DNA of 64,000 nt from a virus, in the IMG/VR virus record IMGVR_UViG_3300021197_001521, positions 20,236 to 84,235 of that record; one strand, given 5' to 3'. The notes beneath the pieces were generated by a model that worked only from the letters and a program-made list of their open reading frames with translations, ran no database searches and was not told where the DNA came from. Numbering within the stretch: position 1 is the stretch's first letter; each line of letters begins with the position of its first letter. Position numbers and translations under genes: made by a program. Below are positions 1-64,000 of this stretch, piece by piece.

Positions 1-3000
1 TGGACTGCAAATCAAGTAATATACCCTAAAGAAGATGTTAGTTCTAGTGGGTTCATCAACAAGTCTAAGGAGTCCACAAATCTTTACCAAAGTATTGACG
101 AAGGTGTTTTTGTTGGCAATTCTTATTATAGCAAAGACTATAGTATTGTTGCAGATGATTCCACCTCTTACATAACTGCATCTTCTATAAATACAGAGTT
201 TGAAGCAAACTATAAGTTTAAGTTTACGGATTTACTTGTTAGACCAGCAGAAAACAGACTTAGAATAAAAATGTCTGGTCCGTTGAAAAACTATGAATCA
301 GATTTACCTCCTAAGTTTCACTTTACTGACGTAAAGATGGAAGATCCTTCTGGTGGTCTTATTTGTGAATACGAGGACTTTACTTTTATTGGCGATTCAA
401 ACCAATATATAGACGACGCCAACTTTGTAACATACTCGCTAAAACCATCTCTCAACTATGCAGAGAGGTATCAGTGGCAAGATAACTATCCAAATCTTTA
501 TGTAACCTCTGGTCACACGCTTTCATTCAACGTGACATCAGAAGACATGGGGCATCCATATTCAAAATCTGCGTACACATTTGGTTTTAAAGGCGATAAT
601 GACTTTGTTGCATCTGATCAAGAATACAAAGACTTTTTCAGTGTTAGTGGTATAAATCCAAGTCTAAGAATAACGGCGATAGAACTCTATGCAAGTGGAA
701 GAAAGATCCCTTACAAAGAGAACTTCATGAACACCTATATCTTAGGTCAGACACAAGGAGGAAGAGTAGAAAGAGTAATAAAACCAACAGCGTTCTTGTT
801 GTCAGATTTTGATACTGGTATTCGTCCTGCTGCGTCTTCCATCTGGGAGGGTTCTCATGGTAGAAATAATTCTAGCAAACTAGGCGCTTTAGAACTGCTT
901 TCTAACATAAGGGGTTCTGGATATGACAAATATATAACTACTCACAATGATGCAAGTCAGTCTGGTAAACTTATTCTTCAATTTGGTCATCAGCGTGACG
1001 ATACTTTCTACGAAGTTAAACCAGATTCGTTCCTTCAAAATTCTTTCTCTAATATTTTCTCTAGATGGTTTGATGAAGATCAGGGAGTATTTAATGCTAA
1101 AGACAAGTTAACACCTCATCAAGACGGGTTCTTTAAAGTAGAAGATATTAAACTAAGAGTCTTGGCAAAGAAAAATGTTGGTGCTGCAAATTATGTCTTA
1201 GATGTTGTTGGTTATAGCGATGACTGCATAATTCATGTAACTCCTGCTATGGGAGGATTCTTACAAAATACTCCTAGTCAAGACGTTGTAGACTATTCTG
1301 ATGATAGTATTACAACTTTTTCTCCGCAGGGAACTGTACCAACGGATTCTGGATTTGGAAATGTTGATGATCTAGGTCTTAGTACTGAACCTGTTTCAAA
1401 TAAAGATCAATACTTTGAAGACAACACTAGCAACAATCTCGGTGGCGACCATGATCTGATTTCTACCTATCCTGTTGTGTCAGCAACAGAATTTAAGTGG
1501 TATGAGATACCGTTAAGAATATATAAAGATGATGTTGAACTAGGCAGAATAATAGACTATACTCAAAGCACATACCTAGAAAAACTATTTTTGGATATTT
1601 ATCCTTTACCTAGTGGCGCTTCAATCGGCGCAATAGAGTTGGCGGTTAGGTATAGACCTCAGTCAGCGCTTGAGATGATTGTAGAAGGTGGTGATTATAG
1701 AAAGATACAAGACGGCAGAACAGAAGGGTCGTTCTATCCTGTTGCTAGACAGGTCTCTACAGATCCTATATTTAATGCTGGTTCTGGATTCGCTCCGCTT
1801 TCTAGGATCGAAAATATACCTCATGCGTATGCTTCGCCTGATACAATAAAAACAAACTATGCTAGAAGATGGAGAGGTGTTAACGGTGTTGCTGGACATG
1901 CATTCCAAATAGATCAATTTAGCAGGGCGTTTGACGAGAGACGAATAAACACGCCATTCTTAATGTCTCACGTAGACTTTAGCAACTTGGAAGACGATGC
2001 GCCCACTTCTGTTAAGTTCTCTTCTGAGAAAACCTTTGAAAACGTTCACATGACGTTAACTGAGAACGGAACACCAACAAGCCCAGACATACACCAAAAC
2101 GTTGGAATGAGATTTAGTAGCGGAACAATGTTTGGTTCTCTATTGCCATCCTACTCTGGTAACTATAAAACAGCAGACTGGACATCTTTAATTAATGGTT
2201 CAAATAACTTTACAGACCATGAGCTTTACGGACAAATATTTGATGGTTACGATAGGGTCGTAAGATTTTCAACTAAGACTACCCTAGAGTTAGGAGAAAA
2301 CATTAATCCTTCTAGTGGTGTTTCTGCATTCATTAGGTTTATACCAGATGCTAACGCAAGCGGAATTGGTTACAATTTCTATAACTCTAGTACACTGTTT
2401 AGCACTCAGTTTGCTTCTATTCCTAGTCGATCAGGTTTGGTGGTAGGTTTTAAAGATGGTTATCTTTTTGCTTCCGGTCACACCACCACTTCAAATTTCC
2501 TTATACAAGATACTATAAAGTATAGCGGTTATCAGTATCCATTGTCCGTATTGTTTACTTACGACGAAAATGGCGACAATAGAGCAAGGTTGTATACCGA
2601 CAACGAACTATACCAAGGTGATTTCCAAAACATTAGGGCGTCGAGTGAACCTATCCAGATGGAAAATCTGAGCGATAAGTTTACCTTTGGTTATGCAGGA
2701 TCTTCTGTTTCTGGTATGCCTATGTTGATCAGCGAAGTCGGCGTAACAAACAGTGGAAATATTCTTAACTCTGGCGCCCAACTCCAAGACAATCAAGTAA
2801 GCATAACTGAGTTCTTTGATAATATAAGGGTTAAGTTCTTTAATCCTAACGAAAGCATAAGTAACGATAACTTTAAACTTTGGTCGTATGTTGATGAAAA
2901 TACTTATACAGATTGGTATTTAGGTGCATTTAAATCCTGCGAGTACAATTTTGAGTTTGATTCACTAAATAGCATCAAGGGTAAAAAAGCAGGCAGAGAC

Positions 3001-6000
3001 CTTATAAACTTTAAGTTTGATTCTGATGGATCTGCATACTCTACCTACGCAACCAAGGATATGCCTAACACCGTAAACTCTGGTGTTGCTTATCACAGTC
3101 AATTGGAAAATGACTTCCTTAGATTCTACTTGTCAGACGCTTCTTCCAACTTCTACGCAACTCATAGAAGGGTTGCAAAAAGTCTACCTAGAAACTACGA
3201 CTTTGCAGAAAAAGCATTGGTTGTAGAAAGCATTATTGAGCATAGCTCTAGCGGAAGTATGGTTTGGGATGATGGAAATGTCGGTCCTAAACTGATAGTA
3301 AGTTTGTATACCAAGAACAAAGAACCTTATTACGTAACAGATGATCCTAACTGGGGTCTTATTAATAGACATTATCACTACCTGCAACCATCCAGTTGCT
3401 TTACCAGACTAGATAGCACGTTTACGTATGGTGATTACTGTGACGACACAGAAAAGTGGGCATTGTTCCCAGAGGAGAAAAAACTTTCAGAGTTGACAGA
3501 AAAGTTTTATTCTAAAGATATAGATGATATGTTTGTTCAATATGATATAGCATATCCTTCTGGTTCTTCTCTTCGCTCAAATCTTAATGTTCACACTGTT
3601 CATGTTAGAGCAGAGGATGCTTGGGTTAAACCAACGGCAGATTCTGGTTCACTGAATTTGACGACAAGTGGTAATATTGTTGAATCCGTGAAGATGGACA
3701 TGTATATGTTTGGGGTGTCTGGTTCTTTGAATGACACTCTTGGTCTTTGTATGAGCGGTGTGAAACCCGTAAAGGCATCTGGAGACTTTATACTTTGTGT
3801 TAGTGGCGCTAAAGCAACAAACGATACCCTTGGACTATACACATTAGACTATGGAACAATAAACAACTCTGACGGAAACGTTGTATCTTCATTGCCTCCT
3901 TATCTTGATTTTGTTGTAGGAGACCACGATCCGGGTCAGTTTGGATTCTTCTTGGTTACGTCTGGAGCGCCAGAACCAGTTATAACAACTTTAAACAATC
4001 TGTCTGGAACAAATGGTTCTGGAATGGGCATGTTTATAGAAGGACTAGGATTTACCAGCGGTATCCTGCCTTTATCTGTAGCGAACGATCAGCAAGCTAG
4101 TTCCGATAGCGGTGTACTTAAAATGTCTGTATTTGCTGATTCTGGTGTTCCAAGAATTCAGAGTCAGATGCCAATATTCTTGTTACAAGAACAGTATTTT
4201 GCAGAATCTGATAGTGATTTTGGCGATACGTCAGGCAACTTTAATTTGTCTCTTGTTGGCGCTGCCATAAACAACAATACTATTAGCGAGACCGCAAACT
4301 TGTATCTTGAGGGTCAAGAGTCTCTACAAGTAAGTGGACTCATGAACTTGTTCCTAGACGGACCTCCTGACCCAACTATTCAAAGTGGAATATTAGAGTT
4401 ATTAATTAGAAATAATAATCTAAGATCAGAAAGTAATGTTCCCGGAAATCCTCTTGTTTTCTGGAATGGGGAAAACTATGGAACCTCCATAGATATTCAA
4501 GATAATATTTATGCCACGTTTAGCGCAGACGACGAAATAAGAGGTGTAGATTTATTTGGGTTTGGTTTCTGTGATAGCGACAGTCCAGACAAAGCGTTTG
4601 ATGAAGCGCTCGTTGTTGACGATGTTGTTTATAGAGACAGAGTTTGTAATGATGGCGGGATATTTAGAGCAACTGCAACATACACAAATGAGGCAGCGGG
4701 ATATCAAGACAATTATTACGGAATAAGAAAATTAACTGGACTCAAAAAAGGACGACCATATCTTGTAAACCTAAAAATAACAACCGGAAACACAGATCCT
4801 ATTCCTGTGCCTAATGATTGGGAAGAATGGGAATATGGAATTTGTGACCCAGCATTTGATAGTATGTGTTGCACTAGAGATTGTGACCAAGCACTTGCGT
4901 TTAGTGGTGTTAAACTTATTGGTGATTATCCATATCTTAGTGGTAATTCGAGTCTTATAGATGTAAGCGGAAGGCAAGCGGGCGACAACTACGGAAAGAG
5001 CATGAGGGTCAAGAAAGACTTGCTTGCAGTAGGTGCGCCTAACCACAATGTAAACGATGCTAGTGGTTATTATCTAGAAGACGCTGGCGCTATATTCCTA
5101 TACAGAAGAGATCAAGAAGTAGCAGGCAAAAAAGCAGATTGGCAACTAGAAGAGAAATTACTTCTGCCTCTTGGGGCGAGAAGAGACTTTGTAAGTAGAA
5201 AAACAGGAACTCTAGTAAACTTTGGAAACTTCTCCATAGCGGGTCAACAATGGGAGATTGGTCAAGAGGGTAGAGAATTAGGATTCTCATTAGATGTCTG
5301 TCAAAGCGGAGAAAGAGAAGTTGTTGTTGCTGGTGGACCGGGAGGCAAATGGTCTAGAACATTCCCAACCGTTGTAACTTCTGGTGTCCCAGTATTTATG
5401 ATGCTCTTTACGGACAAGTTTACTTACAACAGAACCAAACTAAAAGAAATAGTTAGAACTGCCAGAAAGTATGACATACTGTATAAGTATTTCTCTGCTC
5501 CTTGGGGTACTTCTCCAGATGAATGGCATCCTGAATTAGATGTAAACCTTCTAATATGCCAGATGTTTACTAGTGATAACATAGACGACCTTCCGTCTGT
5601 TCCAAACACTAGAGAGCCTTGGTTCAATCATATGTACTTGAACGATGTTCTTGATCCAGATATAAACAAAAACGAAGCAATTAATACTGGTGTTAGCGGT
5701 GTTATTTCTAAATTTAAAGAAATATTCCCACATAGAAATGCCCTACACAGTGGTGTACCTCCAATAGTAGGTATTTTTGGTGACAACACATTCTCTACAA
5801 ACTTTACCAACTCGTTTAAACCTATACTAGATCAATTCGTAGACTTCTATAATGACTACTCGCTTGCCAGCGGCGTTTACGATGCGGTAAACTCTAATCC
5901 AAGTAAAGGTTATGTAAATCAGATATTTGACGACGCATTTAATTGGGATCAAGCATCTGTAGAAATATTGAACAAAACACTAGACAGTGGTAATTTGATA

Positions 6001-9000
6001 CTCACAGATAATCTTAAATTTATCACAAGCGGCGTTGGTCAAGAATATGCGAGAGATGATTCTGTTGAATTCCAATCTCCACCTGAGTCTGGCGGAAGGG
6101 TCTATATATTCGAGAAAGAGTATGGAGACTGGAACCTTATCCAAGATATAATATCACCAGAAGAAGAAGCTCTTAACGGAAGTTACGACACAGACGACTT
6201 CATTCCGGGTTATGGCGATCAGAAACCTATGGATAGATTTGGCCATGCCGTTTCTATCAGCGACAACAGTGAAATCATTTCTGTTGGTTCGCCATATATC
6301 AACGAAGCATGTCAGATTTACGAGAGAGACGACTCAGAAAATACCAGAATGTACACAGTTGTTCTAGACTGGTTGACTGAAACTCATGATCCGTTTACCA
6401 AGGATCTTCAGTCTCACATTGATCGTTACAATGAATTATTGGCAGCGTCAGGAGCTACTGTCGCAAGACTGGAAGTTTATAAAGATCTTAGTAAATTAGA
6501 TAAATTCTTGCTTAGAAAAAATAAAGACATTAGACTTTACAGAAAAGTCTTTAACTATGATTATACAGACATTAAGTACACGGGATCGTGGGGTGTTATA
6601 CCTCAAGAGTTTGCTGGTACTTCTAGATTAGGATTTAGCACTGCTATCGACGAAGAAGGTGATGTAGTGGCGTTTGGCGCTCCTACTGACTCCTTTAATG
6701 AGTTTGATGACTACAACGTTTGGTATGGTGGTGTTAGAAGTAGAACAAATTATCCTAAAAACAACACTTGGGCATCTTATACAAATGCCGGTGCTATTAG
6801 AGTCTTTGAGTCAAGAAAATACTTCAAGCACAACAAAGCGGTTGAGTTCTTTAAGTTTGGTAACTTGGATAGAAGTGTTCATCAAGATATTGATAACCTT
6901 AGTTTGTATTATAATAACCTTGGCACGTTCTTTGATGTTGATGGTGTTTCGTTTGAAAGAACGCAGTTTGAAGATATAGAAATACCAACAGATGCTGGTC
7001 TTGCATTTATTATTACGCCGGAACTAGATGCCGCTAGTGATGAGATTGTAGATAATATTAAGTCTTGGTTGGCTTTGGGTGATAGAACGTTAGTGTTAGT
7101 TGGTAATGACCCTCTGTACGAAGAAAATGGACTGTATGAAAAGTCTAACGATATAATTAACAAAATATTGAAAAAACTCGGTTGTAGAATGAGAATTGTT
7201 CCGGCGAGAAACAGAGAAGAATCTCTTGCCGCTGGAGTTACTAATTCTGGTGTGTCTAGTTTGAGATACAATACAGTTCCAGCGAGACTGCCTAGATTCT
7301 TACATGAATCTCATGCGATTAGAGGAAATATCTTTGCTAGTGGTGTTGGTGACATTAAAATAGATCTTTCTGATTTAGGTCAAGAAGATTTTTATATTTA
7401 TCATCCTTGCGACCCAGATACGTTTGATAGATGTGGACTGCCTCTTAAACATATGGGAGACATAAGAGCAGGTTGGGAATCTAAGTGTGATCCAAAAATA
7501 GAATACGAAACAAATTGGGGATTCCATTTTGACACACCTAATCCAGCGCAATCTTGCGAGAGATACCCGCAAATACCTAAACCTCTTCTGGTTGTTCCTA
7601 ATAATGAAATAACACCTGTTATAGCAGCGGCAGAATATAAACCGCAACCTCCAATAATCATAGAGGCAGACAGTGGTACTGAAGAAAGGTGTACTACGAT
7701 ACGGACTGGAACTAGAACGGAAACTATAACCCAAGGAACTACGACCTATAGCTTTGGAACAGAGACGGTTGGCGAACCAGTATTTAATATTCAAGATACA
7801 GCCTCTGGTATTAGCGGTATATACAACTCATTCAATCATGTTAAGTCTGAGTACAAAGAAGGATTCTTCTTCAATCCAGATAAAGAAAATACTAGAGATG
7901 GAATCATTCAGGCGAAGGGTACATCTTTCTATGGAGAACCTGCCTCTTCAAGAAGAAAGGTTAGTGACTTTAGTATTTATGTTGCAGAAGAAATATTTAC
8001 AGATAACGATAGCAACAAGTTGTACATGATCGCCTCCATGCTTCCAGAAAATGGTTGGAGCATGGGAGACTTGTTTGGAGATGAGTTTGATCCAAGGAAT
8101 AATGACCAAAATATAGCATTCTACAACAACTTGGTTATGGAAAATTGCACATCTAGGGCAAACATTTATCAACTAGGCGACTGGACTGGTAGATCATCCC
8201 TAGAAAATGCTTTCTCAGATTCTGTTGTTGAAAAAGTATTGAAGAAAAATGGTCATTTTGTTGTAAATAATGCTACAAATATTCCTAGTGTTTGTAATGT
8301 GCTTTGGATAGCAGATCCGCTAAATGCTCCTACTGACGACAACATGAAAGCAATCAAAGATTGGTTGGCAGAAGGAGATAAAAAGATTGTCGTAACCTAC
8401 GGCAAAACACAGCAATCCGCAGACAATGTTGCCATACTGTGTGATAAACTTGGTATCGGAACTAAACCTTTCTTTGTTGAGGGGGATGACAATAAGTATT
8501 ATGTTCAAGATACAGATATAATCAGAGAGTCTAACTTGACTTCATGTTGCCCAGTGGAAGGAGATGATACCAGTAAATTACAGTTATTAGACGATTCTAA
8601 CATTGCAATATCAGGTTGCGAAACATACACTTGGGCTAATTCTTACGGAGTTAACACGAAGGTTGATAAACTTTCTGCAATACCTAACGGTGCAGATCCA
8701 ATAAACCTTGAGGTTGAATTTGACCCAGAGGGCGATGGGTTTACCGACTACGCATATATTCCTATTAAACTTGGTCCAAGCGGAACCTCTGTAGTCAAGT
8801 TTAGAGATCCTATATACGAAAATTTCACAGAAAATCCAGATTTATTCTGGAAAATAGTAACAAAAGAAAGTAGCATAGAGTTCCCCGTAGTACAAAACTC
8901 AGGTTACAGATTATTTGCGGAATGGGTATCTGAAACAGATGAAGAAAAGTACGACATACTTGCTTGTGTTGATGACTTGACTGTTAAGTTCTCTCCAGAA

Positions 9001-11478
9001 CCCGGAAATGAAAGCACAAACCCCGGAGATTACGCAGACAAGTATCTGGACAAAACTCCAAAATACAGCAAGAAAACTGCAACTTGGGACTTTAGAGTTA
9101 AAGAAGGTTTTGATTCTGTTAAGATCAAGTTTGACACAAAAGAGTGGCATGTTCCTAGAATATCTAGCGAGGGTCAACCAACTCCATTTACACCTAGAGT
9201 GTTGGCAATATCTGGATACCTTATTCCTATCCTCGCTGAGTATAACGAGACAACAACCACTAAGGATTATCCAATATTTGAAACTATATGTAGTGGTATA
9301 GATTGGTACTCGCCAGCAAGGACGATAGAGCAACCAGATATATTCAGACCAATTTCTACTAATCATAGAAAGTATTGTCCTCCAAATGTAGAACTTTGCT
9401 CTGGTTTGAATCCTAATCTGGACGTAGAAGATGGTCCTGTGATCGTTGCAGACGAACTAGAACACTTCACAAACTTTGATCAAGGTCTAAACAGGTCTAG
9501 AATTATTCTTGTTACAGACTCTACAATTATTCAGGGTCAGTCTCCACACTTTAGATCTGATCCAAACTCAGAAAATGGTTTGTTTATTAGAAGTCTATAT
9601 CCTTCAAGTCCAGAAAAAGAACTTGGATATGAGGGCGAGCTAGAGATATCACCTAAAGGAAGAAGATTTGAGTTCAAGCAAAAACTTCGCGCGCCAGAAA
9701 AAGGAAGTCCCGCGAAATACTTTGCTGCCAGCGGAATGCAAAACTTGGTAGACAGATTCGGTTACAACGGAAAAGCGGGACAACTTGAAAATTACACAGA
9801 CCAAGAAGATACTTTCGTCTTAGGTGATGTTCTTAGATTAAAGAGTCCTATAAAACCAATAGAGATAGAGCAGGCAATAGAATTCTTTGGAGAAGAAGTC
9901 ATACCTGATTACGGCGTATTCCCAAGATTTAGTGGTATGTACGGAGAAGCGACCGATACATATGATCCTAAGTACATAGACGCCGGAATTAAGGGTGGTA
10001 TTTCTCGCTATCAAGAAGAAAGAGGTCATGATTACTTAGAGTTTGTTGCTATGAACTCTGGTTATCCGGGAGATTTGTTTGGTTGGTCTATAGACATATA
10101 CAAAAACAAACTGGTTGTTGGAGCTCCATTCAATGGATTCAACAGTGGTGATTTGGTTAGTTGGTCCGGTGTTACTGAGGCATACAATGCTTCCAATGTT
10201 GCTTCTGGTTTGAAACTTGGAAAGAATGGTGGTGGGGGTTCAGCATTCTACTATGAAAGAACGGGTCGCGGAACAAATGCTGTTTCTGAGTTCCTTCCTT
10301 GGGAGTTTAAGCAAAAACTTAAACCTAATGATAGTGTAGGCGTTGGTTCAGATTCTAGCGAGAGCGGAAGTTTCCCAGACAGATTTGGATACTCTGTTGC
10401 TATTAATTCTGATTTTATAGCAGTGGGTTCTCCTTGCCATGATTACGAAATGTTACATCATCATATCTACAGCGGAACCTCTTCGTTTATAAGAAAAGAG
10501 TTTACATCTCAGTTTGCAATACCTGATCACAAGATGTACGATTTAGGAGTTTCTGGTATTCGTGTTGATAGATTTAATAATCTTAGTGGTAACATGATTA
10601 TGAACAATGGTGCTGTTTACACCTTTAGGCACAAGACGCAGAACTTTGAAGATAAACCTAAAACGTGGGAGTTCGTAGAAAAGAAAAATGCTCAAGGATA
10701 CCTAGACAGAACATCTGCCGTTGGAGCAACAAGCGGAACAGACGGAGACTTCTTTGGTTATTCTATTGCGCTTGATAAACCCCTAAGAACTGACGGCGAC
10801 TATATTCTAACGGTAGGTTCTCCAGAGCATTTATTCTCAACTAGCGGTAATCATATTACAGCAGCAATTTCCGGCGCGGGTTCTGCATATACGTTTGACG
10901 CAATGTTAAGAGAACAACCTGCTTCTATACCGAATCCGGGTAGTTACATAAAAGCGACAACTTTTGGTTTAGATGGAGAAACAGACTCTAGATCAGAACT
11001 ATCCCAAACAGTATTCCAAAATGTTGTGGGTGAACCGGTATCTTACACATTAAGCGGAATAGTTTACGCCAACCTAAACGGAGATTTGTTCTTGGAGGTT
11101 TCTGGGGTTGATCCTGCTTCTCAAGGTTTTGTTTCCCATAGACCGTTTGTGGAGTCTATAATAGGTGAAGCTTTAGGCGGAACAGAAATTGACGAAGAAA
11201 TGGGACTAAGAACTATAGGTAAAGTTCCTGAGTCCACGGGTGTCTTACCCGTCAGTATTTTAGGGGCAGATTCAGCAATTGTGTATAATAATATGGACTT
11301 GTACCTATTAAGCACAGAAAGCGAGCAGGCAGGCAGCGGCACAAGTCCACTTAATTTGTTTGTGTCAGGTTTAGATATTTATTCTTCTGGAAATCTTGGG
11401 TTGACTACTAGCGGTATAGGTCTTTTGCAAATAGGTTCTGGAACAAACCCATTTAATCTTAGAATTAGAGGTAAGTAA
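1..11478 (+). CDS. Giant virion-type protein with integrin-like FG-GAP propeller (5' end outside window)
   Basis: The reading frame is open from base 1, so the gene starts to the left; at least 3,825 residues are visible. The first in-window ATG (271) has no reason to be the start. I see no catalytic family. There are seven FG-GAP-type blades of the form DxFGxSVxI...VGAP, as in integrin alpha beta-propellers: four at about 4,980-6,820 and three at 10,060-10,910. A long insertion separates them and carries a duplicated Rossmann-like domain. Short beta-strand repeats (LxLFxxG) occur at about 3,630-4,430 and at the C-terminus. Ser-Gly pairs are abundant. The stop overlaps the next start (TAATG), and only structural-type genes follow, so a tail fibre, baseplate or adhesin role is inferred. 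The FG-GAP assignment is by eye. Confidence 0.8.
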   Translation, partial: WTANQVIYPKEDVSSSGFINKSKESTNLYQSIDEGVFVGNSYYSKDYSIVADDSTSYITASSINTEFEANYKFKFTDLLVRPAENRLRIKMSGPLKNYESDLPPKFHFTDVKMEDPSGGLICEYEDFTFIGDSNQYIDDANFVTYSLKPSLNYAERYQWQDNYPNLYVTSGHTLSFNVTSEDMGHPYSKSAYTFGFKGDNDFVASDQEYKDFFSVSGINPSLRITAIELYASGRKIPYKENFMNTYILGQTQGGRVERVIKPTAFLLSDFDTGIRPAASSIWEGSHGRNNSSKLGALELLSNIRGSGYDKYITTHNDASQSGKLILQFGHQRDDTFYEVKPDSFLQNSFSNIFSRWFDEDQGVFNAKDKLTPHQDGFFKVEDIKLRVLAKKNVGAANYVLDVVGYSDDCIIHVTPAMGGFLQNTPSQDVVDYSDDSITTFSPQGTVPTDSGFGNVDDLGLSTEPVSNKDQYFEDNTSNNLGGDHDLISTYPVVSATEFKWYEIPLRIYKDDVELGRIIDYTQSTYLEKLFLDIYPLPSGASIGAIELAVRYRPQSALEMIVEGGDYRKIQDGRTEGSFYPVARQVSTDPIFNAGSGFAPLSRIENIPHAYASPDTIKTNYARRWRGVNGVAGHAFQIDQFSRAFDERRINTPFLMSHVDFSNLEDDAPTSVKFSSEKTFENVHMTLTENGTPTSPDIHQNVGMRFSSGTMFGSLLPSYSGNYKTADWTSLINGSNNFTDHELYGQIFDGYDRVVRFSTKTTLELGENINPSSGVSAFIRFIPDANASGIGYNFYNSSTLFSTQFASIPSRSGLVVGFKDGYLFASGHTTTSNFLIQDTIKYSGYQYPLSVLFTYDENGDNRARLYTDNELYQGDFQNIRASSEPIQMENLSDKFTFGYAGSSVSGMPMLISEVGVTNSGNILNSGAQLQDNQVSITEFFDNIRVKFFNPNESISNDNFKLWSYVDENTYTDWYLGAFKSCEYNFEFDSLNSIKGKKAGRDLINFKFDSDGSAYSTYATKDMPNTVNSGVAYHSQLENDFLRFYLSDASSNFYATHRRVAKSLPRNYDFAEKALVVESIIEHSSSGSMVWDDGNVGPKLIVSLYTKNKEPYYVTDDPNWGLINRHYHYLQPSSCFTRLDSTFTYGDYCDDTEKWALFPEEKKLSELTEKFYSKDIDDMFVQYDIAYPSGSSLRSNLNVHTVHVRAEDAWVKPTADSGSLNLTTSGNIVESVKMDMYMFGVSGSLNDTLGLCMSGVKPVKASGDFILCVSGAKATNDTLGLYTLDYGTINNSDGNVVSSLPPYLDFVVGDHDPGQFGFFLVTSGAPEPVITTLNNLSGTNGSGMGMFIEGLGFTSGILPLSVANDQQASSDSGVLKMSVFADSGVPRIQSQMPIFLLQEQYFAESDSDFGDTSGNFNLSLVGAAINNNTISETANLYLEGQESLQVSGLMNLFLDGPPDPTIQSGILELLIRNNNLRSESNVPGNPLVFWNGENYGTSIDIQDNIYATFSADDEIRGVDLFGFGFCDSDSPDKAFDEALVVDDVVYRDRVCNDGGIFRATATYTNEAAGYQDNYYGIRKLTGLKKGRPYLVNLKITTGNTDPIPVPNDWEEWEYGICDPAFDSMCCTRDCDQALAFSGVKLIGDYPYLSGNSSLIDVSGRQAGDNYGKSMRVKKDLLAVGAPNHNVNDASGYYLEDAGAIFLYRRDQEVAGKKADWQLEEKLLLPLGARRDFVSRKTGTLVNFGNFSIAGQQWEIGQEGRELGFSLDVCQSGEREVVVAGGPGGKWSRTFPTVVTSGVPVFMMLFTDKFTYNRTKLKEIVRTARKYDILYKYFSAPWGTSPDEWHPELDVNLLICQMFTSDNIDDLPSVPNTREPWFNHMYLNDVLDPDINKNEAINTGVSGVISKFKEIFPHRNALHSGVPPIVGIFGDNTFSTNFTNSFKPILDQFVDFYNDYSLASGVYDAVNSNPSKGYVNQIFDDAFNWDQASVEILNKTLDSGNLILTDNLKFITSGVGQEYARDDSVEFQSPPESGGRVYIFEKEYGDWNLIQDIISPEEEALNGSYDTDDFIPGYGDQKPMDRFGHAVSISDNSEIISVGSPYINEACQIYERDDSENTRMYTVVLDWLTETHDPFTKDLQSHIDRYNELLAASGATVARLEVYKDLSKLDKFLLRKNKDIRLYRKVFNYDYTDIKYTGSWGVIPQEFAGTSRLGFSTAIDEEGDVVAFGAPTDSFNEFDDYNVWYGGVRSRTNYPKNNTWASYTNAGAIRVFESRKYFKHNKAVEFFKFGNLDRSVHQDIDNLSLYYNNLGTFFDVDGVSFERTQFEDIEIPTDAGLAFIITPELDAASDEIVDNIKSWLALGDRTLVLVGNDPLYEENGLYEKSNDIINKILKKLGCRMRIVPARNREESLAAGVTNSGVSSLRYNTVPARLPRFLHESHAIRGNIFASGVGDIKIDLSDLGQEDFYIYHPCDPDTFDRCGLPLKHMGDIRAGWESKCDPKIEYETNWGFHFDTPNPAQSCERYPQIPKPLLVVPNNEITPVIAAAEYKPQPPIIIEADSGTEERCTTIRTGTRTETITQGTTTYSFGTETVGEPVFNIQDTASGISGIYNSFNHVKSEYKEGFFFNPDKENTRDGIIQAKGTSFYGEPASSRRKVSDFSIYVAEEIFTDNDSNKLYMIASMLPENGWSMGDLFGDEFDPRNNDQNIAFYNNLVMENCTSRANIYQLGDWTGRSSLENAFSDSVVEKVLKKNGHFVVNNATNIPSVCNVLWIADPLNAPTDDNMKAIKDWLAEGDKKIVVTYGKTQQSADNVAILCDKLGIGTKPFFVEGDDNKYYVQDTDIIRESNLTSCCPVEGDDTSKLQLLDDSNIAISGCETYTWANSYGVNTKVDKLSAIPNGADPINLEVEFDPEGDGFTDYAYIPIKLGPSGTSVVKFRDPIYENFTENPDLFWKIVTKESSIEFPVVQNSGYRLFAEWVSETDEEKYDILACVDDLTVKFSPEPGNESTNPGDYADKYLDKTPKYSKKTATWDFRVKEGFDSVKIKFDTKEWHVPRISSEGQPTPFTPRVLAISGYLIPILAEYNETTTTKDYPIFETICSGIDWYSPARTIEQPDIFRPISTNHRKYCPPNVELCSGLNPNLDVEDGPVIVADELEHFTNFDQGLNRSRIILVTDSTIIQGQSPHFRSDPNSENGLFIRSLYPSSPEKELGYEGELEISPKGRRFEFKQKLRAPEKGSPAKYFAASGMQNLVDRFGYNGKAGQLENYTDQEDTFVLGDVLRLKSPIKPIEIEQAIEFFGEEVIPDYGVFPRFSGMYGEATDTYDPKYIDAGIKGGISRYQEERGHDYLEFVAMNSGYPGDLFGWSIDIYKNKLVVGAPFNGFNSGDLVSWSGVTEAYNASNVASGLKLGKNGGGGSAFYYERTGRGTNAVSEFLPWEFKQKLKPNDSVGVGSDSSESGSFPDRFGYSVAINSDFIAVGSPCHDYEMLHHHIYSGTSSFIRKEFTSQFAIPDHKMYDLGVSGIRVDRFNNLSGNMIMNNGAVYTFRHKTQNFEDKPKTWEFVEKKNAQGYLDRTSAVGATSGTDGDFFGYSIALDKPLRTDGDYILTVGSPEHLFSTSGNHITAAISGAGSAYTFDAMLREQPASIPNPGSYIKATTFGLDGETDSRSELSQTVFQNVVGEPVSYTLSGIVYANLNGDLFLEVSGVDPASQGFVSHRPFVESIIGEALGGTEIDEEMGLRTIGKVPESTGVLPVSILGADSAIVYNNMDLYLLSTESEQAGSGTSPLNLFVSGLDIYSSGNLGLTTSGIGLLQIGSGTNPFNLRIRGK
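3630..4430 (+). repeat. Short beta-strand repeat array inside the giant protein
   Basis: The translated segment repeats a loose unit of about 25-40 residues ending in a hydrophobic strand plus Ser-Gly, for example SLNLTTSG, LGLCMSG, DFILCVSG, MGMFIEG, NLYLEG and MNLFLDG. The same unit returns in the last 60 residues of the protein (PLNLFVSG, NLGLTTSG). The repeats are degenerate at DNA level. Such arrays are usual in elongated fibre-like phage proteins; the assignment is by eye. Confidence 0.5.
4980..6830 (+). repeat. FG-GAP beta-propeller blades 1-4
   Basis: Four blade-like units are visible: NYGKSMRVKKDLLAVGAP (about 4,988), ELGFSLDV...VVVAGGP (about 5,275), DRFGHAVSI...IISVGSP (about 6,232) and RLGFSTAI...VVAFGAP (about 6,625). 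Units 1 and 4 are followed by an AGAI(F/R)-type strand, and unit 2 has the equivalent GGRVYIFEKEY further on. Units 2 and 3 are separated by about 280 residues that do not look like propeller. Confidence 0.55.
6840..8520 (+). repeat. Duplicated Rossmann-like domain inserted in the propeller
   Basis: Two segments, around 6,990-7,200 and 8,280-8,480, share a pattern. Each has a hydrophobic strand ending in TPELDA or ADPLNA, then D, then an amphipathic helix with IKSWLALGD or IKDWLAEGD. A strand (RTLVLVG or KKIVVTYG) and a helix ending in KLG follow. The pattern recalls DUF4350/GldG-type or GATase-like domains, where (G)D-x-LLVL follows a WL helix. No catalytic Cys-His dyad was identified, so a binding role is more likely than catalysis. 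Confidence 0.45.
10060..10910 (+). repeat. FG-GAP beta-propeller blades 5-7
   Basis: Three further units, better conserved than the first four: DLFGWSIDIYKNKLVVGAP (about 10,069), DRFGYSVAINSDFIAVGSP (about 10,378) and DFFGYSIAL...YILTVGSP (about 10,747). Each is followed by a GSAFYYER, GAVYTFRH or GSAYTFDA strand. Units 5 and 6 are followed or preceded by W-E-F-x-(Q/E)-K, the usual link between FG-GAP blades. Together with blades 1-4 they make seven, the number in an integrin alpha propeller. Confidence 0.6.
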
Positions 11479-13265
11479 TGCCGATAAAAGTTAAACACAA
11501 GAACGCAGAGTGGTGTACTATTAGACCAACACCATTGATCTCTATGTCTGCCAACGTTTTGAAAACGGGTGGTTCAGAAGCTTTTGGTGTAACATATCAA
11601 ATAACGCTTACTGGTAAGTTATTAGCGAATCAAGGCAGTCCGTATGCTGCGAATATCTTGGGTACTAGAAATGCATATTCTCTTGGCGTAACCCCTAACT
11701 CTGTTGGCCCATACGGCGCGTTTGATAACAACACTAGTCATTTTCACGATGCTGCACAAAATAGACCCACGCCTCAACTGGTTTCTAACGAAGAGGCATT
11801 ATCTGCCATTCTCTTTAAACAAAAGGCAATCAGGGGATTGTTTGAAAAAGATTTCTATGAAGTAGAAATCACAGACTGGAATGATGACTCTGCTACTGCT
11901 GTCAGATTTTTTCCAAGGGTAATTAGTGTAGATTTTGCTGAAGGTATTTATGTAGACACATGCGATTACACAATTGTTCTTGAGGCAGACACTCTTCTTG
12001 ATGCTAACAATAAAGTGGACACAGAAGCTTCTGTAGCAGCATTGCAGGGAGGTGGGATACACAAGACCGAGAAAGAAATACTAGAAGATTTTGATGGCGC
12101 GTTTATAAACTCCTTTAGTGAAGACTGGTCTATTGAGATAGACGAATCACTTGGAGAGACAAAAAACTCAGACTTAAATATCTACATGCCACAGGCATAT
12201 AGAATCACAAGAAATCTATCCTGTACAGGTAAGAGTCACTACGAACCTCAAGAGACAAAAACTTATGAAGCATGGGAGATGGCGCGTAAGTTTGTAACAG
12301 ATAAACTAAAAAAAGAAGAAACTGAGTACGCTACCGACCCTCATAGTTACTATCCTAATGCTGGACATACAGCATTGATGGTTCCCTTGAGAAATCTTGC
12401 CAGCGGAACAATGGACCTGATAGAAAACTACAGAGGGTACAATCACGCAAGAACAGAGCAAGTCGGAAAATCTGAGGGTAATTTTTCTATAACGGAATCT
12501 TGGTTGCTCGCAACCGGCAATACGTATGAGAACTATCAAATGTCTCTTACAAATTCGCTGGACAATCCGTTTATTGATATTTCTATTAATGGTACTATAA
12601 AAGGATTAACGTCTAAGAAACAGAAAGATTATTCAGGTCAACTTCCTTCTGGTCACGTTCTATCTGATGAAGGTAGATTTAAACGAGCAATAGGAAAATA
12701 TTACCAGATTTCTAACAGTGGATTATTTGGAGTTGGTTGCGATGTATATAAAAGAGCAAATAATTCTGTTGCAGTAGAATTAAACTCTCAACCAAAGTCT
12801 GTAACCCTTGGGACTAATGAATTTACTGGCGAAATAACTTACAGTTTATCGTTTGACAATAGACCTACCAATATAATCTCTGGAGTTCTTGCTGAACAAA
12901 TTTCCGTGAACGACACTTATCCCGGAGATGTTATAGCAGTCATACCAGTACTAGGAAGAAAGACAGGACCGGTCTTACAATACATGGGTGGAAGAACAGA
13001 ATACACAAGGGATGTTAGTATAAATTTAGTTATGGATTACACAAAACTCGCTTATGGTAAAACTAGAGATCCTTTGCTTCTAAAAAAACCAAGCATTGTT
13101 AACCCCACAGCAACTCAAATTCAAAACTTGCTTTTGGAACTTAGTCCGTCTAACGAACCGGGAATAAGAAAGTACTTTTTAGCTACCCCTCCATCGGAAA
13201 GTTGGAGTCCAAAGGATGGTAATTACAGTATTAATTTATCTTGGGTTTATGAACTAGATAAGTAG
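11478..13265 (+). CDS. Phage structural protein, baseplate/tail type
   Basis: This 595-residue protein belongs to no family I can name with certainty. It is rich in beta-type segments, without a signal peptide or membrane segment. The middle part (about 180-320) is helix-rich with acidic and Lys-rich patches. Around 340-380 it has a segment GNFSITESWLLATGN followed by a further beta-rich region. The start overlaps the stop of the giant gene (TAATG), so the two are probably translationally coupled, and four further structural-type genes follow. A baseplate or tail-tip component is inferred from position and composition only. Confidence 0.6.
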   Translation: MPIKVKHKNAEWCTIRPTPLISMSANVLKTGGSEAFGVTYQITLTGKLLANQGSPYAANILGTRNAYSLGVTPNSVGPYGAFDNNTSHFHDAAQNRPTPQLVSNEEALSAILFKQKAIRGLFEKDFYEVEITDWNDDSATAVRFFPRVISVDFAEGIYVDTCDYTIVLEADTLLDANNKVDTEASVAALQGGGIHKTEKEILEDFDGAFINSFSEDWSIEIDESLGETKNSDLNIYMPQAYRITRNLSCTGKSHYEPQETKTYEAWEMARKFVTDKLKKEETEYATDPHSYYPNAGHTALMVPLRNLASGTMDLIENYRGYNHARTEQVGKSEGNFSITESWLLATGNTYENYQMSLTNSLDNPFIDISINGTIKGLTSKKQKDYSGQLPSGHVLSDEGRFKRAIGKYYQISNSGLFGVGCDVYKRANNSVAVELNSQPKSVTLGTNEFTGEITYSLSFDNRPTNIISGVLAEQISVNDTYPGDVIAVIPVLGRKTGPVLQYMGGRTEYTRDVSINLVMDYTKLAYGKTRDPLLLKKPSIVNPTATQIQNLLLELSPSNEPGIRKYFLATPPSESWSPKDGNYSINLSWVYELDK

Positions 13266-13272
13266 GATTATC

Positions 13273-13740
13273 GTGAAAGAATACAAATTAAATTCATCGG
13301 ATGAAAATTACGACATACCAGACAGTGGAGACAAAAAGATAGTTTCTCCCCAGTTGATACCTTCTGGAGAAAGTCTATTTTTTGATACCGCTCAATCTTC
13401 AGGTTATCCTAATTATCCTAGTCCTAGTCCTAGCGGTACTTATGGCGAGTTAATAGTAACGCAGGAAGTAGAAATTAGCGGAGTTGAACAACCTCCGGTT
13501 TTTAATTTTAACGAACTTACAAGTACATTCTCAAAGACAGAATTATTAGAAGACCCAATAACTTTTAATAATCCTTATGTACATTACGTACCTAGAGTTT
13601 ATAAAAATAGTCAAGGAAAAAGAAAGAAGCAGGCTGTTTATATAAATTATTTAGCAGATTATAAGATTACTACAATTGTACCTAACCCTTATGCTGCTGC
13701 AATACAGAGTATTTTAGACAAGATTAATAATCAGGAATAA
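13273..13740 (+). CDS. Small hypothetical protein of the structural block
   Basis: A 155-residue protein with a GTG start at 13,273; an AGGA sits just upstream, overlapping the end of the previous gene. The N-terminal half is Pro/Ser/Gly-rich with a short PSPSPSG stretch and looks disordered. The C-terminal half has a basic patch (GKRKKQ) followed by beta-type sequence and a short terminal helix. I do not recognise the family. It sits 7 bases after one structural gene and 3 bases before the next, so it is probably a linker, cap or assembly factor of the same virion substructure; that is inference from position. Confidence 0.6.
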   Translation: MKEYKLNSSDENYDIPDSGDKKIVSPQLIPSGESLFFDTAQSSGYPNYPSPSPSGTYGELIVTQEVEISGVEQPPVFNFNELTSTFSKTELLEDPITFNNPYVHYVPRVYKNSQGKRKKQAVYINYLADYKITTIVPNPYAAAIQSILDKINNQE

Positions 13741-13743
13741 AAA

Positions 13744-16700
13744 ATGGAAGAACATTACGGCATAGTTCCGCCTACCGGCGTATACGGAAAAGATTGGCCA
13801 TCTGGAATAACGCCTACTTTACCGCAAGGTATTCATGGAGAATTATCCAAAGGCGGTTGGTCTAAGGACAACGAGGGGTTTGTTCAACAAACTTTCCTTG
13901 GTGCTAGTATATCAAACTTTAATATAAGCGCTGGTTTTGGTTCTTCTAGCACTACTCTTAGCGTCTCTCTGGTTAATGATGAACACAATAAGTCAGATGA
14001 AACAGGTTTAGGTCAAGGTGATGATGTATACCATAACGGTAGAGAAGATTCTTTCATACCGCCCGTGGTGGGGTCTCCTGTGTACTTTAAGTTTGGCAAG
14101 AATCACGCAACTCTAGATCAAGCATACAGAAGAACTTATAACCTTGTTTACGGAACCGACAAACCAACTTCTATAACTTTAGAAGAAGAAACAATTAAGG
14201 GACCAATAAATTCAATCCCAGAAAATTATTTCCTTAAAGAAGAAAGACCCATATCGCAAGACGAAGAAGAAGAAACAGTATGGGAAGATCAAACGCCAAT
14301 TAAAGATCCGTCTTATGATTTCAGAGGGTACAACCATTTTGTTTTTGGTGGAATTTTAGCAAACTATACAAAGGACGAAGGTTCTTCTAGAACTTTCTCC
14401 GCTTCCATTGCAGACCCCAGAGAAATACTGTCAAACGTTCAGGTTATATTAAATGATTACCAAGGCACTGTATTTAACAATAAAAATATATTAAATGTAT
14501 ATGGATTTTTAGAGTATGACAGATCTAAAGCATTAGAAAATCAAATGGATGCCAATGCTTTCTCTAAAAATCTAATCACTAGAGATGCGAACGGGTTTTT
14601 GATTGGAGGACTTCCAAACCCATTAACCGGAGAACCTACGGCAGATTGCTATCTTTTCAATCCTTCGCCACTCAGAGAACTTGTTGCTAATGACCCAATA
14701 TTAAGAGAAATAGTAAACACAGATGCGTTGATAAAAAATCCATGTATCACGGGTGACGACTTCTCTATGATACACAACATATTTCCCGTTACCGGTCAGG
14801 GCATGTCAAGGAGGTGTGATCAGGGTATACCTTGGTATAGAGTTTATCAAGCACTTAAATCTATGATGTATTGGACTGGGTATGATCTTGGTTTTGCTCC
14901 ATGTGAATATACATCTGCTGGTTTTGGAGGCGTTGTAGATTTTAGGGGATTCAACTACGTTGTTGACCTGAGCGGTCTACCATTAGATAAAATTCCGCAA
15001 ATGTATTTTTTGGACACAGATCAAACAGATCTTCTTTCATTAATTCAAGATGTTTGTCAGGCAATTAGTCATGATTACGTTGTTTCACTACTACCTGTTC
15101 TAGACTCTCCTAGAACAAGAATGTTGTATCAATACAATAGATCTTGCGTAGAGGAAGAAAGGTTTGGAGATATTGTTACAGGTATAATTCGTGTTGATGC
15201 GATAGACAAAACGGTTCAACCTCAATACGGAACCGTAACCAAGTATATAGAAAATCTAGAGGAAAATGGAGCATTAGTAGAAACTAAAAACATTGGTTTT
15301 GAAACAACAAATGTCACGACTGACAGGTTTATTGCGGGTCATCAAGAAGTTAGCATGTACACGTTCTCTTCTCACAAAGACTCTGAATTTGCTAACTACT
15401 GGGACGATCCAGCTTGTTGGACTTTAAATGATTCTCTTTCTGACCAAATCGTTCCGTTCTATGGGTTTATAGATCAAAATGAGGAGGTTGTGTCAGTACC
15501 TAAAGGTAACGGACCTTGGAAGCAAATAGTTTTAAATGCTCAAGGATTAGATGCCTTTGGGGTTGGTAATTACTATGTAACCACAGAGTTGGAACTTAGA
15601 GCAGCAAAAATTAGTTTTGAAAACTGGTCAAAATTTTTGGCTCATTATTGCTTCAAGTATGGTGAGTTAGTAAAAAAAGGTAGCGCAGATGACTGCATTA
15701 AAAATGTTTTTGATGATCGTAATGTTTATGGAATAACATATGACAAACTATTTGATTATCTCGTACCAGATCACCTCAAGAGCGCCGATGCCAACGACCT
15801 ATTAAAAAGAACGACTTCTGTAATAACTACTCCAAGGTGCGTTTGGCCTTCCGACAGAAACTATATATTTGAATTTTCAGATCCCGCTTCGCCGTGTAGT
15901 CCTCCGTATGGTTATCCTCTTTATTGGTTGAGGGCATTGAATATAGGACTAAATAACGCCGTGGCACTATCGGTTTTAGGAGATTTTGACGCTGCTATTA
16001 AAGCAGTTGCAGAGGCAAATATTACTATAGGAGGGGAACTCGATGCAAAAACAAGTATTGATACAGTTAATTTTGACTTTTTGTTGAAGGGGGGATATCT
16101 TAATGACGGAAAATTGACTAACAATGAGGTATTGAGTTACCTTGTAGACCTTTTTGAAAAACGTTTTGGTAACAGAAATTATCAAAATTTGATAAAAGAC
16201 AAAGACCCCGACACAGGGAGAGCAAAAAAAGGAGCAGGTATTGATGCTGCCTACAGAAGAAAGGTTAATATTGCTATAGATATTGATAATTTTGCAGAGA
16301 AGATTAGAGCGGGTGCTTTAAAGCCAAATGATCAATTTTTGACAGGTGGTAAACTAAAAGTTTTAGATAACCATTTACGATTCTTAAAAGCGAATGGGAA
16401 TATTATAAACAAAATCCAGTGGTTGACAGAAAGGAACGAGCAAAATGCTCTAAAAATATATGAATTTGTAAAAGGTGTGGCAGATAAACATTTAGGTAAA
16501 ACCTACTTAGTGAAAATGCCTAAAAGTTCTAATTTGAATTATTTAGGAAACAAAATAGTAACAGAAACAAATAAAAGATACGAAGGTTTAGGCGGGTTTC
16601 TTGACGATGGACCATATGGATTTCCTCCTATGCCTATAGAGGGTAGACCTTATCCGTTTGCTAATCAGTACCGTAAAACGCCAAAACAAATATATTTAGA

Positions 16701-18702
16701 TGAAGATTATAATAACTCCGCATTCAGTTGGGACAATGGAGCTCTCAGAGTTAGTTTTAATCCTATAAATAAAGAGTGGGAATACAACTACAAACCAGAA
16801 TCTGCTGGTGGTTATTTTGACGTTAATTTGTGGTCTGGTAATGCCAAGGCGCTTGGAATTTATCCCGTTGATTCGCAACCGTTTGAAGAAAAGGGTAGAA
16901 TTTCTGCCTATGTTAGATTCCCGTATAGCGAATTCTTAGATTTTTCTAATATAGAACAAGATAGTATCTCTTTTGTTGCTAGAGATAGTATTGCTGCTTC
17001 TGGTTTTAACTCGCACTATTATGATCCTGCTTTAAAAGTCAGGAATAAAAAAATAGTAAGAGGTGTAGGAGGCGTAAAAGTTAAATTAGACACAGCATTT
17101 GATGACTTATCAGATTCCTATGTTTTTGTAAAATGTGAAATTGCTGAAAGATTTTATCACACACCTAGAGTTGTTAAAAGAAGAGTAAAGGTTTTTGGCG
17201 ATAGTGTTTACTCTCCAACGCTGGAGATGCTTAAAAAACGCCCCCTCGCCAACGAATTAAACGGCATACCTTTAGGTCCGGGAGACCCAGATCTTGAATA
17301 TTTTGAGCATAGGAGAAGAAATATTCACATAACAAGAGGGGATATCGCGGGTGGTCATATAGGCAGAGAAGTTGTAATAGACGATTTTCAAAGAAGTTTT
17401 AATGGGTCAGAACCGTTTAAGCAAGAGTTTCTTGACGAAGATGGTAATAAAAAAACACAAAACGCGCTTGGTCCTGCGGAGAAGTTTTTAGTAAGAAGAG
17501 AGTTTTTAAGCACAAATCACGTTTACAGTCTCATAACACTTCCCGGAGAAGTCACAAGAAAAGAAATAGTCGGCAAGTCTAGACAAAAAAGACTCGGTGG
17601 ATCATTCATTTCTTACTCTGAATGCGCAGTGCCAAGAGAGGTGTCTGGGTTAGGTGTACATGAAGACAAAAGCATAGTGGGTGGTAAAGAAGTACTGAGT
17701 TTAGAGATAGATAAAGACACCGGAGTGCCAATTAAGTCTTTCTCAAATCCAGAGGTAAGAATTAACTTTAACTCAAAACCTCCCGTTATTCCTGATATTG
17801 CGGTTTTACCTTTAATGTCTAACGAAAGATGCTATGGACCTTGGGTATCTGCTTCTAAGATAGATAGTAGTCCAAGTAGATATTCTGACATTGGAGGAAA
17901 AGTAGAATATATAAAAGATGAAAACTTGTCACCTTGGAGTTATGGCGGATATGGCGAACTTCAACAGGCAGGCATTTTAAAAGCTCAATTTTCAAACAGT
18001 TTACTTTTATTCGCAGAGAAAGGTTCGTTCACATTCCCCGGTGCGCCAGCAGGACTTACAATAGCAACACCTCTTATGAATGCAAGAGGACCACTTGTTA
18101 CTTCTATAAATGTTAACGTAGGTGACTCCGTAAAAACTACCGTTTCTATGGATTCTTTTTCTCCTAATTTTGGAAAACTAAAAAAACAACAAGAAGAATT
18201 CATTGCAGATCTTGCAAAAGAACGAAGAAGATTGATTGACGAAAGAAATAAAAGAATAAGAAATTTGGAGAACGATACTTCAGCTAAAACTAGAGCTAGA
18301 GTCCTAAGAAAAGGAGACAAAATAAAAGTAGATGTTGGACGCAATAAACTTGAAAAACAAAGTACTGCTCAAACAATTTTGTCTGCTACTTCTGTAAAGA
18401 CCAGCGGGAATACCAATGCTTTAACAGACGACATAACTACGATTACAGATAGCACTATAGGAAATGAGGAAGACTTAACTGTTAATTATTTCAACACTGC
18501 TTCGTTGACAGACAATCAACAATTTTTAAACTACAGTGCAGGACTACATGAAAACGCCAACGAGTACAATAAAATTATTAAAAATACCGCAGTAGAAAAT
18601 TTAAATAATTTCATAGTGCCATTTGATCATCAACCAGATAATCCAAACATGGCAAATTTTGATTATATAAGTAAATATTCTATAGACAGGAGGACCAACT
18701 AG
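13744..18702 (+). CDS. Large structural protein, possible baseplate hub or tail-spike platform
   Basis: A 1,652-residue protein. The N-terminal region (about 1-250) is beta-rich and has two Pro/Gly-rich PxGVYG and PQGIHG motifs, which resemble a PSGTYGE motif in the preceding small protein. The central part (about 650-900) is more helical and charged. A highly charged segment at about 1,479-1,540 (KKQQEEF...AKERRRLIDERNKRI) is a probable coiled coil, followed by a Ser/Thr-rich tail. No enzyme motif, signal peptide or membrane segment was seen. An AGGAATAAAAAATG context supports the start. The stop is 1 base before the next start. Hub, wedge or spike platform is inferred from size and neighbours. 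Confidence 0.6.
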   Translation: MEEHYGIVPPTGVYGKDWPSGITPTLPQGIHGELSKGGWSKDNEGFVQQTFLGASISNFNISAGFGSSSTTLSVSLVNDEHNKSDETGLGQGDDVYHNGREDSFIPPVVGSPVYFKFGKNHATLDQAYRRTYNLVYGTDKPTSITLEEETIKGPINSIPENYFLKEERPISQDEEEETVWEDQTPIKDPSYDFRGYNHFVFGGILANYTKDEGSSRTFSASIADPREILSNVQVILNDYQGTVFNNKNILNVYGFLEYDRSKALENQMDANAFSKNLITRDANGFLIGGLPNPLTGEPTADCYLFNPSPLRELVANDPILREIVNTDALIKNPCITGDDFSMIHNIFPVTGQGMSRRCDQGIPWYRVYQALKSMMYWTGYDLGFAPCEYTSAGFGGVVDFRGFNYVVDLSGLPLDKIPQMYFLDTDQTDLLSLIQDVCQAISHDYVVSLLPVLDSPRTRMLYQYNRSCVEEERFGDIVTGIIRVDAIDKTVQPQYGTVTKYIENLEENGALVETKNIGFETTNVTTDRFIAGHQEVSMYTFSSHKDSEFANYWDDPACWTLNDSLSDQIVPFYGFIDQNEEVVSVPKGNGPWKQIVLNAQGLDAFGVGNYYVTTELELRAAKISFENWSKFLAHYCFKYGELVKKGSADDCIKNVFDDRNVYGITYDKLFDYLVPDHLKSADANDLLKRTTSVITTPRCVWPSDRNYIFEFSDPASPCSPPYGYPLYWLRALNIGLNNAVALSVLGDFDAAIKAVAEANITIGGELDAKTSIDTVNFDFLLKGGYLNDGKLTNNEVLSYLVDLFEKRFGNRNYQNLIKDKDPDTGRAKKGAGIDAAYRRKVNIAIDIDNFAEKIRAGALKPNDQFLTGGKLKVLDNHLRFLKANGNIINKIQWLTERNEQNALKIYEFVKGVADKHLGKTYLVKMPKSSNLNYLGNKIVTETNKRYEGLGGFLDDGPYGFPPMPIEGRPYPFANQYRKTPKQIYLDEDYNNSAFSWDNGALRVSFNPINKEWEYNYKPESAGGYFDVNLWSGNAKALGIYPVDSQPFEEKGRISAYVRFPYSEFLDFSNIEQDSISFVARDSIAASGFNSHYYDPALKVRNKKIVRGVGGVKVKLDTAFDDLSDSYVFVKCEIAERFYHTPRVVKRRVKVFGDSVYSPTLEMLKKRPLANELNGIPLGPGDPDLEYFEHRRRNIHITRGDIAGGHIGREVVIDDFQRSFNGSEPFKQEFLDEDGNKKTQNALGPAEKFLVRREFLSTNHVYSLITLPGEVTRKEIVGKSRQKRLGGSFISYSECAVPREVSGLGVHEDKSIVGGKEVLSLEIDKDTGVPIKSFSNPEVRINFNSKPPVIPDIAVLPLMSNERCYGPWVSASKIDSSPSRYSDIGGKVEYIKDENLSPWSYGGYGELQQAGILKAQFSNSLLLFAEKGSFTFPGAPAGLTIATPLMNARGPLVTSINVNVGDSVKTTVSMDSFSPNFGKLKKQQEEFIADLAKERRRLIDERNKRIRNLENDTSAKTRARVLRKGDKIKVDVGRNKLEKQSTAQTILSATSVKTSGNTNALTDDITTITDSTIGNEEDLTVNYFNTASLTDNQQFLNYSAGLHENANEYNKIIKNTAVENLNNFIVPFDHQPDNPNMANFDYISKYSIDRRTN

Positions 18703-18703
18703 G

Positions 18704-21700
18704 ATGTCAGGATTTAACACAGAACCAGTACTTAAAGGTATACAAGGCACTAGACCTATAACGCCTGCGCATATATTTACTTCTGAATCTCCACTGATGG
18801 AAAGTTGGGGATTATGTTCGTTTACTAAAGATAATCTTGATTTTATCAGTAACTACGGTAATTTTCAGAAAATTTTTAATAAGGGGACAGTAGGAGATGT
18901 GCAAACAAATGTTACCTATAACTCTATCATTGATGACAACAAAGAAGAATACATAAATATTACCGTATGGAGAAACAAGGGTAGGAACGGCGAGTATATA
19001 AAATATGACAAACTAAGCGATTGGCAGTTTGAAGATACAGAGGGTGTTATTGGAGCAAAAGGCGCAATATACAAAGAGAAAGATCTAGAACTGGATGATT
19101 TTATAACAGAAGATGAAGAAGATGGAAGTACTCCAGCTATCAGGTCTAAAATATTTGCCCATATACTCATTGCATTAAACGCGCATATAAACACTCTTGA
19201 CGAAACCGAAGAGTTAGAAACTAAAGACAAGGTTAGAATTGAGTTTTTAACAGACATTATGTCCAGCAAAGAACGCTGTGTCAGTTGGAACCAAACAATT
19301 ATCTATTACGATGGAGTTGTTGTTTCCGCAGATCAACCTCCTAATCAAGACGGTTCAACTTCTAGCGGCGAGGATGAGCTGTCAGAGGGTGATTCTGAAG
19401 ATGGAAACGCCGATGAACTTGAAGACGGCGTTGGTCCCGACCAAGCGACTTCCGTGAGGGTCGAGTACACAAAAGAGCAAACTCACGAATGTGAAATAAA
19501 ACTTTATTTGTATTGCAGTAAAGATGGGGAAATTAAAGATAATAGATCAGTATGCTTAAAGAATTTAAATTTTACAAATCCCAGAAGCACATACGATTTT
19601 GGAGAGTTTCTAAAAAAAGAAGACGGCAAACTTTCTGATCTTCTTGACTCTGACAATCCTAACAATGACGTTGCTGCGCCTCTAGATTTACAGTATGTAG
19701 AATATCTTGGTAGGTGGGAGTCTGGTTCTGCTCAGATGATTGCTATGATATCAGAAGGTATCCCACCGGCAGAAACGATAGACATAGATTACATAGAGAA
19801 AAATCCTACAGAAAAACTACTAGATCATGAAACCGGTCAGCAAATTGTTTACGGTTCTGCAATTCCTATCCATATGCAAAACGGAAATCCTAAGCAGTGG
19901 TGTGCCACGTATGATAAAGTAGAAAGTATTAGGGAAACTGATGATTTTCAAAAATCTGCAATTAGAGTTCATAACTTATCTGACAAGGGGTTTGCAAGAG
20001 GTGAACTCGTAGTACTCAACCGGATAGAAGGTTTGTGGTTTCCAATTACGTCTGTTTCTTCCAGTGGTCTTGGTGGTCTTAAAAAGTTAGAACCAGCAGA
20101 TCCGCAATGGGAATTTATGTACTTGATGACTAGTGCAGACTTTCATTTCCAAACTGAGGAACACGAAAAATTAACACCGTTTGATTATGAAAAAGGGTTT
20201 TATAGAAATTATTATAAAGCTTTTAGTGACGCTAATTCAGCTATAGAAACTCAAAACCAGAACGTAAATCTTAATAGACACGCAGAATCGTTCGCAAAAT
20301 TCGCAAAGGTAAAAAATGAGTATTTCCAAATATCTTCATTTGATTTCGTTAATCCGAATTTAGGTGGACTTAGAAGTTCTACGCTAATTCAAAAAGATAC
20401 TACTCCAGTTTTAGACGAAGGTCACGCAATATCTAACACTATCTACGGAGAAGATCTAGACGGAACGACTTACGGAAATGGTGAAAAGTTAAAAACATAT
20501 CCTTTCTTTGGTTGCGTTTTTCCTGAAGGTCATTCGGCAGGTGCTTTTATAGATAAAATTCTTAATGCTGATACAAATCCAGCAGATTATGCTGATGTTA
20601 AAAACTATGGAAAACCTTATAGTGGATTTAACGCATACTCGCTAATGACAGAGGTGTATTACGGTGGCAATAAAGATCAGCTATCAGTTAATAATGATGT
20701 TAAAGCAGTCCAAGCTGGCGAAACCAAGCAGACATTAGGTCTGCTTTCCAATCTAGCAGATTCAAACTTTAAGCATGTGCCTGCCGATATTGCTACGAAT
20801 GCGGGTCCAAATGGTAGGTGGGGAAGACCTATAGAATGGGTAGGATATTTTGATTTATTGGATGGTGATATTTATCAGACCCCTAAAGAACACACTAGTT
20901 GCGACACCTTTCTTTCTAAGATACAGACTGATGACGGCAAAAGTACAGTTCCGTTAAGAGGTAGTTTTTTATATGTAAAAGGTCAAGCAGAAGATACTCC
21001 TGCAAGTGGCTATGATAATTACTGGTATGATATACAACCTCTAAATCATTATAGCATTCAGTTTAGACCGCTTTCCAGAGAACTTTATTCGTCTTTTGAG
21101 GGGTATGATGATAATGGCGATGGCGGTTACAACTGGACTGCAAAAGGATTGAAAAATGATGGTGTAGGAAGAGGTGACGTTTCTTACAGAATATATCAAG
21201 CTATAGAAGGTTTTATAGGTCCACTGTCTAAAACTTCTTGGCACAGAAATCTTGCTCACTTGCAAAATAACTTTATTTCAAAAAGTACACCTGATGGTCT
21301 TATAGGAAATTACGGTCTTAAATATTCTTCAGACTTGGTTTATAATACGCCATTTGGATCAGATAATAGATTATTTAATCTTCCTGCAAACGTTGACGGC
21401 ACTGACGATGGTTATCCGTTTAAGCACTGGGATTCCGACTGGATGAAAAAAGACGGAGTAACAATGAGACCGGGAGGCGCAATTGGTATCATTGGCGCAG
21501 TAAAAACTGTACGATCAAGAGACACTATAGCATTTTCTACAGATAATACAATAGGTTTGGGCGACCATTTAGTTGTTACGACACCACTAGAGTATGGTTC
21601 TACAATGAAAAATGGCGATATCGACGATCAACTAACAACGGCTTTGTATGCTAGGGTTTACCAACACCATCCTAGACATCTTACTTGGTACGACCCAAGA

Positions 21701-23086
21701 TTTATGGTTGTTCATCACTTTAATCCGGGCGACGGAAGGACTAGTAGTACTAGAAAACACGTTAAATTTAGACTAGAGCAAGAAAATGCCAGCACATTGT
21801 TTGAAGATGGTATAGATAGGTTTAAAACACAAGAAAACGGTATGTTTAAGTATTATGCAACACATGAAAGTGGGGTTATTTTTGAAGATGAACACCCAAC
21901 TTTAACGAGTCTTACGCAAGACTACGATCCTATAGCAAGCGGATATTTTTTAGTAGATAAAATTGAATACGGGGTTGATTTTAGAATTCCTACTGATTGG
22001 ACCAAAAATAACATTCCTGTGGGCAACAAGAGGGTATTTAGTGATTCTACTACAAATTTAACCACTAAACTAAGTTCAGTAGTTGGTACTACTGTTGAAC
22101 AAATGAGAGAGGTTGATCATTGGAACGTAAACAATAACAGGCGATCTAAACTTTTGCCTTATAGTTATAGGTTTAAGACTATAGGAATAAGTAAATCAAA
22201 AGGTGTTCAATTTAGTCAAAATGACGGAAAAGTAAATCTTTCTGCTAATAACACTGCGGTTGTTAATAAAGGGTCGGGTTACAAAGTAGGAGATAAATTT
22301 GAAGTCATTGGAGGGGTTGGTTTCGCTACAGTGTTTACTGTAACAAGCGTTGGGACGGAAGAGGTTGACGGGCAAACTCTTGAGGATGTAATCACTGGTA
22401 TTTCCATAGCAGAAGATGACGAAACGGGCATGAGATACGAACCACAAGACTTCGTTGCTGTTTTAAAAGAACAAGATGGCGCTTTTGTGGAAAACGAAAT
22501 ATTATGGGATGACGATAACACACCGTCTAGTAGTCTTAGTCTTCAACCGCTTCCTGACGCTGGTGTTACGGGAACCGGTTTTGAAGCATATGTATTTTAC
22601 GGAGAAGTGGTTTTAACAACAGAATTGACAGATATAAAACCGCTAGAGGCTCTTGATAGCACTGGTCCTATTAAATTAACACCAAACATCCCCAGAAACG
22701 ACCCAAATAGAAATCAGGATCAAATCATTACACCGGTAGGAAACAGTTATCAAATATTGAATACGCATTTTGATCATAAATATGACATATTCTTGAGATA
22801 TCATAATGATATATCTCACGTTGCTATGAATGACGTAAATCCACCAAATGCTTCAGAACAGCAAGTAACCCTAACGGTTGGTGTAAATCTTGGTCAAGCT
22901 CCTACTTCAAGTGCTTCTGACCAACTTGGTATGTCGTTTGACTCAAGTGATAATGCTGCTGGAGGTCTACTGGGAGATATGGGTAACGACCCATTCTCCG
23001 ATTTTGACGGAGACTCAGCGGCAGACGGCGCTGGATCATTCCTCGGATTTGGCGGTGGAGTTGGAGGTAACTCCGCTTTTAGATAA
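18704..23086 (+). CDS. Large structural protein with acidic linker and Gly/Asp-rich tail
   Basis: A 1,460-residue protein. An acidic, low-complexity linker at about residues 211-246 (Glu/Asp/Ser/Gly) separates an N-terminal domain from a long beta-rich body. Near residue 1,190 there is a GSGYKVGDKFEV segment, a type of short beta motif seen in phage fibre and tail proteins. The last 60 residues are Gly/Ser/Asp-rich (LLGDMGNDPFSDFDGD) and probably flexible. AGGAGG lies about 10 bases upstream of the ATG and supports the start. I do not recognise an enzyme domain. Virion tail or fibre component is inferred. Confidence 0.6.
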   Translation: MSGFNTEPVLKGIQGTRPITPAHIFTSESPLMESWGLCSFTKDNLDFISNYGNFQKIFNKGTVGDVQTNVTYNSIIDDNKEEYINITVWRNKGRNGEYIKYDKLSDWQFEDTEGVIGAKGAIYKEKDLELDDFITEDEEDGSTPAIRSKIFAHILIALNAHINTLDETEELETKDKVRIEFLTDIMSSKERCVSWNQTIIYYDGVVVSADQPPNQDGSTSSGEDELSEGDSEDGNADELEDGVGPDQATSVRVEYTKEQTHECEIKLYLYCSKDGEIKDNRSVCLKNLNFTNPRSTYDFGEFLKKEDGKLSDLLDSDNPNNDVAAPLDLQYVEYLGRWESGSAQMIAMISEGIPPAETIDIDYIEKNPTEKLLDHETGQQIVYGSAIPIHMQNGNPKQWCATYDKVESIRETDDFQKSAIRVHNLSDKGFARGELVVLNRIEGLWFPITSVSSSGLGGLKKLEPADPQWEFMYLMTSADFHFQTEEHEKLTPFDYEKGFYRNYYKAFSDANSAIETQNQNVNLNRHAESFAKFAKVKNEYFQISSFDFVNPNLGGLRSSTLIQKDTTPVLDEGHAISNTIYGEDLDGTTYGNGEKLKTYPFFGCVFPEGHSAGAFIDKILNADTNPADYADVKNYGKPYSGFNAYSLMTEVYYGGNKDQLSVNNDVKAVQAGETKQTLGLLSNLADSNFKHVPADIATNAGPNGRWGRPIEWVGYFDLLDGDIYQTPKEHTSCDTFLSKIQTDDGKSTVPLRGSFLYVKGQAEDTPASGYDNYWYDIQPLNHYSIQFRPLSRELYSSFEGYDDNGDGGYNWTAKGLKNDGVGRGDVSYRIYQAIEGFIGPLSKTSWHRNLAHLQNNFISKSTPDGLIGNYGLKYSSDLVYNTPFGSDNRLFNLPANVDGTDDGYPFKHWDSDWMKKDGVTMRPGGAIGIIGAVKTVRSRDTIAFSTDNTIGLGDHLVVTTPLEYGSTMKNGDIDDQLTTALYARVYQHHPRHLTWYDPRFMVVHHFNPGDGRTSSTRKHVKFRLEQENASTLFEDGIDRFKTQENGMFKYYATHESGVIFEDEHPTLTSLTQDYDPIASGYFLVDKIEYGVDFRIPTDWTKNNIPVGNKRVFSDSTTNLTTKLSSVVGTTVEQMREVDHWNVNNNRRSKLLPYSYRFKTIGISKSKGVQFSQNDGKVNLSANNTAVVNKGSGYKVGDKFEVIGGVGFATVFTVTSVGTEEVDGQTLEDVITGISIAEDDETGMRYEPQDFVAVLKEQDGAFVENEILWDDDNTPSSSLSLQPLPDAGVTGTGFEAYVFYGEVVLTTELTDIKPLEALDSTGPIKLTPNIPRNDPNRNQDQIITPVGNSYQILNTHFDHKYDIFLRYHNDISHVAMNDVNPPNASEQQVTLTVGVNLGQAPTSSASDQLGMSFDSSDNAAGGLLGDMGNDPFSDFDGDSAADGAGSFLGFGGGVGGNSAFR

Positions 23087-23101
23087 AATAACTTTTTCGT
23101 G

Positions 23102-23107
23102 TATAAT
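23102..23107 (+). promoter_or_regulatory. Possible -10 element (TATAAT) before the last + strand gene
   Basis: The 52-base gap before the 244-residue gene contains TATAAT preceded by GTG, but no convincing -35 at 15-18 bases upstream. It could be a sigma70-like or phage late promoter giving this gene extra expression, or a chance match in AT-rich DNA. Confidence 0.3.
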
Positions 23108-23138
23108 ATAACAGATATTCTTCACAGGAGATAAAACA

Positions 23139-23873
23139 ATGGCGACTATAACATTTCATTCTAATAATTTTGCAGGAAACGCATTAGATCTAATTGACCA
23201 TAATGCCGGTTCAGGTATTGGGTTTTTTGGGGATAGTATCGGTCTTTCTGTGCCAATTACTACGTATCAAAACAGTACATATGTCACTAATTCCAACGGA
23301 ACTAGTACAGATGGTCAAAAATTGAGCAACACAAAGTACGCCAGCACTAGTGGTGCATTCCACAATAACAGTGCTACAGAATCAGATCTTAGAGCAATGC
23401 CTAACTATTGGGCTCCTCTTAATGTGAGATTTACTCATACTGATGCCGTTGCTACTCAGAATGCTCAAATGAGAATATTTAACAGGTCCGACATTGATGT
23501 TCATGCTACAGATGTTGTGACCAAGGTTTACGAGGTTCGTCACCCAAATCCAGACGATGGTCATGATACAGCAGGTTCTACCTATGCGCTAGACCATAGA
23601 GGAGTCGATTTTGGTGCTAGTGCGCATACTTGGAAGGAATTTGACCCCGCAGATTCAATGTCTGCTCTGGTTTGCACTTCAAGTCCCGGTCCTAGTGGAA
23701 ATAATGGCAACAGTACAGATGCCGGTAGAACCAAAGGCAACAACTGGACAAGCACCTCTGGAACAGCACTTAGAAGTATGCAGCACGATTGGTATCTAGC
23801 ACTTAGTGCTAGTCCTGTGACAATTGGAAGTAAAACAGACTTTGGTCTTTATTTTACTCTAGAATATCTATAA
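23139..23873 (+). CDS. Small structural-type protein at the end of the + strand block
   Basis: A 244-residue protein with a strong ribosome binding site (AGGAG, 8 bases before ATG). The sequence is beta-type, Ser/Thr/Gly/Asn-rich and acidic, without membrane segments, signal peptide or enzyme motifs; it ends in a hydrophobic beta strand (FGLYFTLEYL). Unlike the rest of the block it has its own 52-base leader with a TATAAT, and it is followed directly by a terminator, so it may be expressed separately and at higher level. A minor virion, decoration or fibre-tip protein is a guess from composition and position. Confidence 0.55.
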   Translation: MATITFHSNNFAGNALDLIDHNAGSGIGFFGDSIGLSVPITTYQNSTYVTNSNGTSTDGQKLSNTKYASTSGAFHNNSATESDLRAMPNYWAPLNVRFTHTDAVATQNAQMRIFNRSDIDVHATDVVTKVYEVRHPNPDDGHDTAGSTYALDHRGVDFGASAHTWKEFDPADSMSALVCTSSPGPSGNNGNSTDAGRTKGNNWTSTSGTALRSMQHDWYLALSASPVTIGSKTDFGLYFTLEYL

Positions 23874-23876
23874 AAA

Positions 23877-23898
23877 AGAGTCGCCTTTCGACGACTCT
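23877..23898 (-). terminator. Rho-independent terminator of the - strand block
   Basis: On the - strand a 7-bp stem (AGAGTCG/CGACTCT) with an 8-base loop is followed by five T residues (+ strand 23,872-23,876). It lies 34 bases past the stop of the last - strand gene and ends the whole leftward unit. Confidence 0.75.
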
Positions 23899-23905
23899 CT
23901 AACTA

Positions 23906-23936
23906 GGTCAGTAGTGGTGTGCTACTGGCCTTTATT
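23906..23936 (+). terminator. Rho-independent terminator of the + strand structural block
   Basis: A 9-bp stem, GGTCAGTAG/CTACTGGCC with one G-T pair, and a 7-base loop are followed by TTTATT. It lies 32 bases after the stop of the last structural gene. With the neighbouring hairpin it insulates two converging transcription units. Confidence 0.7.
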
Positions 23937-24267
23937 CATTTTGACCTGTCTTGGCATTCCACTTGACCCAACCACGGTCAGGCAACCAGTTGCCGTCTGC
24001 GTCCTTGCGTTTCGGAAATAGGGTTCCACCCTTCTTGTTTACTCCAAACGCCAGACGAGCGCCACAGTCTGCGCATCTAAGTTCGTAATATTCGTTTTCG
24101 TCTACGGTTCTTACCACAAACTTAACATTATCACTTCCGCATTTACCGCAAACCGTTTCCTCAAAAACTTCCTGAAACTTTGCGATTTCTGCAAAGATTG
24201 ACTTTTGATCATCCCCAGTAAGCTCTACGTTAAGACGACCATTTCTTGTTTGATATACTACCTTCAT
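23932..24267 (-). CDS. Zn-ribbon protein coupled to a possible annealing protein
   Basis: The chosen ATG at 24,267 overlaps the upstream stop (ATGA) and has GGAG 6 bases ahead; an upstream TTG at 24,279 is less likely. The product has 111 residues. Two CxxC pairs (CGKC and CADC, about 27 residues apart) form a probable zinc ribbon, and Lys/Arg/Trp-rich sequence follows at the C-terminus. I do not know a named family. Tight coupling to the preceding gene, a possible single-strand annealing protein, suggests a DNA-binding partner or recombination accessory protein. It is the last gene before the terminator. Confidence 0.7.
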   Translation of the reverse strand: MKVVYQTRNGRLNVELTGDDQKSIFAEIAKFQEVFEETVCGKCGSDNVKFVVRTVDENEYYELRCADCGARLAFGVNKKGGTLFPKRKDADGNWLPDRGWVKWNAKTGQNE

Positions 24268-25028
24268 GCGCTTCTCCAATCTTGTTGATAACCAGTAATT
24301 GAACTAGGGATTGCCCCTTTGTTTTGTTGATATTCATTGAGTTTCTCAATAGCATCACTTGCTTGCTTTTTATCAATCTTCTTTGACACAGAGAGATTGA
24401 ATACTTCCTTAAACAATTTTGCTGGATTGATATCCAGTTGTTTAGATTTACCGTCTACGAACCGTTCTTGGTTCTCTGTCATTCTACCTGCTGATTGATA
24501 TTCTCCTTGTGTGCTTTGTATCGCGTTAGTTTGACTAATACTCTTGACAATCTCTGCCGTGTTCTTTTTAGTAATCTCTTCTGCTGCAACAACTCGCAAT
24601 CTAAGCGACTTTCTGAGAGCGCGACCTTCCGCCCTAGTTGCTGCTGTAGCAGTGTTAAAAGCGCAAAATGTGTCGTCTGTGTTGCCTTCCCAGCAATCAG
24701 CAACGTCACTAAAAGTAGAACCGTTCTCGAATACAATTTCCCAGATAACTGTAGCTCTACCTACACCATTATCATCTTGAGGTGGAAACACTTTTACAGG
24801 GCGACTTACCATAATGTTACCAAATAACAACTCTGCAACACGACGAAGACCGTGACAAAGTGGGCGACCGTCATACATCTCTGACTTATCAAACAGACTT
24901 AGAACATAATCGTTCCATTCTGGATCAGTAGTTTTTGGTCTATCTTCTTGAATAACATCTACAACGCCAGTGTCGGTATTGGAAGGCGTAGCGAGTTCAA
25001 CATTTTCAAACAAATCATTATTACTCAT
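24264..25028 (-). CDS. Possible Rad52-like single-strand annealing protein
   Basis: A 254-residue protein. Residues about 30-155 form a compact domain with GLRRVAELLFG, then a beta region ending in ADCWEGN, then TRAEGRALRKSLRLR. A (T/K)xAEGRALRK motif is typical of some phage annealing proteins with a Rad52-like fold. After a Ser/Gln-rich linker, about 185-245 form a small helical domain (TENQERFVD...KKIDKKQASDAIEKL) like the C-terminal helical domains of phage recombination proteins. It is coupled to a Zn-ribbon gene (ATGA). The phage also has a RecA-type protein, so this would be a second recombination route. Function is inferred; family identity needs a profile search. Confidence 0.5.
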   Translation of the reverse strand: MSNNDLFENVELATPSNTDTGVVDVIQEDRPKTTDPEWNDYVLSLFDKSEMYDGRPLCHGLRRVAELLFGNIMVSRPVKVFPPQDDNGVGRATVIWEIVFENGSTFSDVADCWEGNTDDTFCAFNTATAATRAEGRALRKSLRLRVVAAEEITKKNTAEIVKSISQTNAIQSTQGEYQSAGRMTENQERFVDGKSKQLDINPAKLFKEVFNLSVSKKIDKKQASDAIEKLNEYQQNKGAIPSSITGYQQDWRSA

Positions 25029-25804
25029 AATTCAACCTCTATAAATCTTTTAGTCTTTGGTGGAAATTCTACCTTAATTCTGCTTAAAATGGATATAATA
25101 TCAGATGCTAGTTTCTCCTTCTTGTTTAAATTAAGTGAATTCATTGCCTTCACTCTTATTATAGCATACCCTCTACTTAAAATCAACCCACTTTTATGTA
25201 AATCTGCTTTTATTTGTTTTTGAAGTTTCTCTTCACCCCAAATAGGTAAAAAGTGCGAAGGTCCGTCTACCTCAATAATAGTTTTTAATTCTGGCAAGTA
25301 TATGTCGATCTCTAGTTTCTCTGTAGGAATTAGGGTTTTATTATGGAAATCTACCTTGTGACCCTCTTCCCTCAATTTTTCTACTACAAACTTTTCTAGT
25401 TTTGATCCTTCTTTTCCTGCTTTTCTAATTGCTTCTATTGCAAGTTTTGACATTCTGTCTTTTTGCTCTAGATCCATTTCTTGCCATCGCTTTTTTGCCT
25501 GATCTATTCTATGCTCTCGCTGCTCTTTAGACATATCTCCCCAGTGAGTAACCATACCCTTGCTTATATTTAATTTCTCTTGGTCAGACCTTTTTTTACC
25601 CGCAGTGGGATGATAGCTTCTGCCGTTTTTGAGTGCGTTCTTTTGTGCTTCACTTTTGGTTTTTAATTCAAACCCATGCTTAATCAAAGTTCTACGAACC
25701 TTGTTTGGATATGTGTCTAGATGTTTTGCAATCTCATATGTACTCTTATCTTCTTCAGTGTACATCTCGATTACTTTTTGGTCAAACTGCTTGGTTTTGT
25801 TCAT
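25025..25804 (-). CDS. Free-standing homing-type endonuclease (EDxHD/Vsr-like PD-(D/E)xK)
   Basis: A 259-residue protein. The N-terminus (about 1-50) looks like a helix-turn-helix (KSTYEIAKHLDTYPNKVRRTL). Next comes a Lys/Arg/Gln-rich helical stretch of the kind homing enzymes use for DNA contacts (about 50-130). The C-terminal nuclease domain contains KLEIDIYLPELKTIIEVDGP followed by SHF, with acidic residues and His as in the EDxHD/DUF559-like group. It lies between the glycan cluster and the possible annealing gene and overlaps both neighbours by a few bases. It is probably a mobile gene. A repair-nuclease role is the alternative. Confidence 0.65.
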   Translation of the reverse strand: MNKTKQFDQKVIEMYTEEDKSTYEIAKHLDTYPNKVRRTLIKHGFELKTKSEAQKNALKNGRSYHPTAGKKRSDQEKLNISKGMVTHWGDMSKEQREHRIDQAKKRWQEMDLEQKDRMSKLAIEAIRKAGKEGSKLEKFVVEKLREEGHKVDFHNKTLIPTEKLEIDIYLPELKTIIEVDGPSHFLPIWGEEKLQKQIKADLHKSGLILSRGYAIIRVKAMNSLNLNKKEKLASDIISILSRIKVEFPPKTKRFIEVEL

Positions 25805-26234
25805 TTGATATCTCTTTAATTTTATCTATTGTAAACTCTTCTAATAAATAAGGTTTGTTGCCGCAAACTCTATATATGTAGTCAAAGTCTTCTTTGTTTG
25901 TAACAATAAAATCCATATTTTTAAATACATCAATCAATCTTAAAAGATTCTGTTTGTCTCCATCGTAAACATAACAGCATTGAAATTTGTTTATAATTTT
26001 TTTTATCGCATTTGCTTGCTTTAATCCAGAGACTAAAAGGAACCCTGTAAAGTACCAAACGTCAGTAGAATTAAATGCTCCTGATTTCATGGGCATTGGG
26101 TTAAAGTCTATGTCGTCGTAAAAAATACTAGAACTATCAACTTCGTTGTTTTCTACCGCCCTGTTGAGAAACTCAAAAACTTTTCCGTTAATTTCTGTTA
26201 GACCTAGACTTCTAGTGTAATATCCTATGTTCAT
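25782..26234 (-). CDS. Hypothetical protein at the end of the glycan cluster
   Basis: A 150-residue protein with alternating strands and helices beginning MNIGYYTRSLG, like the first strand and loop of a GT-B glycosyltransferase. It is far too short for a full enzyme and has no donor-binding motif. A central segment (about 60-110) looks like a second Rossmann-type half. It may be a reduced glycosyltransferase domain or an accessory protein of the cluster. It overlaps the following nuclease gene by 23 bases. Confidence 0.5.
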   Translation of the reverse strand: MNIGYYTRSLGLTEINGKVFEFLNRAVENNEVDSSSIFYDDIDFNPMPMKSGAFNSTDVWYFTGFLLVSGLKQANAIKKIINKFQCCYVYDGDKQNLLRLIDVFKNMDFIVTNKEDFDYIYRVCGNKPYLLEEFTIDKIKEISNEQNQAV

Positions 26235-26242
26235 TTTTCTTC

Positions 26243-26932
26243 CTAGTTAGTGGATGCGGCGATGATTGATTTTTGCCAGTTTATATGTTTAGAGTCGTTT
26301 GTAGACAAAGAGTTTTGTTGACCGTCTCTATATACCAACACAGTGTCTTTAAGGTTTTCAATCTTGCAACCTGCTTGCAGACATTTAGACCACAACATAA
26401 AGTCTTCTGAAATATGATCTGGAGATTCGTTGTAACCGCCTACTCCTAGTATCTTTTCTTTTTTAAACATTACTGTTGGATGATTTAGAAAATGGTCTCT
26501 ATAGTAGAAGATGTTTGGCGGAATTTTTTCTGGCATTATTCTTGACACGACACCTGTAGACATTTGTGAGCATTGACCACCAAGTATATCCACATCACCT
26601 TCTTGCATTTTGCGCAATTGTTTTTCTAGTCTATCTGGTGTCATAATATCGTCCGAATCAAGTCTTGCCACCAAATCATACTTACAGACTTTTAAACCTG
26701 CATTGAGTGCTACCGACAAATTCTTTTTACCTTCTTGTCTTTCGCACTTTAGTACGGTTATCTTTTCATGGTCATTTAATTCATTCAGAAGCTCTATAAG
26801 CTCTGGTACGTCTGATTGATTGTCTATGATAACTATTTCAAAGTTTTGTTCTGTTTGATCTAGAACGCTATCAATACATTGTCTCAAATGATTACGTGGC
26901 GTGTTATAAACTGGAATTAATACTGAGATCAT
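26243..26932 (-). CDS. GT2-family glycosyltransferase
   Basis: A 229-residue GT-A fold enzyme that would transfer a sugar from a nucleotide-sugar donor. It begins with ISVLIPVYN and continues with CIDSVLDQT and VIIDNQSD, the usual GT2 nucleotide-binding strands. The metal-binding motif is LDSDD (about residue 92). The acceptor side shows GGYNESPDHISEDFMLW, with the ED expected of the catalytic base. The length is that of a single GT2 domain without membrane anchor. The start overlaps the upstream reductase stop (ATGA). Donor and acceptor cannot be told from sequence. Confidence 0.85.
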   Translation of the reverse strand: MISVLIPVYNTPRNHLRQCIDSVLDQTEQNFEIVIIDNQSDVPELIELLNELNDHEKITVLKCERQEGKKNLSVALNAGLKVCKYDLVARLDSDDIMTPDRLEKQLRKMQEGDVDILGGQCSQMSTGVVSRIMPEKIPPNIFYYRDHFLNHPTVMFKKEKILGVGGYNESPDHISEDFMLWSKCLQAGCKIENLKDTVLVYRDGQQNSLSTNDSKHINWQKSIIAASTN

Positions 26933-27867
26933 GATTGCTCCTTAAAGTTTTCGTCTTTTAGAAACCATTCTATAGTTTCTTTTAGTCCTGTTTGTAAATC
27001 TGTTTCTGCTTTAAAACCTAGTCTTTCTTCTGCAAGTTTTGTATTTAGGCATCTTCTAGGTTGACCGTCTGGTTTGGAAGTGTCGTATTTAATTGTTCCG
27101 GTGTATCCCATCTGACTGGATATTTCTTCTACCAGATCTCTAATTGATATCTCTTGACCTGTCCCAATATTGATTGGTTCTAATGGTACATTTTTTTCTA
27201 TTGCACAGGCAACTGCTTTTGCGCAATCTGGTGCGTACAAAAACTCTCTAGTTGCTTTGCCAGATCCCCATATAGTAACTTCTGATTCTCCGTTCTTCAT
27301 AGCATTATAAAACTTTAGAATCAATGCTGGTATAACGTGACTACTAGTTAAATTAAAATGATCGTGAGGTCCATACATGTTTACTAAAAGTAAATTTGCG
27401 CCTCTCATGCCATACTGCTGCCCGTATAGCTCTAGCAATTTTCCTACCGCCTTTTTTGACACACCGTATCCAGCGTTCGTTTCTTCTGGATAACCATTCC
27501 ATAGGTCGTTCTCATTAAACGGAACCGGAGAGTGCTTTGGATAAGAACACACCGTTCCTAGAAAAATAAACTTTGGAACCATTTGTCTTCTCGCCGCTTC
27601 AACCATGTTAATTCCCATCATCAAGTTCTCGTACATGAACCTTCCGGGATTTTCTTTATTTGCTGCAATACCACCAACAGAACCAGCGGCATGTACAATC
27701 ACGTCTGGATTGTAATACTCTACTGCTTTTATACATGCTCTATCTGATCTAAGGTCATAAACTTTTGATCCTATACCAGCAAAAGTATGATCTTTCAGAT
27801 TTCGTGGCAGGTGTTTCATTAGGTTTTTTCCTAAGAAACCGCTTGCTCCAGTAACTAGAACTCTCAT
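26929..27867 (-). CDS. GDP-L-fucose / GDP-L-colitose synthase-type epimerase-reductase
   Basis: A 312-residue extended SDR enzyme. It shows the NAD(P) motif TGASGFLG (about 6-13), GTVCSYP with a cysteine equivalent to the catalytic Cys of Fcl, Tyr134 and Lys138 of the YxxxK pair, NMYGPHDHF, SSHVIPALI with the conserved His, and the C-terminal KPDGQPRR typical of GDP-fucose synthases. Such enzymes 3,5-epimerise and reduce GDP-4-keto-6-deoxymannose. The homologue ColC instead epimerises C5 and reduces C4 of the 3-deoxy intermediate to give GDP-L-colitose. The gene lies 1 base downstream of a ColD-like gene, which favours the ColC role. No GDP-mannose 4,6-dehydratase is seen in the window. Confidence 0.85.
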   Translation of the reverse strand: MRVLVTGASGFLGKNLMKHLPRNLKDHTFAGIGSKVYDLRSDRACIKAVEYYNPDVIVHAAGSVGGIAANKENPGRFMYENLMMGINMVEAARRQMVPKFIFLGTVCSYPKHSPVPFNENDLWNGYPEETNAGYGVSKKAVGKLLELYGQQYGMRGANLLLVNMYGPHDHFNLTSSHVIPALILKFYNAMKNGESEVTIWGSGKATREFLYAPDCAKAVACAIEKNVPLEPINIGTGQEISIRDLVEEISSQMGYTGTIKYDTSKPDGQPRRCLNTKLAEERLGFKAETDLQTGLKETIEWFLKDENFKEQS

Positions 27868-27868
27868 A

Positions 27869-29014
27869 TTATTCCTTATTTATAATGTCGCAAATTTTTT
27901 GAAGATCTTCTCTTGTTAGATCTTGATTATTGGGAACATAAAAACCAAACTTATCTACTAACTCAGAGTTTGGCATATTGTCAGATCTTCCTTTCCAAAA
28001 CGGTTTGTTTGCCATAGAACCTGCTATTAGCGGTCTTGTCTCTACGCCATTGCTTATCAAATTTTGAACAACTTCGTCTCTGTTTTTTGTTACAACTGGA
28101 TATGCAAAATTAGATACAAAACTTGTTATGGGGTTATCTAGACTCAACATGGTGTTTTTAATATTCTCCCAATAATACTGGAAGTTTTCTTCGCGCTTCG
28201 TAGCAAACAGGTCCAATTTATCTATTTGTGTAAGTCCTATATATGCTTGCAGGTCTGTTGCTCTAAGATTAAAACCGGGATAAAAGAAACTGTACAAGAA
28301 ATCAAAATCAGATATTTGGTGTTTGTTTTTATATTCTGCCTGCTTTTGCTTAGACCAATCTCTACCCCAACCGTGTGATCTCATAGAGTATATTAGATCA
28401 CTAATCTCTTCGTCGCTAGTGCAAATAAGACCACCTTCAATAGTGGAAAGGTGATGGCCGTAAAACAACGAAAACACAGAAACGTCACCAAATGTTCCAA
28501 GGTATTGGTCTTGATATTTAGAGCCCATAGACTCACAAACATCTTCTAGTATAATTATGTTATTGTCTTTGCATATTTCAACAATTTTTTCCATCTGAGG
28601 AACTAACCCAAGTACAGACACTAGTATTAATACAGAAGGGTTTTGCTCTCTGACTATTTTCTTAAAGTGATTTAGGTCTATAGAAAGATCGTGTAGATTG
28701 CAATCGCATAACTCTACATCCATTCCCAGCAACATGGGCGAACTTACGTCCGTTGCCCAACTTAAAGCGGGAGCAACTACTTTGTTGTTTCTAAGTCTCC
28801 CGCTCTCTTTTAGTGCTGCGAGCGCCAGAAGTATAGCAGAAGAACCAGAATTAACATAACATGTATTATTAACGCCTATCTTGTCGCTCCACTTGTCCTC
28901 AAATTCTAACGTAACCTTATTTTTTGTTAGAATAGGGGTATCTTCTTGTGATAACCAAGCAACAAGTCTTTTAATGTCATCTTTATTGATAGTATCAGAA
29001 ACAAGTTTTATCAT
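27869..29014 (-). CDS. ColD-like GDP-4-keto-6-deoxymannose 3-dehydratase
   Basis: The ATG at 29,014 overlaps the upstream stop (ATGA); a TTG at 29,026 is the alternative. The product has 381 residues with the DegT/DnrJ/EryC1/StrS aminotransferase fold: VNSGSSAILLAL, ALSWATDV, EDVCESMG and RSHGWGRD. Where sugar aminotransferases have the PLP lysine, this protein has His-His (FSLFYGHHLSTIEGG, about 187-188), as in ColD. The C-terminal GVETRPLIAG also fits. ColD uses PLP, water and glutamate to remove the C3 hydroxyl on the way to GDP-L-colitose. The related E1 dehydratases are longer and bind Fe-S. The adjacent ColC/Fcl-type gene and GT11 gene support the pathway. Confidence 0.82.
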   Translation of the reverse strand: MIKLVSDTINKDDIKRLVAWLSQEDTPILTKNKVTLEFEDKWSDKIGVNNTCYVNSGSSAILLALAALKESGRLRNNKVVAPALSWATDVSSPMLLGMDVELCDCNLHDLSIDLNHFKKIVREQNPSVLILVSVLGLVPQMEKIVEICKDNNIIILEDVCESMGSKYQDQYLGTFGDVSVFSLFYGHHLSTIEGGLICTSDEEISDLIYSMRSHGWGRDWSKQKQAEYKNKHQISDFDFLYSFFYPGFNLRATDLQAYIGLTQIDKLDLFATKREENFQYYWENIKNTMLSLDNPITSFVSNFAYPVVTKNRDEVVQNLISNGVETRPLIAGSMANKPFWKGRSDNMPNSELVDKFGFYVPNNQDLTREDLQKICDIINKE

Positions 29015-29763
29015 ATCGTTGTCCAACTTTCAGGTACAATGTCTCCAGAGTATGTTCCATTCGCAAACCAGTTTTTAGGCGCAATAACCTTTTTATCAAC
29101 ATTATTGTTTAACCAAGCACCCCACCAACTAAATGATGAGTTTGCAATTATATTATGACTACAAAGAGACATAGAATATAGATCTATCGTGTTTGTTTGG
29201 TTTTCAGAAAAATACATATTGTTATATTTAAAGTTTTCTTTACACCATTTAATATCATCAGAAAAAACTAGTATATTTGTATCACTTTTTGTAATCAGAT
29301 CAACTGCCTTGTTGTAATAATCTAAAGTTTGAGACGGATGAACGTGACTTGCTTTAAGATAATCGCCTCTCCTTACATGCAAAGACACCGTTTCGTCTTT
29401 AAGGAAAGGATAGGTGTTCATTATATGATACTTTGTTTTATCGTTAATTTCAAGTTCTTTTCTTAAAGTATCTTTATTTTTTTCAAAGTATTTTTCAGAT
29501 TGCCAATATCCATTTAGGTAGCTATCATTAGGAATAGGTTGGTAGTGAAAATCGTCTTGAATTTCTTCAAAAACAAACAGGTGTTGCTCTAGGATTTTTG
29601 GTTTTAAATCAAAATCATACAGGGCAAACTTCCAACTACCTTTGTTCAGGAAGTAGGACGCTACATAGTAGCATTCGGTGTTGTGAATCTTAGCTGCTGC
29701 CTGAGATGCTGCCCACTGAAATAATTGATTACCCATGCCTCCCATCAAGTTGCATGTTATCAT
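29011..29763 (-). CDS. GT11-family alpha-1,2-fucosyltransferase-type enzyme
   Basis: A 250-residue enzyme with the GT11 hallmarks: GGMGNQLFQWA near the N-terminus, VSLHVRRGDYL in the middle (GDP-sugar binding), and NSSFSWWGAWLN near the C-terminus. GT11 enzymes transfer L-fucose, and in some O-antigen clusters probably L-colitose, from the GDP sugar onto position 2 of a galactose-type acceptor. Length is slightly short of the usual 280-300. A strong ribosome binding site (AAGGAGG) precedes the ATG. It is directly upstream of the ColD-like and ColC/Fcl-like genes, so it is the best candidate for using their product. Confidence 0.88.
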   Translation of the reverse strand: MITCNLMGGMGNQLFQWAASQAAAKIHNTECYYVASYFLNKGSWKFALYDFDLKPKILEQHLFVFEEIQDDFHYQPIPNDSYLNGYWQSEKYFEKNKDTLRKELEINDKTKYHIMNTYPFLKDETVSLHVRRGDYLKASHVHPSQTLDYYNKAVDLITKSDTNILVFSDDIKWCKENFKYNNMYFSENQTNTIDLYSMSLCSHNIIANSSFSWWGAWLNNNVDKKVIAPKNWFANGTYSGDIVPESWTTI

Positions 29764-30641
29764 ATCGCCTCCTTAGTTTTTCTTAAAACATCAAGTCTAC
29801 TTGCGCCCGAAAACGCTTCTTCAAAAGTTATAAGATTTTCTACATTTATTTCTTCGTTGTGAAATATGTTCATGTAGGCAGAGTATCTATGAAGCGCCCA
29901 ACCAGCATAGAATCTAGCAACATTTTCGTGTCCGTTTTCATGAAAATTCATACCTGACCCTACGCCAGCAAAATGTAGGAATTTTTTACCGAAGTCATAC
30001 CAAGTGTTCAGCAGTAAAAATCCATTATCATAACTTTCATTTTCATTAGAGCTTCCATAATCTTCTGTGTCTAGATAAAATATTTTTCCGTTGTTCATAA
30101 GAATATGAAAACTTACTGGATCAAAAAAATCTATAATTGGGATTCTATCTACAGGTTGACCTTGGCACATATTCTTTAGTGTGTCAAAATTAATTTCATC
30201 AGAAATTAAAGATTTATTCACCCCAATGAAGCATGTTCCTACAACGTCTGGCATAGGTCTGTGTATAGAATAACTTCTACGTGGACCAACTAGATCGTAA
30301 CCATCTTCTAGTTTATTCGTTATATCACTGAGGCATTCATCAATAAAAACAACATCGCTGTCAATTTGAACTATGTAGTCGTAACCTTCTGAATACTCTC
30401 TTATGACTTTTGCCCAAACATAAGCAGTTCCGCTATGACCAGACTTATAGAGATGTTTTATATTTTCATCAGTTTCAATATTAATAAATTTATTGTTCTC
30501 ATTACTTGGAATATCCAAGAAGTCTTCAGGTGTACCTATAATGTGAATCTTAACATCGTGAAATTTATGATAAGTTTCTATGCACTTGTTTGCTATCTTA
30601 CCACAATTATATGCTATTACGAATACAAAAGTATCATCCAT
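29760..30641 (-). CDS. GT-A fold glycosyltransferase
   Basis: A 293-residue protein. The N-terminal part has the pattern FVFVIAYN, a helix, HIIGTPEDF and then YIVQIDSDVVF at about residues 90-100, with DSD as the metal/nucleotide-sugar motif. The middle has VVGTCFIGVNKSL, the usual acceptor-side strand, and later a Phe/Gly/His-rich segment (HFAGVGSGMNFHENGH) that may position the catalytic site. Family within GT-A (GT2-like or a relative) is not clear. It lies between GT10- and GT11-type genes with overlaps at both ends. Confidence 0.7.
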   Translation of the reverse strand: MDDTFVFVIAYNCGKIANKCIETYHKFHDVKIHIIGTPEDFLDIPSNENNKFINIETDENIKHLYKSGHSGTAYVWAKVIREYSEGYDYIVQIDSDVVFIDECLSDITNKLEDGYDLVGPRRSYSIHRPMPDVVGTCFIGVNKSLISDEINFDTLKNMCQGQPVDRIPIIDFFDPVSFHILMNNGKIFYLDTEDYGSSNENESYDNGFLLLNTWYDFGKKFLHFAGVGSGMNFHENGHENVARFYAGWALHRYSAYMNIFHNEEINVENLITFEEAFSGASRLDVLRKTKEAI

Positions 30642-31434
30642 TTATAGCCCTTTCAATAGTTTCCTTTAGCATTGGTTTTATATCATAATATTTTTTTGAT
30701 CTTTCGTAATTATCTTCTATGGCTGTAATCATTTTTGAGTACGAGGACTCATCTAGCGAGTTGCATTTATTTACAATATCTTTCGCTGAGTTTACAATAA
30801 TAAATCCGTCTGTATTAAAAAAATCAGAGATGTTACTAGCGCCATAGAAAATTGGAACCGTCTTTGTTACTAAGCAGTCAATTAATTTCTCTGTAAAAAA
30901 ATTATTTTGTCTTGTGTTTTCTATGCAAACCGAAAATTGAGAATCGAATAATGGTTCTTTTTTCTCTCCTATTTCTGGGTTATTGAATGGATTATTTGTT
31001 GCTCGTCCTCTGTTGCTAATGTAAAATGATTTTGGTATAGTAATTTTGTCTTGATTAAAATTTAACTCATGCCTCATAGCGTGACCCTCTAGCATCAACT
31101 TGAATCCTGTTAAGTGAGATACGCTAAAGTTTTTAGGAGGATGTTGATAGTCTTTAACCCACGATGTACCAAATGGAAACAAGTGTGCATTTGGAAGTTT
31201 TAGAAGTTTCTCGTCATAAGTCAATATTGCGTCGAACATATTTGCTCTAGGTAAAACGAACTGCACTATGTTTAATAGAACGGAAGGTTCTCTGGTTAGC
31301 AATATATTGGTACAGTCTTCTTCATTTTTATAACCATTAAGATCTTTATCAATAAAAAGCTTTATGGGTTTGTCGTGTTCAATAAGTAGATTTGGCCATT
31401 CGGGGTACATGCTTGAATTGACTGTTTGTAGCAT
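30634..31434 (-). CDS. GT10-like fucosyltransferase-type glycosyltransferase
   Basis: The ATG at 31,434 has GGAG 6 bases upstream; a TTG at 31,446 is less likely. The product has 266 residues. The C-terminal half shows the GT10 core: FSVCIENTRQNNFFTEKLID followed by CLVTKTVPIFYGASNI. In alpha-1,3-fucosyltransferases this segment binds GDP-fucose (FxxxxEN...TEK, then VP(I/V)xxG). A moderately conserved Arg-containing strand precedes it. With a GT11 enzyme and the fucose/colitose synthase nearby, a GDP-deoxysugar donor is likely. The linkage is unknown. Confidence 0.78.
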   Translation of the reverse strand: MLQTVNSSMYPEWPNLLIEHDKPIKLFIDKDLNGYKNEEDCTNILLTREPSVLLNIVQFVLPRANMFDAILTYDEKLLKLPNAHLFPFGTSWVKDYQHPPKNFSVSHLTGFKLMLEGHAMRHELNFNQDKITIPKSFYISNRGRATNNPFNNPEIGEKKEPLFDSQFSVCIENTRQNNFFTEKLIDCLVTKTVPIFYGASNISDFFNTDGFIIVNSAKDIVNKCNSLDESSYSKMITAIEDNYERSKKYYDIKPMLKETIERAING

Positions 31435-31435
31435 T

Positions 31436-32527
31436 TTATTCTCCAAGATAATTTCTCTTTGCTTTTAAAAATAATTTCTTTTCTATTTCAGACATGTAAT
31501 TAAACGTATCTAACAGCGAGTGCATTTCCCACAGTTTGGGATTTTTGTGAATCATAACCTCATGATGCAAGTGAAAAAGATCAACATCTATAGAGGGAAA
31601 CTCCACAGGTTGAATTGCTTCAATTTTATCCCAAAAGAATTTATCTTCCGGTGAATAACCATAAAAGAATTCTGGATCATAACCACCAACTTCTATAAAC
31701 AAGTCTTTACTAATAATAATAGAACCACCCGGAGCGCCAGTCTGAGGTATTTCTATACCATAAGAATCTTGGTGGAGTTGATCGACATCTGATTTTTTTA
31801 GTTTTATAATAGCTTCTGTTAGTTCTTTTGATAAATTTAAAACCCTTCTATTTGAAAAAGTTTGCAATGCACCAACACTATACTCTTTCAGATTCAAGAT
31901 AGTTTTTTCAAAGAAAGAGGTTTGAACTAAAATGTCTATGTCATGGAATAAATAATATTTAGCTTTGTTTGAATATTTGAACCCACAGTTATGAGCTAAA
32001 GATTTATTCATTAGTTTATTTTCAGACGGGATATGAATATAGTTTACTAGACCGCTTGCCTTTTCCTTGTGATTTGGTTTGTCGTTTTCTTCACACAGGG
32101 TGATGCAAATTTTTGCTCCAGAATTCTCTGCTGATTTTTTTAGATGTTCAATACACGGAATAACAAATTCATCTCTACCTCTAACTGGTAGTATCACGTT
32201 TATATCATATTCCTCTTGGTCTATCAAATCTATATAGCAGGTTTCTTTTATTTTTTCATAATCTAACCTACCGCTAACATGTAACTGAGAAAATAACATT
32301 TTATTTGATGACCTTTGTAAATAATCTTCTTTGTTTTTTAATGATTTGATTGTTTTTGATATCGAGATTAACTTGGTATCGGAGTCAATTATATTTATTA
32401 ATTCTCTATAGTATTTTTTTTCTGAATGACCTTTTGAGTTTCCTATTGCGTTTTGGCAGATTTCTTTTATTTGATTTCTGATTACAATGTCTTCTTTTTT
32501 ATCACTTTCTTTAAAATATAAAAACAT
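31436..32527 (-). CDS. Glycosyltransferase with GT7/GT2-like C-terminal region
   Basis: A 363-residue protein. About 105 N-terminal residues are helical and unassigned. Then a GT-A domain begins with INVILPVRGRDEF and includes YLFHDIDILV (DxD) at about 195. The stretch PGGSIIISKDLFIEVGGYDP followed by EFFYGYSPEDKFFW is like the GGFDxxFxGWGxED element of beta-1,4-galactosyltransferases and chondroitin-synthase type enzymes (GT7). A HLHHE segment follows and may be the metal-binding His of this group. The donor is probably a UDP-sugar, inferred from the family. Confidence 0.75.
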   Translation of the reverse strand: MFLYFKESDKKEDIVIRNQIKEICQNAIGNSKGHSEKKYYRELINIIDSDTKLISISKTIKSLKNKEDYLQRSSNKMLFSQLHVSGRLDYEKIKETCYIDLIDQEEYDINVILPVRGRDEFVIPCIEHLKKSAENSGAKICITLCEENDKPNHKEKASGLVNYIHIPSENKLMNKSLAHNCGFKYSNKAKYYLFHDIDILVQTSFFEKTILNLKEYSVGALQTFSNRRVLNLSKELTEAIIKLKKSDVDQLHQDSYGIEIPQTGAPGGSIIISKDLFIEVGGYDPEFFYGYSPEDKFFWDKIEAIQPVEFPSIDVDLFHLHHEVMIHKNPKLWEMHSLLDTFNYMSEIEKKLFLKAKRNYLGE

Positions 32528-33279
32528 TAAAATTCCACCTCTTTAAAAGAAGGTCTGCTGCAACATATTCTATGAACTTTTTCTTGTTCTGCCCCTTCAG
32601 TTCTGAACTCACAGGTTGGATTTAAATTGTTGTAAATATAAAGAACTTTATCGTTGTATTTGACTTTATCCCAACCAGCGATGTCCATAAGAGAAAATAC
32701 CTGAGCGCAGTCGTAAGCCATTGTAAACCATCTTCCATCATCGTACTTCATTGAGCTTAGTTCTGGATCTTGGTTCTTAATTTCGTGGAATAGTTTTGCT
32801 TTAAAACTTCTAAGGTGAGATACCCACAATGGCATTTGTCTTTTCAGCTCAAAGTGGTACTTACTAGGAAACGGTTTAGCATTACCTTCTTTTCCGTCTA
32901 CATATCTTGCTTGACCGTACATCATCAAGCAATTTTCTCTATTGTAAAAACTATTAATATATGACAGAACAAATTCGTCTACAAACCAATCATCTCCATC
33001 TAGTTGAACAACGATGTCTTCTGGGTCACAATCTTCGTTGATAGCTTTTTGATGATTATAAGTGGCGTATTTTCGTTCATCTGTTTTAGTGTAAATAATT
33101 TTATCTGGATATTTTTCTATATACTCTTGGCAGATGTCATCTGAATCATCAGAAGAATCATCGTTTACTAATAACACTTTAAAATTTTTATGAGTTTGAC
33201 CAAAAATGCTGTCTAAACTCTTTCGTAGATATTCTCCAGCATTTCTAAAACTTACTAATATCTTAAAATTATTTTCCAT
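32527..33279 (-). CDS. GT2-family glycosyltransferase
   Basis: The ATG at 33,279 has GGAG 6 bases upstream and is preferred over a TTG at 33,291. The 250-residue product begins with FKILVSFRNAGEYL, continues with SLDSIFGQTHKN and VLLVNDDSSDDS, and has VVQLDGDDWF as the DxD motif (about residue 90), all typical of GT2. The C-terminal half is less standard, with several Trp, Arg and Cys residues and no membrane segment. It belongs to the overlapping chain of glycan genes. Confidence 0.82.
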   Translation of the reverse strand: MENNFKILVSFRNAGEYLRKSLDSIFGQTHKNFKVLLVNDDSSDDSDDICQEYIEKYPDKIIYTKTDERKYATYNHQKAINEDCDPEDIVVQLDGDDWFVDEFVLSYINSFYNRENCLMMYGQARYVDGKEGNAKPFPSKYHFELKRQMPLWVSHLRSFKAKLFHEIKNQDPELSSMKYDDGRWFTMAYDCAQVFSLMDIAGWDKVKYNDKVLYIYNNLNPTCEFRTEGAEQEKVHRICCSRPSFKEVEF

Positions 33280-34156
33280 TAGATTCTCCAAATCTTTTTA
33301 TTATGTCTTGCGCCTTGTCTTGATATCCCGCATCTATCATTAATTGACAAACTCTATGTATGCATGTATGGTTAGACTCAATCTCTTGTTTAATTTTTTC
33401 AATAGAGACTTCTTGTTGATCCTCAGAGAATAGAGCTTTTAAAACTTTTATAAAGTCTTCATTTTGATCTTCGCGAGGTTTGACGGAAACTTTTTCGCAT
33501 CTCAGCATACAGTCAAAGAAAATCTGAGAGCAAACAAATTGAATATCTCCGACTAGCGTAACTTCTCTGTAATTTCTCGCGAGAGATGCTAGATTGTTTA
33601 TATTGCACTCTAGATCGAATTGGGAGTGTAAGTCTACACCAAAAATCATCCTATGATACTTCTCATTATTACTGCATATCTTTTCAAATTCTTCGCTGGT
33701 TTCAGTTGAAATAATGCAATTATCTATTTTGTAGTCTAGCATGGGTGGTGGATTTAGAAATACATCAATTCCGGGCATAATACAAGAGAATTTTATGTCC
33801 TTGCTCTTGTTGTTTACTAGAAAACCATATCCTTCTGAAAAGAACAGTGAGCAATTTACACCCAACTCTTTGATCTGACCCTCCAAGTAGTCTATTATTG
33901 TTTGATTGCATCTGCTGCAATTAACTACTAGGTTTATGTTTTTATTCTCTGATAGATATTTTAACAAAACAGGGTCTAGAATTTTAGCGTTTGCTATTAC
34001 TAGGTCCGGTTTAAATCCGTCTAAACAGTCGTATACACTTTCTTGATTTACATTCCATAACTTTACTTCTACGGAATCTACCATAGACAAGCACTGGTGA
34101 ACGTAGAAGTTTTGGGTTGACAAAATATCGTTGTAGTTTTGTATAAGTACTCTCAT
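33269..34156 (-). CDS. Hypothetical protein of the glycan cluster
   Basis: A 295-residue protein I do not recognise. It starts MRVLIQNYNDILSTQ and has alternating beta/alpha elements (FKPDLVIANA, INLVVNCSR), which suggests a Rossmann-type fold such as one half of GT-B. Neither a GT4 E-x7-E nor a DxD motif is evident. The C-terminal 40 residues (about 250-290) look like a TPR-type helical pair (CIHRVCQLMIDAGYQDKA). Neighbours on both sides are glycan enzymes, so a transferase or scaffold role is possible. Confidence 0.5.
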   Translation of the reverse strand: MRVLIQNYNDILSTQNFYVHQCLSMVDSVEVKLWNVNQESVYDCLDGFKPDLVIANAKILDPVLLKYLSENKNINLVVNCSRCNQTIIDYLEGQIKELGVNCSLFFSEGYGFLVNNKSKDIKFSCIMPGIDVFLNPPPMLDYKIDNCIISTETSEEFEKICSNNEKYHRMIFGVDLHSQFDLECNINNLASLARNYREVTLVGDIQFVCSQIFFDCMLRCEKVSVKPREDQNEDFIKVLKALFSEDQQEVSIEKIKQEIESNHTCIHRVCQLMIDAGYQDKAQDIIKRFGESNGK

Positions 34157-34896
34157 TTTTCTATCTCTTTCAGTGATTTTAAGTTATTTATTTTAAGTAG
34201 TGGTATTCCAGAATTTTTCATAACAGATATTTCTTTTGTTTTATTTAATTCATTTATTGCTTCAAATAGAAATTTATTTTTAAAATCAGGATTCGATATG
34301 ATGTCATAGAATTTTTCTATGGTTTCTCCACCTTTTAAAAACACCGATTCCGTCCAAAAATTATTTTTCTCTCCTAAACACAAAGATGTTAACTTTTGTT
34401 TTTCTGAAATACCTGAAACTTCAAAGTTCATTGTTGGATTCTTGTCCTGAACAACTATTGAAGATTTGCTGTAGTCAACTGTAGATAAAAATTCAGGTGT
34501 TAGCAAAAGATTACCAGAAACAAACAGAATTCTATTATTCATAGTGTTTCCAACGCACAGTCTGGCGCTTTCGCAGCAGTTTGAATTAAAATGAACTTGA
34601 TTTTCTATAACTCTAATGTTCTCATAATTAAGATTTTTTTTGACATACTCTGTTATTTTTTTAGACTCAAAACCTGCACACACGATAATCTCATAATTAA
34701 GCAGTGTTGCCTGTATTGTTTCAATTTGCCTTTCAATTAAAGTTTTATCCTTAATTTTTATAAGAGGTATAGAACCATAAGATTTCATTCTATACCCGTG
34801 ATTCTCAGACAAGATAACAACCGTTACGAAGTCTTTTAATCTTTTCTCCTCCCTATTCCAAGGTTTGGGAGATGCTATATGTCTTTTTTTTCTCAT
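34153..34896 (-). CDS. Sugar nucleotidyltransferase-like protein, degenerate
   Basis: A 247-residue protein with the layout of NTP-transferase (sugar-1-phosphate nucleotidyltransferase) domains: strand VTVVILSE, an RM in place of the GxGTRM loop, IPLIKIKDKTLIERQIETIQ, then EIIVCAGFE and RILFVSGN. The GxG of the signature loop is missing (ENHGYRM), and the PK lysine is shifted. The acidic metal motif normally found after the third strand is replaced by VSGNLLL. It may have lost the NTP reaction or may act on an unusual substrate. It sits in the glycan chain and overlaps the next gene. Confidence 0.6.
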   Translation of the reverse strand: MRKKRHIASPKPWNREEKRLKDFVTVVILSENHGYRMKSYGSIPLIKIKDKTLIERQIETIQATLLNYEIIVCAGFESKKITEYVKKNLNYENIRVIENQVHFNSNCCESARLCVGNTMNNRILFVSGNLLLTPEFLSTVDYSKSSIVVQDKNPTMNFEVSGISEKQKLTSLCLGEKNNFWTESVFLKGGETIEKFYDIISNPDFKNKFLFEAINELNKTKEISVMKNSGIPLLKINNLKSLKEIEK

Positions 34897-34897
34897 A

Positions 34898-35635
34898 TTA
34901 TTTTACTTTAACGAAATAATAAAGATTGCGGTTTTTTGACTCAACGATTAACTGTTTTGTCATCTTGTCATAATCATTATACTCAGGATATGAACTATTT
35001 ACAACTCTTTTCATTATTATAGAACCATTTTTTGGCAATTCAAAAATCGCAGCGTTCTTCATTTGATTGTTTGTGAGGTCATCTATCATCAAAAAGACAT
35101 CGGAAGGAATTTGTGCATCATGTTCTAGTTTTACAAAATAACTTGCTTTTATCAATTTTTTAAATGCTTCAAACTCTTCTTCTTTCTTATCTTTTTTAAA
35201 ATGAAAATCTACATAGCAATGCCGAAACTTTTGCTTGAGATCATATAGTGCTGAGACGATTTCTTCTGCTTTGCCTTGGTTTTTACTAGATATAACAATT
35301 TTTATTTTGTCTTTGGGATAATCTATTTCTTTTAATTTTTTAATTGTTTCTAGTATTTTGGTATCATCATCTTCGGAATCAAATACAGCGATTCCAAAAA
35401 GAGGCATAACGTGATTTCTCGCAATATCCAAAGCGTCTTCTTCTTTAGAGAACTGCCAACTTTCTAATCTTTTTAGGTTACATATCCCATGAATTTTATG
35501 AGGATTGTCGGTTATAATTTTATCAGAAAACGCATCAAGTCTTCCTGCGCTGCATTTATTAGAATTAGTGTAGAAAATACAATCTTTGCAAGAAGTAGTA
35601 GTGGCAGGTTTATTTTCTTCTTGCTGTGATTTCAT
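34898..35635 (-). CDS. Cys-rich N-terminus protein with possible GT-A-like body
   Basis: A 245-residue protein. The N-terminus has four cysteines (CKDC, then NKCSAGRLDAF, then HGICNL) that could hold zinc or an Fe-S cluster. The body has strand/helix alternation (GIAVFDSED, IKIVISSKNQGKAEEIVSAL) and a later acidic segment, VFLMIDDLT, reminiscent of GT-A domains but without a clean DxD. I cannot name the family. It overlaps the preceding methyltransferase-like gene by 26 bases. Confidence 0.5.
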   Translation of the reverse strand: MKSQQEENKPATTTSCKDCIFYTNSNKCSAGRLDAFSDKIITDNPHKIHGICNLKRLESWQFSKEEDALDIARNHVMPLFGIAVFDSEDDDTKILETIKKLKEIDYPKDKIKIVISSKNQGKAEEIVSALYDLKQKFRHCYVDFHFKKDKKEEEFEAFKKLIKASYFVKLEHDAQIPSDVFLMIDDLTNNQMKNAAIFELPKNGSIIMKRVVNSSYPEYNDYDKMTKQLIVESKNRNLYYFVKVK

Positions 35636-36026
35636 AGTTAAGTCCAGACATGGTTGATCGTTCTATTTGTAGTCCATTTTTTTGAAAGAATTGCTTGACT
35701 AAATCTACATCTAGCATACACTTGGACTGTAAAATTAAAGTATTCATTGTAGGTTGAGGTATCAAACCATTAAGAACACCCTTACAAAAGAGTCTTGGGT
35801 CTATACCACTAACTGTGAGTGTTCCGTTTAGTCTAAGTTTATTAATTAGCAGTCCAAGAAAATCGAATACGTTTTCCTGACTAAAAAGACTTATTGTGTC
35901 TGACGCTAATATTTCTTCGCATTGATTATCTGTTACCTCTTCTGACAAAATATTTAGGTCGCTAAGGAGGAATGTTTCATAACCCTTTATGGCAGTCCTA
36001 TCGTCAGTTACTATTTGTAGTTTCAT
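35610..36026 (-). CDS. Methyltransferase-like partial domain
   Basis: A 138-residue protein. The segment LLINKLRLNGTLTVSGIDPR followed by LFCKGVLNGL resembles the middle and C-terminal half of class I SAM-dependent methyltransferases, where a helix and a G-x-L strand carry the substrate loop. The SAM-binding GxGxG half is not present and no upstream frame restores it. It could be a reduced non-catalytic domain, or it may work with a partner. It lies between a GT4 enzyme and the Cys-rich protein. Confidence 0.5.
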   Translation of the reverse strand: MKLQIVTDDRTAIKGYETFLLSDLNILSEEVTDNQCEEILASDTISLFSQENVFDFLGLLINKLRLNGTLTVSGIDPRLFCKGVLNGLIPQPTMNTLILQSKCMLDVDLVKQFFQKNGLQIERSTMSGLNYEITARRK

Positions 36027-36998
36027 TTATATCCCCTTGTAAGCTCTATCAAAAACGTTATTCCATTTAGTTATAAATTCTTGCTCTGAGAATTTTTCTT
36101 CTATAGTTTTTCTTGCCTCCGCACCCATTTTAGCAGCAAGCGGTTTGTCTTCAAGTAATTGCTCGCAGTAAGATCTAAGATCTTCTTCGTCGTTAGAAAT
36201 AAATCCATTAACGCCATGTTCGATAAAGTCAGGTATTGCACAAGTCTCTGTTGTGACAATAGCACAACCGCAAGACATTGCTTCTAACATAGACGTAGGA
36301 ACTGGACTCAAAACGCTTGGGTTTATATAAACTAGAGCATTTTGGTATGCTTTGATTAAATGTTCCACAGATTCACTTTGACTAGAAAGACCTTCTGTTT
36401 CCCCTACAACTACCCTGTCTAAACCTTTTGTAATTCTTTCCCAACCTTGATAGTTCAGCGCATAGTCTCTTTTTATGAAATCATGAGCAACCGTCAGGAT
36501 CTTACTCCTATCTGCACCATCGTCCGGTTTAAAGATGTTGGTATCTACGGAATGCTCAATTACATCGCCGTCCATACCCCATTTTCCTTTAGAGTAATTT
36601 GTTATAAAAATATTATAATCACCCCTCATTGATAGAAACTGATTTAGGGTTTCTTGAGGCCACTGTGGTATAGGAAGCGTATGCTCCAAGGATATCAAAG
36701 GTATCTGTAATGTGTCATTTATTTTTTGTGCAACTTGATATTGACCGAATTTACTATGCGAAAGTATCATGTCAAAGACTATATTTGGAACATTATTTTT
36801 ACCTAGTTGGTAGCAGTTTTCCGGCATTTTTCCATGACCTTCATACCAATCTTTTCCTTCTTCATGGTTAAATGAATAGAAGTTATGACCCGTTTTTGCC
36901 AGTTGAGTTTGGTATCTTTCATGGGCATTGAAGGTTAGTATGTTGTACTTTGTTTTATTTCTGTTTGCTTTGTCTATAATGCTGATTTGCCTACGCAT
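36027..36998 (-). CDS. GT4-family glycosyltransferase
   Basis: A 323-residue GT-B enzyme. The C-terminal Rossmann domain shows YINPSVLSPVPTSMLEAMSC followed by GCAIVTTETCAIPDFIEHG and NGFI, the standard GT4 donor-binding stretch. The glutamate in LEAMSCG and the PDFIEHGVNG loop are the conserved parts. The N-terminal domain is shorter than usual (about 150 residues), with ILSHSKFGQYQVAQ and ISLEHTLP. Start ATG overlaps the previous GT4 gene by 8 bases. The donor is unknown. Confidence 0.85.
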   Translation of the reverse strand: MRRQISIIDKANRNKTKYNILTFNAHERYQTQLAKTGHNFYSFNHEEGKDWYEGHGKMPENCYQLGKNNVPNIVFDMILSHSKFGQYQVAQKINDTLQIPLISLEHTLPIPQWPQETLNQFLSMRGDYNIFITNYSKGKWGMDGDVIEHSVDTNIFKPDDGADRSKILTVAHDFIKRDYALNYQGWERITKGLDRVVVGETEGLSSQSESVEHLIKAYQNALVYINPSVLSPVPTSMLEAMSCGCAIVTTETCAIPDFIEHGVNGFISNDEEDLRSYCEQLLEDKPLAAKMGAEARKTIEEKFSEQEFITKWNNVFDRAYKGI

Positions 36999-38082
36999 TT
37001 AACACCTCCTTTACAGTGTTTCCAAAGGACTCTTGAGAAAATTTTTCTGCTTTTTCTAGTCCCTGTTTTCTTCTTTCAATATGAATCATAGGATCTTTCA
37101 ACCAGTCGTCATACAATTGTCTCATCGTTTGTCTCATTCCCATCTCGCAAGGATTGAAAACGAAATTCTTTGCGTTATATACGTCTTTCCACATTGAGTC
37201 TGATCTTTCTATTGTCTTGTATACAGATTTGACTACCGCCTCATCTGCATACTCTGCCGCATCTGTTCCTTCTAGCACTACAGGAACGCTTCCTAAGCAC
37301 AATGCGTCGAATACACTTGAAGGGAGGCATCTTTGATTAGAAGGCGTTACGAAGCAATCTCCGTATTGATGAAGTTGATAAATTGATTCAGGGTTTTGAC
37401 CTCTTTGTACAACCATGTCTAGCAAGCAATCGCTTAGGTCTTCTTGATTACTAATTTTTTTCTTCAGTTCATGTTTTTTTATGTCTAATGATTGCTGCGT
37501 TTCCCCGCCTACTAACTGTAGTATTAGTGCAGTGTTATCGCCCTTGTCGAATTCTGAATGAAAACATCTGAGAATAGTTTCTGTTTGATCGTCATAGGCA
37601 TCTACCACGGTATAAAACTTAAATTTACCCGTAAGCTCTGGCACTTGAATTTCTTTATAATTTTTTGTATAAAGACTTTTATCAAAGCAGTGCGGCACTA
37701 CAACAGTTTTATCTTTTATTTTTTTAGGCATCGAATCTTTCGCTATTTCGCTGGCAACCCAAATCTGATCTAATTGATTTAGTTGTTCTGCCCAACTAGA
37801 ATGATCTAATGTTACAAATTCATTTCCAAATATTGCAATATTTTTTTCAAATTTATCTGTTCCTACTAGATGTTCTGGAAACACATGTTGAATACAGACA
37901 TCACAATCGTCCAAGGATTTATCTTCTAGGTGACTTATTTCTTTGGGTGTCTGATTGCCAGAAAACGAAATTGCCCTACATACAACATCAAAACCTGCTT
38001 TATCAAGCGCTAAAATATTATTGGTGGCATATCTACCCCAATCGCTCGCTTCTCTGTAATATCCAATATACAATACCTTCAT
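36991..38082 (-). CDS. GT4-like glycosyltransferase
   Basis: A 363-residue GT-B-type protein beginning MKVLYIGYYREASDWGRYAT, as in GT4 enzymes. In the C-terminal domain the usual PSxxEG(F)G..xxEAMAxG stretch reads TPSNQRCLPSSVFDALCLGS, where an aspartate replaces the conserved glutamate. The following VPVVLEGTDAAEYAD loop is GT4-like. The Glu-to-Asp change may alter donor use or activity. It forms a coupled pair with the next GT4 gene. Confidence 0.72.
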   Translation of the reverse strand: MKVLYIGYYREASDWGRYATNNILALDKAGFDVVCRAISFSGNQTPKEISHLEDKSLDDCDVCIQHVFPEHLVGTDKFEKNIAIFGNEFVTLDHSSWAEQLNQLDQIWVASEIAKDSMPKKIKDKTVVVPHCFDKSLYTKNYKEIQVPELTGKFKFYTVVDAYDDQTETILRCFHSEFDKGDNTALILQLVGGETQQSLDIKKHELKKKISNQEDLSDCLLDMVVQRGQNPESIYQLHQYGDCFVTPSNQRCLPSSVFDALCLGSVPVVLEGTDAAEYADEAVVKSVYKTIERSDSMWKDVYNAKNFVFNPCEMGMRQTMRQLYDDWLKDPMIHIERRKQGLEKAEKFSQESFGNTVKEVLNA

Positions 38083-38096
38083 TAGGCTCTCCCGAC

Positions 38097-38972
38097 TTAT
38101 AAATGAATAATTTTATTTGTGTCAAAAAAATGGTTCAATACATCTGGTTTTTTCTGGTTTAAAATCCAGTCAATATCTTCTCTGTCTATCTCTTCTTTTC
38201 TATTGTCTCTTGAGTAAGTGTTTACGGAATTATTTTTCATTCTATAAGATAGAATTGTTTCTCCATTGTATAAACAGGTCGCAGGACATCCAATCCAAGT
38301 TTCGTGATTATTTACAATAAAAAAGTTAGCAGAACATTTTAAATGAGTAGAAACCCCACCAGCGTTTCCTAAACAAACAACACAGTTTGAAAGCATAAAA
38401 TACGAAAGCATTTCACTGTATGTGGTAGTCGATACTTCTTCGTAATTATCACTAAAACTAAGGTTGGGTTTTTCTATCGTCAAATTAATAACATATGCAT
38501 CGTTCTGTAAAATTTTTGCTATATAATCTTCAAGCAAATTATTTCTAAATCCCGTTATAGGATTGTTGATATTTCTAGCGCTTATAACTACTATAGGTTT
38601 ATCTATTTTTTCTAGTTTGTTCTTTATTAAAGTATAGTCGTGTTCTAAAGGTTTATTTGTTCCAAACCCCTTCTCTTGAATCGTTTTATTTATATATGTA
38701 AAATTTCTTTTGTAAACATGTGTCTTGTCTTCATCAAAGTCTGCTCTATATGTAACGTTATTATTATCATACCAACTTCGTAAATGATTACAAGATGAAT
38801 TGTTCTTGCCGTCTATTAAGATTTTATCAAACGACTCAAATAAAACTAAAAAGTTATATCCTGCATAAGTATAATACTCTTCGTCTATTTTTCTGTTGTG
38901 TGATAAAAAATTATTGCTTATGTCGCAGTAATTAAACTCGTCATATGAATACGGAAGCGAAATCTTATTCAT
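38097..38972 (-). CDS. Probable GT-B fold protein of the glycan cluster
   Basis: A 291-residue protein. The middle has IDKPIVVISARN, a typical start of the second Rossmann domain, followed by LLEDYIAKILQ. Later comes MLSNCVVCLGNAGGVSTHLK followed by CSANFFIVNNHETW, which resembles the donor-binding turn of GT9-type or sialyltransferase-like GT-B enzymes (GNSG/GNAGG then H). The first 110 residues are Tyr/Asn/Asp-rich and unassigned. It is followed by a 14-base gap, one of the few non-overlapping joints here. Confidence 0.5.
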   Translation of the reverse strand: MNKISLPYSYDEFNYCDISNNFLSHNRKIDEEYYTYAGYNFLVLFESFDKILIDGKNNSSCNHLRSWYDNNNVTYRADFDEDKTHVYKRNFTYINKTIQEKGFGTNKPLEHDYTLIKNKLEKIDKPIVVISARNINNPITGFRNNLLEDYIAKILQNDAYVINLTIEKPNLSFSDNYEEVSTTTYSEMLSYFMLSNCVVCLGNAGGVSTHLKCSANFFIVNNHETWIGCPATCLYNGETILSYRMKNNSVNTYSRDNRKEEIDREDIDWILNQKKPDVLNHFFDTNKIIHL

Positions 38973-39732
38973 TTTTTAATGGATAGTTTAAAATAAAACT
39001 CATCCCCCCTGAATTAAACTCTCCATGAAAACCGAAAGACTCATAACTTATTAGCATGTTTCTTGCAAAATATCTATACGGCGTTGGGTGTTCTACAGAA
39101 AACTGTGCTGCTAACTCAGGCGGGGCAAATCTTATACCTGCTTGTGTCATTCTGTCATAGTTAAATACGCATATGTTTAAGTCTTCATTCTTATGTTCCC
39201 ACCCAAGTTTGGCAGACTCTTCTACAAATTTTCTAGTTCGCAAAGAGAATCCACCATTACCCACAACATTTGGAATATTATCTATTCTTCCAGCAACCAT
39301 GTCCGTTGCTTGGATTATATGCATGGGCCAAGGCGCGCCTATGTAGTCGTAGTCTAAATACTGGTCTGTCCACTTATTACTATCTATAATAGTAGAATCA
39401 TGCTGAACATTCAAGCAAAAATCATCTGTAATGTATTTATTTGTTTGTTGAACAAAAGATTCACAGAAACCTATTCTGTTTTCATCATCGTTTTGTAGGT
39501 TGTCATTAAGGTCTACTTTCATGTCGTAGACTTCTATGTTATTCTTGTTGATGATTTTTTCAAACAAAGACAACTGAGTTTTACTACTATCTGTAATTAA
39601 GACACTACGCTTAAAATCTACCTGATCCATAGCAATCAACATAGATCTAAGAGATTTTTCTACATGTTCTGTACCCCAGCAAAATGTAAATACTGTTACG
39701 TCTGGTAGTTGTAACTTATTTCCAATAGTCAT
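38965..39732 (-). CDS. DUF5672-type glycosyltransferase-like protein
   Basis: A 255-residue protein. After a GT-A-type start (VTVFTFCWGTEHVEKSLRSM) it shows DYIGAPWP, VGNGGFSLRTRKF, a following ED-containing helix, then FAPPELAAQFSVE and FGFHGEF. These are the signature pieces of the DUF5672 family, whose members occur beside glycosyltransferases in polysaccharide loci and are thought to be GT-A enzymes. It overlaps the epimerase gene by 17 bases. Confidence 0.75.
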   Translation of the reverse strand: MTIGNKLQLPDVTVFTFCWGTEHVEKSLRSMLIAMDQVDFKRSVLITDSSKTQLSLFEKIINKNNIEVYDMKVDLNDNLQNDDENRIGFCESFVQQTNKYITDDFCLNVQHDSTIIDSNKWTDQYLDYDYIGAPWPMHIIQATDMVAGRIDNIPNVVGNGGFSLRTRKFVEESAKLGWEHKNEDLNICVFNYDRMTQAGIRFAPPELAAQFSVEHPTPYRYFARNMLISYESFGFHGEFNSGGMSFILNYPLKNE

Positions 39733-40735
39733 AAATACCCTTCGTTGTTTCGTAATCCATTACCTTTTGTTCGCGTTTAGGTTGGGTCATCGCCCACCTG
39801 AACATCTCATCAATTGTTTCCTCTAGGTTGGTGTCGTCGCTAAAGCCTAACATTTCTTTTGCTTTTGCGTGATCGCAATGCGCATGTTTAACTTCGTGCC
39901 GACCTTCTACATGTTTTTTATCTGCTTGAAAACCATTTTTTAAAGCTACACGCTGCACTGTATCTGCCAGTTGGTTTATTGAGTATGCTTTGTCTGCTCC
40001 AATGTTAAAAATTTCTTTATCGTGACTATCAATCAGTTTTTCAAAAGGTTCCATGTAGTATTTGATATCAGAGAACGCGCGAGTCTGCTCTCCGTCTCCG
40101 TAGATTAACATAGGTTCGCCAGCAAGTATACGTCTAATAAAAATACCTACAACGTTACGATATTTATCCCAAATGTTTTGGTATATACCTACGACATTGT
40201 GTGGACGAACAATATTATAACGAAGACCGTGTTGATCGTGTGCAACCTTTAGGTCCATCTCTACGGTATATTTTGCAATACCATATGGATCAATTGGCAC
40301 TGGTCCCATCGTTTCTGTAAATGGAGGATGATGATTACCGTAAACTGCCATAGAACTGGTAAAGATCATTTTTACGTCATGATTGATACACGCATTGATT
40401 AGGTTAACACTTGCTAAAACATTATTTGTATAATTATAATGTCTGATAAATGGCGACAACCCTTCTGCTGCATAAGCAGCAAAATGATAACACGCTACAA
40501 TGTCACGGTTAGGGTCAGCAAAAATATGCTCTAATGCCCTTGGAGTCCCTTCGCTTTTACTGAGGTGTAGCGGCCAAAACTCAAACTGCTCTAACGTGGT
40601 TTCTTTGGGAAGATAATCTTCATAACTGCCGCTAAGATCATCAATACCTATAACCTTGTAACCCTTTTTGATTAGGTGACGAGTTAGGTGCGAACCAAGC
40701 AGTCCTGCGCATCCAGTTATCACAACTTCTTTCAT
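39716..40735 (-). CDS. NAD-dependent sugar epimerase, GalE-like
   Basis: A 339-residue extended SDR enzyme. It has the NAD motif TGCAGLLGSHL (about 7-17), GIDDLSG (dinucleotide specificity), HFAAYAAEGLS, FTSSMAVYG and YGIAK with the catalytic Tyr and Lys. RPHNVVG and GDGEQTRAFSDI are on the sugar-nucleotide side, and NIGADKAYSI is near the C-terminus. The pattern is that of UDP-glucose/UDP-GlcNAc 4-epimerases and close relatives, not GDP-mannose dehydratase. It could supply UDP-galactose-type donors to the cluster, for example to the GT7-like enzyme and as acceptor residue for the GT11 enzyme. Confidence 0.82.
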   Translation of the reverse strand: MKEVVITGCAGLLGSHLTRHLIKKGYKVIGIDDLSGSYEDYLPKETTLEQFEFWPLHLSKSEGTPRALEHIFADPNRDIVACYHFAAYAAEGLSPFIRHYNYTNNVLASVNLINACINHDVKMIFTSSMAVYGNHHPPFTETMGPVPIDPYGIAKYTVEMDLKVAHDQHGLRYNIVRPHNVVGIYQNIWDKYRNVVGIFIRRILAGEPMLIYGDGEQTRAFSDIKYYMEPFEKLIDSHDKEIFNIGADKAYSINQLADTVQRVALKNGFQADKKHVEGRHEVKHAHCDHAKAKEMLGFSDDTNLEETIDEMFRWAMTQPKREQKVMDYETTKGIYDYWK

Positions 40736-42417
40736 TTAGACATCCCCTGCACCTGTTGCATTCTTTGTATTCTAGCTCTTTCCCATTGATTTCTTCTTTC
40801 GCATAGCATCTTCATCTGATCGTATGCTACATCAAAATTAAAAGGTTGCCTAGAATGAACGCCATCAAATGCAGCAGAAGATTCGTTAAAGTACATACCG
40901 CCCGTTGAGGACGTTGCTTGTTTGTAGGTCAAGTCCCTTGTTAACCTAGACTCCATAAAAGTGCCTAGTTTATCAGGTTCTCTTAAAACATTTGTTATCA
41001 ACCATCTTGACAGGTCGCTAGGTTTAATGTTATTGTTAGAAACATCCAACTTTTGATCTGATTCAATTACCCTTGGACCTGACCCCCAACTTTGTTCAAG
41101 TGGAATTGGATCTGTTTGATCAAAGTAGTTCTCCCATACAGAACCACTTAAATGCCACTGATAATATTTTTCAAAGTTTTCTCTGGTTTGCTTGCCTTCT
41201 GCTTCTCTTTCTTCGTCTGATTTGCTGAAAAAATCCAAGAAATAGTTAGCAGCTTCTTGATTGTCTGGAACCGCACGTAAACATCCAGTTTCTAATTCTT
41301 TGTACAAAGCCGCTGGCTTAATGGGGTATCCGCCTAACTTCCTTAAAACACTTTCCATAGCAGAATAATCTGTTCCGCAGACGGGAACCCCACAAGCCGC
41401 AGCTTCTACTTGAGGTAGTCCAAACCCTTCACAGTTTGCATACTGGGCGTACAGGTCAAACAAGTTCACCACGTTAGACAAATCTTCGTAACTTAGTCCA
41501 TTTTTAACATTTGAAAGAGTTGCTCCCCACCTTCCTGTGTACGGAGATTGACATATCGCCCCTTTGAATGTAGAGGGAAATGGTTTTTTTGTTTCTGGAC
41601 ATATGTAAGTAAATAAAACGTTTGAAGACAGTTTATATTCTTGTATTAGTTCTGGAATCTCCCAACCTAAATCTGGATAGGAGGTATGGCAGTACAGATA
41701 ATACTTTTTGTTTTCTGACATATCCAAGAATTTACGGAAAGCTTCAAACAAATCTGGATACAACTTGCGTCTTTGGTTACGCATTACTGTTCCAATAATT
41801 TTGTACTCTGGATCTAAACCAAAGTTGAGTTTGTGCATACGCTTGTCTTCTACTGGACTGTAGGCAGGGTGCGCAGACGGAGGCGCGCTTCCAAGGTAAT
41901 TTATTTTACCTCCAGATTGATTTTCTAATACGCCGCCCGCCCAGTCTGAATAAGTAAGACAGGCATCTGCTCCTGCGTAAGTAGCAATCCACTGTCTTGC
42001 TTGAGGTCTTGCGTCTACCGTTGGCATTACCACCCATTTAAAAAACGGTCTAAACGGAGATCTTTCTGCAAAGTCTAGCATCCAGAAATCTCGAATGTCA
42101 CACACAAAGTCTGGCAAAAAATCTAAGCAGACATGCTCAAACGCCCATTCTCCAAACTGATTTGTGGGTCTAGAGTTGTATGCTTCCAGTTCTTCTGGGG
42201 ATGCTTTTGGTTCACAGTTTTGGTTAGGCATTACTCCGTAAAACTTCCAAGGAATGTTCGCTGCCCTTGGATCATTCTTTTCTCCGTATGCTGCCATCTC
42301 AGCAATTTCATACTTGCCAGTGCTGTGCAAATAGTTTAAAATCTCTCTAGTATAAGTTGCATACCCTGTGTTTAGAAAGGTAGCTTCACTGCAAAACAGA
42401 ATTCTTTTCTTTCTCAT
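40732..42417 (-). CDS. Large GT4-family glycosyltransferase with C-terminal extension
   Basis: A 561-residue protein. The N-terminal domain begins RILFCSEATFLNTGYATYTR, the usual GT4 acceptor-domain start. The donor domain has IIGTVMRNQRRKLYPDLFEA, then YAQYANCEGFGLPQVEAAAC followed by GVPVCGTDYSAMES, with the conserved E-x7-E-like arrangement. About 130 C-terminal residues after residue 430 are unassigned and end in a basic, Gln/Arg/Met-rich helix. It begins 1 base after ssb and is coupled to the epimerase gene (ATGA). It is the first glycan enzyme of the operon. Confidence 0.82.
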   Translation of the reverse strand: MRKKRILFCSEATFLNTGYATYTREILNYLHSTGKYEIAEMAAYGEKNDPRAANIPWKFYGVMPNQNCEPKASPEELEAYNSRPTNQFGEWAFEHVCLDFLPDFVCDIRDFWMLDFAERSPFRPFFKWVVMPTVDARPQARQWIATYAGADACLTYSDWAGGVLENQSGGKINYLGSAPPSAHPAYSPVEDKRMHKLNFGLDPEYKIIGTVMRNQRRKLYPDLFEAFRKFLDMSENKKYYLYCHTSYPDLGWEIPELIQEYKLSSNVLFTYICPETKKPFPSTFKGAICQSPYTGRWGATLSNVKNGLSYEDLSNVVNLFDLYAQYANCEGFGLPQVEAAACGVPVCGTDYSAMESVLRKLGGYPIKPAALYKELETGCLRAVPDNQEAANYFLDFFSKSDEEREAEGKQTRENFEKYYQWHLSGSVWENYFDQTDPIPLEQSWGSGPRVIESDQKLDVSNNNIKPSDLSRWLITNVLREPDKLGTFMESRLTRDLTYKQATSSTGGMYFNESSAAFDGVHSRQPFNFDVAYDQMKMLCERRNQWERARIQRMQQVQGMSK

Positions 42418-42418
42418 C

Positions 42419-42739
42419 TTATTCCTTATCTAAACAACCAAAATCAAATTCGTTAATTCTAAATGTAATATCGTCTGTGGCGTCTGTTTTCATTACGCCG
42501 TTTCTCGCGGAGGCATAAACAGTCATCTTAGTTCCTTTCTTTCCAAGTTTAGCAATCGTCTCTGCGCCACTTGCCCACGCTTGCAGCGTGATAGTTGTTG
42601 AAACTTTCTTCTTTTCTCCACGTTTATTTTTACGATATTCGTAAGTTATCATTTTTACAGTGCAGCAGGCTGGTCCGTCATCACCACCCTCTACCTGTGG
42701 GTCATGTAAAAGATACCCAGTAAAAGTGCAATTATTCAT
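42419..42739 (-). CDS. ssb: Single-stranded DNA-binding protein (OB fold)
   Basis: The ATG at 42,739 follows GGAG at 6 bases and lies 32 bases past a strong -10 element. Longer non-ATG starts would run into the promoter. The product has 106 residues: CTFTGYLLHDPQVEGG, a charged basic hairpin (EYRKNKRGEKKK), STTITLQAWASGAETIAKL and then a KGTKMTVYASA strand. This is the order of elements of SSB OB folds: a G-x-L-x-xDP start, the L12 loop, and the W-x-x-x-AE helix. It lacks the long acidic tail of bacterial SSB. It coats ssDNA in replication. Oddly, it heads the glycan operon. Confidence 0.82.
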   Translation of the reverse strand: MNNCTFTGYLLHDPQVEGGDDGPACCTVKMITYEYRKNKRGEKKKVSTTITLQAWASGAETIAKLGKKGTKMTVYASARNGVMKTDATDDITFRINEFDFGCLDKE

Positions 42740-42770
42740 CAATTTCTCCAATAAGACTGTCTTACTTAAT

Positions 42771-42799
42771 ATTATAGTATATAACTTAAAAAAAGTCAA
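42771..42799 (-). promoter_or_regulatory. Sigma70-like promoter upstream of ssb and the glycan cluster
   Basis: On the - strand TTGACT (42,799-42,794), a 17-base spacer and TATAAT (42,776-42,771) form a near-consensus promoter in the gap between the polymerase C-half and ssb. Transcription would start about 25 bases before the ssb ATG and could serve the whole chain down to the terminator at 23.9 kb. Confidence 0.8.
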
Positions 42800-44371
42800 T
42801 TATATTTCGTGTATTTTATTAATAATAAACGAACCGTCTTTTTCTACCTCTCCGCAGAATAATAAGTTAAGACCTTCATCTAGTATATATTTAGTCTTCT
42901 CTGTAGTCTCTGGAAAGACCACCACATTATCAATAGAGCAAGTTTCATCTTCCAGTGTCAGGAAACACATATCTTTACCTTTGCTCTTGCCTTTTTTGCA
43001 TTTATATTTCTGCAATCTACTAACATTTGCTACTATACAGATATCTTTACCGTGTTTTCCATTTAGTATTTCTTTACACGAAGTATTTGAGTGCGATGTG
43101 TCAGACGCTTCTACTTTAGACAGCGAGACAGGGCATCCCAAGAATTTCTTTTCTTGTTCCACAATCCATTCTGGATCATCCGATAGGTCATAGGGAGGGT
43201 TCTCTATAAAGAACATTTCGTTCTCAATGATTTGCTTCCTATCGACCTTACTAGTTCCACCGCCTTCCTTTTTTGTGGGCGCTAGATCTTTAAACGCATC
43301 ATAAAGATTGTCCCATTTGCGTACAGGATAATTTATTGTTAACCATTTAAGTTCTGCTTTTGTTAAGTTTTTAAATATCAAATATTCATAAAGAGCTTTA
43401 TTCCTAGTAACTCCAATAGACTTGGTGGAAAAGAATCCGACAGAACATAGTGCTTTAAATGCAGTTGCATTAATTTTAGGAGATAAGTATACAAGAACAT
43501 CCATCCAGTTAAATTCTTTTGGTTTCTTGTTTATGTCTTTACAGGTTTCTGATACTGCCTTTATGACTTTATCGCCATTAACACCCGTTAGCGACTTAAT
43601 GTCTTTAAGACCGAAGTACAAGTTGTTCTTATAAACTCCAAAAGTCTTGTTAAATAAAGTCAAATTAGGAATTTTTACTTCTATGTCAAATAACTTTGCT
43701 TCAGATACAAGTTCGTAAACTTCTTGATGTGGGTCTTGCTTTTCATTCGCATAGGTTAGGTATGACAAAAAGAACTCTTTAGTGTGATTCGCTTTGTACC
43801 AAGCGCTCCTATACGAGTTTTCTGCGTAGCATATAGCGTGGGATTTATTAAACGAATAGCGTGATGACTTTTCAATCCAACCAAAGATTTCTTCGGCAGT
43901 CTCTACGTCTACAATACCCTGCTCTGTGCATCCCTGCAAGAAGTCTTCCCTGACTTTAGCCATAAGGTCTGCTTTCTTCTTACCAATCGCCTTACGAAGC
44001 ACATCTGCTTCTTGTAAGTTGAAACCAGCAAGTTCTTGAGCGATACGCATAGACTGTTCTTGGTAAATCAATACACCTTTAGTGGATTGCAAAACATCTG
44101 TTAGCGATTCATGCAGATACTTAATTACATCCAGACCGCTTTTCCTGTCAACGTAATGTTGAGTCATAGACTTTCCATCCGTTATCGCTTTTAGCGATCC
44201 CGGTCTAATCAAAGCAATTAACGCCGCAAGTTCTTCAAGATTGGTGGGATGTAGTCTTTTAGACCAAGCGCGCCCAAGATTACTCTCTAACTGAAAGACA
44301 CCTTTTGTTCTGCCGTCCTTAAAAAGATCCCATGTTTTTCCGTCTTCGTAACTAAACGTAAGTGTTGCCAT
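42800..44371 (-). CDS. dnaE: DNA polymerase III alpha, C-terminal half (split DnaE)
   Basis: The ATG at 44,371 follows AAAAGG; an upstream TTG at 44,389 is less likely. The 523-residue product begins inside a DnaE: DGRTKGVFQLES, then HPTNLEELAALIALIRPGSL, KGVLIYQEQSMRIAQELAGF followed by NLQEADVLRKAIGKKK, and RYSFNKSHAICYAE are the DnaE fingers region. The rest is a weaker C-terminal region ending in an OB-fold-type segment (SRLQKYKCKKGKSKGKDMCF). The catalytic aspartates are in the other half. No intein is visible at the N-terminus. It should pair with the N-half to make one polymerase. Confidence 0.88.
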   Translation of the reverse strand: MATLTFSYEDGKTWDLFKDGRTKGVFQLESNLGRAWSKRLHPTNLEELAALIALIRPGSLKAITDGKSMTQHYVDRKSGLDVIKYLHESLTDVLQSTKGVLIYQEQSMRIAQELAGFNLQEADVLRKAIGKKKADLMAKVREDFLQGCTEQGIVDVETAEEIFGWIEKSSRYSFNKSHAICYAENSYRSAWYKANHTKEFFLSYLTYANEKQDPHQEVYELVSEAKLFDIEVKIPNLTLFNKTFGVYKNNLYFGLKDIKSLTGVNGDKVIKAVSETCKDINKKPKEFNWMDVLVYLSPKINATAFKALCSVGFFSTKSIGVTRNKALYEYLIFKNLTKAELKWLTINYPVRKWDNLYDAFKDLAPTKKEGGGTSKVDRKQIIENEMFFIENPPYDLSDDPEWIVEQEKKFLGCPVSLSKVEASDTSHSNTSCKEILNGKHGKDICIVANVSRLQKYKCKKGKSKGKDMCFLTLEDETCSIDNVVVFPETTEKTKYILDEGLNLLFCGEVEKDGSFIINKIHEI

Positions 44372-45029
44372 TTGCAAATGCCTTTTCAAGTTTCAAGTTT
44401 CTGTAGACGGCACGATGCGTCTTCATAAATTTAATCATCAAGTTTGCGGTATCTTTGACATCTTGCAGAGCGTCATGGGCATTCTCGGTATCCATACCCA
44501 TCCTGTCTCTAATAGCGTCCATACTCCTAGATTTTACACTAGGATCTCCCTCTGTCCACATATAATAGTTGTCCATCATGTCGATTTTATGGATTTGATG
44601 AAACAACTTCTGTCTCTGTCTTTGGTCGTCCCAAGGTCCGTATTCTTTACAAAGTCTATCTACAATAATCATATCGTATCCTAAAATATTATACCCAGCA
44701 GCAATCGGAGCGAAGAACGAAGTTCCTTTCCAGTTATACTTATCTACAAAAGCGCAGAACTTTTTCCAGACTGCTTTCGGTTTAGGTGCTTTTGCTATCT
44801 CTTCTCTTGTTTTACCTGTTACTTTTAAAGCACCGTCTTCAATTGGACCAAGACCTTTCTTTGTCGCTTTTTCGTCATTGGTTTCTGCCCATATTTCGCT
44901 ATTGAACTCACCTTTTAGTCTAAAGTTTCTGCCGTCCAAGGCTATTGCTGCCAACTGAGTGGGTTGACATGTTACTGGATTTCTACCACCTGTCTCAAAG
45001 TCAAAAACAATTATATCACGGTTCGACAT
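44352..45029 (-). CDS. DnaQ-like 3'-5' exonuclease (DEDDh) between polymerase halves
   Basis: A 225-residue protein. Motif I is VFDFETGG (about residues 8-15), motif II AAGYNILGYD (about 110-119) and motif III ENAHDALQDVKDTANL (about 185-200), with the His and Asp of DEDDh exonucleases. It probably proofreads the phage DNA polymerase. Its start overlaps the end of the polymerase N-half by 14 bases, and its end overlaps the start of the C-half by 20, so the three are transcribed and probably translated together. Confidence 0.9.
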   Translation of the reverse strand: MSNRDIIVFDFETGGRNPVTCQPTQLAAIALDGRNFRLKGEFNSEIWAETNDEKATKKGLGPIEDGALKVTGKTREEIAKAPKPKAVWKKFCAFVDKYNWKGTSFFAPIAAGYNILGYDMIIVDRLCKEYGPWDDQRQRQKLFHQIHKIDMMDNYYMWTEGDPSVKSRSMDAIRDRMGMDTENAHDALQDVKDTANLMIKFMKTHRAVYRNLKLEKAFANGNTYV

Positions 45030-46683
45030 TATTTTCCTTCATTTTTACGGAATCTGGATTGGCTACTATGTAGTCAATATACATAAGTTTATCAAGCAGG
45101 TTAATTGCCAGAACGTCAAACTTAACGTGACCAAGTGCCTCTAAGTCTGCCATCTCTAGTCCTGCTATCTTTTCATCACTACTTTTTGAGTTTACCATAG
45201 GGCAAACTTCTGATAGTTTGTTTGCTGATATAACAACACCCGCAGCATGTTTGCCTTGAGTTTTCAGCGTACCCTCTATCTTGATCGCTTGTTCAAAATA
45301 TTCTGCATAGTCACCTTCTAAGTAACCCTTCTCATTTATGTGACAATAATCATACAAGTCTTGTTCGTTGTTTTGCAACGCCCACCTAATAATAGATCTG
45401 TCTTCCTCGTCCATCTGTGATAGTTGATCAGAGATAGCCGCTTCGTCTGGAATATATTTTGTAATCTCGTTCATCACGCTAAACCCACACGCTTCGTTTA
45501 CACGTAGGATTTCTTTGATTGCGCTACGCCCCTGTAGTCTACCGAACGTCACCATCTGACTAACATTGCCGTGTCCGTATTTATCTTTGATATACGATAT
45601 GATTTCGTCTCTTTTCTTTCCGGGAATATCTATGTCGATATCTGGAAGTGACACATTATCTTTAGTGTTTCTACCACTATTATAGAATCGTTCAAACAAT
45701 AAGTCAAATTCAATCGGGTCAATCTGAGTGATTCCTATCAAATAAGATATCAAACACCCAGCAGCAGAACCGCGACCCGGACCTACCATCCAGCCTTGAT
45801 CTATCGCATACTTAATAATATCACGAACAATAAGAAAGTAACCAAACAAATCTGCTTCTTCAATAACTTCAAATTCTTTCCTGAATCTGTCGCCATACTT
45901 TTGTCTACCTTCTTCATCTGTGATTTTTTCTGCGAGTAGATCTTTCCACCCTTTTCTAGCAAGTGTCCTTAAATAATCTTTCTCTGATTCTCCGTTGGGA
46001 GTGTCAAACTTAGGAAGAACAGGTTTGCTTAGAATGTTATAATCTTCGCACTGATCATATATCTCATCAAGACTCTGTGTTCCTGCTGGATCTTCAAGCA
46101 TAGCTTCTGTTGCTCCAGTTTTATCTGGAACAAAAAAGTGAGAAAAGTCAAAAAACTTTTTATTAGGAAAGTCTTCTTTGTTTTTGAACTTCTTTCTAAG
46201 TTTAGGAAGAGTAGTCTTCATTTCAGAGCAAAGCAAAATCCTGTGTAGATGAGCGTCTTCTGACTCTGTGTAGTGCAAGTCTTGAAAACATCTACTTTTC
46301 TCGTACCAACCTTTTTTAATTGGCGAATTCGCAGCAGAGTCTGCTAGAACAATCAAGTTTCCTTTGTTGCAAATTTCAGACAGGTCGCTTGCATTGTAAT
46401 CTCCGTTTTCATCCAACAGAGAAACAATCTTGATTAGGTCAAACCAACCTTTTTCGTTTTTCGCAAATAGCGTGAAGCTATCGAACGAACAACCTATAAT
46501 TGGTTTTATGTCGTTAGCAACACATGCCTGATAGAAAGCCACAGCGCCAGAGATTGTTTTGTAGTCAGCGATGCCGCAAGCGCGGAATCCGTTGTCTTTA
46601 CATTTCTTGGCGAGTTCTTTGGGTTTAGAGAACCCTTTTAGTAGCGAGTAGTGTGTGTAATTACAGAGTGGGAACCAAGTCAT
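45016..46683 (-). CDS. dnaE: DNA polymerase III alpha, N-terminal half (split DnaE)
   Basis: The ATG at 46,683 follows AAAGGAG at a good distance. The product has 555 residues. The N-terminal PHP domain begins NYTHYSLLKGFSKPKELAKK and has CGIADYK and IKPIIGC. The polymerase part shows VGPGRGSAAGCLISYLIG, PDIDIDIPG (about 347-355, two catalytic Asp), VTFGRLQGRSAI and, near the end, LGHVKFDVLA (about 520, third catalytic Asp). It stops shortly after, where a normal DnaE would continue through a loop to the GVFQLES region; that part is in the separate gene at 42.8-44.4 kb. A sigma70-like promoter lies just upstream. Confidence 0.9.
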   Translation of the reverse strand: MTWFPLCNYTHYSLLKGFSKPKELAKKCKDNGFRACGIADYKTISGAVAFYQACVANDIKPIIGCSFDSFTLFAKNEKGWFDLIKIVSLLDENGDYNASDLSEICNKGNLIVLADSAANSPIKKGWYEKSRCFQDLHYTESEDAHLHRILLCSEMKTTLPKLRKKFKNKEDFPNKKFFDFSHFFVPDKTGATEAMLEDPAGTQSLDEIYDQCEDYNILSKPVLPKFDTPNGESEKDYLRTLARKGWKDLLAEKITDEEGRQKYGDRFRKEFEVIEEADLFGYFLIVRDIIKYAIDQGWMVGPGRGSAAGCLISYLIGITQIDPIEFDLLFERFYNSGRNTKDNVSLPDIDIDIPGKKRDEIISYIKDKYGHGNVSQMVTFGRLQGRSAIKEILRVNEACGFSVMNEITKYIPDEAAISDQLSQMDEEDRSIIRWALQNNEQDLYDYCHINEKGYLEGDYAEYFEQAIKIEGTLKTQGKHAAGVVISANKLSEVCPMVNSKSSDEKIAGLEMADLEALGHVKFDVLAINLLDKLMYIDYIVANPDSVKMKENNVEP

Positions 46684-46713
46684 CAATATCTCCTTTCAAT
46701 ATGGTTTCAATGT

Positions 46714-46742
46714 ATTATAGCGCAAGATGCTTAGTTTTTCAA
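46714..46742 (-). promoter_or_regulatory. Sigma70-like promoter upstream of the polymerase N-half
   Basis: On the - strand TTGAAA (46,742-46,737), a 17-base spacer and TATAAT (46,719-46,714) lie in the 71-base gap before the polymerase start, followed by AAAGGAG and the ATG. It probably drives the split polymerase and the exonuclease. Confidence 0.75.
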
Positions 46743-46754
46743 GTTAAAACTTTT

Positions 46755-47798
46755 TTATAACACAATTTCTTGATTAGGAAGAATAATAGTTTTTCCTGAA
46801 AAGTACTTGATGTACTTTGCTTCTTCTTCAGAACTTTCTACAAAAAAATCGCAATTAAATTTTTTAAATACCTCCGACTTGTACCTGCCTACCACTTCGT
46901 GATGATTTTTATCTCTTTGATTTTCCTGTTCCGTGGGAAACATTATCAAGTGTTCATAATTAAATCCATGCTTTTTCAACCAAAATTCTGTTTCTTCTCT
47001 AAATTTTTCCAGTCTTCCGGTGACTAGCGCCTTTGCTTTAAAAAGTTTTGGTATTCTTTTTTGGTATGGTTCTATCTTTTTTATGTATTTTACGTAGAGT
47101 TTCTCATTCTTACACACATCTAAGGGTACATCATTACAGAAAATACCGTCGATATCAAAACATGTGGTCCCACAGTAACCAGAGTTGAACAAGTTCCACT
47201 CCAATATGTGAGGTAGTTCTAATTGTTTAGAATGATAGTCAATCAAACTAGAAGCAACTTCTGTTGAGAATATAGAAGCAAACTTAATATTTTTGCCAAA
47301 TGTTTTCCTCATAGCTTTAACTGTCGTTCCACTACAACTTGTGTCGTCTACAAACAGTAGTTTTTTTAATTTATCGGAACTGCTATATTTTTTATAGTAT
47401 TTCATCCTGCTCCCTCCGTAGTCTGAGGCATAGGTTAAAATAACTATTTCTTTTTCATGTATAGAAAATAAAGGTTTATTTATATGGGTTGCGATTATTG
47501 ACGCAGGAACCATTCCAGATCTAGGTACACCAACTATGCCGTCAAACTTGCTGGCGATTTCACAAAGATCAAGACTTGTATCAATTAAATTTTTGTTTGT
47601 TATATACTTTATAGATGAGTTTTCTTGAATTTTTAGCACTTCTTTTTGTTCTACAAAATTCTTATTGTTAAGTTTTCTGTAATTTTCTCTTTTTTGTTGT
47701 GTTGATTCTTTACACCACTTTATTCCAGCAGCGTCCATCTGCCTGTGATATATTTCACAAAATCCAGCGCCTTCGCAATGACACTTATCAAGTCTCAT
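46755..47798 (-). CDS. Phosphoribosyltransferase-HAD fusion with Cys-rich N-terminus
   Basis: A 347-residue protein in three parts. Residues 1-45 are a Cys module, CHCEGAG-F-C then KWC and TQQKRENY. About 60-190 form a PRTase domain (GVPRSGMVPASII and LLFVDDTSCSGTTVKAM, the PRPP-binding loop with two acidic residues). About 210-347 form a HAD-like domain (CFDIDGIFCNDV and ALVTGRLEKFREETEFWLKK). The order suggests salvage or activation of a base or nucleotide plus a phosphatase. The N-terminal Cys module recurs in the glycosyltransferase gene two genes upstream. It overlaps the sulfotransferase-like gene by ATGA and is followed by a promoter. Confidence 0.8.
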   Translation of the reverse strand: MRLDKCHCEGAGFCEIYHRQMDAAGIKWCKESTQQKRENYRKLNNKNFVEQKEVLKIQENSSIKYITNKNLIDTSLDLCEIASKFDGIVGVPRSGMVPASIIATHINKPLFSIHEKEIVILTYASDYGGSRMKYYKKYSSSDKLKKLLFVDDTSCSGTTVKAMRKTFGKNIKFASIFSTEVASSLIDYHSKQLELPHILEWNLFNSGYCGTTCFDIDGIFCNDVPLDVCKNEKLYVKYIKKIEPYQKRIPKLFKAKALVTGRLEKFREETEFWLKKHGFNYEHLIMFPTEQENQRDKNHHEVVGRYKSEVFKKFNCDFFVESSEEEAKYIKYFSGKTIILPNQEIVL

Positions 47799-48328
47799 TT
47801 TTCATATTCTCCATTCTTAAAATCTTCATAGTGAAGATAGTATATCTGCTCTTTTTGAATTTCCGTAAATTCTACACCCGTCTCTATGCTTTTGTTGAAT
47901 TGTGGCAAGAAATCTATTTTTATATCTAAACTTTCAAAATCTTCTACTAAATTTTCTACTTTTACTAAGTGGTCATATTGATATAATCTCGTTACGGGAA
48001 AACAACAAGCACATTTGGAGTTCTCAAAGAACCATTCGTCAAAGTTTATTTCGTGGAAGTACTTTGAATGCTTCCACATGCTATTAACTCTATTGTAAGG
48101 GTTTCTTACTGGCAGTATTACTTCGTATCCTTCATCTTTAAAATGATCGCTAACTAAGTTGTTGTGCTTGTGTTCAAAAGATCTACACTCTGTGCTATCT
48201 CCTGTAATTGTAGGGTGCGCTCCATAGAATTTGTCCCACCCCATTTCAGAAAATATATTTTCTAGCGTTGTACTGTAATTTTTAAATGGTGTGGAAATTA
48301 TTAATTTTCTTTTTTTGTTTACCAGCAT
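47795..48328 (-). CDS. Sulfotransferase-like protein
   Basis: A 177-residue protein. KLIISTPFKNYSTTLENIFS (about 8-27) sits where PAPS-dependent sulfotransferases have their 5'-phosphosulfate loop, and VILPVRNPYNRVNSMWKHS (about 71-89) matches the RNPxxRxxS 3'-phosphate loop. HYEDF near the C-terminus fits the usual YEDL strand. It is shorter than standard members and has a Cys-Ala-Cys-Cys patch in the middle. It could sulfate a carbohydrate. Neighbours are a GT8-like and a PRTase-HAD protein. Confidence 0.7.
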   Translation of the reverse strand: MLVNKKRKLIISTPFKNYSTTLENIFSEMGWDKFYGAHPTITGDSTECRSFEHKHNNLVSDHFKDEGYEVILPVRNPYNRVNSMWKHSKYFHEINFDEWFFENSKCACCFPVTRLYQYDHLVKVENLVEDFESLDIKIDFLPQFNKSIETGVEFTEIQKEQIYYLHYEDFKNGEYEK

Positions 48329-49215
48329 AATTCTAAATCCCTTTCCATGTTTTCTTCTCTGTTCTTGTCTCCAGCGTAATGTATAAAGAAAGCATCTTTT
48401 TTCATCGTGTCAAAATCTTTCATCCAAGATTGACAGTTAAACTCTGTTGGCAAGTCCTCTGTTTTGTATTGATAATAGAGACAGTTAGACTCAATCTGAA
48501 ATTGTTCGTCCCAGTGTGTTTGCCTGTAGTCGTAATTGATTGGTTCCCATAAATTTTCATGACACTTTGAACTTAGGACAACTCCTGTGTTATAAACTTT
48601 CTTTGTATTTGCCAGTCTATCTATTGTCTTCTCGTCATCAAATCTACACGATAACAGTTTCTTCTTGTCTTTTATCCCCCATCGCGGAGTCAAAAAGTCT
48701 CTATCATTGTGCATTGAAACGCAGTCTTCATCTATAATATCAAAAAGATTAGGACTGTTTCTTTTTACTAGAATGTCTATATCTAAGAATAAAATTCTTT
48801 CATACGCAGATGAATACTTTCTAATTCTAAACTTTTCGTTTCCCCAGTATTTCTGAGTTTGACCTTTTAACAGAATAAAGTCTGCTCCGACCTTTTGAGA
48901 ATAGTCCTGCATTAACGGACCAGAGAATTTATAAAGCGACCCAATCGGTCCAGCGCCAACCGTTATTATAAGATTTTTACTTCTTGGGTTAGGTTCTGGG
49001 TCAGACTTTACTTCTTCAAAGAAATATTGAGAATAGTTTTTACGCTCAACACTTTTGCTTGCAACGCTAACAGGGTTGCTTTTTAGATAGTAACCTTTTC
49101 TTTTCTGTTCCGTAGTTCCTTGACACCACTTCCAGTTTGGTGGCGAGTGTCCCATAACCTTGCCAAAGACGGGGCAGAACCCCGCCTCATGGCAAGTGCA
49201 TCTCGATAGATCCAT
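48319..49215 (-). CDS. GT8-like glycosyltransferase with Cys-rich N-terminus
   Basis: A 298-residue protein. Residues 1-45 are a Cys module: CTCHEAGFC, then WKWC and TEQKRKGYY, very like that of the PRTase-HAD protein. The body is a GT-A domain: IITVGAGP, KYSSAYERILFLDIDILVKR with DID as metal motif (about 145), then VYNTGVVLSSKCHENLW, the usual GT8-type acceptor-side strand. Near the C-terminus W-D-E-Q and HYAGDKN may complete the site. The ATG at 49,215 starts at the Cys module, which argues that it is part of the protein. Confidence 0.75.
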   Translation of the reverse strand: MDLSRCTCHEAGFCPVFGKVMGHSPPNWKWCQGTTEQKRKGYYLKSNPVSVASKSVERKNYSQYFFEEVKSDPEPNPRSKNLIITVGAGPIGSLYKFSGPLMQDYSQKVGADFILLKGQTQKYWGNEKFRIRKYSSAYERILFLDIDILVKRNSPNLFDIIDEDCVSMHNDRDFLTPRWGIKDKKKLLSCRFDDEKTIDRLANTKKVYNTGVVLSSKCHENLWEPINYDYRQTHWDEQFQIESNCLYYQYKTEDLPTEFNCQSWMKDFDTMKKDAFFIHYAGDKNREENMERDLELCW

Positions 49216-49216
49216 T

Positions 49217-49480
49217 TTATAATCCTAAAAACCAACCAGTCAAAATTCCTACGACAAGGGAGACAATAGTGGATACAACAAACACTTCTGTACAATCTAA
49301 AATTTTTAATCTGTACTTTGGTACTTTGTGTGAATACCTTGATCCCCTTATTCTACCTTTTAGTATTTCTGAATTAGAAAAAACTAAGTTGTGTAACTCC
49401 CCTTCACTGTCCTCGATAACGACAAGATTGTAATTGTCGCTAATTCCATACAACTTTGTTGGAGATACGTTTTTGATCAT
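49217..49480 (-). CDS. Small membrane-anchored protein, C-terminal TM
   Basis: An 87-residue protein. The first 60 residues are beta-type and charged, and the C-terminal 22 (VFVVSTIVSLVVGILTGWFL) form one transmembrane helix. No family is recognised. It sits between the GT8-like gene and the conserved phage protein. A tail-anchored inner-membrane protein with its soluble part in the cytoplasm is the simplest topology. Confidence 0.6.
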   Translation of the reverse strand: MIKNVSPTKLYGISDNYNLVVIEDSEGELHNLVFSNSEILKGRIRGSRYSHKVPKYRLKILDCTEVFVVSTIVSLVVGILTGWFLGL

Positions 49481-49484
49481 GGCA

Positions 49485-50156
49485 TCACCACGCTCTACAT
49501 GACCAGTACCTTGCTTTCCATCTAGGTCCGGGATTATCGCAATTATGTCTTGCTCTAAAGTTCTTACGACGACCCGGAATATTCTTTTTAATTTTCATAT
49601 TTGGATCGCCAAATCTTACGATTACCACTTTCCCTGACCCATTCTTTACATACACCGCGCTTTTCTTTGGACCTCCGGGAGTCTTGAAGGGTTTGCCAAG
49701 CTTTACTTTTCGACCCTGATACTCTGCTGACTCTGTGTAATCAAGCTCTGCTTTAGCAGGAATAAGTGTTCTTCCTTCTTTTTTATAGATACCTTTTTGT
49801 TCATACTCATAAACCTGACCCGTTTTAGGATCTTTGTATTTATATTTAGACTGTGATTTCTTTAGTTGCTCTTGGGTGGGTCTACCCTCTTTTACAGTCT
49901 TGGCGGGTTTATAATTTTTACCTTCTCGCTCTTTTTTTCTGCGAATATTTTCCCAGAGACCGGGACGATCCGCCGCCCAGTTCCACTCTTCTGATTCTTC
50001 TCCTAAATCTTCATATTCTGCTTCCGTTGGGACATAGAAATTTTCTTCTGTAATTTCTTCTGTCCATCCATGTTCATCCATGTCAAAACCTAAGTTTTTG
50101 TTGTAATGAAAGGATTGATCCATGTCAAAAACGTAATTTTTTCTTTGATCAGACAT
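49485..50156 (-). CDS. Conserved phage-type protein with FRARH...KARYWSC C-terminal domain
   Basis: A 223-residue protein. The N-terminal half is acidic and Tyr/Trp/Glu-rich, then Lys/Gln-rich. The C-terminal 80 residues carry GKPFKTPGGPKKSAVYVKN, then RFGDPNMKIKKNIP and FRARHNCDNPGPRWKARYWS followed by C. This C-terminal signature recurs in tailed phages and some larger viruses, often near head-assembly genes, but I cannot name its function. The ATG follows the PAP2 stop (TAATG-like overlap). It is the only possible virion-related gene in the - strand block. Confidence 0.6.
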   Translation of the reverse strand: MSDQRKNYVFDMDQSFHYNKNLGFDMDEHGWTEEITEENFYVPTEAEYEDLGEESEEWNWAADRPGLWENIRRKKEREGKNYKPAKTVKEGRPTQEQLKKSQSKYKYKDPKTGQVYEYEQKGIYKKEGRTLIPAKAELDYTESAEYQGRKVKLGKPFKTPGGPKKSAVYVKNGSGKVVIVRFGDPNMKIKKNIPGRRKNFRARHNCDNPGPRWKARYWSCRAW

Positions 50157-50836
50157 TATCTGCTCCTATAAGGTTGTAAATTTGGAAATAATTTATATCT
50201 AACGTCTTGCCAAATAGCGCCACTGATTACCATAGACGCTTCATTGTCAGATGGATAATGAACACCCTGTAAACATCTTGCTAGTCCAGAAAGACCTATC
50301 GTCTTGAAAAATTCAGACGAGCGATGGGGGTACATATCTGCAAAAAGATATGCTGCCATTGCCGCATACACAGTATGACCAGACGGATAAGCTGGCGTTT
50401 TATGTGATTTTGTTTCTATTACATTTATTCTATAATCTAATAAATCTCCTAATTGTTTAGGTCTAGGTCTATTAAATTTATTTTTAAGATTCGTAATAAT
50501 TGGATCTACTACTTTGTAGAGTTTTTTAAAATCTTTTTCAGGCATGGGTTGATTCATGCTATTAAAAATTGGTTTGTATAAATCTAGCGGTTCTTTATCA
50601 ACTAAGTGTACTAAATTTTTTTCTTCATAACTTAAATTAGCTGTGAGCGACTGCAAATACTCTAATTCTTTCTTGGTTTCTTCTGATGTATTTTTGGGAG
50701 GTTCTGGTAAAACGCCCTCCCAGTCTATTGTTATTATACTAGAAACCTTTTTATCTTTCAAGTTCTTTTTGTAAACAACAGAATCTAAATTAGAAGATAA
50801 TGACTTATTAAGTTCTGCTATATATTTAATATCCAT
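50156..50836 (-). CDS. PAP2-family phosphatase (vanadium haloperoxidase-like fold)
   Basis: A 226-residue protein with all three PAP2 motifs: K118-x6-R125-P126, P-S-G-H at 151-154, and R187-x5-H193-x3-D197. These bind phosphate and form the phosphohistidine. The N-terminal 110 residues are helical and unassigned. I see no signal peptide and no convincing membrane segment, unlike lipid-phosphate phosphatases, so it is either cytoplasmic or released by lysis. It could act on phosphorylated metabolites or lipids. It follows the two Tat-exported DUF1501 genes with 1-base overlaps. Confidence 0.85.
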   Translation of the reverse strand: MDIKYIAELNKSLSSNLDSVVYKKNLKDKKVSSIITIDWEGVLPEPPKNTSEETKKELEYLQSLTANLSYEEKNLVHLVDKEPLDLYKPIFNSMNQPMPEKDFKKLYKVVDPIITNLKNKFNRPRPKQLGDLLDYRINVIETKSHKTPAYPSGHTVYAAMAAYLFADMYPHRSSEFFKTIGLSGLARCLQGVHYPSDNEASMVISGAIWQDVRYKLFPNLQPYRSR

Positions 50837-52068
50837 TATACCAAACCTTCTATTATCTTGCCGCCATTAGCAATTTTCATTGGTCGTCCATTTTTTGCTG
50901 TATAATTTTTTTCTGTACTGATACCAAGCGATTTACAAATAGTAATCATTAAGTCTTCTGACGAGTAAATTAAATCGCTGGTTATTTCTTTTCCATCGCT
51001 GCTTGTCGAACCGATTGCTTGACCGCCTTTAATCAATCCTCCAGAAACAAATGCAGACCAGCACCTTGCCCAGTGGTCGCGACCAGCATTTTGATTAATT
51101 TTTGGAGTTCTGCCAAACTCTCCCATCATAACGATAGCAGTGTTGTCCCACATATCAAGACGTTTTAAGTCCAGCATAAGAGTAGAAACTACTTTGTCTA
51201 GTTCTGGAAGTTTGGTTGATAGCGTTTCGTGTGTGTTTTGATGTAAATCCCAACCACCAAAACCAAGTTCTACAAAAGGCACACCTGTTTGCAGTAGTCT
51301 TCTTGCCATTAAAGCGCCTTTCCCAAATCCCGTTTCTCCATAGGCATCAACTACATCCTTGGGTTCTCCTATTGGTTTTAGCGCTTTCATCTGTGGACTT
51401 GTGTTAAGTCTAAATGTTTGCTGCAACATTTTCATGTGACTTTTTGCCATATCGCTATTGCTTCTTTTTACAAAACCTGTTTCTATAGCAGCAAGTGCTT
51501 GCATCCTTTCGTTATCTACAGAATCGCCAAGGTTTCTAACTTGACCATTTGAACTTACAACAAAGGGATTCCAAGCAGAACCCAGAAACCCGCCACCAAT
51601 ACTTCCTGTACTAATTGAAAAAAATGGCGGTATTTCTAGGTAGTCCCTGTCTTGAGACAGTTCGTAAGATATAACAGAACCCATTGATGGGTGTTTCATG
51701 TTTGGGTTTGGTTTGAAACCCGTATGCATGTAGTAACGACCTCGCATATGGTCTGCTTCTCTTGTTGCCATACTTCTAACAATAGAAAAATCTTTTCCTT
51801 GTTTTGCAAGTTCTGGCATAAGCTCGTTGATTTGGAAGTCACCAGTTGTGCTAATTGGTCTTGATGGACCGCCAGTAGGAGCGCCAAACTTTACGTCCCA
51901 CATGTCAATAGTTGGAGGGCCACCATTAAGCCAAATAAGAATTGCACCCTTTTCATTCTTTGCCAAATCTTTACGACTGTCAATGATTTTTTGACCAAAC
52001 GCAGTTGACGCTACGGAGACAGAGGCTAACCCCCCAGCGTGTTGCAAAAAGTGTCGTCTGTTAATCAT
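50836..52068 (-). CDS. Tat-exported DUF1501 protein 2
   Basis: A 410-residue protein. The N-terminus has a twin-arginine signal (NRRHFLQHAGGLASVSVAST, Arg4-Arg5), then AFG just before the likely cleavage site. The body is DUF1501, an alkaline-phosphatase-superfamily member: ILIWLNGGPP, MRGRYYMHTGFKPNP, GWDLHQNTHETLS (about 267), GEFGRTPKINQNAGRDHW (about 302) and SGGLIKGGQAIG. Family members are thought to be exported hydrolases or sulfatase-like proteins; biochemical function is not established. It overlaps its paralogue upstream (ATGA). Confidence 0.9.
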   Translation of the reverse strand: MINRRHFLQHAGGLASVSVASTAFGQKIIDSRKDLAKNEKGAILIWLNGGPPTIDMWDVKFGAPTGGPSRPISTTGDFQINELMPELAKQGKDFSIVRSMATREADHMRGRYYMHTGFKPNPNMKHPSMGSVISYELSQDRDYLEIPPFFSISTGSIGGGFLGSAWNPFVVSSNGQVRNLGDSVDNERMQALAAIETGFVKRSNSDMAKSHMKMLQQTFRLNTSPQMKALKPIGEPKDVVDAYGETGFGKGALMARRLLQTGVPFVELGFGGWDLHQNTHETLSTKLPELDKVVSTLMLDLKRLDMWDNTAIVMMGEFGRTPKINQNAGRDHWARCWSAFVSGGLIKGGQAIGSTSSDGKEITSDLIYSSEDLMITICKSLGISTEKNYTAKNGRPMKIANGGKIIEGLV

Positions 52069-53339
52069 GCTATAATCTCCTGAATTACTTCTCCAAAGTC
52101 CACTATTTCAATAGGTCTATCACCGGGAGCCATTAATTCTTTGTCGGCATTAATTCCCATTTGATGATAAATAGTTGTCGCCCAATGTGGAATAGAAACT
52201 GGGTTATCTTCTGGTTCTGTGCCAGTCGCATCAGTTCTTCCATAAGTCATACCACCTTTAATTCCACCACCAGCAAGAATAGAACTAAACACCTTCGGGT
52301 AATGGTCACGTCCAGCATCTTTATTTATTTTAGGAGTTCTTCCAAACTCTGACACTACACAAACCAAGGTAGATTCCAAAAGTCCTCTTTCGGTCAAGTC
52401 TTGGATTAGTGCAGCAAACGCTTGGTCAAACGGTGGGACTTGCGAATCTATACCGCCAAAGATATTTTGGTGCATGTCCCAACTGCCGTAGGTCATAGAT
52501 ACAAATCTAGCACCCGCCTCAACCAATCTTCTGGACATAAGCATCCTTGCGCCAGCAGTATTGCGTCCATACCTATCGCGTACTTCTGGTTTTTCTTTTT
52601 CTATGTCAAAAGCGTCTTGTGCTTTTTGATCTCCAACAAGATCATATGCTTTTTCATAAAAAGTATTCATAGCTTTTACAGCATCAGAGTTTACCTTTTC
52701 TGTCATATTTTTATTTACAATTTCCAACAGTTTTTTACGTTTTGCAAACTGTTCGTCGGTAACATTGAAAGACAGGTCTCTAACTTTGAATTTATCAGAA
52801 GCAGGATCAGAACCCAAAGAAAACGGAGCGTATGCGTTGCTTAAATATCCGGTTCCTGCAAACTCGTTGGGTTTTTCCGGCACACAAATATAAGCAGGAA
52901 GATTATCCCTAGAACCGAACTCATGAGACACAACAGAACCCATAGAAGGATACTGGAGTGCAGGACTAGGTTTGTAACCTGTGAAAATACTATTTGTTCC
53001 TCGTTCGTGTGCAGCCTCTCCATGAGTCATGCTCCTGATAATTGTTAATTTATCCATGATCTGCGCGGTTTTTGTAAACCTTTCATTGATCTGGATTCCG
53101 TCAACATTGGTGTTTATCGCTTTCATAGAACCGCGATACTCTAGAGGAGCTACAGTTTTTGGGTCGAGCGTCTCCTGAGCAGCCATTCCACCCGGAAGAT
53201 ATATAAAAATCATGCTTTTTGCTTGACCTTCAACGCTTTCGTAGTGTTTTTGTTCACCAAAAGCGTACTGCGTTCCGGCAGCGGCAAAAAGACTTGTTTG
53301 CAAGAATGCCCTACGACCAATATGAATATGATTAAACAT
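52065..53339 (-). CDS. Tat-exported DUF1501 protein 1
   Basis: A 424-residue paralogue of the next gene. It has a twin-arginine signal (GRRAFLQTSLFAAAG, Arg9-Arg10) and the DUF1501 signature: IFIYLPGGMA, THGEAAHERG, YPSMGSVVSHEFG, GSWDMHQNIFGG (about 284), SEFGRTPKINKDAGRDHYPK (about 330) and AGGGIKGGMTYGRT. GAGG spaced before the ATG supports the start. It would be exported folded to the periplasm, or in Planctomycetota to the equivalent paryphoplasm. DUF1501 genes are unusual in phages and typical of Planctomycetota. Possible roles are surface modification or release; neither is shown. Confidence 0.9.
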   Translation of the reverse strand: MFNHIHIGRRAFLQTSLFAAAGTQYAFGEQKHYESVEGQAKSMIFIYLPGGMAAQETLDPKTVAPLEYRGSMKAINTNVDGIQINERFTKTAQIMDKLTIIRSMTHGEAAHERGTNSIFTGYKPSPALQYPSMGSVVSHEFGSRDNLPAYICVPEKPNEFAGTGYLSNAYAPFSLGSDPASDKFKVRDLSFNVTDEQFAKRKKLLEIVNKNMTEKVNSDAVKAMNTFYEKAYDLVGDQKAQDAFDIEKEKPEVRDRYGRNTAGARMLMSRRLVEAGARFVSMTYGSWDMHQNIFGGIDSQVPPFDQAFAALIQDLTERGLLESTLVCVVSEFGRTPKINKDAGRDHYPKVFSSILAGGGIKGGMTYGRTDATGTEPEDNPVSIPHWATTIYHQMGINADKELMAPGDRPIEIVDFGEVIQEIIA

Positions 53340-53345
53340 TTTTCC

Positions 53346-54368
53346 TCACCCCGGTGCTTCGTAATAACCTATTGAAAACCCTTCATTAGTACAATCTTTG
53401 ACAGTCTTTTCTAGACCGTCAGTTTTTAATCTCTCCCCTATATGTATACACATTGGAGTGTCTGTTTCCGGCCAATTATTCTTATAAAAGTGACAGAGCT
53501 TTGTACATTTCCAATGACTCCTGTCCTCTCGCAACGGTTTAGGAGAGACATTTGCCTTTATATCTTCAAATCTATTTTTCAACATGCCAAGAAATTTATC
53601 TTGATCTTCTTTATCAAAACACATACTAAACGGACCACCATCCTTAACAAAAAAGATAGTCATAATTGCCTGTTTGTAATCTGGGTAAAGTTTAGATATC
53701 GCATAATTATATAGCAATAGTTGAGCATCTGTCGTAAGTTTTTTGTAGTCTTTTTCTTGTCCTGTTGCCCAATCCAGTCTACGTCCCGTCTTCCAGTCGA
53801 TGACTTCTATTGTGTCATCGTCTATTTTGGTCACAAGGTCAATCGTGCCTTTAATCGCTAATCTACCCTCAATAACTTCGCCGTTTGGCATTTTGTACTC
53901 ATACTTTGCCCAATCTTCTTCAATCGGAATGTCGAAGTGGGGTTCTGGATCAACTACGTCTCTTAACCTTGGATCAAATTGACCTTCGTTATAGTTTAGT
54001 GTATCCCAACTCAGTTTAGAAACTTGTTTTCTATCTGCTGGCATCCACTTGTGCTTAGAATCTTTCTCGTAGCATTTAATACTAAGATCTACTAATTCAT
54101 TAACAAGTTCATCTGTTAAAAGTCTATCCTTATGTATCCTGACTTTTCCAGCAGCATCATCTTCTACAACTAAATATTTTTTTCTAGGGTTATCCTGTTG
54201 AAACTTTTTCAATCCAGCAAATATTTCCATGACCTTATGGACCATAGTTCCAAGTTCTGCTTTTTTTCCACTGTCTGACCTGTGACCAAGTACATAGGTC
54301 AAAAAGTACTGCATTTGGCAGTAATCGTAACCATTATAACTTGATGACCTTATGTATGTCACTATCAT
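53346..54368 (-). CDS. Cas4/RecB-like PD-(D/E)xK nuclease
   Basis: A 340-residue protein. The N-terminus has a Cys in GYDYC (Cys17) and GTMVHKVMEIF (His44), which is the usual RecB/Cas4 start. GTIDLV at about 176 and VIDWKTG at about 190 are the catalytic D and D-x-K, and QLLLYNYAI is motif QxxxY. Near the C-terminus CTKLC and later PMC add three cysteines, so four Cys could bind a [4Fe-4S] cluster as in Cas4 and AddB. Likely role: end processing in recombination or replication. The ATG overlaps the dNMP kinase stop by 1 base. Confidence 0.85.
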   Translation of the reverse strand: MIVTYIRSSSYNGYDYCQMQYFLTYVLGHRSDSGKKAELGTMVHKVMEIFAGLKKFQQDNPRKKYLVVEDDAAGKVRIHKDRLLTDELVNELVDLSIKCYEKDSKHKWMPADRKQVSKLSWDTLNYNEGQFDPRLRDVVDPEPHFDIPIEEDWAKYEYKMPNGEVIEGRLAIKGTIDLVTKIDDDTIEVIDWKTGRRLDWATGQEKDYKKLTTDAQLLLYNYAISKLYPDYKQAIMTIFFVKDGGPFSMCFDKEDQDKFLGMLKNRFEDIKANVSPKPLREDRSHWKCTKLCHFYKNNWPETDTPMCIHIGERLKTDGLEKTVKDCTNEGFSIGYYEAPG

Positions 54369-55153
54369 TAAATTTTCTCCAATAAAGATTTTATCCTAGT
54401 TATAGTTTCCCCAATGTCAATTTTTCTATTATCAAGAACTTTCCAAAATTTAGAGTGGTCGTAGTTTTTTGAGTCTAGAGCAACTTCGCTGTCGTGATTG
54501 TCATCATGAACATTTCTTTCTAATCTTAAAACTTTTCCGCCCGCTTTGTTGATAGCTTCAACTTCGTTTGGAAATCTAACATCCGCAACAACGGCGAGAT
54601 CACTTCCCTCTTTATTAATTTTATTTATACATGCGTTTGCCCAAACATTTGGATGAATCTTTCGCATAATATCAGTTCCAAAAAACTGCATGAATTCGCG
54701 CGCTGTCATTTCTCCTTCACGCCACTTCCAACTTTTCTTTGCGTCTATCGGCATCTTTTTCATCAACTTCATGTTCTGAAACCGTGGCATATCCTCCCAA
54801 CGAATATCTGGAAGGATCTGATTCTTTTGCTCGTCTGTTCCGTATGCCTGTTCATATGTGAATCCGAACAGATTAATGCACATATCTTTTACTGGGTCTG
54901 CAAAGTTGTAAAGTTTTACGTGTGGCCACATGTTGTAGTGGGCGTACTCTACAAACTCTTCATCTTTGCGCTCTATGTCAAACTCACCCCAACCTTCTTG
55001 GGCGCTAGAGTTGCTTGTTTTAATAAGAAGTTTCCCTTCTTCACTAATATTATAGTCCTTAATCATGTTATTTTTAAGTAAAATTTCGCCATGAATAATA
55101 TTAGCAATTGTGGTTTTTCCTGCTTGCTTTTTTCCAGATATACCTATAATCAT
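54368..55153 (-). CDS. Deoxynucleoside monophosphate kinase
   Basis: A 261-residue P-loop kinase of the T4 gp1 type. Walker A is SGKKQAGKTT (about 6-15). FADPVKDMC and MTAREFMQFFGTDIMRKIHP are the substrate-binding and lid parts seen in phage dNMP kinases, and VVADVRFPNEVEAI is a typical strand-helix near the C-terminus. It phosphorylates dNMPs to dNDPs for phage DNA synthesis, together with the RNR and dUTPase encoded upstream. It overlaps the primase stop by 1 base. Confidence 0.88.
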   Translation of the reverse strand: MIIGISGKKQAGKTTIANIIHGEILLKNNMIKDYNISEEGKLLIKTSNSSAQEGWGEFDIERKDEEFVEYAHYNMWPHVKLYNFADPVKDMCINLFGFTYEQAYGTDEQKNQILPDIRWEDMPRFQNMKLMKKMPIDAKKSWKWREGEMTAREFMQFFGTDIMRKIHPNVWANACINKINKEGSDLAVVADVRFPNEVEAINKAGGKVLRLERNVHDDNHDSEVALDSKNYDHSKFWKVLDNRKIDIGETITRIKSLLEKI

Positions 55154-56166
55154 TAGTAAAGTCCTTCCACTTGGGATAAAATATGTTTTTGTATCTTCTT
55201 AACGGATGTGTCTCCTACGTCCTTCTTGGGCATAGGAGGGTAAACTAAATTGAACATTCTGTTTAACTCTCTTTGTATTTTCATTCTACCTTCTCTGCCT
55301 GCTTGGTCGTTGTCCGTTAGTACCACCAAGTCAGTAACGCCTGATTTTATAAGTAGAGATTTTTGAGTCTCTGATATATCTTTTCCAAAAAGTCCCACGC
55401 AATTTTTTACACCCGCTTCATACATTCTCCAAACATCTCCCTGTCCCTCTACAAGAAAAAGCGCATGTTTTTCTTTAGCAACATCTATTGCATTATCGTA
55501 GTTATAGAGATACTCTGTTTTCTTAAACCCCTTAGAAAACAAATACTTAGGTTGTATAAAATTCTTAGCTGCTCTTGCTATGTATGCTACCTCTTCGCGT
55601 TTAAAGGTAACTGGAATTATAGCACGATTCCACATCTTAGAATTTTTATCTATACAATCTTGTACTCCAAAATGCTCCAATGTGTCAGGTAAAAATCCTC
55701 TTTTCTCAAAATAAAATGAGTTATTCAAGGTTTCTACGTCTCTTACATATTCTGACTTCATATTCTTTTTCTTTTTACTAAATATATTAACTATTTCGTC
55801 AAACTCACTCTTCTTCTTTTTTGGTTCTACAGAAGTAGACTTATACTCGTTTCCGATGCTGTAGAGTTTACATACATATCTCAGTGTGTCAGAAAATGTC
55901 GGGTCTTCTCTACAACCCCTAACAAATCCGAAAATATCAGTTCCAAAATCTTCATGGCAACCGCGAGTCCAGCATCTCCAGTTCTTTTGCGTTAAAGATA
56001 TAGAGACACCTTTATCGTTATCTCCACCATGAATCGGGCATTTCATAAATATGTTATCAGACATACACTCATAGTCTATGTCTAGATCTTCTAAAAGAAC
56101 TTCAATATTATCTACTATAAGATCTTTTACTTTATTTAAGTCAAGCTTTTGTTTTGTTCCATTCAT
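55153..56166 (-). CDS. DnaG-type primase (zinc finger + TOPRIM)
   Basis: The chosen ATG at 56,166 gives 337 residues and a 26-base overlap with the small membrane-protein gene; a TTG at 56,202 is possible but would overlap it more. A zinc-binding region (Cys43, His46, Cys65, Cys70) precedes a helical linker. The RNA-polymerase/TOPRIM domain then shows VEGQGD (about 237) and VLTDNDQAGREG (about 285), the metal-binding residues. It lacks a DnaG-type C-terminal helicase-binding domain. It primes DNA synthesis with the DnaB-type helicase two genes upstream. Confidence 0.87.
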   Translation of the reverse strand: MNGTKQKLDLNKVKDLIVDNIEVLLEDLDIDYECMSDNIFMKCPIHGGDNDKGVSISLTQKNWRCWTRGCHEDFGTDIFGFVRGCREDPTFSDTLRYVCKLYSIGNEYKSTSVEPKKKKSEFDEIVNIFSKKKKNMKSEYVRDVETLNNSFYFEKRGFLPDTLEHFGVQDCIDKNSKMWNRAIIPVTFKREEVAYIARAAKNFIQPKYLFSKGFKKTEYLYNYDNAIDVAKEKHALFLVEGQGDVWRMYEAGVKNCVGLFGKDISETQKSLLIKSGVTDLVVLTDNDQAGREGRMKIQRELNRMFNLVYPPMPKKDVGDTSVKKIQKHILSQVEGLY

Positions 56167-56299
56167 ACCAAAGTAGTCCACAGTTAGCGAGAGTGTAGGC
56201 AAACCAAACTAGCGCGTGAGGATAGTCCTTTTGCTTCAAGTTTGACATACAAGTTAGTACATAGCAAAGCGTTGCTATAAATAATGGTATTATATTCAT
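56141..56299 (-). CDS. 52-residue two-helix membrane protein
   Basis: A short gene overlapping both neighbours. The ATG at 56,299 overlaps the upstream stop (ATGA), and the TGA at 56,141 lies inside the primase gene. The product has two hydrophobic segments, IIPLFIATLCYVLTC and ALVWFAYTLANCGLLWYEW, separated by a charged loop (NLKQKDYPH). A recurrent class of phage small membrane proteins has this pattern, with an (F/A)-AY-(T/A)-LAN-x-GL second helix. It fills what would otherwise be a gap of about 90 bases. Function unknown; an inner-membrane anchor for replication is possible. Confidence 0.7.
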   Translation of the reverse strand: MNIIPLFIATLCYVLTCMSNLKQKDYPHALVWFAYTLANCGLLWYEWNKTKA

Positions 56300-56520
56300 C
56301 TAGGATCTCTATCAAGATGGTTTACATATTTTACAAATACTTCTTCTTGAAGGTCGTAGTGTAGCTTTTGTCCTTCTTCTCTGACTAACCAGTATGAAGA
56401 TTCTGTCATTAGTCCACTGTCGTACACTTTAGTAACTTTGTATATAGACTGCACTTTTGGAAGCGGGATTATATCTCCATGAGAAGGTCCACCGTTAAAT
56501 TCTGCTTCGTATTTACTCAT
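56296..56520 (-). CDS. Small hypothetical protein after dnaB
   Basis: The ATG at 56,520 follows GAGGA at 5 bases and is preferred to a TTG at 56,535. The product has 74 residues, beginning MSKYEAEFNGGPSHGDII, beta-type and charged, with no membrane segment. I do not recognise it. It overlaps dnaB by 8 bases and the small membrane-protein gene by ATGA. Confidence 0.6.
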   Translation of the reverse strand: MSKYEAEFNGGPSHGDIIPLPKVQSIYKVTKVYDSGLMTESSYWLVREEGQKLHYDLQEEVFVKYVNHLDRDPR

Positions 56521-57958
56521 TGGGTTCCTCTTCAAAAGGTAGTTCTGCGCCCTCTATGGCATCATCAGTTCCAGATTTTATAAACTCATCCCTCGTTCTC
56601 AGCTCAGATAGTTTAGCGTAATCACCATCCATTTTTAGATTTATATAATTCCCATCATGCATTCCGGGTCCATGTCTAGAGACAATGGGTACAAGTTTTC
56701 TATTGCCTGCCTTTGGACCGTCCTCTGCGAGTTCCTCTGCTGACTTTTCTTTGAAGATAGAGAATGATGTACACAACCAAATAAGTCTGTCAGAACCGCT
56801 TACAGCGTCCGTAGATTCTTTTGTGATACCATCTCTGTTCAACTGAACGAACGCAAGACAAGCAAAGTCATACTTGACTGCAAGATTATGAAGGTTTGTA
56901 ATCTGAAATCCTAACGCTTGATACTCCTGAATGTTTCCAGATATACCGGCAGATGACATTAGTTTTAGATAATCATAAACAACTACGCACTCGTTTGTTC
57001 TTCCATTCTCGTCTGTTCCGACTTCTTGAATTACCCATCGTTTGATATGGTTTAAGATATTCTCAAATGGCGCTCCTGCTACACTCACATATGTATATGG
57101 TATGTCTTTTATTTCTTCCATTGCTGATTTGACGGCGATAAACTTTTCTTCATCTTGTGCAAATTTTCCCGTAGATATTTCACTAATAGGAACTCCACTC
57201 ATGCTAGATAAGATTCTGTTTAGGTGATCTTCTTTGCTCATCTCTGTATCTAGCATCAGAACGGGTACGCCCTTTCTTGCTACAGATACGGCAACATTAT
57301 CACCGAATACAGACTTGCCAACTTTAGGTCTAGCGGAAACTAGGTCTACACATTTGCGTCTAAGACCACCACCAATGGCGGCATCGTACCTATCAAACCC
57401 GCTAGGCACACCGATCTGGTCACACTTGTTTTCGATAAGAAAGTCAACATATTCTTCTAGTCCTTCACCTATCTTTTCAGGTTTATCTCTTGTGTCGTCA
57501 TCTTGAAGAAACTCTGTAATAGGATTTTCTACAATACCGATGATGTCATCAATATCCTCGTCACCTTTTATTTCTTCTATGTCTCTACCAATTTTACTGG
57601 CAAGACTCCTAATCTTTCTAGCAAACTCAAACTTTTTTATCTGTGCGGCAAAATGAATTACATTGTCCTTCTTTACTGGAAACTCCATCAAAGAATTTAT
57701 GTATTCAAGCTCTTGTTTAGTTTGTATGGTTTCAGAAAAACCCAACTGATCCGCAGCAGAAAGCAATGCTGGTAGGTCAACTTGAGTTTCTTTTAATAGT
57801 ATTTTCTCAATACATTTATATATCAACTGATTATTCTGATGACAAAAACTATTGTAGTCAATCAGATCGCTTATCTCAACGTATGACTCTAGACCGTAAG
57901 TAAAGAGACCAGCAAGAACCGCTCTCTCTGCGCCTAAGTCCAACAACTTAGATTCCAT
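56513..57958 (-). CDS. dnaB: DnaB-type replicative helicase
   Basis: The ATG at 57,958 overlaps the upstream stop (TAATG), with a GGGGG sequence ahead of it; a GTG at 57,973 is the alternative. The 481 residues match normal DnaB length. An N-terminal helical domain (about 1-100) begins ERAVLAGLF, with an intact linker region. The RecA-like domain has VSARPKVGKSVF (Walker A, about 207-218), MLDTEMSKEDHLNRIL and VVYDYLKLM (Walker B strand). It ends in an acidic tail. Unwinds DNA for the phage replisome. No intein is seen. Confidence 0.9.
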   Translation of the reverse strand: MESKLLDLGAERAVLAGLFTYGLESYVEISDLIDYNSFCHQNNQLIYKCIEKILLKETQVDLPALLSAADQLGFSETIQTKQELEYINSLMEFPVKKDNVIHFAAQIKKFEFARKIRSLASKIGRDIEEIKGDEDIDDIIGIVENPITEFLQDDDTRDKPEKIGEGLEEYVDFLIENKCDQIGVPSGFDRYDAAIGGGLRRKCVDLVSARPKVGKSVFGDNVAVSVARKGVPVLMLDTEMSKEDHLNRILSSMSGVPISEISTGKFAQDEEKFIAVKSAMEEIKDIPYTYVSVAGAPFENILNHIKRWVIQEVGTDENGRTNECVVVYDYLKLMSSAGISGNIQEYQALGFQITNLHNLAVKYDFACLAFVQLNRDGITKESTDAVSGSDRLIWLCTSFSIFKEKSAEELAEDGPKAGNRKLVPIVSRHGPGMHDGNYINLKMDGDYAKLSELRTRDEFIKSGTDDAIEGAELPFEEEPNE

Positions 57959-58356
57959 TATTTGCCCCCGCACCGATTACATCGGTGGTATTCTCCATAT
58001 ACCAAATTTGGATTCTCGTAATAAACTTTACCACACACGGAGCATTCTAGTTTTACCTTCTTTGCTTTGCTTCTATTCCTTGTGGCTTTCTTTCTGCTTC
58101 CTTCCCATTCTTCTTCGCCTTCTGGTAGTTGCCATTCTCCAGTATCTTCCCAGCGATTATTTCTCGCTCTCACGGGTGTTCTCCCTCTTTCTAAATCGGG
58201 TTTAGTTTTAGTAACACGAAAATCTTCGTCTACATCAGAAGAGACCATCTCTTCTTGTTCTTCTGGTTTTTTAGTATTAACCAAAGATTTTACCAGTTCT
58301 GCTTTTTGTTCATCTGTCAAAGACTCTAAAAGAGTTTTTACAATATCATCACTCAT
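57958..58356 (-). CDS. Acidic protein with C-terminal zinc ribbon
   Basis: A 132-residue protein. The first 60 residues are acidic, then a basic stretch (RKKATRNRSKAKK) precedes a zinc ribbon made from CSVC and CNRC, about 20 residues apart. It probably binds nucleic acid or a replication partner. It lies between an unknown gene and dnaB, which it overlaps by 1 base. Confidence 0.65.
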   Translation of the reverse strand: MSDDIVKTLLESLTDEQKAELVKSLVNTKKPEEQEEMVSSDVDEDFRVTKTKPDLERGRTPVRARNNRWEDTGEWQLPEGEEEWEGSRKKATRNRSKAKKVKLECSVCGKVYYENPNLVYGEYHRCNRCGGK

Positions 58357-58817
58357 TTTCTTTTACCTTTTTCAAAAAGAATGTCAGCCTTCCTTCTTAT
58401 ATTATACTCTCTTGACTTCAAATTTTCAAGCCTTCCTTGAGCAGTTAGTTTCCATTCGTTGATTTTTTTTGCTAAGTCATCATTTCTTAGTATTGTAGCA
58501 ACTTTTGTTTCATGTTTAGCATATGTGTCCCACACGCCGCTACTTATTAATTCAGATATAATACTTTGAAGAGAGTTCTCACACCATCGTATTACGTTTT
58601 CGCATTGGGCGCGCTCTGAACCTACATGATCTACATACTGCATTAGTTGATAAGCATGACCAAAACATTCTTCTTGATTTAATCTTTGCATGTCATCTAA
58701 AGAAAGTGTTTCTGCTATAGCAAATTCTGGGTTAAACTTTGTTGGCGTTATATTCTTGGCCGTTATATAATTATCAATACCGTCAAGAAATTCTTTCAAT
58801 CTTTCAGCGGCTGTCAA
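58353..58817 (-). CDS. Hypothetical helical protein with TTG start
   Basis: A 154-residue, mostly helical protein. The TTG at 58,817 is supported by GGAG 8 bases upstream; the next methionine is too far in. It has QLMQYVDHVGSERAQCENVI followed by RWCENSL, and a basic C-terminus (KSREYNIRRKADILFEKGKR). I do not recognise it, though its position near recA recalls a recombination mediator such as UvsY; sequence evidence for that is weak. Confidence 0.6.
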   Translation of the reverse strand: MTAAERLKEFLDGIDNYITAKNITPTKFNPEFAIAETLSLDDMQRLNQEECFGHAYQLMQYVDHVGSERAQCENVIRWCENSLQSIISELISSGVWDTYAKHETKVATILRNDDLAKKINEWKLTAQGRLENLKSREYNIRRKADILFEKGKRK

Positions 58818-59226
58818 TTTGATTTCTCCAATCTTCTATACTGTCTGAATACTTTAATACAATTAAATCTATTTTGTTTAAGTTACACCAATCTCCTTTT
58901 ACACTATCTCTTTTCAAACAGGTTAAGAATCCGGCTTTAGTTTTATGAAAAAACTTACAAAATTCGTAGTGCTGTTGCCCATGAACCTCTATCCCTAATG
59001 ACAAGTTGGGTATGAAAAAATCCAAGAACAATACAGATTTTTTACTAGGACACCTAGAACCCGGAAGTTTTACCTCTTCTAATATAGAATAACCAGAAAA
59101 CATTTCATGTAACAGATCTCTTGCTACCATATGATAGCGAGATTTCTTTGTTTTGTCATCTTTTTTTATAATATATTTTTTTAGATTTAAGTTATATTCT
59201 CTTCCGTTAAGACCTGAGACTTTCAT
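58804..59226 (-). CDS. PD-(D/E)xK-like endonuclease
   Basis: A 140-residue protein. The core is SVLFLDFFIPNLSLGIEVHG followed by QQHYEF, in which acidic residues and a His resemble the EDxHD/Vsr-like endonucleases. IDLIVLKY follows as a further strand. Compared with the homing-type enzyme at 25.0-25.8 kb it lacks the helix-turn-helix and the long basic region. It may be a repair or recombination nuclease rather than a mobile gene. It is coupled to recA by a 4-base overlap. Confidence 0.6.
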   Translation of the reverse strand: MKVSGLNGREYNLNLKKYIIKKDDKTKKSRYHMVARDLLHEMFSGYSILEEVKLPGSRCPSKKSVLFLDFFIPNLSLGIEVHGQQHYEFCKFFHKTKAGFLTCLKRDSVKGDWCNLNKIDLIVLKYSDSIEDWRNQIDSR

Positions 59227-60326
59227 AGTACACTCTTTATTTCATCGTATAGAAAATCTTGTATTTCTTTATTGTCTTCAATAAACTTACTTAGTCTTGA
59301 CATGCCTTGAAATTTAAAGAACTTCTCTTTCGCTTCTGCGTCTTCTGCTACTTCATGTTTCTTTAATAGTTTTAGTATCCTCTTATCTTCAGATCCTAGT
59401 GCGCTTATGATTGTATACCAAGCGCCTGTTTGCTTGATAAACGTAAGTTCATTGGCGATCTCGCAAAGTTCTCTAACTTCATCAATTCCCGTTCCGTATC
59501 TAATATATGATACAGCGTTCGTATTTGGTTTACCTCCAGCAGCAGACGTTTTAACAATCCAGTTTGCCACTTGTCCAACGTCATTGCCTTGTTCGTCGCT
59601 TTCTTCCCACTTTCCTCTGTGGGTTATAACCATATTTGTGCCAGCTTGATACTGTAGCATGTTTCCTGCGTCTGACATTTTTGCTGGAGACCACCTAGAA
59701 CCACCCGTGTTTGCGATATTATGCGTAATAAAAATTAGTATCGCTTTAGTTCTTGCTACATCATTGCTAATGCGTTTAAAAAACATAGACAAGAGTCTTG
59801 GAAGTTGCGCTCTAACGCCACTTCTCACCTCTCCATCTAGTTCGTCTTGTGGAACCATGTTGGAAGTAGAGTCAATGATCGCCACAAATTCAGGGGTGTT
59901 TTTAACATATGTCTCAATAGCATTTAAAAAAGTTTCGGCAGATACTACTGGTTGATTTTCCGTTGCTTGAACAACCTTAATCTTGCTGGGATCTAGTCCT
60001 TTTATACCTGTGAAATTTTCTTTTGTTAGTCTACCTTCTGTATTGAAGTAAAAAACATTTTTGCCTGCCGCCTGCGCCTTCGCAGCAAAGTATAAAGATG
60101 TAGTAGTCTTGCCGGTTTTAGGATCTCCCGTCATCACAACAACACTACCTTCTCTTAGTCCTCCACCTAAAGCTAAGTCTAGTGCTGGAGATATACCTAT
60201 AGTTTCAAAGTTTTGTAGATCCGCTAGAACCTTTGTCCCCTGCTCTACAATATCTCCGTACTTGCTGATAATTTGATTGCTTACAATGTCGTCTTCAAAT
60301 TTATTCTTCGCTTTCTTCTTTGCCAT
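59223..60326 (-). CDS. RecA/UvsX-type recombinase
   Basis: A 367-residue protein. LALGGGLREGSVVVMTGDPK followed by TGKTT carries Walker A (67-75). VFYFNTEG and VAIIDSTSNMVP (Walker B strand) come next, then ELDGEVRSGVRAQLPRLLSM (equivalent to the MGD..R loop area) and IFITHNIANTGG. The C-terminal 90 residues are helical. It would promote strand exchange in recombination-dependent replication. Neighbours are a nuclease downstream and replication genes on both sides. Confidence 0.9.
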   Translation of the reverse strand: MAKKKAKNKFEDDIVSNQIISKYGDIVEQGTKVLADLQNFETIGISPALDLALGGGLREGSVVVMTGDPKTGKTTTSLYFAAKAQAAGKNVFYFNTEGRLTKENFTGIKGLDPSKIKVVQATENQPVVSAETFLNAIETYVKNTPEFVAIIDSTSNMVPQDELDGEVRSGVRAQLPRLLSMFFKRISNDVARTKAILIFITHNIANTGGSRWSPAKMSDAGNMLQYQAGTNMVITHRGKWEESDEQGNDVGQVANWIVKTSAAGGKPNTNAVSYIRYGTGIDEVRELCEIANELTFIKQTGAWYTIISALGSEDKRILKLLKKHEVAEDAEAKEKFFKFQGMSRLSKFIEDNKEIQDFLYDEIKSVL

Positions 60327-60756
60327 TGTCTAGTCCTCTAAGTTTGTTTAGTCCAGATTTCTTTCCGTATGACTTCTTTCTAGTCTTTGGTTCTTTCTTT
60401 ACATCTAACTCTTGAGTGGGTTTTGTTTCCTCTTGCTCAATTAACTTAATTTGTTTGTTTATTTCTGATATCAAACGTTTATTCTTTAGAGAGAATATAG
60501 ATGTCTGGTTTATCGCCGCTCTTACTACAGCTTTCTCTCCGTACTTTTTTATAAGGTTGTTTGCAGTAAACATTTGCTGCTTAAACGTCCAGTCCCAAGG
60601 TTTCTTGTTCCAAAATTTGTACGTAAGATTACCTTCGTTTTTATATTCTGCCAAACGAAGACACATCATTTCTGCTAAATACGCAGCGCAAGTGCAATGA
60701 TCACCAGTTGTCTGATGTTTGTATTTACTTTTATCCGTTCTCTTTCGTTTTGTCAT
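60301..60756 (-). CDS. Hypothetical basic protein upstream of recA
   Basis: The ATG at 60,756 gives 151 residues; ATGs at 60,798 and 60,792 are alternatives and no ribosome binding site decides. It has a conserved-looking CTCAAYLAEMMCLRLAE helix, FWNKKPWDW and a basic, Lys-rich C-terminal tail (KKEPKTRKKSYGKK). The family is not recognised. It overlaps recA by 26 bases. Confidence 0.6.
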   Translation of the reverse strand: MTKRKRTDKSKYKHQTTGDHCTCAAYLAEMMCLRLAEYKNEGNLTYKFWNKKPWDWTFKQQMFTANNLIKKYGEKAVVRAAINQTSIFSLKNKRLISEINKQIKLIEQEETKPTQELDVKKEPKTRKKSYGKKSGLNKLRGLDNGKEESEE

Positions 60757-61153
60757 AGATGATTGCTTCTTCAAAACAGTTTTCAATTTCATCTTCATAC
60801 TCAAGGTCCACCATAAGTTCTGGGATTAACCACATTTGTTTTTGTACTTTTTTATTTTTAATGACGCCAACGGTGTAAGATTGTTGATTTTCTCCACCCA
60901 TCTTACCTTTTACTGATCTTATTAGATACAATCCCGTGGCATCGTTCAAGTCGATAGGTTCCATATGAGACCTGTATTGTAGCACCATCTTGTTAATAAA
61001 CAAGTTATCTTTTTCGCATTTCTTTTTTAAATCTAACCACTCATCAAACTCATGAAAGTTTATCTTTTCGTTGTTAGAAAGTTGACACCTTATCCATGTT
61101 GCCTCTTTGTTTGTTCTATATTTTGGCAACCAGTCTTTGTCCTTTAAGTCCAT
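60731..61153 (-). CDS. Hypothetical protein of the replication block
   Basis: The ATG at 61,153 follows AGGTG at 5 bases; a longer non-standard start is less likely. A 140-residue protein with Trp and Lys in the first third (DWLPKYRTNKEATWIRCQ) and an acidic C-terminus (DLEYEDEIENCFEEA). Family not recognised. It lies between a possible HTH-type protein and the hypothetical gene upstream of recA. Confidence 0.55.
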   Translation of the reverse strand: MDLKDKDWLPKYRTNKEATWIRCQLSNNEKINFHEFDEWLDLKKKCEKDNLFINKMVLQYRSHMEPIDLNDATGLYLIRSVKGKMGGENQQSYTVGVIKNKKVQKQMWLIPELMVDLEYEDEIENCFEEAIIYDKTKENG

Positions 61154-61157
61154 TTTT

Positions 61158-61460
61158 TCACCTGATATTTGTAGTACAATTTGCTCTTTTTTTGTCAATA
61201 ACTTTGCTTCCAAAATCATCTCCAAGCATAGAACCCGTTTCTGTCATTACTGTAGAACCTTTTTTGTTACTAAAAATATTTTCAGATATTTTAGTGGGTT
61301 CTTTTTGTACTTGATGTTCAACTGGTTCACATTTTTTTGCGTATGCTTTTACAACGCTTTTCGCTCTGTCTAACTCGGAAGAAAGTTTATCTACTCCTAG
61401 TTCTAAATTTTGTTCAATGTAAAACTTTTCAATCTTACTCAGTGGTCCTCGCTTACTCAT
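61158..61460 (-). CDS. Small helical protein, possible HTH
   Basis: A 100-residue protein starting MSKRGPLSKIEKFYIEQNLE followed by LGVDKLSSELDRAKSVVKAY, which reads like a small helix-turn-helix of the kind found in phage regulators or replication factors. The C-terminal half is Ser/Thr/Lys-rich and probably flexible. It overlaps its upstream neighbour by 8 bases. Confidence 0.5.
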   Translation of the reverse strand: MSKRGPLSKIEKFYIEQNLELGVDKLSSELDRAKSVVKAYAKKCEPVEHQVQKEPTKISENIFSNKKGSTVMTETGSMLGDDFGSKVIDKKRANCTTNIR

Positions 61461-61776
61461 TTATAAATCTCCTGTTTGCTCTTGTTAGGTAAATAGAATT
61501 GTTAGTCTGTAAGTATATTAAATAAAAATCAAATGTATCTTTTGATACTCTTCTTAATTTTGTTTGTATAAATCTTTCTCTATTGGAGTTTAAACCCATA
61601 GGATCATATATTTCATTGTTATAGGTTTTTATAAGGTAGTGATTATTTTTTTCTGACTCAACAATCTTCGCGAATACTTTTTCTTTAGTAGACGATACTT
61701 GTGTGCCGTTCTTATTAAAGTCTACTTCGTTGTTTACTTTAATTTCTTCAGTTTGATCTTTTTTTAAATACTTCAT
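61453..61776 (-). CDS. Hypothetical beta-rich protein
   Basis: A 107-residue protein. GGAGG 4 bases ahead supports the ATG. The N-terminus is Lys/Glu/Asn-rich, then beta-type (NHYLIKTYNNEIYDPMGL), with YLIYLQTNNSIYL near the end. Family not recognised. It follows the FmdB-like gene with a 4-base overlap. Confidence 0.5.
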   Translation of the reverse strand: MKYLKKDQTEEIKVNNEVDFNKNGTQVSSTKEKVFAKIVESEKNNHYLIKTYNNEIYDPMGLNSNRERFIQTKLRRVSKDTFDFYLIYLQTNNSIYLTRANRRFINE

Positions 61777-62126
61777 CTTCCCTCCATTATGTATTTTGTT
61801 TTTTGATCGTTAGACATCTTATTAATATCTTTCATGGATTTTGTTGTATGTTCATGATGCCACGGTTTTTCGACTTTTGGTTGTGACTCGCGCTTCATAA
61901 CTTCCATTTCATTGATTTTGTTTTTATTTTTCTTACTGTTTCTGTCTGCAACGCTACCTATAGTATCGCTTCCTGCCATAAAACTGTGAAGACCACCAGT
62001 GACTACCCTGTAAAGAGAATCCTTACCACAGACATCGCACCTCTTTAACTCTGGGTCTGTAACCTTTTGGAACACGTCACTAACTTCTGCTCCACAATCT
62101 CTACATTCATAATCGTATATTGGCAT
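61773..62126 (-). CDS. FmdB-like zinc ribbon protein
   Basis: A 117-residue protein. MPIYDYECRDCGAEVSDVFQ and KRCDVCGKDSLYRVV form the two CxxC pairs of the FmdB/CxxC putative regulator family. After residue 45 a Ser/Lys/Asn-rich tail follows. GGAG before ATG supports the start. Role unknown; zinc-binding and possibly nucleic-acid binding. Confidence 0.8.
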   Translation of the reverse strand: MPIYDYECRDCGAEVSDVFQKVTDPELKRCDVCGKDSLYRVVTGGLHSFMAGSDTIGSVADRNSKKNKNKINEMEVMKRESQPKVEKPWHHEHTTKSMKDINKMSNDQKTKYIMEGR

Positions 62127-62791
62127 TAGTTCTCCAACCTGTTTAATATTTGTCCTAGTATTCCATTTCTTTGAATGTCACTGTAACCCAATCTACATAT
62201 ACCTACACCTTCAAGGTCTTGTAGTTTTTCGATAATTTCTTCAAGTCCACTTTTTCTTTGTAGGTCAGTTTGTCTGATGTCACCATTGATAATTACTTTA
62301 CTTCCCTGTCCCATGCGCGTTATAAACATTTTAATCTGTTCCCAAGTGCAGTTCTGCGCTTCGTCCAATATCATATATGTATTGTGAAATGTAGAACCTC
62401 TCATAACTTCTAATGGTTGATATTTTATCCTACCTTCGTTGTAGTACATACCATAGTATGCACGACCCAGAAAGTGTCTAAAATTTTCTTGCATTGGAAG
62501 AAGGTAGGGTGCAATCTTTTCTAGTAAGTCTCCGGGTAAACTGCCAAGATCCTTACCTGTACAAACCAGTGGTCTTGTTATAAGCACTTGATCTATTTCT
62601 TCACGGTGTAGATGCTCAGAAGCAATTCCAGATGCTATAAATGATTTACCACAACCCGAAGGACCAGTGCAAAATATAACATCGTTTTCTATAATCGCTC
62701 TAATGTAATCTTTTTGGTTAGAAGTTTTTGCCTCTACCACTTTTACTTTTTGCGGGGATACGTTTTCTTTTCTGGTTTTTCTCTTAGTCAT
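62126..62791 (-). CDS. phoH: PhoH-like P-loop ATPase
   Basis: A 221-residue protein with GPSGCGKSF (Walker A, 43-51), ITRPLVCTGKDLGSLPGDLL, MYYNEGRIKYQPLEVMRGST and MILDEAQNCTWEQIKMFITR (Walker B), then RMGQGSKVIINGD and RKSGL. These are the PhoH marks. PhoH-like proteins are widespread in marine phages. Some contain an RNA-nuclease domain, but here only the ATPase core is present. It overlaps the FmdB gene by 1 base. Confidence 0.92.
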   Translation of the reverse strand: MTKRKTRKENVSPQKVKVVEAKTSNQKDYIRAIIENDVIFCTGPSGCGKSFIASGIASEHLHREEIDQVLITRPLVCTGKDLGSLPGDLLEKIAPYLLPMQENFRHFLGRAYYGMYYNEGRIKYQPLEVMRGSTFHNTYMILDEAQNCTWEQIKMFITRMGQGSKVIINGDIRQTDLQRKSGLEEIIEKLQDLEGVGICRLGYSDIQRNGILGQILNRLEN

Positions 62792-62811
62792 TAAAATACC
62801 TTATGTTAGTG

Positions 62812-63333
62812 TTATGTACCAGAACTACCAAACCCTCCTGTTCCTCTTGTGCTATCGTCTAAATTATCTACCACATGTAAATCAAAGTCTTCTATTTTTT
62901 GAAATATTATTTGCGCTATCCTATCGCCTTTTTCTACGTTGTAATTACTGTATTGAGAGTTGTAAAGTATAACTCCAATGTCACCTCTGTAGGTTGAATC
63001 TATTACACCAGCAAACACATCTATGCCATGCTTGTACGCCAATCCAGATCTAGGCCAGATAAGTCCAACGTAACCGTCTGGTATTTGCATAGATATGCCG
63101 GTTTTTATAAGTTTATGACAGTGCTTGTCTATTATAGTTCCCTCTAGAGCATAGAGATCGTATCCAGCGTCCGATCTGTTTACCTTAGTTGGGACAGTGG
63201 CGTTCTCATTAAGTTTTTTAACATTTAAAACAGGACCATTCCAAGTTGGGAAAGGCGCTCTGTGTTTATTCTGTGACTCTTTTAGCATCTGTTCTCTAGC
63301 CTTTTCGTCTGGGTGGGTACTCATATTTCGCAT
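62812..63333 (-). CDS. dut: dUTPase
   Basis: A 173-residue trimeric-type dUTPase. Motif 1 is DAGYDLYA, motif 2 PRSGLA, motif 3 GVIDSTYRGDIGV, motif 4 GDRIAQI and motif 5 RGTGGFGSSG. About 27 N-terminal residues precede the core. The ATG at 63,333 has AGGAGG only 3 bases away; ATG at 63,324, which overlaps the RNR stop (ATGA), is the other candidate. It hydrolyses dUTP to dUMP and keeps uracil out of phage DNA. Confidence 0.93.
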   Translation of the reverse strand: MRNMSTHPDEKAREQMLKESQNKHRAPFPTWNGPVLNVKKLNENATVPTKVNRSDAGYDLYALEGTIIDKHCHKLIKTGISMQIPDGYVGLIWPRSGLAYKHGIDVFAGVIDSTYRGDIGVILYNSQYSNYNVEKGDRIAQIIFQKIEDFDLHVVDNLDDSTRGTGGFGSSGT

Positions 63334-64000
63334 TTTCCTCCTGCGCAGGCGATCTCCTGCTCTGGTACTACGTTGTTAGTTTCCTCGATAACATTTGTAA
63401 AGTCAACATCTTTGTATTCACGATTCATGTCAACCCACTCTTTCCAATTGTATACATCTTTCATACAATAGGTCAACTGCCTTAAATCTCCATTGAAATA
63501 TTTACCCGCAAACTTTTCACAACGGTCTTTCCACTTTTTCTTTCCGTTACCTTTGATCTTTTCACCTACACCAAGCAAACTATCACATGCGGTCCATAGG
63601 TTATCTTCCCAAAGTGTAAGCGCAACTTCAATCAGACCGCTAACAAACAGCGATGCGTCACCGTAGTGTGCAACTTGTTCGCTTGGCAGGTATACTGTAG
63701 TGAATGGCGCTTGAGGATAATCCTTGTCTCCAGAAATAGGTAGCAAAGAAATACCGCAGAAATACTTTCTATTCTTATAGATATACTTTTCTACTTCTTG
63801 CCATTCGTCTGGCTTAACATTGATAGTATTACTTACATTATGAACAAGCCAAGGTTGTGTACATAGTTCTTTATTAGTACCGTTAATTACCCAGTTTTGC
63901 TGTGTAGACTTTACATAGTCCAGCAACTGAATAGCATCTACACCATTCTTAGTTTTACTTCCGTCTGGAACCTCTACGCAAAAACCAACAACATCATCGC
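63321..64000 (-). CDS. nrdJ: Class II ribonucleotide reductase, C-terminal part (cut by window edge)
   Basis: The frame is open to the window edge, so only the last 226 residues are seen. VGFCVEVPDGS near the edge, then STQQNWVINGTN, VKPDEWQEVEKYIYKN and FCGISLLPISGDKDYPQAPF match the C-terminal region of adenosylcobalamin-dependent ribonucleoside-triphosphate reductases. The very C-terminus, CAGGKCEI, has two Cys separated by four residues, as in the redox pair of that family. Provides dNTPs without oxygen or an iron centre but needs B12. Confidence 0.85.
   Translation of the reverse strand, partial: DDVVGFCVEVPDGSKTKNGVDAIQLLDYVKSTQQNWVINGTNKELCTQPWLVHNVSNTINVKPDEWQEVEKYIYKNRKYFCGISLLPISGDKDYPQAPFTTVYLPSEQVAHYGDASLFVSGLIEVALTLWEDNLWTACDSLLGVGEKIKGNGKKKWKDRCEKFAGKYFNGDLRQLTYCMKDVYNWKEWVDMNREYKDVDFTNVIEETNNVVPEQEIACAGGKCEI

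Follow-up and report, generated by a model that had tools for sequence, protein, structure and literature searches.

Predicted Tat-exported DUF1501 proteins of Planctomycetota ancestry occupy a conserved cargo slot among the replication genes of an uncultured tailed-phage lineage

Phages carrying phoA, pstS and phoD have been described (PMC5083919, PMC10987575). For DUF1501, the family at issue here, a search of named phages gave one weak match among 50,697 records, no PHROG family matched the proteins described below, and BFVD holds one annotated phage case, A0A6J5M742 from an uncultured Caudovirales phage, which is likewise a DUF1501 protein of a tailed phage but is just 13% identical when aligned by Foldseek. 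The view of the first-pass annotation that DUF1501 is little known in phages is thus well founded, and our literature search found no paper linking DUF1501 to a planctomycete phage. Planctomycete genomes themselves contain 23-124 strong DUF1501 matches each.

The window, meaning the whole 64,000-nucleotide stretch analysed, is a portion of an 84-kb phage contig. Translation of its open reading frames confirmed three minus-strand genes at the place first annotated, here called DUFb, DUFa and PAP2, which lie in a slot for cargo genes within the replication region:

45016-46686, minus strand: N-terminal portion of DNA polymerase III alpha, bounding the slot downstream (PHROG 405, synteny)
49485-50156, minus strand: conserved companion gene (PHROG 7595), usually beside PAP2 in the slot
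50156-50836, minus strand: PAP2, soluble class A acid-phosphatase-like protein of 226 aa without signal peptide, probably cytosolic (Pfam, PDB profile, hydropathy)
50836-52068, minus strand: DUFa, DUF1501 protein of 410 aa with Tat signal (Pfam 298 bits), orthologous to another planctomycete DUF1501, one unlinked to that of DUFb
52065-53339, minus strand: DUFb, DUF1501 protein of 424 aa with Tat signal (Pfam 372 bits), ortholog of the planctomycete DUF1501 whose gene adjoins a PPC-domain gene
53346-54368, minus strand: PD-(D/E)XK nuclease gene, bounding the slot upstream (Pfam, PHROG, synteny)
56513-57973, minus strand: DnaB-type helicase, the lineage marker used in counting slots (alignment)
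62126-62791: PhoH gene

DUFb and DUFa overlap by 4 bases (ATGA), DUFa and PAP2 by 1 base (TAATG), and PAP2 and the gene that follows it again by 1 base. The overlaps of 1-4 bases are as first annotated, but their interpretation as coupling does not stand: 43 of the 71 same-strand neighbours in the contig overlap anyway, so these junctions are nothing special and give no evidence for a module. Scans of the window for tRNAs and Rfam families were both empty. A sugar/glycosyltransferase-type region lies near the locus and varies between G000 and G001, the latter a 162-kb relative in the same lineage of uncultured tailed phages.

Both DUF1501 proteins match the Pfam model (PF07394; curated cut-off 27 bits) over nearly its full length, from positions 1 to 390 in DUFb and 2 to 389 in DUFa of 390, and both contain the EFGRTPKIN...AGRDH signature. 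Each also begins with a twin-arginine motif (IGRRAFLQ, NRRHFLQ) followed by a moderately hydrophobic stretch (hydrophobic maximum 1.25-1.41), the combination by which Tat signals were called here, on motifs and without a trained predictor; the signature and signals first annotated are therefore both present. Among the proteins of the 84-kb contig the RR-type motif is limited to DUFa and DUFb, and it is kept in all 64 distinct phage DUF1501 N-termini (63 by script, the 64th being a protein for which a wrong upstream start had been chosen). As the Tat signal is retained on each of these proteins, they should fold in the cytoplasm and leave it through the host Tat machinery, which is most likely their route of export.

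A search across 84,980 species placed the closest cellular relatives of DUFb in Planctomycetota (60-66% identity); the planctomycete orthologs of DUFa are about 50-56% identical to it and are encoded elsewhere in planctomycete genomes than those of DUFb. Phylogeny against Planctomycetota, the check proposed at first annotation, bears out the link: in our trees the phage proteins fall within or beside the host ortholog clades with 98-100% support, grouping with these orthologs rather than with other DUF1501 paralogs. Duplication of a single DUF1501 gene within the phage was considered and rejected, as DUFa and DUFb each have their own host ortholog. The genes were evidently taken from Planctomycetota hosts, although the AU test on the direction of the DUFb transfer did not separate the alternatives statistically (p 0.42), and since the two come from unlinked host loci, the pair would have been put together by the phages. 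A single origin of DUFa was recovered in 0 of 200 bootstrap trees, which favours the view that phages such as L317/L304 captured DUFa independently a second time, but the AU tests (p 0.059 and 0.14) did not establish this. Like its planctomycete ortholog, encoded beside PPC-domain and Big_2/DUF1549 genes, phage DUFb is a full-length family match with a Tat-type signal and the conserved EFGRT and GRDH; unlike it, the phage gene stands without the PPC and DUF1549 partners, overlaps a second, unlinked paralog and has a GC content of 0.41, as against 0.60 in one host ortholog.

Across this large lineage, one to three DUF1501 genes are present in 19 of 20 DnaB-anchored contigs, a count covering those with more than 5.5 kb downstream of DnaB, and nearly all lie in the one slot flanked by the genes for the PD-(D/E)XK nuclease and DNA polymerase III alpha. 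They are kept under strong purifying selection, with dN/dS values between G000 and G001 (DUFb 0.022, DUFa 0.034) near that of DnaB (0.018), and between G000 and G013 DUFb is 71% identical where DnaB is 50%. The first-pass annotation had named placement among long-standing phage lineages without Planctomycetota ties as grounds for refutation; the lineage is long-standing, but the ties are there. The combination of paralogs in the slot differs among related phages, and the slots of relatives hold further exported-looking cargo, including a thioredoxin, a trypsin-like protease and small secreted proteins, one of which carries a domain that also occurs in proteins encoded by 35 of 41 Pirellulaceae genomes.

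Because the genes were evidently taken from Planctomycetota and are under such strong selection, these phages very probably infect Planctomycetota. The top genome matches carried the label SAR202 (Chloroflexota), but these were rejected as evidence of the host: contigs VFHP01000007 and VFHP01000013, which match 85 of 209 G001 proteins, colinearly across most of the contig, belong to phages of this lineage and had been binned into a MAG. No CRISPR spacers against 19.7 and 10.6 kb of phage sequence were recognised in 241 Pirellulaceae genomes, in an insensitive search that scored only two candidates per genome.

AlphaFold2 models of both DUF1501 proteins (pLDDT 80 for DUFb, 81 for DUFa) have the predicted fold of the alkaline phosphatase superfamily, which includes sulfatases, LtaS and ENPP. 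Foldseek matched them in the PDB to LtaS and to polysaccharide and choline sulfatases (best E 3e-8 and 3e-7, probability 1.00), with TM-scores of only about 0.4 and about 11% identity. They differ from the superfamily at the putative active site, where the canonical metal-binding DH of sulfatases aligns to EF; an invariant His (107/111) opens the helix that follows the second long strand, the usual site of the nucleophile, and no conserved Ser, Thr or Cys nucleophile was seen. With EF in place of DH in both proteins, these putative enzymes may be catalytically inactive or unusual.

PhoN-type enzymes are known as periplasmic proteins. Phage PAP2, identified as such by Pfam (50 bits, cut-off 27.2), resembles these class A non-specific acid phosphatases, its profile matching PDB entries 7f18 and 7f17 and PhoN (E 3e-17), and its three catalytic motifs are complete (K118-x6-R125P, PSGH and R187-x5-H193-x3-D197) and invariant in nine phage homologs. 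It differs in having no signal peptide, and hydropathy profiles of six phage homologs revealed neither signal peptide nor membrane helix. The phosphatase gene first annotated is therefore what it was called, but its place in an exported module is not upheld: being soluble and apparently cytosolic, PAP2 is rejected as an exported partner of the DUF1501 proteins. It would instead be a cytosolic phosphatase in its own right, whose gene tends to accompany the DUF1501 genes; a search of 199 planctomycete genomes, run without a positive control, gave no PAP2 homolog at E <= 1e-8.

Taken together, we somewhat favor a reading in which the slot holds exported cargo with which a Planctomycetota-infecting phage lineage alters a process of the host envelope. 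One to three DUF1501 genes, derived from particular planctomycete orthologs, would yield proteins that fold in the cytoplasm, pass through the host Tat machinery and, in the periplasm, replace, boost or compete with the host copies, whose partner genes are absent from the phages; the changed envelope process would then aid infection. The biochemical role suggested by these models is correspondingly tentative, and our guess from fold and context is that the process affected is the cleavage or transfer of phosphate or sulfate esters on glycans or lipids of the envelope. A bolder version, which we consider possible yet unlikely, would see the slot as bringing together paralogs from different host loci, along with other exported proteins, as a swappable set of subunits that replace or act as decoys for parts of planctomycete-specific envelope machinery, reprogramming the host periplasm by a route undescribed in other phages.

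The predicted fold could also serve nutrient scavenging, with exported DUF1501 proteins splitting organic esters in the periplasm during infection to free phosphate or sulfate, as is thought for the phosphorus-acquisition genes of cyanophages. PAP2, of class A acid-phosphatase type, and PhoH would share this phosphorus theme, and phoA, pstS and phoD provide phage precedents, but PAP2 appears cytosolic, PhoH is frequent among phages, EF replaces DH, and the conserved host orthologs keep company with PPC and DUF1549 genes, not with phosphate genes. Several different paralogs per phage also exceed what a phosphatase need would explain, and we regard scavenging as rather doubtful. Superinfection exclusion or receptor masking, in which an altered surface glycan or protein bars competing phages and paralog turnover tracks receptor competition, is improbable: the differing slot combinations and the variable sugar/glycosyltransferase-type region nearby are in keeping with it, but very strong purifying selection acts on DUFb, in contrast to fast-changing exclusion proteins, which are mostly small membrane proteins or lipoproteins. 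A role in the virion or in lysis, with the envelope no more than a place of transit, is very improbable, for although the predicted Tat export suggested by the RR motif would reach the site of lysis or egress, the genes sit among replication genes on the strand opposite the window's large structural-type genes, a position that argues against such a part, and their host orthologs work outside phage biology.

Known phages of Planctomycetota are few, and a lineage that almost always carries one to three Tat-signal DUF1501 copies offers a marker by which the hosts of many uncultured phages may be recognised. It also makes DUF1501 function testable, by asking which two of the paralogs are important during phage infection, and for what reason. 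The cargo-slot reading that we favor would add, for planctomycetes, a parallel to the cyanophage genes of host type whose products are exported. Like the phoA and pstS of cyanophages and the phoD of soil phages, some of which encode proteins that act outside the cytoplasm, the DUF1501 genes are host-type genes carried, and presumably expressed, during infection; they differ in belonging to another protein family, in being near-universal in their lineage and in occurring as one to three paralogs.

In the window, which spans bases 20236-84235 of a virus record 84,235 bases long, the reading of this locus as two DUF1501 genes beside a PAP2 phosphatase gene was borne out, with all three Pfam matches above cut-off:

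DUFb, 52065-53339, minus strand, 424 aa, DUF1501 protein (372 bits)
DUFa, 50836-52068, minus strand, 410 aa, DUF1501 protein (298 bits)
PAP2, 50156-50836, minus strand, 226 aa, PAP2 phosphatase (50 bits)

A GAGG-type ribosome site is present at DUFb, and DUFa and PAP2 start within ATGA and TAATG overlaps, respectively. The first-pass annotation took these 1-4 base overlaps as coupling, but overlaps are the rule between same-strand neighbours in this contig (43 of 71 cases) and so mean little here.

Among IMG/VR contigs, close relatives of DUFa and DUFb occur at 24 and 33 loci, usually as the overlapping DUFb-DUFa pair and often with PAP2 nearby. The 162,690-base relative G001, which contains a terminase large subunit gene and head genes, runs colinear with the window's contig. 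With DnaB helicase as an independent anchor, DUF1501 was present in 19 of the 20 contigs (of 80) extending more than 5.5 kb downstream; its carriage is a trait of the phage lineage rather than an accident. Most contigs share the order DnaB, primase, dNMP kinase, PD-(D/E)XK nuclease, cargo slot, DNA polymerase III alpha. The slot houses a varying mix of 1-3 DUF1501 genes drawn from at least four types (a, b, b', c); in two exceptions, L297 and L301, the DUF1501 gene lies upstream instead.

In the window, DNA polymerase III alpha (42800-46686) is split: its two ORFs, 45016-46686 and 42800-44389, flank an exonuclease-subunit-like ORF (44352-45029). Three genes at 46755-49215 weakly match phosphoribosyltransferase, sulfotransferase and glycosyltransferase family 8, the first and third having a similar Cys-rich start. 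A long run of genes for proteins of about 250-360 aa (24264-40735) differs strongly between the window's contig and G001 and, judged from start sequences, probably includes sugar-nucleotide and glycosyltransferase genes. A PhoH-like gene lies at 62126-62791, and a single 5387-aa ORF spans the window's left edge (contig positions 15550-31713), followed by more very large ORFs (595-1652 aa).

The proposed Planctomycetota link gained support from several directions. Across 84,980 species genomes of bacteria and archaea, the best 80 DUFb relatives are Planctomycetota (59-66% identity), save a MAG labelled Verrucomicrobiia, an unnamed bacterium and a pair of "SAR202" contigs. Each planctomycete genome has 23-124 strong DUF1501 matches, among which two particular proteins are the best matches of the phage pair. 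Behind the DUFb ortholog there typically come a PPC-domain gene and one combining Big_2 with DUF1549 domains; the DUFa ortholog sits at another locus, after a gene that looks DUF1549/1553-like from partial sequence. In trees, phage DUFb forms a single group inside the host ortholog clade (support 87/95), and the AU test does not reject placing it as sister to the host sequences (p 0.42). Most phage DUFa form a single group (100/100) next to the host clade; other phages supply a second group, which falls within Rhodopirellula-type sequences (99/91), and the AU test does not reject a single origin (p 0.059 and 0.14). Of 241 Pirellulaceae genomes, 228 are matched at the DNA level by a 19.7-kb stretch of the window containing both genes, within DUFa and DUFb among the matches listed, and 22, mostly in the PhoH gene, by a neighbouring 10.6-kb stretch lacking them. 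On these comparisons, the phage DUF1501 genes derive from planctomycete-type genes, and we infer that Planctomycetota host the lineage.

The "SAR202" contigs are themselves phages of this lineage, not cellular relatives. Both (VFHP01000007.1 and VFHP01000013.1, loci L221-L232; 152,655 and 64,029 bases) come from the MAG "SAR202 cluster bacterium OSU_TB57"; the first matches 85 of 209 G001 proteins, colinearly across most of its length and including the same slot. Such phage contigs in a MAG would mislead homology-based host prediction.

The twin-arginine signals reported for both proteins hold across relatives, RR being kept in all 64 distinct phage DUF1501 N-termini (63 by script; one with a wrong start chosen), and among proteins of the window's contig the motif is limited to DUFa and DUFb. 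Tat export of these proteins is thus predicted from their signals. Comparing the window's contig with G001 gives dN/dS values of 0.022 (DUFb), 0.034 (DUFa), 0.116 (PAP2) and 0.018 (DnaB); against the distant relative G013, DUFb is 71% identical versus 50% for DnaB, which strong constraint or between-phage exchange could each explain.

PAP2 does not fit as an exported partner. By profile it matches the soluble class A acid phosphatases (7f18, PhoN), and all PAP2 motifs are conserved; it should act in the cytoplasm because it has neither a signal nor a membrane helix. It is under weaker constraint (dN/dS 0.116), its slot position differs between relatives, and L292 has PAP2 with no DUF1501 gene within the stretch covered.

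AlphaFold models of DUFb and DUFa (pLDDT 80 and 81) match the alkaline-phosphatase/sulfatase superfamily (probability 1.00, TM-score about 0.4), best of all LtaS and polysaccharide or choline sulfatases, and sequence profiles point weakly the same way. Whereas sulfatases have a DH pair and a nucleophile at the helix start, in phage DUF1501 the EF of EFGRT aligns with DH and an invariant His opens the helix where the nucleophile normally stands; kinship of fold is therefore likely, and enzyme activity putative.

Further exported-looking cargo occurs in the slot of relatives: a thioredoxin (L273) and a trypsin-like protein (L272), both secreted, and a set of small secreted proteins sharing a VSPDRR...TFNY motif:

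L249, 12348-12653, small secreted protein in the slot
L254, 12110-12460, small secreted protein in the slot
L294, 9486-9779, small secreted protein in the slot
L321, 6548-6889, small secreted protein in the slot

One of these has a domain common to proteins of 35 of 41 Pirellulaceae genomes; the planctomycete proteins sharing the family's domain are secreted and VWA/TPR, some being VWA/TPR proteins of about 1350 aa. This makes a second link to Planctomycetota and hints at an envelope role for the slot. Also in L321, the protein encoded at 6925-7623 starts with a Tat-like signal that is almost identical to the one on the adjoining DUFa, and continues with a pseudopilin-type N_methyl motif; the signal looks recombined.

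Building on the established identity, conservation, planctomycete-type origin, RR motif and fold of the DUF1501 proteins, we propose that host Tat would export them to act in the periplasm, where they may, as a guess, take the place of the host's own DUF1501 proteins in envelope processing or compete with them. In PVC bacteria, clusters of DUF1501 genes have been linked to intracellular membranes, though biochemical characterisation is lacking (PMC4452313); this fits the proposal and decides nothing. The main rival is nutrient scavenging by the exported proteins, in favour of which stand the phoA, pstS or phoD genes reported in phages (PMC5083919, PMC10987575).

The noted rarity of DUF1501 in phages was upheld: the family hardly occurs in 50,697 records of named phages, no PHROG family matched it, BFVD contains one uncultured phage protein so annotated, and our literature search found no paper connecting DUF1501 with planctomycete phages. 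Host-derived exported phage genes are an already known kind; as far as checked, what is new here is the DUF1501 family, the host group, the near-universality within a lineage and the multi-paralog slot.
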